A model generated the notes under the pieces. The model was not told the origin of the DNA. It saw only the letters and a list, made by a program, of their open reading frames with translations, and did no database searches. From Sphaerochaetaceae bacterium (GTDB lineage Bacteria; Spirochaetota; Spirochaetia; Sphaerochaetales; Sphaerochaetaceae), in contig JAQQAR010000057.1 in NCBI GenBank assembly GCA_028532765.1, forward strand, positions 1-34,330: 34,330 nucleotides of DNA, in the 5' to 3' direction. The position numbers and the translations under genes are program-made. Below are positions 1 to 34,330 of this stretch, in pieces (positions within the stretch are counted from its first letter, which is position 1; every line of letters begins with the position of its first letter).

Positions 1-21
1 TCAAGAAAATTATTTCTCCTA

Positions 22-177
22 CTAAATCCGGCCCAGGTTCTTGTTCAGATCAAGCTTCGTGGCTGAGCGGAACTGTGTAAGCGTCATGTTTTGGCGGAGC
101 TCTTTCATCTTCAGGAGCCTCGCCATGTCCAGGTACTCCTGTTTCACATTCAGTATAGACTTTGTCTCCTTCTCCTT
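22..177 (-). pseudogene. 3' remnant of an unrecognised gene
   Basis: One frame away from the end of the truncated ATPase there is an open stretch of about 51 codons ending in TAG at 22-24. It has a natural amphipathic composition, including the run EYLDMARLLKMKELRQNM and later TKLDLNKNLG. It has no start of its own and opens just after a stop codon. The simplest reading is the C-terminal end of another gene joined out of frame to the ATPase by a deletion. The family was not recognised, and a chance open frame cannot be excluded. Confidence 0.3.
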
Positions 178-985
178 TTACTTTTTGCACAAGTTGCTCT
201 TTTACTTCAACAGGAATATCCTCTCCCATAGCATCAAGGTCAAGAACCTTCGAGTGTATGTCTTGGATGGAGAGGTCAGCTTGGTTTAAGAGCTGCATAA
301 TTTTCTTATGGAAGGCTTCTTTGTCATTCATGGCCATGGTATAGCCTTTGTACCCATACTCTCTGATACTTGAAAGAACCGATAGGTTGTGAGTGAACCA
401 GTGAATGACTGTGCTACAGATCTCATCATTGAACTGTGCTGCAACCGAGAGCATGAGTGCATTGTCACGAACCATGTTTTCACTCTCTAGCAAGATTCCT
501 TTACGAAATAATTTCGTGTGGGTCTCAAGTGTCTTATCCAACGTATCACGATAAAAGATTTGGTATTCCCTTGATTCTGGTTTGTAAAAGAGCCATTCAG
601 CGATTACTTTCTCACTGGTTACTTCAAAGCCATATCGATAACGAGCATTCTTATGAAGAAAAATAATCTCAAACTCGCTTGGTTCCTGTCTTGTGGGCTC
701 AGAGAGAAGAAACGGCTTTGTATCAATTGCATCACCTTGCTGTCCTTTCTTTGATGATTCAAGAACAAACTGTCGCATAAAAGCCAAGGAATCAAATAGT
801 TTTGTCTTTCCAGCCGCATTTGCTCCATAGACCACTGCTGATTTTACTACTCGCAGTTTTTTCTGAGGAATTTCCTGGACATTCTCCCTCTCATAGGTTT
901 CCTTGTCATAGTTTGAAGCAACGAAGCTCAAGCGGGCAGTGTTCTTGGATACGGTGTAGTTTTTGACGGTATATTCTAGAAGCAT
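50..985 (-). pseudogene. AAA15-type ATPase, 3'-truncated
   Basis: N-terminal part of an AAA15/OLD-like ATP-binding protein of the kind found in defence and mobile regions. The P-loop GANAAGKT lies near residues 54-61, after a start (MLLEYTVKNY) typical of the family. Members usually run to about 400 or more residues and carry Walker B, a signature and an H-loop in the C-terminal half. None of these is present in the 311 residues here. Homology seems to stop near residue 275 (around KVYTE); the remaining tail is rich in P, E and H and does not look like a natural protein. A different frame over the same bases does (see the remnant at 22-177). The start ATG at 985 has GGGGA about 7 bases upstream. 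ATP hydrolysis is unlikely, so I call it a pseudogene; identity of the N-terminal half is fairly sure, function is not. Confidence 0.7.
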
Positions 986-1062
986 TGTTTATTCCCCAAC
1001 GAAGCGAGAGTAGCGGAAGCCATGGTACCATTACCGAGCGAGTGCAGGGAAAGCAAGGTGAG

Positions 1063-1128
1063 ATACCCCGTCGCTTGGGGCGGAAAAGGAGGCAACGCCT
1101 CCTGAGTCCAAAGCTTGCCCTGGGGTAT
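1063..1128. repeat. Nested palindromes, REP-like
   Basis: The outer arms ATACCCC (1063-1069) and GGGGTAT (1122-1128) are perfect reverse complements. Inside them lies a perfect 7-bp hairpin, AGGAGGC (1087-1093) and GCCTCCT (1097-1103), with loop AAC. The left arm can also pair locally (CCCC 1066-1069 with GGGG 1077-1080). The element has no T-tract, so it is not a standard terminator. It resembles a repetitive extragenic palindrome or the scar of a mobile element; whether it recurs in the genome cannot be seen here. Confidence 0.45.
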
Positions 1129-1343
1129 TGATACGTTTCATTCCTTTTTTAGACATAAATACGGTTAAAAATACTATTACATACGTATTATTGCATTATA
1201 ATATGGCAATTTGAAACAGAAAAACGTATAAAGTTCAATTTAAGAGGAATGTGATTTTGCCAATCTCCAAAGGAAGTCTTCAGCTGAGGGAATCCCACAA
1301 GTTGTATGATTGAACCCGGATAACTATAAAGTAATGCGATCTC

Positions 1344-1372
1344 TTGTAATTATGGTTTAAAAAAAGTATATT
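1344..1372 (+). promoter_or_regulatory. Promoter of abiE operon, leaderless
   Basis: A -35 box TTGTAA (1344-1349) and a -10 box TATATT (1367-1372) are separated by 17 bases. The predicted start site is about 1379, only a few bases before the ATG at 1382. No Shine-Dalgarno sequence precedes that ATG, which fits a leaderless mRNA. Confidence 0.6.
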
Positions 1373-1397
1373 TATCGTAGTATGAATACGATAAATA
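1369..1397. promoter_or_regulatory. Palindromic operator over the abiEi start
   Basis: A perfect 11-bp inverted repeat, TATTTATCGTA (1369-1379) and TACGATAAATA (1387-1397), has a 7-base centre that contains the ATG start codon. It overlaps the -10 box and the predicted start site. AbiEi proteins are known to repress their own operon by binding inverted repeats, so this is a strong candidate for the autorepressor site. Confidence 0.7.
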
Positions 1398-2152
1398 GTA
1401 CAAAAATAAACCGTCTATTAGAGAGCATTCCCAGAGGAGCCCTTATCCTCTCTTCGTATCTCAAAGACCTGGGGATTTCAAATGATCTTCAGCAAGCGTA
1501 TGTTAAAAATGGCTGGTTGAAACGCATAGACAGAGGTGTTTTCATGGTTTTCTCAGATGAGCCCACGCTTGAAGGAGCTTTGTCATGTCTTTCTAACCAA
1601 AGTAATCTTGAAATGCATTTGGGTGGATTATCTGCCTTAAGGTTACATGGATACCTTCATTTCATACAACCTGATGAAAGCCGCATTGTTGAATATGTGT
1701 ATAAACCCAGTCAGGATCGGCTGCCTGCTTGGTTTAATACGTCAAATCTGCAGAGAAACATGGAGATAGTCTCTACTTCGTTTCTGAGTGGTGGATTAGC
1801 CTTGGAAAAACAGAAGCACCGCGATTTTACCTATCCAATTGCTTCTGCTGAAAGGGCTATTCTCGAATACCTGTTTCTTTGTCCAGAAAGAGGTAGCCTG
1901 AAAGTGGCATATCAGATGCTTGAGATGATGGTTGGCCTGAGGCCTGATAGCCTCCAAGCATTGCTTGAGCATTGCTCTTCTGTAAAGGTGAAGAGATTGT
2001 TCTTATACATGGCCGAGAAGCTCGGGCATGCTTGGTTTGACTATCTTGATGTAACAAGGTTTGATCTTGGGCAAGGGAAAAGAGTCATTGAGCCTAATGG
2101 GGTATATGATTCCAAGTATAGAATCAGCTTGAGGGATGTTGAGAATGTTTAA
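1382..2152 (+). CDS. abiEi: AbiEi-type antitoxin and autorepressor
   Basis: A 256-residue protein of the AbiEi type IV antitoxin family. The N-terminal 60 or so residues form the expected winged-helix DNA-binding domain (LSSYLKDLGISN, then LKRIDRGVF). The following domain has the family pattern HLGGLSALRLHGY and the late motif ISLRDVENV. In type IV systems the antitoxin opposes the effect of the nucleotidyltransferase toxin without binding it, and represses transcription. The start at 1382 is preferred because it places the wing domain at the extreme N-terminus, although no ribosome binding site is present and the mRNA is probably leaderless. The gene overlaps the toxin gene by 8 bases (2145-2152), as is usual for this operon. 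Confidence 0.85.
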   Translation: MNTINSTKINRLLESIPRGALILSSYLKDLGISNDLQQAYVKNGWLKRIDRGVFMVFSDEPTLEGALSCLSNQSNLEMHLGGLSALRLHGYLHFIQPDESRIVEYVYKPSQDRLPAWFNTSNLQRNMEIVSTSFLSGGLALEKQKHRDFTYPIASAERAILEYLFLCPERGSLKVAYQMLEMMVGLRPDSLQALLEHCSSVKVKRLFLYMAEKLGHAWFDYLDVTRFDLGQGKRVIEPNGVYDSKYRISLRDVENV

Positions 2153-2750
2153 GGAAGCGTATTTGGACCAGGTCAAGTTGCTGGTTAAGGTGTTACCGAT
2201 CATAAGTAAGGAATCATGTTTTGCTTTGAAAGGGGGAACCGCTATTAACCTATTCGTGCGGGATCTTCCGCGTCTCTCTGTGGATATCGATCTGACGTAC
2301 GTTGGTTTTGAAGATCGTGATGTGGCTATTCACAATATTAACGCTTCTTTGGATAGTATTATGTCGGGGGTGCAGAAACTTGGGATCAAGGCGGTGATCA
2401 GAAATTATCGTGATAATGGCCGTAAGGTGATTTGTAGTGATGGTAGTTCACAGATAAAGATAGAACCAAATTATACATTACGAGGATATGTGTATGAACC
2501 TGTGAGCATGAGAATATGTAAGGCTGCCTCCTCTCTCGGATTTGCGTCTCTCCCTGTCATGTCATTGCCTGATTTATATGGGGGTAAGCTCTGTGCAGGT
2601 TTGGATCGACAGCATCCAAGAGATCTGTTTGATATCATGGTGTTGTTTTTCCTATTCCGGCAGCCCTTCAAAACGGTGGATATGCTCCAGATCATGATCC
2701 CAGGAGGCCTTATCGGAGTTGAAGATATGGGCATTGGGACGAAGGGATAG
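2145..2750 (+). pseudogene. abiEii: AbiEii nucleotidyltransferase toxin, truncated
   Basis: The toxin partner of AbiEi, a DNA polymerase beta-like nucleotidyltransferase. The motif GGTAINLF followed by RLSVDIDL is intact, as are KIEPN and the block DLYGGKLCAGL with RDLFD. The ATG at 2145 is preferred over 2136 because GAGGG (2131-2135) lies 9 bases before it. Family members have about 280-300 residues; here family-like sequence stops near base 2648 and the remaining roughly 35 codons are the antisense of the neighbouring GFA gene. The C-terminal helical domain, about a third of the protein, is therefore missing. The catalytic motifs survive, so a truncated active product is possible, but loss of function is more likely. 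Confidence 0.75.
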
Positions 2751-3056
2751 CTCGCTGTCGAGCGATCCGGCTGGTACTACCAGCAACTTTCCTTCCATCT
2801 GGAGATTGGGAAGTGCTGAACCACATTCACTGCAGAAACTCTTGATATGCCCGCTTCCCTGGAAGTCAAAGGTTTTCACCAGGTTCTCTCCGGATAGCCA
2901 CCTGAGATGAGCGGAAGAGGAGAACAGATTGGCTGCATGGGCTGAACCAGTGTCTTTGCGGCATAGGTTACAGTGACACAGAAAGAAAGACTCAAAGTCG
3001 CCTTCTACCTCAAATGTTACTTTTCTACAGAGACATGAACCTTTGTGCTTGTGCAT
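2652..3056 (-). CDS. GFA family zinc-binding protein
   Basis: A complete GFA (DUF636, glutathione-dependent formaldehyde-activating-like) protein of 134 residues. Zinc ligands are visible as CLC near the start, CHCNLC at about residues 29-34, and FCSECGSALP in the middle. Most members have no proven substrate; the name comes from one enzyme and should not be read as formaldehyde metabolism here. The ATG at 3056 is chosen over the GTG at 3062 because AGGAGG (3062-3067) sits 5 bases before 3056 and would overlap the GTG. It converges on the truncated AbiEii gene, and its 3' end marks the break point of that gene. Confidence 0.85.
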   Translation of the reverse strand: MHKHKGSCLCRKVTFEVEGDFESFFLCHCNLCRKDTGSAHAANLFSSSAHLRWLSGENLVKTFDFQGSGHIKSFCSECGSALPNLQMEGKLLVVPAGSLDSELSLRPNAHIFNSDKASWDHDLEHIHRFEGLPE

Positions 3057-3074
3057 CGGCACCTCCTCGTCCCT

Positions 3075-3124
3075 CTATGGTGCTTGGTTCTGGGAAGCTT
3101 GTCCAGTAGTGAAACACACCATAG
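3075..3124. promoter_or_regulatory. Inverted repeat upstream of the GFA gene
   Basis: CTATGGTG (3075-3082) and CACCATAG (3117-3124) are perfect 8-bp reverse complements 34 bases apart, just upstream of the GFA ribosome binding site. They could be an operator or an RNA stem in the leader. The evidence is only the repeat itself. Confidence 0.25.
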
Positions 3125-3222
3125 CGTGATGACAAGGGAATAACACTGCCCTTACCTAAGGATGAGACCATATAAACAGGAGGGAACTTCTTTCATGAAT
3201 GCATACTTGGGCATGAAGGATG

Positions 3223-4548
3223 CTATGGAGTGATCCGGTACATCCTCATCCCACCTTTTCCATTCCTCTTTACTTCATACATCGCACTATCGGCATTTCG
3301 TACCAAGGTTTCACTGTCGCTGCAACTCTCAGGGTAGAGGGCAATCCCAATGCTTGCCCCTACCTGATAGGTTCCGCCTTTGATACTCATAGCCTCCTGG
3401 AGGGATGTGTGAATGGATGCAGCAAGCCAATCGACATCGGTTCTTTCTTTTACTTCTGAAAGGACCAGGGCAAACTCATCACCACCGAGGCGGGCAACGA
3501 AATCTAAGGGACCGATGAACTTCACCAAACGATTCCCTACGGTGGTGAGGACCGCGTCCCCGGCCTCATGACCGTAGGTATCGTTTATCTCCTTGAACCC
3601 ATCCAGATCAATGTAGAGTAGGGCAATGGAGGGGCCTCCCTCTGCTCGCTCTGTTACCAACTGTTCCAGCCGTTCGTAGAACACCCTTCGGTTGGGCAAC
3701 CCTGTGAGCGTATCATAGTTTGCGTACTGCTGTAGCTGCAGCTCCAGGGTCTTTCGCTTGGTCAGGTCCCTTGCCGATCCTACGATATAGGCTACTCGTC
3801 CTTCCTTCATGATCGGGGTAAGGGTGGTCAACCAGAACCGTTTTCCTTCTGGGAGCACCAAAGTTTCCTCATAGGTGATGGAGTGTTCAGCATTGACGCA
3901 CTTCTGGTAGTTGCTTGCTACCACGTCCCCCATCTCCTTGCCAAGGAGATCTTGGGGGCTCTTATCCCTGATTGCCTCCTGCGTAATACCTGTCTTGATC
4001 TGGTGAGCACTGTTGTTACGGATGAAGCGGAAAATGCCGTCCTCTGTGACACGCATAAGGAACATGGCATCTTGCGTGCCATTGAACACCTTCTCATACT
4101 CATCTGCCAGTCGCATGAGTTCCTGCTCTGTTTGCTTCAAGGCAGTGATGTCTGTGTGTGCTCCGAGCATTCTCAAGGGTTTTCCGTTCTTGTCCCTGAT
4201 CGCAAGACCTCTACAACGAATCCAGACTGTGGAACCGTTTTTATGGGTATAGCGTACCACCTGATCATAGGGGTACTGAGGGTCGGCAAGGTGTTTGGTG
4301 ATGTTCTCTTTTGCCAGTGCCAGGTCTTCTGGGTTAATGATGTCCTGCCACTCAGCAGCAAGGTGCTGCTTCTCTGCTGGGTCATAGCCAAGAGTTTCCC
4401 AGAACTTGGGACTCATCCACTCATTTTCCATATGCTCCAAGTCCCAGTACCACATACCGTCCAGTGATCCTGATTGAATGAACTCAAAAATGCTGGTATC
4501 TGATTTAACCAGTGCGTATAGCTCTCTGTGAAGGTAGTGTTCTCTCAT
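3223..4548 (-). CDS. PAS-PAS-GGDEF diguanylate cyclase
   Basis: A 441-residue soluble signalling enzyme that should make cyclic di-GMP from two GTP. Two PAS domains are visible: residues about 15-140, ending in the PAC-like GAHTDITALKQTEQEL, and about 150-270, ending in GSARDLTKRKTLE. A GGDEF domain follows from about residue 275, with DTLTGLPNRR at its start, DLDGFKEINDTYGHEAGD, and the active-site loop ARLGGDEF near residues 351-358. All catalytic residues look intact. The product-inhibition site RxxD, five residues before GGDEF, reads GPLD, so the inhibitory arginine is absent. There are no membrane segments; the PAS ligand is unknown. On the minus strand a GGAGGGG sequence lies about 10 bases before the start. 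It stands alone, not in an operon. Confidence 0.9.
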   Translation of the reverse strand: MREHYLHRELYALVKSDTSIFEFIQSGSLDGMWYWDLEHMENEWMSPKFWETLGYDPAEKQHLAAEWQDIINPEDLALAKENITKHLADPQYPYDQVVRYTHKNGSTVWIRCRGLAIRDKNGKPLRMLGAHTDITALKQTEQELMRLADEYEKVFNGTQDAMFLMRVTEDGIFRFIRNNSAHQIKTGITQEAIRDKSPQDLLGKEMGDVVASNYQKCVNAEHSITYEETLVLPEGKRFWLTTLTPIMKEGRVAYIVGSARDLTKRKTLELQLQQYANYDTLTGLPNRRVFYERLEQLVTERAEGGPSIALLYIDLDGFKEINDTYGHEAGDAVLTTVGNRLVKFIGPLDFVARLGGDEFALVLSEVKERTDVDWLAASIHTSLQEAMSIKGGTYQVGASIGIALYPESCSDSETLVRNADSAMYEVKRNGKGGMRMYRITP

Positions 4549-4663
4549 GGATCGTCATCCCCTCCGATAGTGCGTGATACTCTTTCTATTATACACACTC
4601 CCAGAGGACTTCCTACCTGCTTAAAGCCATGATTGCTGAAGCAGGGGGACTATAGGTGTAAAA

Positions 4664-5419
4664 TTATCCTACACTCAGAGCCTTCTCTCCTCCCATATCC
4701 AAGGGGTGGCAGGGGCGGGTATTCTCAGAGCATGACCAGATGAACTTTGCCCCTGTTTCTACCAAGGCTCCCATCTCTGGTGCATCCTGCAATCCAAAGA
4801 GCAGTCTCTTCTCTCTTAGGAGCTTCTGTGTACGCTCATCATCTGCTTTAACTACGGGGTAGAGGTTCTGTACGCTGAGAAGCTCGGAAGCAAATGCTTC
4901 ATCAATGACACCATCAGGAAAAGGAGCGAAGAATGCGCAGTCGGGGTGTTCTAAGCACAGCGCGATGAGCGCTCTTTTGTCTATTTTCATATTTTTGGGT
5001 TTCTGGTTAGTTGGCTTTTCTGTTAAGCAGTATACATACGTGCCGGCTAGCTTCCCCTGCCTGATGGCATCGTCACAGATATTGTCCATTCTGATCAACC
5101 AGGGAATGGTGCAATCCTGTTCTGCTTCTTTCTTCTTTCTTGCCAGATATGCATTCAGGATACAGGTATTGAAGAACCGCCTGAAAACTGAGGTGTCGAT
5201 GTCCTGCCAGAAAGAGAGCAGGTATTGACACCAAGGAGATTCCTTGGTATCGAGAATACCCTGTACTTTCTCCCGTAGTTCCTTCGAGGATTCAGATATA
5301 TCAACTGATTCAATGAACTTCAGGAGTTTAGGCAGGTTTTCTTCCGGGTCTCCTTCCAGGTAGCGCCAAGCCATCTGGGCGATCATCTCAGTTCCACGAC
5401 GTTTCAGTAAGTTTGTCAT
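4664..5419 (-). CDS. Degenerate radical-SAM-like protein, no Fe-S motif
   Basis: A 251-residue protein that matches the N-terminal half of a clostridial/spirochaetal radical SAM family recognised by the lead-in YLEGDPEENLPKL (residues 20-32), LLSFWQDID (67-75) and TIPWLIRMD (104-112). In functional relatives as I recall them, the lead-in is followed by a CxxxCxxC cluster motif of the type CNLHCTGC and then a GGEP motif. Here the protein passes directly from MDNIC to DDAIRQGKLAGTYVY (residues 111-130), so about 20 residues holding the three cysteines are missing, and GGEP reads TEKP (133-136). It is also shorter than the roughly 450-residue relatives. It cannot bind the usual cluster, so a binding role or decay is likely. 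The frame is open and clean over its full length. It lies downstream of the TetR gene in the same orientation, 77 bases away, so the two are probably co-transcribed. Confidence 0.6.
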   Translation of the reverse strand: MTNLLKRRGTEMIAQMAWRYLEGDPEENLPKLLKFIESVDISESSKELREKVQGILDTKESPWCQYLLSFWQDIDTSVFRRFFNTCILNAYLARKKKEAEQDCTIPWLIRMDNICDDAIRQGKLAGTYVYCLTEKPTNQKPKNMKIDKRALIALCLEHPDCAFFAPFPDGVIDEAFASELLSVQNLYPVVKADDERTQKLLREKRLLFGLQDAPEMGALVETGAKFIWSCSENTRPCHPLDMGGEKALSVG

Positions 5420-5496
5420 ACACTAGAAGATGCATAGGGCTTATCTCATTGGGTATGGTCAAAATCTAGAACTTGTCCCAAAGTTGGACATATGCA

Positions 5497-6057
5497 TTAA
5501 TCTGTCGGTTTTTCCAACAGGTGTTGGATACGCTTCGTCAGTGCCAGTGAAGCTGAGCAGAAGCTTTGAAGAAATGTCTCAGCGCTTGTTGGAGGGGTGC
5601 GCTCCAGCCATTTGTACAGTGAGGAGAGAAAAAATTCACTGACCAGGTAGGTCGTCTCATCCAGGTCAAGCGAGGATCCATGCTCCATGGATAGGGATCG
5701 TAGAACCATTGGTTGCATCTGATGGGCTAGGTATTCCCGGAAGGACCCTGGGCCGGTTGCATGTAATGCATTTGCATAGAAGTCTCGCTCTGAGGCGAGT
5801 GCCTCACAGAGTTCAAGAGCCAGGGGGATTGAAAGCCTCTGGTTCTCTACTTTCTGCTTGATCGGTTTGCCGATCTCTTCCTCGAAGATCCAGATAACCA
5901 GTTCATACTTGTTCAGGAAGTGGTAGTAGAAGCTTTTGCGGTTCAGATCACAGCTCTCGCAGATATCTTTGATGGTGATTTTCTCAAACGGGGTGTGCTG
6001 CATGATCTGCTTCAGGGAGACAGCTAAGGCATGTGTGGTAATCTGGGAGTTGGACAT
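5497..6057 (-). CDS. TetR/AcrR family transcriptional regulator
   Basis: A regulator of about 186 residues. The N-terminal TetR helix-turn-helix is clear: ITTHALAVSLKQIM, then FEKITIKDICESCDLNRKSF and YYHFLNKYEL. The C-terminal ligand domain is helical and resembles the DhaS-like TetR group. The start at 6057 (MSNSQITTH) is preferred over the TTG at 6093, which would add a poorly conserved leader; neither has a strong ribosome binding site. It is divergent from the secreted protein gene at 6183 and precedes the radical-SAM-like gene, so it may control one or both from the shared region 6058-6182. Ligand unknown. Confidence 0.85.
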   Translation of the reverse strand: MSNSQITTHALAVSLKQIMQHTPFEKITIKDICESCDLNRKSFYYHFLNKYELVIWIFEEEIGKPIKQKVENQRLSIPLALELCEALASERDFYANALHATGPGSFREYLAHQMQPMVLRSLSMEHGSSLDLDETTYLVSEFFLSSLYKWLERTPPTSAETFLQSFCSASLALTKRIQHLLEKPTD

Positions 6058-6182
6058 AGAGATAATATGGTAGTTGAGAGAGAAAAACGTCAATAGAAAA
6101 AATAGACAGGTGTATGGCTTGACTCAATTCCAGAGATATGTCATAAGAATCAGGTAAATTTACAATACTGTTAGAGGCTACT

Positions 6183-7343
6183 ATGCGCATCTACCAAAAA
6201 ATATGGGTCTTTTGCCTAATTTTTATGATATCTTCCACATTTTCTCTCTTGGGGAATGCAATAACCTATGACATAGCAACGGGTACGTTGACGGATTTTG
6301 CTATAAACTACAACGATAATCCTGAAGATCCTTCTGCCTATATGAATGGTACACCGGTTTGGGACCACCCGGGTTTCCTTGGTCGTCTGATCTACACGGG
6401 AGAGCCAACCCAGCTTACGGTTTTCAATCATGGCCCAACTACCGGCGGTTCTCGCTTTTACTTTACCGGTACCGATTGGTCAGCTCAGAGCAATACCAGT
6501 TACTACAGGGAGTTCTTTCTGGTGGCGAGGGCCAAAGGCCTTCGTCATGGTCCTTCCAGAACACAACATGATTTCTCACAGTCCAATACGGTTATTACCG
6601 GCCCAGGGCAGGTGATTGACATCCCCTATGGGGCAGGGGATGCGTTGGTTACAGTCGGCCAATGGGGGTATAATACCCAGGGGCAATATGGTCAGTATAC
6701 TGGAAACAACGGTTACCAGTACCGGTATCCCTATAGTCATATCTGGATTGACCTGACCATTATTCGCACACGTACTGCCAACAGGAATCGCTGGATAACG
6801 TACTATGAGTCTGCGCTCTGCATCCAGTCGGATGAAGAGGCTTCAGTTCTCCTTACGCTCTCGGGAGAGGACAGCAGGGGATGGGGTTGGGGGCAGATGC
6901 TTGATTCCTTTTCCTTCAGTATCGAGAAGACTGTGGAGGATGGGTTCCCCTTCTCCTGGTTGCAGCAGACCAGCACCATGTACAATGCCTTGGAGATTGC
7001 CAAGGTAATCTACCGTGCAGAGGATTCTGCTGCTTCCATTCGCTTTGCTTCTGATGCTGTAGGTTACCAATCGCAGTTCTTCTTCAGGAACCAGTATGGG
7101 GATGTCTTTCCGTTCTCCTTGGCCTTTGATGCCTCAAAGCCCAATCGAACGGTAGTGCCCATTACCTCGTCCCAGACGTTTGAGACAGCAGTGCAGTCAG
7201 TGACTTCTCCCATTGATGGCAACTCTACCCACCAGTTGCATGTCCTGGAAGGTGGGGTCAAAGCTTATCTACCCAGCTACCAGAATCCTCCCATGGGGTT
7301 ATATTCCTCCACGGTCTATGTGTTTGTGGAGCCGGTGGAGTAG
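6183..7343 (+). CDS. Secreted protein of unknown function
   Basis: A 386-residue protein with a good N-terminal signal peptide (positive start MRIYQK, hydrophobic core to about residue 22, likely cleavage near SLLGNA). There is no lipobox cysteine. The mature part is rich in aromatic, Gly, Ser, Thr and Asn residues with alternating patterns typical of beta-strands, including the Tyr/Gly/Gln-rich stretch GQYGQYTGNNGYQYRYPY, and it ends in a strand-like tail, YSSTVYVFVEPVE. This suggests an exported periplasmic or surface beta-sandwich protein, but no family was recognised. AGAGG (6173-6177) lies 5 bases before the ATG. It is followed by about 130 bases and then the strong lacI promoter, so it is probably monocistronic. 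Confidence 0.7.
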   Translation: MRIYQKIWVFCLIFMISSTFSLLGNAITYDIATGTLTDFAINYNDNPEDPSAYMNGTPVWDHPGFLGRLIYTGEPTQLTVFNHGPTTGGSRFYFTGTDWSAQSNTSYYREFFLVARAKGLRHGPSRTQHDFSQSNTVITGPGQVIDIPYGAGDALVTVGQWGYNTQGQYGQYTGNNGYQYRYPYSHIWIDLTIIRTRTANRNRWITYYESALCIQSDEEASVLLTLSGEDSRGWGWGQMLDSFSFSIEKTVEDGFPFSWLQQTSTMYNALEIAKVIYRAEDSAASIRFASDAVGYQSQFFFRNQYGDVFPFSLAFDASKPNRTVVPITSSQTFETAVQSVTSPIDGNSTHQLHVLEGGVKAYLPSYQNPPMGLYSSTVYVFVEPVE

Positions 7344-7411
7344 GGTGGATTGATACCCTGTAGGTTGATTAGCTCTTCAATTCCCTCTAGCTGAATATTT
7401 TCAACTTTTTA

Positions 7412-7439
7412 TTGACAGCAAAAAAAGGCGTGCTATAAT
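7412..7439 (+). promoter_or_regulatory. Near-consensus sigma-70 promoter of ABC operon
   Basis: The consensus -35 box TTGACA (7412-7417) and the consensus -10 box TATAAT (7434-7439) are 16 bases apart, with a TG two bases before the -10 (extended -10). The start site should be near 7446, directly at the operator. Such a strong promoter implies that repression is the main control. Confidence 0.85.
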
Positions 7440-7446
7440 TCAGTTA

Positions 7447-7461
7447 GTTAAACGTTTTAAC
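7447..7461. promoter_or_regulatory. LacI-type operator
   Basis: GTTAAACGTTTTAAC has perfect 6-bp arms (GTTAAA and TTTAAC) around a central CGT, as is usual for LacI/GalR family sites. It sits on the predicted transcription start and just before the regulator gene, which points to autorepression of the whole operon. Confidence 0.75.
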
Positions 7462-7476
7462 TTTTGTGGGGGAATT

Positions 7477-8517
7477 ATGCTACCAGAGGAGAAAAAGAAC
7501 CAACGGGCTAAAATCACAGATGTGGCAGAATATGCGAAGGTTTCTGTTGCAACTGTTTCGATTATCCTGAAAGACCCGAAGAACAATAGGTTCTCAGACA
7601 AGACCATTAAAAAAGTCCTGGCTGCTGCAGAAGCCTTGCAGTACCAGCCTGCATTGTTCGCCCAGCAGATGAAAGGTAAACATCTTTCAGTAATAGGATT
7701 AATTATCCCTGACCTCATGAACCATTTCTACCCTGAGGTAACCACTGGGTTCTCCAAACAAGCCAATGCACTCGGCTATAATGTTATCCTTTTGAACTCG
7801 GAAAACAGCATTGACCAGGAACAGGTGTTTGCAGATGCCTTGATCAGGATGCGGGTTGCAGGGGTCGCTATGTGTGGTGTGTACTCCACCGATGAACGGG
7901 AATTGGAAGTGATAAAACGATTAAACTCTATGGACATTCCGGTCGTTCGTTTTGACCGATATAATGCCAATGAAACCTGCCCGTTTGTCGGCATTGATAA
8001 TTACCATGCCGGCTACTACATTACCGAAAAGTTCATCAAGGCAGGACATAAGAAAATCTGTTGTCTCGCGCCAAAGAACCCTGTTTACATTGTATCTGAG
8101 CGGCGCAAGGGCTATTTGAGTGCCATGGAGAAACATGGGCTTGAAAGCTCCTGCTACTCATTCGATGCAAAAGAGTTTGGCTCCCTGTACCAGACCATGC
8201 AAAGCATCTGGGAGTCTGGGGAGGGGCATACCGCTCTCTTTACCCCTGGTGGTGACATGGATGCCATCGAGTGCATCAAGACTGCCTCCACACTGAAGAT
8301 TGATGTCCCTGGTGATCTGAGTATTGCTGGGTTCGATGACATCTACATCTCCAATATCATCAAACCCTCCCTGACTACCATCAGGCAGCCAAAGTTCGAG
8401 ATGGGAGAAGCAGCCATGAAGTTGCTCTACAAGATGATGAAAAATGAAGAACTTGAGGAAAGGAAGATATTGCTTCCATTTGAGTATGTCGCTCGTGAGT
8501 CAACACGAGTCGTCTAG
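7477..8517 (+). CDS. LacI family transcriptional repressor
   Basis: A 346-residue LacI/GalR regulator. The helix-turn-helix with hinge is at residues 13-60 (ITDVAEYAKVSVATVSIILK, then the LQYQPALFAQQMKG hinge region). A periplasmic-binding-protein-like ligand domain follows, with VIGLIIPDLMNHFYPEV, FVGIDNYHAGYY and the C-terminal SIAGFDDI and LTTIRQP blocks. It should act as a dimer that releases the operator at 7447-7461 when it binds the imported compound or a product of it. The sequence GTGGGGG lies just before the ATG. It is the first gene of the operon with the amidohydrolase and the ABC importer, which are therefore its likely targets. The ligand cannot be named from the sequence. Confidence 0.92.
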   Translation: MLPEEKKNQRAKITDVAEYAKVSVATVSIILKDPKNNRFSDKTIKKVLAAAEALQYQPALFAQQMKGKHLSVIGLIIPDLMNHFYPEVTTGFSKQANALGYNVILLNSENSIDQEQVFADALIRMRVAGVAMCGVYSTDERELEVIKRLNSMDIPVVRFDRYNANETCPFVGIDNYHAGYYITEKFIKAGHKKICCLAPKNPVYIVSERRKGYLSAMEKHGLESSCYSFDAKEFGSLYQTMQSIWESGEGHTALFTPGGDMDAIECIKTASTLKIDVPGDLSIAGFDDIYISNIIKPSLTTIRQPKFEMGEAAMKLLYKMMKNEELEERKILLPFEYVARESTRVV

Positions 8518-8571
8518 GTCATTTCAGTTCCGATTAATTAACAGAATAAATTGTAAGGAGAACGAATTTAT

Positions 8572-9519
8572 ATGATACATCTGCGCGGTAAGGATATGTT
8601 GTTCATTGAGGCCCATGGCCATGTTTGGGAGAAGCTGCACGGAAGACGGTTCGACACAGACCGTGTGATCCCACTAGAGAATGGGAAGGTACAGATCGGC
8701 GAGAAGGTAATCCAATTCCTTCCTCCTGAAGTCAGGGATGACGTATTCCCTATTGAAGTATTGAAGACCTATGAGCAGCTCTTGGGTTTCGACAAGGTCG
8801 TGGTACTGCAGACCCCGTGTTATGGGGAGCAATACGAATACATCAACTCGTTCATGAGCAAGGAACCCGATCGGTATGTCACTGTGGGTATTCCCAACCC
8901 CCAGGACAAGCAGTCCTATATTGAAACTGCTGCTCTCTGCCTGGACCGATATAAGTACAAAGGTTTGAAGTTTGAGTCACCTGATATCCCCTTCGACATG
9001 CTTGCAACTGAGAATCAGTTTGTCTTTGAGGAGATCCTGAAGCGAGATGCGTACTTTGTCATCGACCTCGGCTGGGGTGACGGTCCTCATGATTACCCCA
9101 TCGACGATTTGATCGAGATTGCAAAACGCTATCCAGAGCTTACCATCGTGCTTCCTCACCTTGGCATCAGCAAGATGTGGGACCCGGAGGAAACAAAGAC
9201 GCTGAACAGTTTGAAGAAGACCCTCTCAATTCTTGAACATAACACCAATGTCTACTTTGACTGTTCCGGTATTCCCATGCTCGCTACCAAGGCAGGGCAG
9301 GAGTATCCCTGGCCGGTCATGACTGATGCCCTGAAGGTAGCAAAACAGATGGGTGCCATCGACCGTGTCATGTGGGGCTCCGATGCTCCCACCGTCTTGG
9401 TTGCCTGTACCTATAAACAGCATGTGGATGCAGTGGTGAACTACATCGATTTCCTCTCTGATGATGAGGTGGAGAATCTGGTAGGAAAGACTGCTGACAA
9501 AGTCTGGTTTGGAAAATAA
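8572..9519 (+). CDS. Amidohydrolase_2 family hydrolase
   Basis: A 315-residue metal-dependent hydrolase of the Amidohydrolase_2 (TIM-barrel) group that includes lactonases and ACMSD-like decarboxylases. Visible features are the first-strand motif EAHGHVW (residues 13-19), YKGLKFES in the middle, VLPHLG (a metal or substrate histidine) and the C-terminal MWGSDAP carrying the conserved aspartate. AAGGAG (8555-8560) lies 11 bases before the ATG. It stands between the regulator and the importer, so it probably acts on the imported compound, for example by opening a lactone ring; this is inference. Substrate unknown. Confidence 0.85.
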   Translation: MIHLRGKDMLFIEAHGHVWEKLHGRRFDTDRVIPLENGKVQIGEKVIQFLPPEVRDDVFPIEVLKTYEQLLGFDKVVVLQTPCYGEQYEYINSFMSKEPDRYVTVGIPNPQDKQSYIETAALCLDRYKYKGLKFESPDIPFDMLATENQFVFEEILKRDAYFVIDLGWGDGPHDYPIDDLIEIAKRYPELTIVLPHLGISKMWDPEETKTLNSLKKTLSILEHNTNVYFDCSGIPMLATKAGQEYPWPVMTDALKVAKQMGAIDRVMWGSDAPTVLVACTYKQHVDAVVNYIDFLSDDEVENLVGKTADKVWFGK

Positions 9520-9544
9520 TTTCTAGGCCAAAGGAGGAGAGGTC

Positions 9545-11068
9545 ATGGAACATGACGAACAAGAGATTCCGATTGTTGAATTTAGAAATATCAGTAAAGC
9601 ATTCTCTGGAGTCAAGGCGCTCGATGATGTCTCCTTCTCCATTAAGCGTGGGGAAGTGCACTGTCTTCTTGGTGAGAATGGAGCTGGAAAGTCGACCTTG
9701 ATCAAGATCCTGACAGGGGTGGAGAAGGAAGATTCCGGAGAAATCTATTTCAATGGAGAGAAGATCCACAACAAGGATATTTGGCAGGCAAGAGAGAAAG
9801 GAATTGGGACGGTGTTCCAAGAGAACAGCTTGGTTCCTCACCTGAGCGTCGCTGAAAATGTCTTCTTGACCAGGGAATTACGGGGAAAGAGCAAGTTTCT
9901 CGATTTCAAGCAGATGGAAGCTGAGACTGTCCGACGAGGGAAAGAGCTTGGTATCGACCTCGATCCCAAGGCACTGGTGAAACATCTCTCCGTTGCTGAA
10001 CAGCAGATTGTCGAGATCGTGAAGATGTTCAGCCAGAACCCGAAGTTCGTGATCCTCGATGAGCCAACCTCATCCCTTTCAGGGAATGAGATCAAGAAGC
10101 TTTTTACCATCATCAAGACGATGCAGAAGAAGGGTGTGACCTTCATCTACATCTCCCACCGCATGGAAGAGATCAAGGAGATCGGCAACGGTGGTTCCGT
10201 CCTTCGTGACGGCAAGTTCATCACCAACATAGAAGATGTGAAGCAGGTTGATATCAATGACATCATCTCCTATGTCGTAGGGAGACCTCTGCTTCAGATC
10301 TTCCCTGAGCGGAAAGCCGAGATCGGGGACGTGTTGCTGGAAGCGGTGGGTATATCGGTTCCGAATCTTGTGCATGATATCGATCTGTTTGTACGTCGTG
10401 GGGAAGTACTTGGGTTCTCCGGGCTTGTTGGTTCTGGAAGAACCGAGACAGCCAAGGCCATCTTCGGAGAGCTCAGACGGTCTTCTGGCAAAATCTATAA
10501 GGACGGGAAAGAGATTGTCATACGCAATCCCAATGATGCAATCAAAGCAGGTATTGGGTTGCTTACAGAGAACAGGAAAGAGGAAGGTCTTTTCCTTTCA
10601 AAGGCTGTTTCATGGAATGTGGTTTCTGCATCTATTGAGAAACTGAAGAAACATGGGTTCTTGAATAAGAAAATTGAGACTGACTTGGTCAATGAGTATG
10701 TGACGAAGCTGAGGATCAAGCTCCCTGGGATACACAGGGCGGTTAAATACCTCTCTGGTGGGAACCAGCAGAAGGTGGTCTTTGCTAAGTGGCTCTGCGC
10801 CGGTTCGGATGTGTACATCTTTGATGAGCCGACTCGGGGTATTGATGTGGGAGCGAAGACGGAGGTGTACAAGCTGATCAACACCCTCGCAGAGCAGGGG
10901 AATGCCATTATAGTCATCTCCTCTGAGCTCCCAGAGGTGTTGGGAGTATGCGACCGTATTGCCGTGTTCCATGAGGGGACGATTGCCACCACCTTGAATC
11001 GAGAAAAAGCGACACAAGAGAAAATCATGTATTACGCAATGGGGGGAGATAGTAATGAAATTGCTTGA
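9545..11068 (+). CDS. Sugar-type ABC importer ATPase, two domains
   Basis: A 507-residue protein with two fused ABC domains, as in RbsA, MglA and XylG. In the first domain the Walker A is GENGAGKST, the Q-loop is FQENSL, the signature-like region is LSVAEQQIVEI and the Walker B is FVILDEPTSSL. In the second, Walker A is degenerate (GLVGSGRTETAK), as is usual for this family, with signature LSGGNQQKVV and Walker B DVYIFDEPTRGIDVG. It energises import of a pentose- or hexose-like compound with the next two genes. GGAGGAGAGG precedes the ATG. It overlaps the permease gene by 14 bases, so the two are translationally coupled. Confidence 0.93.
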   Translation: MEHDEQEIPIVEFRNISKAFSGVKALDDVSFSIKRGEVHCLLGENGAGKSTLIKILTGVEKEDSGEIYFNGEKIHNKDIWQAREKGIGTVFQENSLVPHLSVAENVFLTRELRGKSKFLDFKQMEAETVRRGKELGIDLDPKALVKHLSVAEQQIVEIVKMFSQNPKFVILDEPTSSLSGNEIKKLFTIIKTMQKKGVTFIYISHRMEEIKEIGNGGSVLRDGKFITNIEDVKQVDINDIISYVVGRPLLQIFPERKAEIGDVLLEAVGISVPNLVHDIDLFVRRGEVLGFSGLVGSGRTETAKAIFGELRRSSGKIYKDGKEIVIRNPNDAIKAGIGLLTENRKEEGLFLSKAVSWNVVSASIEKLKKHGFLNKKIETDLVNEYVTKLRIKLPGIHRAVKYLSGGNQQKVVFAKWLCAGSDVYIFDEPTRGIDVGAKTEVYKLINTLAEQGNAIIVISSELPEVLGVCDRIAVFHEGTIATTLNREKATQEKIMYYAMGGDSNEIA

Positions 11069-12038
11069 TAATAATTCGAAGGTGATCAAGGTCTACAAGG
11101 AGCTCTCAAGAGCTCAGGGAGTGAGTGCACTCCTGCCCTTGGCGATTGTGGTAATCTTTTTCACCGTTATGTCTGATAATTTTCTAAACTCCTACAATGT
11201 GATGAACATTCTCAGGCAAGCCTCCGTCTACGCCATCATGGCTACCGGTATGACCTTCGTCATCCTTACCGGTGGTATCGACCTTGGGCAGGGTTCAGTG
11301 CTCGCCCTCGCTGCAGTTGTCTGTGCGAAGGTCATCAATGCCACGGGAAATATGTGGCTTGGCATTCTCTCTGCGGTTGCAGTCGGTGTTGTTATTGGCG
11401 GCATTAACGGTGTTATGATCGCCTACGTCAGGCTCCCTGCATTTATCATGACCTTGGGTTCTCTCTATATGGTCAGGGGTATAACGCTCTACATTACCAA
11501 CTCTACTCAGGTCAACGTGAAAGGAGCAGAGCTGTTCTCTTTTATCGGACAGGGCTTCCTGCTTGGTATCCCATTCCCTGTGTATCTGTTCATCGGGATC
11601 GGAATCCTGGCTGTTATCTTCCTCTCTTATACCTCAACAGGCCGTCATATCTTTGCAGTTGGTTCCAACGTGGTCTCCGCGCGTCTCTCTGGCGTGAAGG
11701 TGGAGAAGACACTGGTGGTTGCCTATATTCTCTCCTCCGTCTGTGTAGCCCTTGCAGGTGTTGTCTATCTTGCTCGTCTTACCGCTGCTCAGCCTACCGC
11801 AGGGGAAGGCTATGAGCTGGAGTCAATTGCTGCAGCTGTTGTTGGAGGTACGAGTCTTGCCGGTGGAGAAGGTGGTGTGCTTGGTACCTTGATAGGTGCT
11901 GTGATCATCGCCGTCATCAGGAATGGCTTGGTAATCATCGGTGTGGGTAGTTATTTCACGAAGATTGTTGTCGGACTGATCATTGTGTTAGCCGTAACCC
12001 TGGATGTTATGAGAAGACGATTCTCAAGTAACAGATAG
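11055..12038 (+). CDS. ABC importer permease, RbsC-like
   Basis: A 327-residue inner-membrane permease of the BPD_transp_2 (RbsC/XylH/AraH) family with about nine to ten hydrophobic segments. Family patterns are MATGMTFVILTGGIDLGQGSVLAL near residues 61-84, PAFIMTLGSLYMVRGI, FAVGSN and the AAAVVGGTSLAGGEGGVLGT loop. It forms the channel with the ATPase encoded upstream, whose gene it overlaps by 14 bases. Substrate specificity is set mainly by the binding protein and cannot be read here. Confidence 0.93.
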   Translation: MKLLDNNSKVIKVYKELSRAQGVSALLPLAIVVIFFTVMSDNFLNSYNVMNILRQASVYAIMATGMTFVILTGGIDLGQGSVLALAAVVCAKVINATGNMWLGILSAVAVGVVIGGINGVMIAYVRLPAFIMTLGSLYMVRGITLYITNSTQVNVKGAELFSFIGQGFLLGIPFPVYLFIGIGILAVIFLSYTSTGRHIFAVGSNVVSARLSGVKVEKTLVVAYILSSVCVALAGVVYLARLTAAQPTAGEGYELESIAAAVVGGTSLAGGEGGVLGTLIGAVIIAVIRNGLVIIGVGSYFTKIVVGLIIVLAVTLDVMRRRFSSNR

Positions 12039-12084
12039 GGATAGAAAGAAAACGGGACGTTGTCCCAAAAAAAGGAGAATTTGT

Positions 12085-13047
12085 ATGAAGAAAACGAACG
12101 TGGTGGTAGTGTTGTTGATCATCTTGATGATCGTAGGCTCTTCTGTGTTTGCACAGGGAAGCAAGGAACAGGCCGTAGCAGGGGATGGCGTAGGCGCTGG
12201 TAAGACTATTGCTTTTGTACCCAAGCAGCTTGGCAATCCGTACTTTGTTGCCGTAAAGGATGCAGTGGAAGAGGCTTCTCTGGCTAATGGATTTGAGTTC
12301 AAGGCAAATGCCCCTGACTCCTCCATTGAGGTAGACAAGCAGATTGGTATTGTTGAGGCTTTCATTGCCCAGGGTGTCGACTTCCTGGTCTTGATCCCCA
12401 ACGACGCAACGGCACTTGTGAATGTCATCAATGATGCTGCAAAGCAGGACATTGGTGTATTCTTGGTAGACTCCGGTGCAGATGAGTCAGACTATGTTTC
12501 TTACATTGGTACTGACAACTACGCTGGTGGTGTCTTGGCTGCTGAATGGTTCGGTGAGAATGTAACCGGGCAGGTTGCCATTATCGATGGTGCTGCAGGA
12601 AATGCTGCAACCACTGCACGATTCAATGGGTTCATGGACACAATCGGTGACTATCCTGAAATTGAAGTTGTAACAGCTGATTACGGTAATGGAGACATGG
12701 GAACTTCCATGACTGTTGCTGAGAACTTCTTGACTGCCTACCCAGGTCTCTCAGGTATCTTTGCCTGTGACGACCAGATGGCTCAGGGCGCTGGACAGGC
12801 TGTAAAGGCTCGGAACCTTAGCTCTTCTGTGACTGTCTGTGGTTTCGACGGTTCACCCGACGGAGCACAGGCAATCATTGACGGTATTATGGATGCTACT
12901 GTCGCGCAGCAGCCCAGACTTATGGGCAAGACTGCTGTTGACTACATTATCAAGTACATGAGTGGGGATTCAATTGACCCAGTCATCTACACTGATTGTG
13001 AGATGGTCACTGCAGACAATGCTGCAAGCTTCCTTGCTTGGCACTAA
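12085..13047 (+). CDS. Periplasmic sugar-type binding protein
   Basis: A 320-residue substrate-binding protein of the RbsB-like periplasmic-binding type. The signal peptide is clear, with a cleavage site near SSVFAQG at about residues 22-28. There is no lipobox cysteine, so it is soluble in the periplasm. Family features include FVPKQLGNPYFVAVKDAVEEA, the repeat-like DFLVLIPND, GTDNYAGGVLAAEW and VCGFDGSPDGAQAI. AAAGGAG precedes the ATG. Unlike many operons of this type the binding protein is last, and a stable hairpin follows the stop codon, which may raise its mRNA level. Confidence 0.92.
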   Translation: MKKTNVVVVLLIILMIVGSSVFAQGSKEQAVAGDGVGAGKTIAFVPKQLGNPYFVAVKDAVEEASLANGFEFKANAPDSSIEVDKQIGIVEAFIAQGVDFLVLIPNDATALVNVINDAAKQDIGVFLVDSGADESDYVSYIGTDNYAGGVLAAEWFGENVTGQVAIIDGAAGNAATTARFNGFMDTIGDYPEIEVVTADYGNGDMGTSMTVAENFLTAYPGLSGIFACDDQMAQGAGQAVKARNLSSSVTVCGFDGSPDGAQAIIDGIMDATVAQQPRLMGKTAVDYIIKYMSGDSIDPVIYTDCEMVTADNAASFLAWH

Positions 13048-13053
13048 AAAAGA

Positions 13054-13109
13054 TTCTACTTCGTAGAAGCAAGCGCAGGAGTATCGGCCCAGCCGTCTTT
13101 TCGGCTGGG
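13054..13109. terminator. Two hairpins between convergent genes
   Basis: The first hairpin has arms TTCTAC (13054-13059) and GTAGAA (13063-13068). The second and stronger one has arms CCCAGCCG (13088-13095) and CGGCTGGG (13102-13109) around TCTTTT. Neither is followed by a T-tract on either strand, so they are more likely processing or stabilising hairpins, or a Rho-assisted end, than a classic intrinsic terminator. Confidence 0.5.
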
Positions 13110-13118
13110 ACATTACTA

Positions 13119-13418
13119 TCAATAATAGTAGAGTGATGTTTCAACGCAGCGTTGCTTAACCGGCAACGTGTCCAATTGTACTTCCTGAAACAACCGAGCA
13201 ACAAACTCAGTAAGTCGAATCCCATACGCCTGGCAATAGATGCCCAGCGTCGTGGTCGTCGGGTAGTTATGGTTTCTCCGTCCCTCTCGTAAGCTGATCG
13301 TACTCTTGCTGAATGGTGTTATCTCTACCAGTCTATCTTGGCTTATCCCACACTCCTTACGCAGTATCTTAAGCGTCCAGGCCACATGAGACGGCATCAT
13401 CTCCAAGATTAACTTCAT
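13119..13418 (-). CDS. XRE-type HTH protein, downstream of repeat
   Basis: About 99 residues with an XRE/Cro-like helix-turn-helix: TLKILRKECGISQDRLVEIT, then STISLREGRRNHNYPTTTTL and a C-terminal helix. The frame continues open for 93 codons upstream of the first good ATG, through the 7-bp repeat. No convincing ribosome binding site precedes ATG 13418; GGAG lies directly against an ATG pair some 15 bases further on, too close to help. Expression may therefore depend on translation from the first XRE gene, or on an in-frame fusion to it. Small XRE proteins of this type are often antitoxins or phage-type repressors, but no partner is visible. Confidence 0.55.
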   Translation of the reverse strand: MKLILEMMPSHVAWTLKILRKECGISQDRLVEITPFSKSTISLREGRRNHNYPTTTTLGIYCQAYGIRLTEFVARLFQEVQLDTLPVKQRCVETSLYYY

Positions 13419-13450
13419 CTGCTGTTCAACAGAAATGCCGTAAATCTTAC

Positions 13451-13720
13451 CTAATGCTGGCTTTTGCTTTCTGTTTTCTGTTGGGTGTTGGGTGTTGGGT
13501 GTTGGCCGCGCGAACCGACCTCTGCGTAGTCCAGAAAGGTCAGCACGTTGAATTTCAGTGCATGACAGAGTCGTAGGATCGTATCCAGCTTTGGTCGCCA
13601 GTCGGGATTTGTGGTGATTTCGGTTATCCACCTGGGATTCGATCCGGTTCGCGCGGATAGCAATGTTTCGTCTACTTTGCTCTCTTGCATTGCCCATACC
13701 AGGGCTGCTTGGAATTGCAT
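13451..13720 (-). CDS. XRE-type HTH protein, upstream of repeat
   Basis: About 89 residues. The N-terminal 65 or so form a small helix-turn-helix domain (FQAALVWAMQESKVDETLLS, ARTGSNPRWITEIT, PKLDTILRLCHALKFNVLTFL). The last 20 residues (HPTPNTQQ and a polar end) are encoded by a 7-bp tandem repeat and look like untemplated tail rather than domain. The start at 13720 is supported by GGAGGT (13728-13733) 7 bases upstream; a second AGGAGGT lies at 13747-13753. It is followed by the second XRE gene in a different frame. Function unknown; a DNA-binding regulator is likely. Confidence 0.6.
   Translation of the reverse strand: MQFQAALVWAMQESKVDETLLSARTGSNPRWITEITTNPDWRPKLDTILRLCHALKFNVLTFLDYAEVGSRGQHPTPNTQQKTESKSQH
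13480..13505. repeat. Heptanucleotide tandem repeat GTTGGGT
   Basis: Three perfect copies of GTTGGGT plus a partial fourth (GTTGG), 26 bases in all. The tract lies inside the end of the first XRE gene and before the second. Seven is not a multiple of three, so each gained or lost copy changes the reading frame. Confidence 0.9.
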
Positions 13721-13978
13721 ATACGTAACCTCCAATTATGTTAGATACCTCCTAAGGGGAATAAGGTTTGGTATTGCTTCAGGGAATTTGGAAAATGATT
13801 TTCTTTATAACGGTAGAGGTGAAATGGTTTTTTCTCCAGTTTTCAGTAAATTTACATTTTGTATGGAATTTGTAAGAAAAAACTGACATGTCTTTGCTTA
13901 TGGCAAGATTCTCTGTCTTATAAGCAGAAGAATCTGACAAATTTACGTCAAAATTGTAAAGAAAATCCTAAATCTGAG

Positions 13979-14007
13979 TTGATGGCAATATAAAGTAGTG
14001 GTAGTAT
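13979..14007 (+). promoter_or_regulatory. Candidate promoter of winged-helix gene
   Basis: TTGATG (13979-13984) and TAGTAT (14002-14007) are 17 bases apart. The predicted start near 14014 would place the first hairpin (from 14022) at the 5' end of the transcript. The match is moderate. Confidence 0.35.
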
Positions 14008-14021
14008 GGATTTCAGCATGT

Positions 14022-14293
14022 GAAGTAGTAACAACTAGAGACTTCTTGTGTCATAGCTGTAACGTACTACTTCCCTAGCAGGTTTTTCTTCTTGAAGGAA
14101 GTTTTTCTTCCTGGCTCGAAGATATATACCGAGTATGTTCCGGCAGCCGGTATATAACGGGATGGTATTAGTGGTTTCTGCATTACCCTTACGTGGTATG
14201 TTGTGGCGAAGCTGTGCATCCTGTTCCCTGCTCTTTCTTCCTAACACAAGGCAATATAATCAAAGCCTTTCTTCGAAGGGTTTCCCCTTCGAA
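14022..14293 (+). promoter_or_regulatory. Hairpin-rich 5' leader
   Basis: Four inverted repeats follow one another: GAAGTAGTA (14022-14030) with TACTACTTC (14065-14073); AGGAAG (14096-14101) with CTTCCT (14107-14112); TATATACC (14123-14130) with GGTATATA (14149-14156); and the strongest, TTCGAAGGG (14272-14280) with CCCTTCGAA (14285-14293) around TTTC. None has a following T-tract. Together they suggest a structured untranslated leader of about 330 bases before the regulator gene. No known riboswitch class was recognised. Confidence 0.45.
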
Positions 14294-14350
14294 ACAGAGC
14301 TACCTGTTTCCTACGTTCAAAAAATGAACAAATTGTTCTGACATAACTGT

Positions 14351-14902
14351 ATGCAAAGCGAACCAACAACCAAGGAATTCTCCATCCTATCCTACATTGA
14401 GCAAAACTCAGATGCCACTCAACGAGAGTTATCTGAGCATGTTGGTGTGTCCTTGGGGATGATCAACATTTTGTTAAAGCGTTTGGTTAAGAAGGGCTTG
14501 GTAAAGATAGAGCGACTTCAACCCAACTCAGTAAAATACTTTCTCACTCCACAGGGTATTGCCAGTAAGTTAGAGAGGACTTATGGGTATATCGTGAGGA
14601 CGTATAGGGAGCTCGAGACATATAAAGAAAGAGTTGGCATGGTAGCTCAGCAGATTGCCAAGAAGCATACGGTAGAAACCGTATACTTCTTTGGTCCCAA
14701 CGATGAGTTTGCTGCCATGCTTTCTGCCTTTATCAGGCTGAATAGTAGCGAAGGTCCAGCAATCAAGATTGTTCATGAAGAGAAAGATCTTCTGGAGTAT
14801 TCGAAGAAAGTTCCCATTCTTATTTGGGACCATGAATACGCCGAAGCATTGGAAGGTTCTGGTTATTCGTGGATGAATATTATGCAATCGTTGGATGTCT
14901 AA
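14351..14902 (+). CDS. Winged-helix regulator of polysaccharide locus
   Basis: A 183-residue protein with an N-terminal MarR-like winged helix (residues about 8-75: FSILSYIEQNSDATQRELSE, MINILLKRLVKKGLVKIERL, wing NSVKYFLTPQG). A helical linker (YGYIVRTYRELETYKERVG) and a C-terminal alpha/beta region of unknown fold follow (VETVYFFGPNDEFAAML, VPILIWDHEYAEAL). Proteins of this type stand at the head of exopolysaccharide clusters in several bacteria, including those grouped as EPS-associated MarR-type regulators. No clear ribosome binding site precedes the ATG. It is the first gene of the polysaccharide region and probably controls it; what its C-terminal domain senses is unknown. Confidence 0.75.
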   Translation: MQSEPTTKEFSILSYIEQNSDATQRELSEHVGVSLGMINILLKRLVKKGLVKIERLQPNSVKYFLTPQGIASKLERTYGYIVRTYRELETYKERVGMVAQQIAKKHTVETVYFFGPNDEFAAMLSAFIRLNSSEGPAIKIVHEEKDLLEYSKKVPILIWDHEYAEALEGSGYSWMNIMQSLDV

Positions 14903-14930
14903 GGGGATATCGGTGCCAGGTTTCCTATAC

Positions 14931-14960
14931 CTTGCTCCTTCTTTAGCAAGTTTAATCATT
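14931..14960 (+). terminator. Weak terminator after winged-helix gene
   Basis: CTTGCT (14931-14936) and AGCAAG (14945-14950) form a 6-bp stem directly followed by TTTAATCATT. It is weak but rightly placed, 28 bases after the stop codon. Confidence 0.35.
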
Positions 14961-15428
14961 CTAATCAAAAAAGATACATGTCGCCACTTAACTTCGAAAG
15001 CAGAATAAATATGCAGGAATCGAGAGGTTTTGGGGTATTGGGCTGGTTGAGTTGAAGCTGGGTGAAATTGAGCAAGGAAGAAGTTAGTCACACCGAGATT
15101 TCGGCGCAGAGCTGAAATTGGTGGTGGGGAACTTATGAACATAGGGTGGGAGTGGGAAGTTGCTGTTTGGTCAATCTAAGCAATTGTAGACCTAGCATTC
15201 TAGGTGGTTCAATGGTCAAGGGCGGAGAGAGGAAGGGCCAGGCGGTAAAGATTTACGAGTTTGCCAAGTAGCTTGTTCAATACTGTGGCACTGAACAAAC
15301 CAATATTTTCATCATAGAGCTGTGGCCTAGTAAAAATTGTTCAAAGCACTGCTGGCAGACAATGATTCATCAATTCCTACTGAAGAACCCTTAGTCTTTC
15401 AAACATGAATTACAAATCCTGCATTGGG

Positions 15429-15457
15429 TTGCAATAGATGTTTTATATAAATATATA
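15429..15457 (+). promoter_or_regulatory. Candidate promoter of polysaccharide operon
   Basis: TTGCAA (15429-15434) and TATATA (15452-15457) are 17 bases apart, about 100 bases before the first gene of the long operon. The AT-rich surroundings make chance matches common, so confidence is limited. Confidence 0.4.
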
Positions 15458-15555
15458 TAAATCAGCACTTTAAATTGGATAGATATACCGAATCAGGTTT
15501 TTTTGGTGTATGGGAATACGAATTTTAGTTTGGGCAAAGGTTGGACTAATTTAAA

Positions 15556-16428
15556 ATGTCTTTAAAGTTTGGGGATGAAAATAGAAAAGTAGTTTACAAA
15601 TACAGGAGCTTGGCTGACAAAAAATCCTTTGATAGGGTTGAAGATATTATTACTAGAGGAATGATATATTTTGCGCAGCCGAGTAGTTTTGCTCAAAATG
15701 ACCCTTTAGACACTGCTCCATCAATTGAGTTTAGAAAAGATACTACAATTAAGGATGTTCAAGAAACACTCCTAAGAATCAAGCCAACCGCGATGAATAC
15801 TCCTATTTCCAAAGGCAATGCCCAGATTGAATCTGTTATTGCACATTTAGAACAATTGCATAAAGAGGCTTCGCCCCAAGAAATATCTGATATGTTTTTT
15901 AAAATATCGTGTTTTACGACTGAGTATGACAACGAAAGAATGTGGGAAGTGTACGGGGATAAGCATCGTGGTATATGTATTGGATTTAAAGTGTTGATTT
16001 ATGGCAATTCATTATGTATACCATCCAATCTTTTAGGGACGTATAATAAGGAACATAATGGGTATCTGCCCTTAATTCATGTGGAATATTGCAATCAAGC
16101 TTTAGAACCGTGGCATTATTTCAAAGATCATACGAATCTAACAAAATTGCAGAAGTTTCTTACTACTAAGAGGACACAATATGCTTATGAATCTGAATAT
16201 CGATCGTTAATCAGTGCAGCAGATCCCTCTCAAGTCGAATTGGCTTCTTTAGAAATAATAGCTGAAGTAATTTTTGGCAAAGATGTTGCTGATTCCGATT
16301 TTATAAAGGTGATGGACTCTATAGGCAATCCCAAGGTGATGCTTTATAAAATGAGGCAGACAAAATACGGAAGACTTGAAAGAGTTAAAATTTCTTCAAT
16401 ACCCCAGAAAGTAAGAGATAGGAGTTAA
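15556..16428 (+). CDS. DUF2971 family protein
   Basis: A 290-residue protein with DUF2971 features: VYKYRSLADKKSF near the start, the motif GMIYFAQPSSFAQNDPLD (residues about 35-52), FFKISCFTTEYDNERMWEVYGDKHRGICIGF in the middle, and KRTQYAYESEYR near residue 216. The family is widespread, of unknown function, and frequent in accessory and defence regions. No membrane segment or signal is seen. The ribosome binding site is poor (AAAGG about 14 bases upstream). Its stop is 2 bases before the aminotransferase start, so it is the first gene of the polysaccharide operon, an unusual place for this family. Confidence 0.75.
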   Translation: MSLKFGDENRKVVYKYRSLADKKSFDRVEDIITRGMIYFAQPSSFAQNDPLDTAPSIEFRKDTTIKDVQETLLRIKPTAMNTPISKGNAQIESVIAHLEQLHKEASPQEISDMFFKISCFTTEYDNERMWEVYGDKHRGICIGFKVLIYGNSLCIPSNLLGTYNKEHNGYLPLIHVEYCNQALEPWHYFKDHTNLTKLQKFLTTKRTQYAYESEYRSLISAADPSQVELASLEIIAEVIFGKDVADSDFIKVMDSIGNPKVMLYKMRQTKYGRLERVKISSIPQKVRDRS

Positions 16429-16430
16429 GT

Positions 16431-17639
16431 TTGAATTCACCTAAGACTATTCCATTTTCTCCTCCTGATATTACCCAAGAAGAGGTAGATGAGGTTGTAG
16501 CAGCTTTACGGTCTGGGTGGATTACTACAGGACCAAGAACAAAGCTATTTGAGAAACAGCTTGCTGAATTCTGTAACACCAGCACTGTATGTTGCTTGAA
16601 CTCTGCAACGGCTGCGCTTGAACTGGCTCTTATCCTTATGGGCATTGGTCCTGGAGATGAAGTTATTACCACTGCTTACACCTATACTGCTTCTTGTAGT
16701 CCTATTGTCCATGTTGGTGCTACACCTGTACTTGTTGATGTATCACCAGGATCCTTCCATATAGACTACGAAGCAGTTGGACGGGCAATCACCAATAAGA
16801 CCAAGGCGATAATTCCTGTCGATCTCGGTGGAGTGATGTGTGATTATGATCTTCTCTTCCAAGTTCTAGAAGAGAAGAAAGCTCTCTACTCACCAAAGAC
16901 GGATGTTCAAGCTGTTTTTGATAGAGTAATGGTTCTTGCTGATAGTGCTCATGCAATTGGTGCAACCTATAAAGGTAAAAAGGCTGGCGAAGTCGCAGAC
17001 TTCACAGCTTTTTCTTTTCATGCAGTGAAGAATCTCACAACGGCAGAAGGCGGAGCTCTTACTTGGAAAGACCGTCCTGGATTAGATAATGATGCGTTGT
17101 ACCACCACCTCCAACTACTGTCATTGCATGGCCAGAGCAAAGATGCGCTTGCAAAAACCAAAATAGGCGCTTGGGAATATGATATTGTTGGTCCTTTTTA
17201 TAAATGCAATATGACCGACATTATGGCTGCTTTAGGATTAGTGCAACTTAAAAGATATCCTGAGATTCTCAAAAGAAGAAAACAGATTATTGAGATGTAT
17301 AATGAAGGGCTGAGAGACTTACCAGTTTCCTCCCTTGTCCACTATACTGATATCTCTGAATCAAGCGGACATTTATACCTTATGAGAATCGAAGGTTATT
17401 CTGAACAACAGCGTAATGAATTCATTCAGAAGATGGCGGAAGCTGGAATTTCTACTAATGTGCATTACAAGCCTTTACCTATGCACACTGGGTATAAGAA
17501 GCTTGGTTTCGACATAGATGACTATCCAAATACCTATAATCAATTTGAAAATGAAGTGACGCTGCCGTTGCATACTTGTTTGGAGGATGAAGATATTAGC
17601 TACCTTCTACAGAGTATTCGAACCCTGCTCTCCCGGTAA
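16431..17639 (+). CDS. DegT/DnrJ/EryC1 family sugar aminotransferase
   Basis: A 402-residue PLP-dependent enzyme that should transfer an amino group to a nucleotide-linked keto-sugar (PglE/PseC/ArnB type). Visible landmarks are SGWITTGPRTKLFE, CCLNSATAALELAL, GDEVITTAYTYTAS, the aspartate in VLADSAHAIG and the PLP lysine in FHAVKNLTTAEGG. The substrate-pocket blocks YKCNMTDIMAALGL and NVHYKPLPMH are present. Translation starts at TTG 16431, with AGGAG (16420-16424) 6 bases upstream. With the PglC-like transferase and an acetyltransferase directly downstream it fits synthesis of an amino or acetamido dideoxysugar for the first residue of the chain. The dehydratase this needs is not in the window. 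Confidence 0.9.
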   Translation: MNSPKTIPFSPPDITQEEVDEVVAALRSGWITTGPRTKLFEKQLAEFCNTSTVCCLNSATAALELALILMGIGPGDEVITTAYTYTASCSPIVHVGATPVLVDVSPGSFHIDYEAVGRAITNKTKAIIPVDLGGVMCDYDLLFQVLEEKKALYSPKTDVQAVFDRVMVLADSAHAIGATYKGKKAGEVADFTAFSFHAVKNLTTAEGGALTWKDRPGLDNDALYHHLQLLSLHGQSKDALAKTKIGAWEYDIVGPFYKCNMTDIMAALGLVQLKRYPEILKRRKQIIEMYNEGLRDLPVSSLVHYTDISESSGHLYLMRIEGYSEQQRNEFIQKMAEAGISTNVHYKPLPMHTGYKKLGFDIDDYPNTYNQFENEVTLPLHTCLEDEDISYLLQSIRTLLSR

Positions 17640-17645
17640 GACCGT

Positions 17646-18329
17646 ATGTTTGTTAAACGATGGGATAAGCTTCCTGCTGATATGCAGAATGATGCAGTAA
17701 GGCCATATTATGAATTACTTAGGAAAAAGGTAGGTTCATTACTGGTTAAAAGAATCTTCGACATAGTCATGTCGATAGTATTACTCATTGTTCTTTCTCC
17801 TGTCTTTTTAATTGTTGCTGTTCTTATAAGATTTGATTCTAAAGGTCCTGTGTTTTATAGACAGGAACGTGTTACCCAATACGGCAGAGTTTTCAAGATT
17901 TTCAAGTTTCGTACCATGGTACAAGATGCCGATAAGATTGGAACACTAGTAACCATCAATAATGATGTTAGGGTAACAAAGGTCGGTCAGAGGTTGCGTA
18001 AGTATCGATTGGATGAGATTCCTCAGCTACTAAACATTTTTGCAGGCGATATGACTTTTGTAGGAACCAGGCCTGAAGTACCTAAGTATGTGGGTTATTA
18101 TACTGATGAAATGAAAGCTACATTGTTGCTTCCAGCAGGAGTGACTTCTAAGGCTAGTATTGAATACAAGGATGAAGAGAAGATCCTAAAGGAAGCAGAT
18201 AATACTGATGAAGTGTATGTGGAGAAGATATTGGTGGAGAAGATGAGGATAAATTGTGAAGCGATTAGAAGCTTTTCCTTCTTTTCTGATTTATTGTTAC
18301 TTCTCAGAACATGTGCTGCGGTACTCTAG
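17646..18329 (+). CDS. PglC-like initiating sugar-phosphate transferase
   Basis: A 227-residue monotopic phosphoglycosyl transferase that places the first sugar phosphate on undecaprenyl phosphate. A single hydrophobic segment (residues about 39-60, MSIVLLIVLSPVFLIVAVLI) is followed by the catalytic family blocks GPVFYRQERV, FKIFKFRTM, LRKYRLDEIPQLLNIFAGDMTFVGTRP and LPAGVTSKASI. It lacks the N-terminal multi-pass region of WcaJ-type enzymes, so it is of the short PglC type. The DE dyad in RLDEIP is intact. It starts the lipid-linked repeat unit that the flippase and polymerase later use. Confidence 0.9.
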   Translation: MFVKRWDKLPADMQNDAVRPYYELLRKKVGSLLVKRIFDIVMSIVLLIVLSPVFLIVAVLIRFDSKGPVFYRQERVTQYGRVFKIFKFRTMVQDADKIGTLVTINNDVRVTKVGQRLRKYRLDEIPQLLNIFAGDMTFVGTRPEVPKYVGYYTDEMKATLLLPAGVTSKASIEYKDEEKILKEADNTDEVYVEKILVEKMRINCEAIRSFSFFSDLLLLLRTCAAVL

Positions 18330-18929
18330 ATGGAAATAATTAATACAACGAATACTCGCGATATCAGGGAAGTCGTAAAAATTCATTTGACTTCATTCCC
18401 TGGTTTCTTTCTTACTTTTCTAGGGAGAGGATTTCTCCGATACTTATATAAAGGCTTCATTCTGCATCCTAATTCTGGTATTCTTATAGCCAAAGATGAA
18501 ATGCGAATTATTGGATTTCTTGCTTATTCTACGGATCTTTCGGGATTTTACTCATTCTTGATCAAACGATATTTCTTTCCATTTGCATGGTATGGATTTC
18601 TTGGAGGTTTACGAAGTCCGAAGAGTCTAGTGAGAATTATCAGAGCCTTGAAGTATCCAAGTGAGGCCAAAACTGATGAGAAGTATGTGGAGATTAGTTC
18701 GATTGCAGTTGCCCCAACCGTGCAAACTAAGGGGATCGGGTCTGGTCTTATCAATCAAATTTGTGAGATGTTCAGAGACTCAGAATTTCAAGTAATTCGG
18801 CTAGAAACTGATGCCGATAATAACGATGATGTAAATGATTTCTATCAGAAGAATGGTTTTCAAGTAGAGAAAGTTTCTGAAACTCCTGAGGGGAGAAGGA
18901 TGAATCATTATGCAAAATTTTTATGGTAG
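18330..18929 (+). CDS. GNAT family acetyltransferase
   Basis: A 199-residue GNAT protein. The acetyl-CoA binding motif A is seen as ISSIAVAPTVQTKGIGSGLINQI (residues about 113-135), followed by RLETDADNNDDVNDFYQKNGF, which is the usual motif B region. The ATG follows the stop codon of the previous gene without a gap. From its position it may acetylate the amino sugar made by the aminotransferase, replacing the left-handed beta-helix acetyltransferase (PglD) of classic pathways. The acceptor is inferred from context only. Confidence 0.8.
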   Translation: MEIINTTNTRDIREVVKIHLTSFPGFFLTFLGRGFLRYLYKGFILHPNSGILIAKDEMRIIGFLAYSTDLSGFYSFLIKRYFFPFAWYGFLGGLRSPKSLVRIIRALKYPSEAKTDEKYVEISSIAVAPTVQTKGIGSGLINQICEMFRDSEFQVIRLETDADNNDDVNDFYQKNGFQVEKVSETPEGRRMNHYAKFLW

Positions 18930-18934
18930 AAATA

Positions 18935-20086
18935 ATGAATAAAATTCTTTTTTTACTTAATGAAAGCCCACCAGATAGAAACAAGTATCTTGCAGAAGCT
19001 CCAATTTTGGTTTCAAATTTTGTATATCCAAATTCTATGGTTCTCAGAGATATGGGAATTGAACAGTATATGGGGATTAGCCGAAAGTATGCTACTTCCA
19101 TAGAATGCACAAATGCACCAATTAAATTTCTGAATATACCAATATTCAGAAATATTTTTGATGTTAAAAATATCTTAATTGCTTATAAAATAATTAATAG
19201 ACACATCAAGGAATTACAAATCGAATATATTCATTGCAATACACCCATAGGTGGATTCTTAGGAAGAGTCTGTGGTAAGCGATGTAAAGTTAAAAAAGTA
19301 GTCTATACAGCACATGGGTTTCATTTCTATAAAGGCGCTCCGCTTATAAACTGGTTGGTATTCTATCCTATAGAGAGGTTTTTAGCGCGATGGACAGACG
19401 CCCTTCTTATAATGAACGAAGAGGATTTTCGGAGAGCTAAAAAGTTTAAGTTGCATAGAAGTGGAATGATTTATAAAGTACCAGGAGTCGGGATAGATTT
19501 AAAAAAAATTCAAGATGCTTCCATTCTTAATGATATCAAAGACGAATTAAAGATTGAAAATGAAAGTGTGCTATGTATATCAATGGGAGACTTGATAAAG
19601 AGAAAAAACTACCAAATTGCAATTATAGCTTTTAAGAAGCTACCCGATAATGTCCATTATTTAATTTGTGGCAAGGGTCCTGAGTTGAAAAATCTTCAAG
19701 AATTAGCTAAGTCACTGGGTATTCAAAATCGGATACATTTCTTGGGATTCCGAACTGATATAGTCAGTTTGCTGAAGCAATCAGATATATTTATTCTTTC
19801 CTCCTTACAAGAAGGGTTGCCACGATCTCTAATGGAAGCAATGGCATGTGGACTGCCTTGTGTTGTATCAAACATTCGTGGGAATGTTGATTTGATTGAG
19901 CATAATTTCAATGGCTACCTGTGTGATCCTAAGAAAGCAGATGATTATGCTAATGCTATTAGCATGTTGGTAAAAGATACAAATCGGCGAGATGCGATGG
20001 GTACCGAAAATAGCAAAAGAATTTTAAGATATGATGTTTCATCTGTTGTGCAAGAGCTAGGTGAGATATATAAGTGTTTGCAATAG
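18935..20086 (+). CDS. GT4 family glycosyltransferase
   Basis: A cytoplasmic or membrane-associated GT-B enzyme of about 383 residues that should add a sugar to the lipid-linked repeat unit. The C-terminal donor domain is clear: SMGDLIKRKNYQIAI, YLICGKGPEL, LGIQNRIHFLGF and the EX7E motif in SSLQEGLPRSLMEAMACGLP. The N-terminal acceptor domain has VYTAHGFHFYKG. An alternative start at 18923 would overlap the acetyltransferase gene by 7 bases; neither has a good ribosome binding site, and 18935 gives the usual beta-strand start. Sugar specificity unknown. Confidence 0.88.
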   Translation: MNKILFLLNESPPDRNKYLAEAPILVSNFVYPNSMVLRDMGIEQYMGISRKYATSIECTNAPIKFLNIPIFRNIFDVKNILIAYKIINRHIKELQIEYIHCNTPIGGFLGRVCGKRCKVKKVVYTAHGFHFYKGAPLINWLVFYPIERFLARWTDALLIMNEEDFRRAKKFKLHRSGMIYKVPGVGIDLKKIQDASILNDIKDELKIENESVLCISMGDLIKRKNYQIAIIAFKKLPDNVHYLICGKGPELKNLQELAKSLGIQNRIHFLGFRTDIVSLLKQSDIFILSSLQEGLPRSLMEAMACGLPCVVSNIRGNVDLIEHNFNGYLCDPKKADDYANAISMLVKDTNRRDAMGTENSKRILRYDVSSVVQELGEIYKCLQ

Positions 20087-20128
20087 AGATGAAATCGTTA
20101 GAACGTTATCATTTGATTAGTATGGTCT

Positions 20129-21073
20129 ATGTACATTGAATCAAAAGACATAAATTCAATCAGTTGGAGTGCTGAGATTGATCTTCTCGCTGATTTAGAA
20201 AAGCTTGCTGAAGCAAGGCTTAATGAATTCGGGATTACAAGAGATATTAGTAAAGAGGCATCTGTCCAATTTGTAAGTTACTCCTTTCGAGAAATCTCAT
20301 CCAACCCCAAGATGCTATTTCAATCGAAGGAATTTACCTGTCCGTCAGGATATGAGAATGCATTCAATACTGTCTGCAGAAAAATTGCGGAAGGTGAAGA
20401 TTTGTCTCCTTTTTTTTCACGAAGATATGATGATCCTTCATTTTCAGATTATCTTTTTAATGATTGGCATATTTATCATTTTCATTTATCTGATCAGTAT
20501 GACTCAGATGGAAAAGCCAGAAGAAGTGGCTATCTTCTTTTTGCGTATATTAATTCTGATGCAGCCTATCTTATTCAAATTTATCCTCATAGTGAAAGTG
20601 ATGTTTTTGCAAAAACTGATATGTTGAGAATAATTAGTTGTAACTGGCCAAATTTGATTTCACGATATGAATTTTCTGGGAAAGCAATTCATACTTTTTC
20701 AGATTCTGCTATTAATGAAATGAGAAAGCATAATATTAATGTGATTACAGAAATCAATCCTGGTAAAGGGCTCCTGCCGATTGGAGGGGGCTCTTCTACT
20801 GATGGATCGCCTACTGAAGCAATTACATACTTATTGAAATTGCAGCGTAAGTTAGCTAATTGCCAAGAGTTGATTATCAATAATACTGAGGAGATACTTA
20901 AGTCTTTGATTGAGCATAAAAGTGGGTCTGTAAATTATGATCTTACTTACGAGTTAATAGGAATTGATAGTCTAGATAAAAAGTTTATCGTGCATGAAAG
21001 GAGTAATTCTATTCAGATAATTATCGAATGGGATAACTTAGATTCACTTCTTATTGAGCCAATTGCGGACTAA
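20129..21073 (+). CDS. Uncharacterised partner of TrlF ATPase
   Basis: A 314-residue protein of no family I can name. Its most striking stretch is DWHIYHFHLS at about residues 112-121, followed by RRSGYLLFAYINSDAAYLIQIYPH. A histidine-rich WxIxHxHL signature followed by an LLFAY strand recurs, as I recall, in uncharacterised accessory-region proteins, and may be a catalytic or metal site. A glycine-rich run LPIGGGSSTDGSP lies near residue 212. No signal peptide or membrane segment is seen. It lies 35 bases before the PHP-ATPase gene, in the same orientation, and shares no obvious role with the sugar genes on either side. I infer it to be part of a two-gene defence-like unit. Confidence 0.6.
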   Translation: MYIESKDINSISWSAEIDLLADLEKLAEARLNEFGITRDISKEASVQFVSYSFREISSNPKMLFQSKEFTCPSGYENAFNTVCRKIAEGEDLSPFFSRRYDDPSFSDYLFNDWHIYHFHLSDQYDSDGKARRSGYLLFAYINSDAAYLIQIYPHSESDVFAKTDMLRIISCNWPNLISRYEFSGKAIHTFSDSAINEMRKHNINVITEINPGKGLLPIGGGSSTDGSPTEAITYLLKLQRKLANCQELIINNTEEILKSLIEHKSGSVNYDLTYELIGIDSLDKKFIVHERSNSIQIIIEWDNLDSLLIEPIAD

Positions 21074-21108
21074 CCATTTCCGTTTAAGCTATTTCAAAGG
21101 AGTTTCCA

Positions 21109-23916
21109 GTGTATCAAGAATATCGAGGTTCAGAATGGAGGAGATGGGAATTGCATCTACACACTCCTCACACGAAGAAAGAAGATAAGTATCTTGGAAA
21201 AACTCCAGAAGAGAAATGGGATAATTTCTATCAGACAATACAAGAGTATGTTGGAGATGGCACAGACCCTACAAAAGCAATCTGTGCTATCGCAATTACG
21301 GACTATCTCTCAATTGATAATTATAAGTTAGTTGAAAAAGAGAAACGGCTTCCTGAATGCGTTAAGCTAGTGCTCCCTAATGTAGAGTTAAGAATCCAGC
21401 CAATCTCAAGCAAGGCACCAATTAATCTGCATTGCATATTTGCCCCTACAATAGTGGACCAATTACAGGATCGATTTTTTTCAAGACTCAAGTTTGAATG
21501 GAACGGCAATGTATATAGTGCTACAAGGTCAGAATTGATTCGACTTGGGCGTTCATATAAATTAGACACCACTCTTGATGAAGACACTGCTTATCGTGAA
21601 GGATTATCGCAGTATGTGATATCACTCGACTCACTTACCAAGATTTTTAAGGACAATAAAGATCTTCGAGATAACACTATTCTTGTAGTATCAAATAGTA
21701 GTGGTGATGGAGCTTCTGGATTGGCTCATCATTATAGCTATTTTGAAGGAGATTGCTCACAATTAGATGCAACCAGACAACAAATCTATCAGGTTTGTGA
21801 TATGATTTTTTCTGGAAATCCATCTGATTTTGAATACTTCTTAGGAATGAAGAGTGATGATGAAAAAACTGTCAAAAAGAAATTGAGGACATTAAAGCCT
21901 TGCATACATGGCTGTGATGCACATACTAATTCTAAGGTTTTTGAACCTGATCAAAAACGATATTGTTGGATTAAGGCTGATCCCACATTTGAAGGATTAA
22001 AGCAAGTTCTCTATGAACCAAAAGAAAGAGTTCGAATTAGTTCAGCATGTCCCGATTTGAAACAGAGTTATCATGTTATTGATAAAGTAGTGATTGAAGG
22101 CAATGAACTCTTTTCTGATACACCCATTTATCTAAACGACAAGCTTACCTGTATTATTGGTGGGAAATCAACTGGTAAATCATTACTGCTTCACAATATT
22201 GCTCTTGCTGTAGATGCGAAACAAGTGGAAGAGAAGACTGAAAAGGCCACAACTAATGTAAAGCACGTTCCTGGACTGACCGTATATTGGAAAGATGGGG
22301 AATGCAGTGAAGATACATCAAATTCTCGAAAAATTGTGTATATACCTCAGACATACTTGAATAGATTAAGCGATCAGGAAGAAGAGACTACAGAAATAGA
22401 TGCTATTGTTCAAGAAATTGTCATGCAGAAAGATGCAATAGCTACACTCTTTACAAAGAAAACAGAAAAACTTAAGCAACTTCGTCAGACAGTGCTGAAC
22501 GCAATTACTGAGTTAATACATTTCTATGAAGAGTATAAAGAGATAAACGCTGCCATTAAAGAGATAGGTGATTCTAAAGGTATCAACACTGAAATCGGAA
22601 GTTTGACTCAGCGTTTTGAGATCCTTTCTTCTGATTCGGAAATAACTGACGATGTAATTCTTGAATACCAGAAACATGTTGAACAAAAGCAAACCCATCA
22701 AGAACTCCAGAAAATACTTCAACAAGATAAAGAGGCTATTCAAGCAATCGAGACCGTTGTAAAAGGAATTAGGTTTCCTGTTCTAGGTGATTCTGAACTA
22801 ACCAAGCAGTTAAACGAATCTGTCTTGCAAGTTATAGATGTTGCTAATAAAGAATGGTCTAAACAGAAAGAACCTCTCTTAAGCTCAATAACACAGAGGC
22901 AAGATGAAGTATCTAAGAGATTGGTAGAATGTGACGAAAAATTAATTCAGCTGAAACCAATTGTTGAAAGTAATCATGAAATTGGAGTGATTTCTAAACG
23001 AATATTAGCTGAAAAAGAGAAGCTTGTAAAAATAGAAGGGCTCATAAAAAAACTAAGTGAAGCAAAAGACTCTTTCCAACATAATCGATCCATTTTGGAG
23101 AATGTCTTTAATGATTATCACCAAGTCTACTCCGATTTTGTTCGAGAAGTAAACGAACTTATTGAAACCAATGACGAAGATTTGGTATTCCTTGTTGAAT
23201 CAGTTTTTCGAAAGAGTCAGTTCTCAAAAAAAATTCTTGAGTTGTTTGATAACCGAAGCATAAATAGATTCCAACCCTTCTCTCTCTCAGATATCAAAGA
23301 AGAGAATTTTCTCAATCAAAAGAATATCTGTGAGTTGATAAAGGCAATTGTTGATCTATCATTACCTATTAAAGCAGGGTATACGAAAGAGTCGATTCTA
23401 AGAGACCTATTCAATGACTGGTACAACATTCACTATATTGTAAAAATGGGGAATGATGGTATCGAAGATATGTCTCCAGGAAAGAAGGCTTTGGTTCTTC
23501 TTAAATTGCTGGTTAGCCTTGCTGAAAGTCAATGTCCGATTCTTATCGATCAGCCAGAAGATGATTTAGATAATCGATCGATTTATGATGAGTTGATTCA
23601 ATTCATAAAGACCAAGAAGATTGATCGTCAGATTATCGTGGTTACTCATAATGCTAACATTGTTCTAGGTGCAGATGCCGAATTGGTTATTGTTGCAAAC
23701 CAAGATGGAAACAGTACCCCTAATAATTCACACAGGTTTGAGTATCGAGGTGGTGCTATTGAAAACAATGAGCCAGTTCGCGATGCTAACCAAGTGATTA
23801 TGAAGGGAGTTCTAAATCAGAAGGGCATTCCGTCTCATATCTGCGAAATACTCGAAGGTGGAGAACGAGCATTTGATCTTCGGAGAAACAAGTATAGGGC
23901 GATTATGAGGTATTAA
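21109..23916 (+). CDS. TrlF family PHP-SMC-like ATPase
   Basis: A 935-residue protein. The N-terminal PHP-type phosphoesterase domain has ELHLHTPHT (residues about 14-22), AIAITDYLS and later CIHGCDAHT with metal-binding histidines and aspartates. An SMC/RecN-like ATPase follows: Walker A GGKSTGKSLLLH near residues 348-359, a long coiled coil (about 440-700), a signature-like MSPGKKALVLLKLL near 787, Walker B CPILIDQPEDDLDN near 808-821, and an H-loop VVTHNANIV near 844. GTG start with AAAGGAG 6 bases upstream. PHP-SMC fusions include the reported single-gene phage defence protein Ppl, which has a similar architecture. It closes its unit with an intrinsic terminator and interrupts the polysaccharide genes. 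An anti-phage nuclease or phosphatase is the best inference. Confidence 0.85.
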   Translation: MYQEYRGSEWRRWELHLHTPHTKKEDKYLGKTPEEKWDNFYQTIQEYVGDGTDPTKAICAIAITDYLSIDNYKLVEKEKRLPECVKLVLPNVELRIQPISSKAPINLHCIFAPTIVDQLQDRFFSRLKFEWNGNVYSATRSELIRLGRSYKLDTTLDEDTAYREGLSQYVISLDSLTKIFKDNKDLRDNTILVVSNSSGDGASGLAHHYSYFEGDCSQLDATRQQIYQVCDMIFSGNPSDFEYFLGMKSDDEKTVKKKLRTLKPCIHGCDAHTNSKVFEPDQKRYCWIKADPTFEGLKQVLYEPKERVRISSACPDLKQSYHVIDKVVIEGNELFSDTPIYLNDKLTCIIGGKSTGKSLLLHNIALAVDAKQVEEKTEKATTNVKHVPGLTVYWKDGECSEDTSNSRKIVYIPQTYLNRLSDQEEETTEIDAIVQEIVMQKDAIATLFTKKTEKLKQLRQTVLNAITELIHFYEEYKEINAAIKEIGDSKGINTEIGSLTQRFEILSSDSEITDDVILEYQKHVEQKQTHQELQKILQQDKEAIQAIETVVKGIRFPVLGDSELTKQLNESVLQVIDVANKEWSKQKEPLLSSITQRQDEVSKRLVECDEKLIQLKPIVESNHEIGVISKRILAEKEKLVKIEGLIKKLSEAKDSFQHNRSILENVFNDYHQVYSDFVREVNELIETNDEDLVFLVESVFRKSQFSKKILELFDNRSINRFQPFSLSDIKEENFLNQKNICELIKAIVDLSLPIKAGYTKESILRDLFNDWYNIHYIVKMGNDGIEDMSPGKKALVLLKLLVSLAESQCPILIDQPEDDLDNRSIYDELIQFIKTKKIDRQIIVVTHNANIVLGADAELVIVANQDGNSTPNNSHRFEYRGGAIENNEPVRDANQVIMKGVLNQKGIPSHICEILEGGERAFDLRRNKYRAIMRY

Positions 23917-23947
23917 AGAACAATCCTAGTTGATTGCCAGTATGTTT

Positions 23948-23981
23948 AATACAGTAGTAATAAATTAAGCACTGTATTTTT
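23948..23981 (+). terminator. Intrinsic terminator after TrlF gene
   Basis: AATACAGT (23948-23955) and ACTGTATT (23971-23978) form an 8-bp stem with a 15-base AT-rich loop, and a run of five T (23977-23981) follows. It lies 32 bases after the stop codon and would end the two-gene unit before the next glycosyltransferase. Confidence 0.65.
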
Positions 23982-24018
23982 ATAAAGAGAGATTTTATGA
24001 CAAAGGGATTTGGATTCT

Positions 24019-25083
24019 GTGGTAGAAAGTAATGATAAGAAAATTGCTTTTTTTCTGGGTAGTCTTGCACGAGGTGGAGCTGAACGAGTAATAAGTAATT
24101 TATCTCAAGACTACGCCAGAAATGGATGGATAACTGAAATATGCCTGCTTCTTTCATATAAAATACAGTATCCTTTGGATGAGTCTACCGATGTAATTGA
24201 TTTTTCTGGAAGCACTACTTCTAGAACTCTACGTATCCCTTATTGGTTAAAAGCAATAAGACAATTCGTAAAAGTAGAGAAACCTGATTATATTATTGCG
24301 TTTACTGCACGAATCAATTTACTTGTAATTTTGGCTTGCATTGGGCTAGATGCAAGAATCATTATTTCTGAAAGAAATGACCCTAGATTTGATGGTAGAG
24401 GACGACTTGTAGATTTTCTAACTAAGTTACTGTATCCGAAAGCTCAATGCCTGGTCTTTCAAACAAAGAAAGCTCAAGAATATTTTAGTGAGAGGATAAA
24501 GAATAAAAGTTGTATTATTCCTAATCCAATATATGTAAGTTGCTTAGCTAGTCCAGTTAAAAAAAAGAAAATAGTGACTATTGGGCGATTAACTCAGCAA
24601 AAAAACCAAAAAATGCTAATCGCCGCATTTGCGAAGATTTTGCCGGCTTATAAAGACTATCAACTCGAAATATTTGGTGATGGTGAGCTTAGAAATGAGT
24701 TAATTGCGTATTCAAAAGAGCTTGGTATTCAGAATAGCGTTATGTTCAATGGCGTTGTCCAAAATATACATGAACGAATATCTGATGCTGAAATCTTTGT
24801 TTTATCATCTGACTATGAAGGTTTGTCAAATGCTTTATTAGAAGCCATGATGATGGGGCTTGCATGTATTTCAACAAGATGTGCAGGAGCTGATGAGTAT
24901 ATCACCGATGGTGAAAATGGGTTATTAATTCCTATTAAAGATGAAGAGGCATTAATCATGGCTTTGAAGAAGCTATTAGATAATACAGATTTTCGTAATC
25001 AAATTGAAAAGAATGCAGCAAACTCAGTAAGTCATCTAGGAGTAAATAATATCTATAAGCATTGGTATGAAATAACATGTTGA
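24019..25083 (+). CDS. GT4 family glycosyltransferase
   Basis: A GT-B glycosyltransferase of about 354 residues. FFLGSLARGGAERVISNL near the N-terminus is a typical GT4 start. The C-terminal domain shows TIGRLTQQKNQKMLIAAF, LEIFGDGEL, GIQNSVMFNGVV and the EX7E motif in SSDYEGLSNALLEAMMMGLA. The start is uncertain: GTG 24019 has AAAGGGA some 10 bases before it, while TTG 24010 lies too close to the same element and the ATG at 23998 is out of frame. It follows the TrlF terminator, so it may need its own promoter in the short interval 23917-24018. Sugar specificity unknown. Confidence 0.88.
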   Translation: MVESNDKKIAFFLGSLARGGAERVISNLSQDYARNGWITEICLLLSYKIQYPLDESTDVIDFSGSTTSRTLRIPYWLKAIRQFVKVEKPDYIIAFTARINLLVILACIGLDARIIISERNDPRFDGRGRLVDFLTKLLYPKAQCLVFQTKKAQEYFSERIKNKSCIIPNPIYVSCLASPVKKKKIVTIGRLTQQKNQKMLIAAFAKILPAYKDYQLEIFGDGELRNELIAYSKELGIQNSVMFNGVVQNIHERISDAEIFVLSSDYEGLSNALLEAMMMGLACISTRCAGADEYITDGENGLLIPIKDEEALIMALKKLLDNTDFRNQIEKNAANSVSHLGVNNIYKHWYEITC

Positions 25084-25155
25084 TTTTTTCGAATTTTATT
25101 AATCCTATCAGCATACCGTCAGCACTTGATAAGTTCAAATTTTGGAGCAACCGAA

Positions 25156-26010
25156 TTGAAGATAATTCAGTATGTAAGATTTTTCTTATTTAAAGCATTC
25201 CCTATTAGTATAATAAAATTGGAATTTTATAGAAATGCGAAATATTGGCCAAATTTACGGAATCCCCAAACACTTAATGAAAAGTTGACGTGGTTGAAGT
25301 TGAATTGGAGAGATGACCTTGCAAAACAATGTGCTGATAAGTCTATGGTTAGAAAATATGTTGCAGACCAAGGATTGTCAGATATTCTTTTGAAATCTTA
25401 TGGAATTTTTCATCATCCAGATGATATTGATTTCTCTTTACTCCCTGATGAATGTATGATTAAAGTGTCACATGGATGTGGGCAAAACATTCATTATATT
25501 AAGGGTCATTCAGGTGTTTTGGAAATCAAGAGAAAACTACAAAAGTGGATAAAAGAAAGTCATTATGTTGACTCTTTAGAATGGATTTATGAAACAAAAA
25601 GGCCTTCTATTCTGATTGAAGAGTTCATTAAGACGGATCACTTGGCCCCTCCAAATGATTATAAGATTTTTTGTTTTAATGGAAAACCAGCTTTTCTTTT
25701 TGTTGCTTCCGACAGAGGAAAGAATACAACAAAATTTGATTTCTTTGATTTGCAATGGAATCATCTTCCAGTTAGAAATCACTACCCAAATAGCAATCAA
25801 ATAATTAAAAAACCTGAGAAATTTAAAGAAATGCTAAAATATGCTTCAATTCTTTCAAAGCCTTTTCCACAGGTACGAATAGACTTCTATTACGAAAAGG
25901 GAAAAATATATTTCGGTGAGATGACTTTTTTCCATTTTTCTGGTAATCAACCGTTTGAGCCAGGAGAGTGGGATTTGATTCTAGGAGAACAATTCGTTCT
26001 ATCTTTCTAA
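25156..26010 (+). CDS. TupA-like ATP-grasp protein
   Basis: About 284 residues of the ATPgrasp_TupA family, which is found in capsule and teichuronopeptide-type clusters and is thought to join an amino acid or similar group to a sugar acid by an ATP-dependent ligation. Landmarks are NPQTLNEKLTWLKLNWRDDL, ADKSMVRKYV, MIKVSHGCGQNI, SILIEEFI, PNDYKIFCFNGKPAFLFV, QVRIDFYY and the end EMTFFHFSGNQPFEPGEWDLILG. A TTG start at 25156 is preferred because GGAG (25144-25147) lies 8 bases before it; an upstream TTG at 25126 would add ten residues. It may decorate the polysaccharide with an amide-linked substituent. Confidence 0.82.
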   Translation: MKIIQYVRFFLFKAFPISIIKLEFYRNAKYWPNLRNPQTLNEKLTWLKLNWRDDLAKQCADKSMVRKYVADQGLSDILLKSYGIFHHPDDIDFSLLPDECMIKVSHGCGQNIHYIKGHSGVLEIKRKLQKWIKESHYVDSLEWIYETKRPSILIEEFIKTDHLAPPNDYKIFCFNGKPAFLFVASDRGKNTTKFDFFDLQWNHLPVRNHYPNSNQIIKKPEKFKEMLKYASILSKPFPQVRIDFYYEKGKIYFGEMTFFHFSGNQPFEPGEWDLILGEQFVLSF

Positions 26011-26088
26011 AATTTGTTTATTGATGACTATGAAGTGTTTTAAGCAATTAATAAATTTTTCTATCTAGTAACTATAGGGAAGGGTGAA

Positions 26089-27294
26089 TTGAGAAGTATT
26101 CAAAATAAACAAAAATACTCGATGCAGTCAATATTTACTTTTCTCATGATTCTTGTTGCATTTTTGTTAAAAAATTATAGGATAGTATTATATTCATTGG
26201 AAGTTGTCTATATCGGGATGATGTTGTCCTTCGCAATTAGAACCAAATCCCCAATGAATATTTTTTGGGGATGGGCAATAGCGTTGTTTATTTTGAGTTT
26301 GTGTTCTACAGTCTATTCGGTTGATGTATTTGAATCACTCAAATTAAGTATCAATTTATTAAAAGGACTACTCATTGCTATTTGTTTGCAAGTATTTCTA
26401 ATGGATAATAAAGAAAATATAGATCGTGTATTAAGATATATCATAATATCAGCACTGATAACGGTGTTAGTTGTAGTTATCAGAACACCAATAAATCAGT
26501 ATGGAACTAGCCGATTAGGAAGTGTTATACGACTCAATCCAAATGATTTAGGAATGAAATTGGCTGTGGCTGTTATTATTACATATTTTTATGGTTTAAT
26601 AAAAAAGAAAGGTTTCTATCTAGTTTTAACAGTAATATTCCTATTATTCTCATTGTTGACAGGATCTCGCAAGGTTTTAATTTTTATAACTGTAGGTGTC
26701 ATAATTGTAACCTTTTTTTCTATAACAGAGATCGGGAAATTTATACGATTTTCAATCATTAGTTTCATGTTCATTTTAGTTGTTGCACTTCTGGTAATGG
26801 AAACAGAATTTTTCTATGAGATTATTGGATACAGGTTTTATCAACTTCTAAATGCATTGGTTTTAGGAAAGAATGATATTGATTCTAGTACCGCAACCAG
26901 ATTATTCTTGATAGATCAAGGGAAACTTCTTTTTTATAAAAGGCCGTTATTTGGATATGGTATAGGCACATTTGGAATATTGAATAACTCTTCTTATGCG
27001 CACAACAATTTTATTGAGATACTTGTGGGAATGGGCTTGTTAGGATTTACTATTTATTATTCAATTTATTTTTTAGTTATTAGAAGATTATTCTTTAAAA
27101 TTAAATTATACCCAATTGCTATTTTAGCTTTTTCTTTGTTTGTTCCCCTAATTATTGTTGAATATGGTGTAGTAACATACTATACAGAATTTTACTTAAT
27201 CCTGTTATCAATTTTTTATTACATATCAGGTAATAATTATGGACAAGTTCATGATCAAACTGTAAACAAACTAGACGAGAATAATAATGAATAG
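26089..27294 (+). CDS. wzy: Wzy-like O-antigen polymerase/ligase
   Basis: A 401-residue membrane protein with about ten to eleven hydrophobic segments and a larger loop in the C-terminal half. It has the features of the O-antigen polymerase/ligase (Wzy_C) group: GTSRLGSVIRLNPNDLGMKLAV in the middle, FSLLTGSRKVLI, and RPLFGYGIGTFG followed by SYAHNNFIEILVGMGLLGF. TTG start at 26089 with AAGGGTG just upstream. It should join lipid-linked repeat units at the outer face of the inner membrane, working with the flippase that overlaps it by 8 bases. Sequence alone cannot fully separate polymerase from ligase, but the context favours polymerase. Confidence 0.82.
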   Translation: MRSIQNKQKYSMQSIFTFLMILVAFLLKNYRIVLYSLEVVYIGMMLSFAIRTKSPMNIFWGWAIALFILSLCSTVYSVDVFESLKLSINLLKGLLIAICLQVFLMDNKENIDRVLRYIIISALITVLVVVIRTPINQYGTSRLGSVIRLNPNDLGMKLAVAVIITYFYGLIKKKGFYLVLTVIFLLFSLLTGSRKVLIFITVGVIIVTFFSITEIGKFIRFSIISFMFILVVALLVMETEFFYEIIGYRFYQLLNALVLGKNDIDSSTATRLFLIDQGKLLFYKRPLFGYGIGTFGILNNSSYAHNNFIEILVGMGLLGFTIYYSIYFLVIRRLFFKIKLYPIAILAFSLFVPLIIVEYGVVTYYTEFYLILLSIFYYISGNNYGQVHDQTVNKLDENNNE

Positions 27295-28765
27295 TAAGAG
27301 AACCGTCTTGGTTAATTCTGTCTTTTATACTTTTAGTTCTTTTTTGGTAAAAGCTTTTGGTTTTTTTCTTCTTCCTGTCTATACAGTTTATCTTTCACCA
27401 GTTGACTTTGGTATTACTAATCTTGTTCAGTCCTTTTTAAATGTTGCTACTTTTATCGTCTCTTTTTCCCTATATGCAGCTATTCCCCGTTTCTATGTGG
27501 AATATCAAGAAGACCAAGCGAGAGTAAAATCTTTTTTTGGATCAATAATAATCTTTACTTTCATCATGGGTCTTTTATTTTTAGGTGTAAATATCTTGTT
27601 TTCCAAGGTAATTGTAAGGTTCCTCTTTAAGGGCATTCCTTTCTATCCCTATGTGCTAATTGCACTGATTACGCTACTATTTCAAAGTCTTCATACAATT
27701 CATGAAAATATTTTGAAAGCTATACAGAAAGGAAAATTCCTTGCTACACTGAGCGTAATAGTCTTTCTTCTACAGACAGGTATTACTATAGTATTTGTTG
27801 TAATTTTGAGATTAGGACCTGTTGGAATACTTCTTTCACAAGCTATTATAAGCCTTTTATATAGCATTTTTATGATATTTGATTTAAGAAAACGAAGTTT
27901 ACTTTCGTTCTCCTTTGATTGGAAGCTTCTTAAACATGCGCTATCCTATTCAATCCCAATTATTCCCCATAATTTATCGACTCATGTTGCGTCCTTTATT
28001 TCAAAGATTTTTCTCAATAACTCTGCTACTCTTGCATCTGTTGGTTTATATGGTATAGCAATGCAATTTGGAAGCTTGATCGACCTATTTCAGACTTCTG
28101 TTAATAAAGCTTTCACTCCTTGGTTTTTCAATGTGTTACATGATGGAAAGGGGAGTTCTGTTATTAACCATATGGAATTTGTAAAAATACTTTTATCGTT
28201 TTATTCAATCATCTATTTAGGAATTGGTCTCTTTTCTCAGGAAGTTATCCTTCTAATGATGCATAGTCGCTACGTTCTAGCTTGGAAAGTCGTTCCAATT
28301 CTTGTAGTTGCTTTCTCTGTTAAGTCTATTTATTACTTCTATGTTAATATTCTTTTTTACCACCAAGAAGCAGCAAGAAAAATATTCTATGCATCTTTGA
28401 CGGGAAGTTTTCTTGATATTTCACTCGCAGCAATATTAATTCCACAGTTTGGGATGTATGGTGCTGCATTGTCCTTTCTTATTGCAAAGGTTTGTATAGT
28501 GGTATTTGTAGTGTTGCTTTGTAGGAAGTATAATCAAGGTATGTTTGATGTGCTTGGAATGATACGGACTATTCTTCCTAGTATTGTGTTAATTGGAATA
28601 GGCATAATATTTAGTTATGTAAAATACGATACTGTTTTTAACTGGGGTAATTTTTTGTATAAGTGTGGGATTGTAGGTGTTTATTTATCTATTCTGTTAA
28701 TTCAGTATAAATCAGTCATATATAAAATAATTGAGCAATGGAGAAATAAGAAACAGAAATGCTAA
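27287..28765 (+). CDS. wzx: Wzx-like polysaccharide flippase
   Basis: A 492-residue inner-membrane protein of the MOP/polysaccharide transport superfamily with about 14 hydrophobic segments. The N-terminus (NSVFYTFSSFLVKAFGFFLLPVYTVYLSP and DFGITNLVQSF) and the central SIPIIPHNLSTHV are typical of Wzx-type proteins. It moves the undecaprenyl-linked repeat unit to the outer face for polymerisation. It overlaps the polymerase gene by 8 bases and the next gene by 7, so the three are translationally linked. Confidence 0.88.
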   Translation: MNSKRTVLVNSVFYTFSSFLVKAFGFFLLPVYTVYLSPVDFGITNLVQSFLNVATFIVSFSLYAAIPRFYVEYQEDQARVKSFFGSIIIFTFIMGLLFLGVNILFSKVIVRFLFKGIPFYPYVLIALITLLFQSLHTIHENILKAIQKGKFLATLSVIVFLLQTGITIVFVVILRLGPVGILLSQAIISLLYSIFMIFDLRKRSLLSFSFDWKLLKHALSYSIPIIPHNLSTHVASFISKIFLNNSATLASVGLYGIAMQFGSLIDLFQTSVNKAFTPWFFNVLHDGKGSSVINHMEFVKILLSFYSIIYLGIGLFSQEVILLMMHSRYVLAWKVVPILVVAFSVKSIYYFYVNILFYHQEAARKIFYASLTGSFLDISLAAILIPQFGMYGAALSFLIAKVCIVVFVVLLCRKYNQGMFDVLGMIRTILPSIVLIGIGIIFSYVKYDTVFNWGNFLYKCGIVGVYLSILLIQYKSVIYKIIEQWRNKKQKC

Positions 28766-29916
28766 AATGCTTACTACGGAAAATACTTTATACTGGAATC
28801 AAATGTTTCCAATGGGTTATTCAGAGAATTTGTGGCGTTAAGAAAAAGAAAGTTGTATTTAAGAGTTTCAGCGGAAAATCATACTCAGATAATCCTCGAG
28901 CGATTTCTGAGAAGTTACATGATATGGCCCCTAGCTATGAAATTGTTTGGCTTTTTAATGATCCAAAAAGTAAGGAAGCCATTGTACCCAAATATGTGAA
29001 ATGCGTTAAAAATAATTCTATTAGTACCTTTTATGAATTGGCAACTGCAGGAATTTGGGTTGATAATTTTAATAAATCATTGTGGACTTATAAATCAAAC
29101 AAGCAAATATACATCCAGACTTTTCATGGGGACAGAGGTTTTAAAAAAGTGCTATATGATGCATGGCCGAATGGTAGAAGGCCTTGTCCTGTACTTGAAG
29201 GAAAGATTTGTGACTATGCAGTAGTCGGATCAGAATACGGAGAATCGACTTTTAAAACTGCAATGCATTATAATGGCCAATTTATTAAAACAGGTAGTCC
29301 TCGATGCGATAAATTGTTACGAAATGATCCGATAGAAATTGATTCAATCAAAAGTAGATTAAATATCTCTTCAGAAAAACATATATTGTTATATGCTCCA
29401 ACATTTCGTCAAAAAACTTCTGTATCAAAGGAATTACAGGAAATACAAGGTATCAACATTTCTAGTACATTGGAGAAATTGAACGAAATTTCAGGTAAAG
29501 AATGGGTGATGCTGGTTAGAGCGCACGCTGCTTCAAGTGGGTTAAAAGGGTTCCAAGACAACCCTTCTGTTTATGATGTTACTGGTTATGAGGATATGGC
29601 TGATTTATTATTGATCTCAGATATTCTAATTACTGATTATTCTACAAGCATTGGGGATTATGCTTTAATGAAAAGGCCTTGTTTCCTCTTTCAAGATGAC
29701 TATGAGGATTATGTAAAATACGATCGAACTTTTTATTTTGACATTCATTCTTCTCCTTATTTAATTGCAAAAAATCAAGTTGAACTGGAGGCTTTATTGT
29801 CAGATCTGCCATATTATGACTATGAGGATTACTGTAATAGAATTCTTGAATTTTATGGGACTCATGAAACAGGGAGAGCTTCAAAAGCTGTCTGTAATGT
29901 AATCATTAGTCAATAG
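28759..29916 (+). CDS. TagF/TagB-like CDP-glycerol-type transferase
   Basis: A 385-residue protein of the CDP-glycerol:poly(glycerophosphate) glycerophosphotransferase family (Glyphos_transf). Landmarks are [19 protein letters not shown], the motif [15 protein letters not shown] near residues 115-129, [42 protein letters not shown] and the conserved [26 protein letters not shown]. Such enzymes use a CDP-alcohol and build or add a phosphodiester-linked unit. No CDP-glycerol synthetase (TagD) is in the window. The genes just downstream should make a CMP-phosphonate, a close analogue of a CDP-alcohol, so this protein is a candidate phosphonate transferase. That link is inference. Confidence 0.85.
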
Positions 29917-29939
29917 CTAGCTTACTAGGAAATATTATA

Positions 29940-31241
29940 ATGAATAAAATTATCTACATCGCACTCAGTGCAGATTTTCTTCACTCTGGCCACATGGCCG
30001 TATTGAAGAAGGGATCGGAATTGGGATCTGTAGTAGTTGGATTACTCACAGATCACGCCATGGCTAGTTATAAGAGATTGCCATTTCTTACGTACGAGCA
30101 ACGTAAAGCAATTGTAGAAAATATAAAAGGTGTTGTGGATGTAATCCCACAAGAGACACTTGATTATACAGATAATCTTATCAAACTCAAACCTGACTTT
30201 GTTGTACATGGAGATGACTGGAAGTCCGGTATCCAAAAACATGTTCGAGATAATGTGATACAAACTCTATCAAAATGGGGTGGACAATTAGTTGAGATTC
30301 CCTATTCCGATGGGCTTTCGGCGAGGTCGATGAATGAAGCACTTACTGAATATCTAAATACTCCTGATATTAGGAGATCAATGCTTCATCGTTTGCTGGA
30401 AGCTCAAGATATTGTTCGAATTCTTGAAGTTCATAGTGGATTATCTGGGTTGATAGCAGAAAAAGTGAAAGTATCCAATGGGAAGGAAGACCGGGAATTC
30501 CATGGGATGTGGATAAGTAGCCTTACTGATTCTACATCAAAGGGAAAGCCTGATATTGAATTGGTTGATCTAACTTCTCGATTGCAAACAATCAACGATG
30601 TTCTTGAGGTTACTACGAAACCAATCATCCTTGATGGAGATACTGGTGGCCAAGTAGAGCATTTTCCTTACATGGTTCGTACCCTTGAACGGTTAGGTGT
30701 TTCTGCTGTAATCATTGAAGATAAGAAAGGCTTAAAGAAGAATTCCTTATTTGGTACTGAAGTTGAGCAGACAAGAAGTACCATTGAAGAGTTCTGTGAG
30801 AAACTCTCCGTTGGAAAGAAGGCACAATGCACCAAGGATTTCATGATTATTGCAAGAATTGAAAGCCTAATCCTAAAAGCTGGAATGGATGATGCTATTA
30901 AACGCGCAAAAGCATATATTTTGGCTGGTGCAGATGGTATTATGATTCATAGTAAAGAGAAAAACCCAGATGAAGTATTAGAATTTTTAAAGATTTATGA
31001 TGGTTTTGAAACCAAGGTTCCAGTTGTAGTGGTCCCTTCAAGTTATAATACAATCACAGAGGAAGAACTGATTAATGCAGGAGCTTCGATAGTAATATAT
31101 GCAAACCATATGCTCAGGAGTGCTTATCCTGCAATGGTTAAGACAGCTGAATCAATCCTGCATAATCATCGATCTAAAGAAGCTGATGAGTATTGTATGC
31201 CAATCAAACAGATTTTAAACCTCATTCCAGGAGGTAACTGA
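29940..31241 (+). CDS. Cytidylyltransferase-PEP mutase fusion
   Basis: A 433-residue two-domain enzyme. Residues about 1-140 form a cytidylyltransferase-like domain ([19 protein letters not shown] with the HxGH motif, then [11 protein letters not shown] and a late SARS). Residues about 150-433 form phosphoenolpyruvate mutase, which makes the C-P bond of phosphonopyruvate; key blocks are [10 protein letters not shown], the signature [18 protein letters not shown] and ADGIMIHSK. Mutases with this N-terminal domain are known in phosphonate loci. AGGAAAT precedes the ATG. The stop and the next start share a base (TGATG), so the phosphonate genes are tightly coupled. Confidence 0.92.
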
Positions 31242-32347
31242 TGTTACATCCTTCCAACCTCTATTCTCTCCTTGAAGCCTTTGGCATTAGTATGTATGCA
31301 GGAGTACCGGATTCGCTTCTGAAATCTTTCTGTGCGTATGTTACAGATCATGCAGAAAAGAATATCATCACAGCTAACGAAGGAAATGCTATAGCCTTGG
31401 CGGCTGGGCACTACTTGGCCACGGGGAAGCCTGCATGTGTATATATGCAAAATTCTGGGCTTGGCAATGCAATCAATCCCTTGCTTTCCCTAATGGATAC
31501 TGATGTATATGGAATACCTGTTTTGATGATTATAGGTTGGAGAGGGGAGCCTGGTGTTCATGATGAACCACAGCATGTGAAACAAGGGAAAGTCACAACC
31601 TCACTTCTTGAAACAATGGGAGTGGAGTATTCGATTCTTGATGAACAATCTGATTTATCTGTTATATGGAAGGAAGTCGAAAAGAATCTCCTTGTAAATA
31701 AACCATATGCCCTTGTCGTCAGGAAAGGGGTATTCGCCCCCTACGTTCTGGAAAAGAAGATTGATAATATATCAACACTCAGTAGGGAAGATGCGATAAG
31801 AGAGATTGTAAAGGTAGTTTCACGAGACGCTTTAATAGTTTCAACAACTGGGATGATCAGCAGAGAGCTCTTTGAGATTAGAGAAGAGCTTGGTCAGGAC
31901 CATGCTTCAGATTTCCTAACTGTTGGTTCAATGGGACATACTTCACAGATAGCTATAGGAATAGCCTTGAGTAGGCCTGATAAGCAAGTTTTTTGTTTGG
32001 ATGGTGATGGTTCTTTCTTGATGCACATGGGAAGTTCAGTTGTAAATCAGTCACTGCACTGCGATAATTTTAAACATATTATTCTCAACAATGCAGCACA
32101 TGATTCCGTCGGAGGTCAACCAACTGTTGCCAGTTCGGTTTCTCTCTCTGGTATTGCATCTGCTTGTGGTTACCAGACTGCCTTAACTGTCGATTCTTCT
32201 GTTACTCTAATACAAGCAGTTAAAGATATGATTTCTGGGAAATTACAATTTTTAGAGGTGCGAGTGAAGAAAGGGGCGAGAAAAGATTTAGGACGGCCTA
32301 CTGTTACTCCTCAAGAATGCAAACAGAAGTTTATGGATAAAGTATGA
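31241..32347 (+). CDS. Phosphonopyruvate decarboxylase
   Basis: A 368-residue thiamine-diphosphate enzyme that turns phosphonopyruvate into phosphonoacetaldehyde, the step that drives the unfavourable mutase reaction forward. The pyrimidine-binding half has GVPDSLLKSFC and the glutamate in ITANEGNAIALAAGHYLATG. The PP-binding half shows the motif CLDGDGSFLMHMG followed by HIILNNAAHDSVGGQPT, that is, GDGS with NN about 25 residues later. It overlaps the mutase stop codon by one base and the next gene by 4. Confidence 0.93.
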   Translation: MLHPSNLYSLLEAFGISMYAGVPDSLLKSFCAYVTDHAEKNIITANEGNAIALAAGHYLATGKPACVYMQNSGLGNAINPLLSLMDTDVYGIPVLMIIGWRGEPGVHDEPQHVKQGKVTTSLLETMGVEYSILDEQSDLSVIWKEVEKNLLVNKPYALVVRKGVFAPYVLEKKIDNISTLSREDAIREIVKVVSRDALIVSTTGMISRELFEIREELGQDHASDFLTVGSMGHTSQIAIGIALSRPDKQVFCLDGDGSFLMHMGSSVVNQSLHCDNFKHIILNNAAHDSVGGQPTVASSVSLSGIASACGYQTALTVDSSVTLIQAVKDMISGKLQFLEVRVKKGARKDLGRPTVTPQECKQKFMDKV

Positions 32348-33057
32348 AAGCGCTGATATTGAATTCCGGAATTGGTTCAAGAATGGGTTCTCTTACGAGT
32401 GATAAACCGAAATGCATGGTTCCATTGAGTGAATCAGAGACTATCCTGTCAAGGCAGATTAAACAATTGCTTGAGGTCGGAGTTTCAGATTTTGTGATTA
32501 CCATTGGTCCATTTGGCGATTTGATTCCAAACTATATCCAGGAAGTCTATCCAGATATTTCAGTAATCTATATTCGAAATAATTTATATGCTGAAACCAA
32601 TTATATTTATTCCATGTATTTGGCAAGAGATTCTATTCAAGAAGAGCTCATTTTACTGCATGGTGACATTGTAATGGAAAAAGGTGTGCTGGTTGATATA
32701 TTGGAGGATTCGAGGGAAAATCTAGTCGTTGTTGATAAGAGTGCTGTTCTTCCTGAGAAAGATTTCAAGTGCGCGATACATAATGAATTTGTTCAAGAGA
32801 TTGGAGTTAGTCTCACTGTTCAAAGTCCTCAAGTTTTCTTATTACCTGTATATAAACTGTCGAAGAAGTTTATGCTTGATTGGTTGAAGGAAATTGAACG
32901 TTTTGTTTCAGAAGGAAAAACCAAAGTATATGCAGAAAACGCGTTCAATACAATTTCTGATACAATGAATCTTGAAATCTTTGATATTTCCGGTGACTTC
33001 TGTATGGAAGTTGATACCCTTGATGATTTGTCAGTTGCAATAAAAAGCGTATTATGA
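32344..33057 (+). CDS. Nucleotidyltransferase, likely phosphonate cytidylyltransferase
   Basis: A 237-residue sugar-nucleotidyltransferase-fold protein (LicC/PntC-like). The signature LNSGIGSRMGSLTSDKPKCMVPL is at residues 4-26, followed by the metal aspartate region LLHGDIVM and late acidic residues in MEVDTLDDL. The closest known roles are choline-phosphate and 2-aminoethylphosphonate cytidylyltransferases, which activate a phosphate or phosphonate as a CMP ester. PntC in treponemes is fused to the aminoethylphosphonate transaminase, but here the protein stands alone and no transaminase is present. Its ATGA overlap with both neighbours places it firmly in the phosphonate cassette. Substrate is inferred from context. 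Confidence 0.82.
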   Translation: MKALILNSGIGSRMGSLTSDKPKCMVPLSESETILSRQIKQLLEVGVSDFVITIGPFGDLIPNYIQEVYPDISVIYIRNNLYAETNYIYSMYLARDSIQEELILLHGDIVMEKGVLVDILEDSRENLVVVDKSAVLPEKDFKCAIHNEFVQEIGVSLTVQSPQVFLLPVYKLSKKFMLDWLKEIERFVSEGKTKVYAENAFNTISDTMNLEIFDISGDFCMEVDTLDDLSVAIKSVL

Positions 33058-34151
33058 AGTTACAGAATGTAATACAAGGAGTTGGTTCTCTTAAGGAATT
33101 ACCTTTAATCCTTAGAAATGACAATCATTCACGAGTTCTTCTAATTACCGGAGGAGAATCCTTTGGAAGCATTATAGATGCTGCTGTTTATGAGAAATTG
33201 TTTGAAGGGAGCGTTGTTCATAGAATAAAAGGGTTTCATTTTTCTCCAAAGTATGAGGATATTGTTTCAGCTTTACAGGAGGCGAAGTCTTTTAAACCTA
33301 CTGTGATTGTTAGCATCGGTGGAGGGACGGTAATTGATATCGCTAAGTTAGTGAATGCATTTTATACCCTTGATTATGATATAAAACCATATATTCAAGG
33401 AGAAAGAGCTATTGAATCAATAGTTTTACCTCTTATTGTGGTACCTACAACTTCTGGAACAGGAAGTGAAGCTACACATTTTGCAGTTGCTTATGTAGAT
33501 GGTAAGAAGTATTCAGTTGCTCATGAAGCTATGCTCCCAAATCATGTGATCTTAGACCCTAGCCTTACATATAGCCTACCTTCCTTCCAGACTGCAGCAA
33601 CTGGGATGGATGCTCTATGCCAAGGTATTGAATCATATTGGTCTGTTAACTCTACTGAAGAATCAAGGCAATTTGCTCGAAAAGCAATAGAATTTTCGAC
33701 TGAATTTCTGCTACAAGCATATTCGGAACCCAATCCGAAGAATAGAGAGGGAATGCAGTTGGCAGCTTTCTATTCAGGGAAAGCTATTAACATTTCAAAG
33801 ACAACTGCTGCTCATGCATTCTCATATCATTTGACATCAAAATATGGTATTCCACATGGTCAAGCAGTTGGCTTGTTGATAGGTTGGGTATTTCAGGAAA
33901 ATTTTAAGGTTATAGATGACAACTGCAATGACCCAAGAGGTTCCGTATTTGTTAGAGAGAGACTTGTCGAAATAAAACAAATACTGAAAATAGAAAGTGA
34001 TGAAGATATTACACTTTATTTTCAGAAAATGAATAAGCGACTTGGATTGCAGAGTGAGAGGTTCTCTTTAACAAGAGAAACAATAAAAGAACTAATGCAG
34101 GTGGTTAATCAGGAAAGGTTGAGTAATAATCCGGTAAAAATTGGAACTTGA
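33054..34151 (+). CDS. Iron-type alcohol dehydrogenase, likely phosphonoacetaldehyde reductase
   Basis: A 365-residue group III (Fe-dependent) alcohol dehydrogenase. The nucleotide-binding motif is SIGGGTVIDIAK near residues 86-97, with PTTSGTGSEAT following. Metal ligands are visible as the aspartate in ATGMDALCQGIESYW and the histidines in TTAAHAFSYHL and YGIPHGQAVG. In phosphonate loci this family reduces phosphonoacetaldehyde to 2-hydroxyethylphosphonate (PhpC-like). Its place as the last gene of the cassette, in a 4-base overlap, and the absence of a transaminase support that role. A general aldehyde reductase is the alternative. Confidence 0.85.
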   Translation: MKLQNVIQGVGSLKELPLILRNDNHSRVLLITGGESFGSIIDAAVYEKLFEGSVVHRIKGFHFSPKYEDIVSALQEAKSFKPTVIVSIGGGTVIDIAKLVNAFYTLDYDIKPYIQGERAIESIVLPLIVVPTTSGTGSEATHFAVAYVDGKKYSVAHEAMLPNHVILDPSLTYSLPSFQTAATGMDALCQGIESYWSVNSTEESRQFARKAIEFSTEFLLQAYSEPNPKNREGMQLAAFYSGKAINISKTTAAHAFSYHLTSKYGIPHGQAVGLLIGWVFQENFKVIDDNCNDPRGSVFVRERLVEIKQILKIESDEDITLYFQKMNKRLGLQSERFSLTRETIKELMQVVNQERLSNNPVKIGT

Positions 34152-34211
34152 CAGAGTATATCGGTACCAGGAAGAATTGTCACATTTTCCACAAAATGAA
34201 TAGTAAATTAT

Positions 34212-34300
34212 CATGATCAGCCAACTAAAAAGTTGCCACAGGTGAAGAGCCCAGGCGAAGGGCTTTCAGCTCACTTTGGCTGGTCATGGATAATTTTTTT
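34212..34300 (+). terminator. Long imperfect palindrome with T-tract
   Basis: CATGATCAGCCAA (34212-34224) pairs with TTGGCTGGTCATG (34276-34288) at 12 of 13 positions, the exception being a G-U pair. Inside lie a CAACT/AGTTG hairpin (34222-34235, sharing bases with the outer arm) and AGCCC pairing with GGGCT. Seven T (34294-34300) follow. It is well placed to end the polysaccharide-phosphonate operon. Its complexity also fits a small structured RNA or the end of a mobile element. Confidence 0.5.
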
Positions 34301-34330
34301 GAACTGAACCGTGTCCCTCATGCTATGGGG

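Follow-up and report, generated by a model that had tools for sequence, protein, structure and literature searches.

The window, by which we mean the whole 34,330-nucleotide stretch of Sphaerochaetaceae DNA analysed here, carries two short open reading frames on its minus strand, one running from an ATG at 13720 to a stop at 13451 and the other from an ATG at 13418 to a stop at 13119. A tandem heptanucleotide repeat lies in the linker between their domains. The features considered below are as follows.

13451..13720, minus strand: upstream half with an N-terminal HTH-like domain, 89 aa (ATG 13720; weak HTH_26 match, strong Shine-Dalgarno sequence)
13119..13418, minus strand: downstream half with a C-terminal XRE-type HTH domain, 99 aa (ATG 13418; phase 2 relative to the upstream half)
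13479..13505, minus strand: CCCAACA tandem tract in the interdomain linker (27 nt, 3.86 copies, 100% match)
13729..13733, minus strand: Shine-Dalgarno GGAGG of the upstream half (pairing -10.5 kcal/mol)
13645..13656, minus strand: inverted-repeat arm 1, 12 bp, within the upstream half (repeat search, covariation)
13506..13517, minus strand: inverted-repeat arm 2, 12 bp, directly next to the repeat tract (repeat search, covariation)
14351..14902, plus strand: divergent neighbour, a winged-HTH (MarR-like) gene that opens the polysaccharide cluster (Pfam)
16431..34151, plus strand: polysaccharide cluster with DegT aminotransferase, sugar transferase, O-antigen ligase/polymerase type, flippase and PEP mutase genes (Pfam)

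As originally stated, 302 nt (phase 2) separate the two start codons, and the downstream frame is indeed open for 111 codons 5' of its own ATG, through the repeat. By arithmetic, the gain of one copy or the loss of two would place both halves in a single frame, with a product of 202 or 195 residues, respectively. The position proposed for the repeat held in part: the tract does lie between the coding domains, but the upstream frame ends 28 nt beyond it and not inside it. The sequence GTTGGGTGTTGGG occurs at two overlapping sites in the window (0 in 100 shuffles) and was not found elsewhere in the 3.16-Mb assembly. An integron attC site was considered and set aside: written as GTTGGGT, the heptamer resembles an R box, a likeness that the other repeat units do not share.

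Translation signals at the two starts are very unequal. Shine-Dalgarno pairing amounts to -10.5 kcal/mol at the first ATG of the window and -1.7 at the second, which bears out the claim that the second gene has no good ribosome-binding site of its own; among six relatives, pairing is -10.5 at the first ATG in every case and between -1.5 and -3.6 at the second. An independent promoter or start for the second gene would have spoken against the original prediction, and neither a promoter-like site on the minus strand in the interval 13720-13418 nor a good ribosome-binding site was found. The assignment of two XRE domains fared less evenly. In the fused form, the C-terminal domain matches Pfam HTH_3, HTH_26 and HTH_31 (XRE/Cro-CI HTH), with a score of 30.1 bits for HTH_26 in a fused relative, above the cut-off of 22; the C-terminal frame of the window scores 22 bits against a cut-off of 22, and the 99-aa form beginning at the second ATG scores 17.2. 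As part of a fusion, the second half fits an HTH model well; the first half remains a weak match (HTH_26, 15.3 bits versus 22; profile match 3b7h_A, E 4e-4). No model covering the whole two-HTH protein was found, and the structure model of a fused relative (L131, 5 rows) had a pLDDT of 45, too poor for use. Elsewhere in the window, at 1382-2750 on the plus strand, lie two overlapping genes that we take to resemble an AbiEi/AbiEii toxin-antitoxin pair.

Copy number and frame state in relatives

A DNA search of 26 genomes of the genus, including that of the window, gave matches in nine and a full gene in six, the window among them. Five of these six close relatives are split, namely the window (3.86 copies), G020 (9.86), S. 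halotolerans 4-11 (G003; 11.86), G025 (13.86) and G023 (28.86). The remaining one, Sphaerochaeta sp. S2 (G018), has 4.86 copies, exactly one above the window, and encodes a 200-aa fusion, as predicted for the gain of one copy. G020 carries the same species label as the window, and copy number therefore differs between same-species-labelled assemblies (3.86 versus 9.86). A protein search of 139 family genomes gave matches in 15. G022 was found to have 3.57 copies of CCCAACA and to be fused, G001 to carry a different heptamer, AACCCTC (13.3 copies, fused), and one gene of G004 to carry (CA)14, also fused. The unit in G017 is 8 bp long, CCCCAGAA; in G017 and G005 the contig starts within the repeat and the state cannot be read. 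Altogether, nine genes have complete repeat tracts, of which four are fused and five split. An invariant copy number would have refuted the proposed switch, and the observed range is 3.57 to 28.86 in the seven genes with a measurable CCCAACA tract. Collapse of repeats in short-read assembly is not the source of this variation in G020, G025 and G023, because these assemblies consist of one or two contigs.

The repeat units appear to be special to this linker. Three consecutive CCCAACA units occur in seven of the 139 family genomes, every time in the two-HTH gene. Four types of unit were observed (7, 7, 8 and 2 bp); none is a multiple of three, and all shift the frame. For the same reason, each tract encodes one cyclic peptide in all frames. 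A census covering the window together with 20 further segments (365,242 bases in all) looked for perfect arrays with a period of 1-12, a length of 20 nt or more and at least three copies. It returned 12 arrays, all 12 of them in these linkers, and no comparable array was found outside the linkers in the window and flanks so covered. The segments had been selected around two-HTH genes, and the census is not genome-wide. In G025 a second heptamer, AACAGAA, stands immediately past the CCCAACA tract (L083 9491-9512). The tree of C-terminal domains is weakly resolved, with good support for 3 of its 14 inner branches, which leaves the count of independent repeat origins unsettled; the four unit types are an observation.

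Two-domain genes without a repeat are continuous in five of six cases; the sixth, in the draft G018, is frameshifted. This suggests that fusion is likely ancestral, and an ancestral fused protein whose linker turned repetitive is the simplest reading. A profile search of 392 genomes across the phylum returned 93. Those from beyond the genus had no more than one generic, near-threshold XRE match each, and on this evidence the two-domain family seems to be confined to the genus. Weak matches in G104, G013, G117 and G126 were excluded from the counts of two-domain genes. Several further observations concern gene content. In G018 a second two-domain copy, broken by stops, is located near the fused one (L081 2739-3056). 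In G024 approximately the first 14 and the last 13 codons remain beside the same winged-HTH gene as a deletion remnant (L009 1561-1640). In three genomes, G004, G017 and G025, the two-domain gene is followed by a small gene (L088 10280-10579; L091 324-626; L095 7287-7562), and the two of the three that were scanned against Pfam gave no match.

Inverted repeat and genomic neighbourhood

A perfect inverted repeat accompanies the tract. It is 12 bp long in the window, 13 bp in five relatives, 17 bp in G001 and 18 bp in G022, extends over 151-157 nt of the upstream half, and its second arm abuts the heptamer tract in all eight testable genes. Codon shuffles never matched the observed length (0 of 300 in each of three genes tested). 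No such inverted repeat was found in the six repeat-less genes or in the G004 gene with the CA repeat; the repeat-less gene of G004 has an unrelated 9-bp pair. Both sides are altered in 5 of 18 pairs, which none of 500 shuffles equalled, and sliding the partner abolishes the signal, although this covariation derives from two lineages only, G022 and G001. Both RNA and DNA folding yield the stem (z -2.2 and -3.8, respectively). That the inverted repeat aids slippage at the adjacent tract is no more than a guess. We also considered a DNA-inversion switch and rejected it: all eight genes with the inverted repeat are in a single orientation and no inverted allele was found, with the reservation that the similarity search favours that orientation. 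Read in reverse, the segment between the arms would acquire a stop in six of six cases. A role of the arm as an operator was considered and set aside as well: of 10 genomes, seven contain GCCGCGCGAACC, and in those seven it is confined to the two-HTH gene or the broken version of it.

The repeat genes are associated with polysaccharide genes. Polysaccharide-type neighbours, defined as the winged HTH together with a sugar transferase, DegT aminotransferase, CapD-like or NusG-like gene, flank 11 of 11 repeat genes versus 0 of 6 repeat-less genes. Some repeat-less segments are short (G018p, 6.2 kb), and the 11 and 6 rows are related and do not represent 17 independent events. The winged-HTH gene itself lies beside the repeat gene in all eight long-flank assemblies except G004, where it was not found. 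The opposite flank is variable, with an ABC sugar transporter in G000, G020, G023 and partly in G018 and other genes elsewhere, which indicates that the association lies with the polysaccharide side.

Two parts of the cluster deserve separate description. The leader preceding the winged-HTH gene (14113-14345, plus strand) is strongly conserved in nine relatives; it contains two stems, TTCGAAGG...CCTTCGAA and a hairpin, ATACCG...CGGTAT, of which the hairpin is changed on both sides in G001. A search of Rfam with 12900-16500 gave a single match at E 0.2, far below the cut-off, and the leader has no Rfam match. It is possibly an antitermination leader, because NusG-like genes are close by in some relatives. 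At the far end (29940-34151, plus strand), Pfam identifies a PEP mutase with a cytidylyltransferase domain, and the genes after it we take, without a search, to encode phosphonopyruvate decarboxylase, a nucleotidyltransferase and alcohol dehydrogenase. A phosphonate-decorated polysaccharide is a possible product.

Selection on the two halves and the proposed switch

Both halves are under purifying selection, as judged by their substitution patterns. In the downstream half (87 codons), dN/dS is 0.04-0.27 in nine of ten split-split pairs, and variable columns fall at codon positions 1, 2 and 3 in the numbers 17, 6 and 37. On this comparison the downstream half is kept by purifying selection despite being split off in five of the six close relatives, and a half left untranslated for long should not show such a pattern. 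The tenth pair, with eight substitutions, has a dN/dS of 1.28 and counts against the switch. Fourfold sites differ at 45 of 521 in the upstream half versus 134 of 504 in the downstream half, and downstream-half distances clash with species labels (dS 0.42 for G000-G020, 0.03 for G000-G025). Taken together, these results point to partly different histories of the halves or to an extra nucleotide-level constraint on the upstream one, and the clash with labels points to parts having been moved by recombination.

Those features of a simple-sequence contingency (phase-variable) locus that sequence can show are present: a non-triplet repeat inside a reading frame, copy number that varies between close relatives, both frame states and a gene under selection. 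We consider it probable, though by no means settled, that we are dealing with one two-HTH gene whose mutable non-triplet linker repeat toggles it between split and fused forms, most likely regulating the adjacent surface-polysaccharide cluster. Gain or loss of units, presumably by slipped-strand mispairing, would shift the reading frame of the downstream domain. When the halves are in frame, the product would be a single protein, its two putative DNA-binding domains joined by a Pro/Thr/Asn/Gln-rich linker; out of frame, the N-terminal domain would carry a short tail, and the C-terminal domain would be poorly made or absent. The fused or split regulator would alter control of the neighbouring polysaccharide cluster, its most likely target in the absence of any target data, and a population would be a mixture of cells with and without the fused regulator. 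This chain from slippage through a split or fused product to altered cluster control is the best supported one, although the rate of switching and the final two steps are inferred. The sequences themselves show the repeat, its variation in copy number, both states in nature, selection on each half and the association with the cluster. Slippage itself, reversible switching in culture, binding to DNA and the view that the fused form is the active one are likewise inferences, and there are no DNA-binding, read-level or culture data; the weak N-terminal HTH match is a further counterpoint. The 27-nt tract of the window is probably slow to switch, and the split state may be close to fixed there. 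The observation behind the original prediction is confirmed and its interpretation largely supported, within the limits set by the lack of read data, the absence of demonstrated switching within a culture and the short tract of the window. It had missed the probable ancestral fusion, the lineage-specific units, the inverted repeat and the link to the polysaccharide cluster.

Other readings of the same data have to be weighed. The two halves might be a coupled operon of two separate proteins, with the repeat a tolerated spacer, the second protein made by re-initiation or from a weak start of its own, and fusion incidental. The predominance of split forms among close relatives, with the second half still selected, fits this, and the stop/start overlap in G023 and the 8-nt gap in G020 could permit re-initiation without fusion. 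Yet a Shine-Dalgarno sequence is absent at the second ATG in six of six, stop-to-start gaps vary (-4, 8, 28, 28 and 32 nt), and the 14 codons before that ATG vary by position as 2, 1 and 4, a read-through-like pattern resting on few sites; with four relatives fused and five of six repeat-less paralogs continuous, we regard the coupled operon as unlikely. Neutral expansion in a decaying gene, for which the frame is irrelevant, would equally produce the 4 of 9 fused alleles, since a near-random frame is expected from copy-number drift, and the G024 remnant and the broken G018 copy are in keeping with decay. It is, however, difficult to reconcile with purifying selection on both halves, with the lack of a comparable array elsewhere in 365 kb and with different non-triplet units at the same site across lineages, and we give neutral decay little credence.

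Least credible to us is that linker length between the DNA-binding domains is the main effect, as with HsdS repeats, split alleles being by-products. Each unit set does encode the same peptide in all three frames, and linker length varies among fused forms, but units in multiples of three would suffice without splitting and none were seen, and close relatives are mostly split. A type I specificity subunit (HsdS) as such was rejected for want of an HsdS-type Pfam domain match. Returning to the switch between split and fused forms, the fact that different non-triplet units have taken each other's place at one site suggests that selection favours the ability to switch and not a given sequence. 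It is possible, if rather doubtful at present, that the linker is a dedicated switchable device combining lineage-specific non-triplet repeats with a covarying inverted repeat, the latter perhaps an aid to slippage. Copies modulo 3 would then set the split or fused state and copy number the domain spacing, making a multi-state random regulator of polysaccharide.

Comparison with known systems

Repeat-driven phase variation is familiar in enzymes, adhesins and methyltransferases, mostly of pathogens. Frame switching by repeats is known; our limited literature search found no case in which a repeat joins and separates the two HTH domains of a regulator linked to polysaccharide and in which one unit has replaced another between lineages. 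In the open-access papers searched, Sphaerochaeta and 'phase variation' were not found together, and there was one passing co-mention with 'tandem repeats'.

In neuO, the capsule O-acetyltransferase gene of E. coli K1, a coding heptanucleotide AAGACTC yields the full-length product only if the copies are divisible by 3, and 3 to 53 copies occur across 64 genomes, with 42 of the 64 out of frame (PMC13001214). The two genes, neuO and that of Sphaerochaeta, share a 7-nt coding repeat, out-of-frame alleles and a link to surface polysaccharide. Whereas neuO is an enzyme gene with a 5' repeat and plain on/off switching, the repeat of the Sphaerochaeta gene links two HTH domains or keeps them apart, and its unit is lineage-specific. 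Heptanucleotide tracts are likewise tied to phase-variable surface structures in hmw1A/hmw2A of Haemophilus influenzae, where they are placed upstream of the genes, in promoters (PMC2651432), whereas the Sphaerochaeta tract is within linker coding sequence. A known DNA-specificity protein, a methyltransferase subunit, offers another parallel: changes in repeat length truncate or restore the protein, and central amino-acid repeats alter specificity too. In that protein a poly-G tract is at work alongside a distinct in-frame LEAT repeat, whereas in Sphaerochaeta one non-triplet repeat would serve both roles, in an XRE-type protein beside polysaccharide clusters. Finally, the C-terminal domain of the fused form matches XRE/Cro-CI HTH regulators, from which the protein differs in its tandem domains and repeat linker. 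Here the repeat appears to act on a regulator, by joining or separating two putative DNA-binding domains, and it offers a simple natural system for testing how a repressor gains from having a second DNA-binding domain and from the distance between the two.

Follow-up and report, generated by a model that had tools for sequence, protein, structure and literature searches.

A PD-T4-7 family gene and a TrlF-family ATPase gene as probable anti-phage cargo in a surface-polysaccharide locus of a Sphaerochaetaceae bacterium

Two reading frames between glycosyltransferase genes

The window, by which we mean the whole stretch of 34,330 nucleotides analysed here (contig JAQQAR010000057.1 of assembly GCA_028532765.1, forward strand), comes from a Sphaerochaetaceae bacterium and contains, within a polysaccharide locus, two open reading frames of 314 and 935 codons that lie on one strand between two genes for family-4 glycosyltransferases (Table 1). 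An earlier note, made from the sequence alone, had described this arrangement, and both frames and their positions were borne out. The four genes are separated, in order, by 42, 35 and 93 bp, and the two central ones are probably co-transcribed with each other and with the polysaccharide operon. The intrinsic terminator that had been placed behind the second gene did not hold up, as the hairpin at that position is weak, is absent from the listing of the terminator scan and does not stand out in stability from shuffled versions. No flanking repeats bounding the two-gene segment were found in a repeat search. Both the G+C content (0.34-0.36) and the GC3 of the two genes match those of the neighbouring glycosyltransferase genes, so that composition does not set them apart; AT-richness extends over the whole segment between ~15 and 34 kb, unlike the core genes at the left, which have a G+C content of 0.48-0.49.

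Table 1. Features of the two-gene segment and its flanks (window coordinates)
Feature	Position	Strand	Basis
Upstream flanking glycosyltransferase (GT4)	18923..20086	+	Pfam Glycos_transf_1, 3.4e-44
PD-T4-7 family protein, 314 aa, putative RNase	20129..21073	+	PADLOC PDLC04066, conserved residues, model, structural matches
Family signature DxLxxDWxIxHxHL, residues 107-120	20447..20488	+	Alignment of 56 sequences
Shine-Dalgarno-like AAAGGAG, 5' of the TrlF GTG	21096..21102	+	Read from sequence
TrlF-family PHP-SMC ATPase, 935 aa, GTG start	21109..23916	+	NCBIfam NF045780; PHP fold of residues 1-325
TrlF Walker A, IIGGKSTGKS	22153..22182	+	G351, G356 and K357 invariant in alignment
TrlF Walker B / D-loop, IDQPEDDLDN	23545..23574	+	D814, Q815, P816, E817, D818, L820 and D821 invariant
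AT-rich hairpin and U-run, weak, long loop	23948..23981	+	z-score -0.8 to -0.9 against shuffles
Downstream flanking glycosyltransferase (GT4)	24010..25083	+	Pfam Glycos_transf_1, 7.2e-38

Families and predicted folds of the two proteins

The 314-residue protein had been called uncharacterised, a description that no longer applies: it matched the PADLOC profiles for PD-T4-7 with E-values of 9.6e-41 and 6.2e-29 over residues 16-275, while giving no significant match in Pfam or NCBIfam, a weak match to a tail-sheath profile and nothing meaningful in sequence searches of the PDB. On these profile matches it is a divergent member of the PD-T4-7 family, a single-gene abortive-infection system, and the DWHIYHFHL signature singled out in the earlier note is indeed present and corresponds to the family motif. 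G89, D107, H117, H119 and L120 never vary among 56 aligned PD-T4-7 sequences, and variation is rare at D112 (54 of 56), W113 (53 of 56), I115, H154, W173, P174, R199 and G221. The invariant or near-invariant standing of the extended signature, H154 and R199 was seen across alignments of 39 to 56 sequences, and the window protein keeps all of these positions except G114 and G121, where it has histidine and serine, respectively; its identity to the PD-T4-7 copies found does not exceed about 30%.

PD-T4-7 emerged from a functional selection in E. coli directed against T4 and was classed with toxin-like abortive-infection systems, its protein being described as 'RelE plus phage-sheath region' (Vassallo et al. 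2022, PMC9519451). A later survey, which counts Leptospira among the carriers, treats it as a system of one gene and places it in 0.68% of complete genomes (PMC11201134); it protects E. coli on its own (PMC9519451, PMC11201134). The window protein resembles the founding member (PMC9519451) in its DWxIxHxHL signature, H154, likely RelE-like fold, length of ~300 residues and single-gene make-up, and differs from the known system in sitting within a polysaccharide locus.

A structural model of the protein, generated with AlphaFold2 from a 39-sequence alignment (pLDDT 91.6, pTM 0.85), was compared with known structures. In the VIA comparison, residues ~59-179 matched toxins of the RelE superfamily with Z-scores of 4-6.4, and nearly all of the top 38 rows were HigB, YafQ, RelE, YoeB, ParE or the C-terminal domain of Cami1; RelE, HigB and YafQ chains headed the list with Z-scores of 5-6.4, a modest match. 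The RelE match was not significant with Foldseek (E > 0.3), nor was an hhalign comparison with YafQ, and we therefore grade the relationship of this model-based core to the RelE superfamily as likely rather than proven; a search of viral structures returned no match. The ribosome-dependent mRNA interferases YafQ, HigB and RelE probably share the fold of residues 59-179, whereas PD-T4-7 has no significant sequence similarity to them, carries additional N- and C-terminal domains and has no adjoining antitoxin gene. The HxxLF end of YafQ may be echoed in PD-T4-7 by a histidine followed by a later aromatic residue, and the catalytic H87 and F91 of YafQ presumably correspond to H154 and F160. The RelE-like core and the weak tail-sheath match agree with the two regions noted in the founding study (PMC9519451).

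As the alignment of distant relatives held no searchable stretch, further PD-T4-7 copies were sought with a signature pattern. A degenerate pattern for DWGIxHxHLG identified 51 genome loci and three viral-contig loci, and 12 copies were found on plasmids; every pattern locus and plasmid copy matched the PD-T4-7 profile. In the phylum Spirochaetota the gene occurs in 8 of 393 genomes, counting the window's own, with three of the phylum hits weak in the profile check and one copy on a Leptospiraceae contig (L102). A peptide-pattern scan of genome contigs with the 314-residue protein itself gave no match, as did a search of the phage collection. Prophage carriage is suggested by two copies that agree in length and in profile score, one from an IMG/VR viral contig (L147:5424-6440) and one from a Lampropedia contig (L125:325-1341).

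The 935-residue protein had been assigned to the TrlF PHP-SMC ATPases, and this assignment was upheld: it scored 538.2 bits against NCBIfam NF045780 (cut-off 350) over model positions 1-944 of 944 and, judged by this profile, is a full-length TrlF-family ATPase. Modelled alone, residues 1-325 adopted a PHP fold (pLDDT 86; Foldseek E 1.5e-6), and the top 27 rows of the VIA comparison were PHP structures with Z-scores from 13.6 to 9.4, including PHP phosphoesterases, EndoQ, RNase AM and the PHP domain of DNA polymerase III. The ABC motifs are intact, the residues of the Walker A, signature, Walker B, D-loop and His-switch elements being invariant in the alignment. The window protein shares with the family the N-terminal PHP fold, the SMC-type ATPase and a C-terminal EGGxxAFxxR motif, and departs from typical TrlF in belonging to a sub-clade that has ITDY for ITDH and lacks the AHxD histidine. 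The closest copies found are encoded on viral contigs L179 and L184; compared over the best segment or the N-terminus, they show 40-47% identity to it. Literature searches on TrlF returned no paper evidently about the protein.

The canonical set of PHP histidines (HxH, TDH, AH, DxH) is not complete in the window protein. H16xH18, E93, H108 and D270xH272 are retained, and TDY stands in place of TDH and an SN motif in place of AHxD; because two usual histidines are thus replaced, the nuclease activity of the protein is uncertain. The altered site could be taken to mean that the two genes are remnants or inactive cargo, with intact frames and no present activity, and the apparently truncated Abi genes elsewhere in the window would fit such a history. 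We consider this improbable, as both frames are full length and keep the invariant residues of their families, and the same TDY/SN sub-type (encoded at window 21109-22083) is conserved in the TrlF copies of L086 and L179-L182, which makes the change a property of the lineage rather than decay. The sub-clade may instead have a different metal site or a PHP domain that is not a nuclease.

TrlF-like PHP-SMC proteins invite comparison with Ppl, a single-gene PHP-SMC anti-phage nuclease described as a 3'-5' single-strand exonuclease that NTPs inhibit (PMC12904381). The layout of a PHP domain joined to an SMC-like ATPase is the same in both, but the window protein scored 85.7 bits against the NCBIfam Ppl profile, which has a cut-off of 1000, with the best stretch confined to the ATPase part, and is not classed as Ppl by this profile. 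By analogy, it may act on phage DNA as Ppl does, although the altered site leaves this uncertain.

Recurrence of the pair

The earlier note had proposed that the two genes form a defence-like unit and, as a pair, a system different from those known. To count how often the families occur together, the PD-T4-7 and TrlF profiles were run across all collected loci of either family. TrlF was present in none of 66 other distinct PD-T4-7 loci, among which the 3' flank extends for 1 kb or more in 52 and the 5' flank in 57. Conversely, PD-T4-7 was missing from all 25 other distinct TrlF loci of the phylum, 20 of them with 1 kb or more of upstream sequence, and from the vicinity of all 35 full-length TrlF genes collected from viral contigs. 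The 51-locus scan relied on DWGIxHxHLG, a pattern from which the DWHIYHFHLS of the window protein departs, and these counts could therefore represent a paired sub-branch too thinly, the closest PD-T4-7 copy being only about 30% identical. Elsewhere, the neighbours of plasmid-borne PD-T4-7 genes are ABC-3C and DEAD-box helicase, RES, AbiEii or SIR2 genes, and on a Klebsiella plasmid TrlF is flanked by a GajAB-like pair on one side and an Abi gene on the other, an integrase gene lying close by.

As the pairing does not recur in any of these loci, PD-T4-7 and TrlF do not constitute a new two-gene system; what survives of the proposal is that each gene, taken separately, is of a defence type. A true two-gene system, in which TrlF would sense phage DNA or nucleotide depletion and license or restrain the RelE-like PD-T4-7, could draw on the adjacency of two defence-type families on one strand with a 35-bp gap and a ribosome site of TrlF's own, and probable co-transcription leaves room for cooperation in the window strain. 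Set against the counts above and the activity of PD-T4-7 alone in E. coli (PMC9519451, PMC11201134), we regard it as very unlikely. A further reading, to which we give only a slender chance, is that in this lineage a chance pairing has developed into a two-component defence operon, with the PHP-altered TrlF sensing for, or regulating, the neighbouring RelE-like PD-T4-7 effector. The adjacency is one of chance or of cargo accumulation between two families that were both already known.

Exchange of the locus and the place of the two genes

A genome of the same species (G020) lacks both PD-T4-7 and TrlF. It retains window 14400-14939 at the left end of the region (88%) and 34155-34330 at the right (100%), with other genes between them. 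A module of DegT, sugar transferase and acetyltransferase genes is common to the window and G018 and, in part, to G001 and G011, and occurs there without the two genes; homologues of the GT2-Wzy-ATP-grasp cluster in G001 and G023 are likewise unaccompanied by either gene. The absence from sister strains that the earlier note had proposed to look for was seen in G020, but a precise empty site was not demonstrable, since the locus has been replaced as a whole between strains; relatives of the downstream glycosyltransferase in the sister genomes are at most 39% identical. A ~40-bp repeat, TGTGGAAAATGTGACAATTCTTCCTGGTACCGAT, and its complement (window 34156-34196; L169) occur in dozens of clustered copies in sister genomes and probably represent insertion-sequence ends or another repeat family.

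Other defence-type genes were observed in the window. A DUF2971 gene, the PADLOC candidate PDC-S31, lies at 15556-16428 between a conserved regulator and the DegT aminotransferase, a position occupied in G018 by an OLD/GajA-like ATPase (L164:5931-7637), making it a second defence-cargo site of the polysaccharide locus. At 50-985 and 1382-2750 lie a gene for an AbiLi/AriA-like ATPase and a pair of AbiEi and AbiEii genes; the AbiLi match covers only part of its profile and that of AbiEii the first 160 of 290 positions, and both therefore look truncated.

A role of PD-T4-7 and TrlF in joining or regulating the synthesis of a surface polymer would suit two genes that lie inside the operon with the low G+C and GC3 of the adjacent glycosyltransferases. 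The homologous sugar clusters in G001 and G023 do without both, and relatives of the two genes reside on plasmids and viral contigs, mostly away from sugar genes, which leaves such a role extremely unlikely. Given the replacement of the locus between strains, the lack of both genes in G020 and the other defence-type genes in the locus, PD-T4-7 and TrlF are best read as cargo gained and lost with polysaccharide type.

Taken together, our analysis indicates that the window very probably holds two anti-phage genes that work independently of each other as single-gene systems and form cargo of a strain-swapped surface-polysaccharide locus, probably being expressed from the polysaccharide operon transcript. 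As two stand-alone genes, they would act in different ways. PD-T4-7 would place a RelE-superfamily RNase domain (~59-179), with its near-invariant H117xH119 and H154, between N- and C-terminal domains that may hold it off until infection, whereupon mRNA cleavage by the RNase, probably at the ribosome, would bring about growth arrest and abortive infection. TrlF, in which a PHP phosphoesterase domain is joined to an ATPase of the SMC/ABC type, would probably serve as a Ppl-like ATP- and DNA-responsive nuclease on phage DNA.

This removes a false lead, the supposed new two-gene system, and identifies its 'unknown' half as PD-T4-7. The altered PHP site of the TrlF sub-clade adds a minor point. 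Defence genes occur inside swappable surface-polysaccharide loci, and thus, judging from the few genomes compared, one exchange could alter both the phage receptor and the intracellular defence of the cell.
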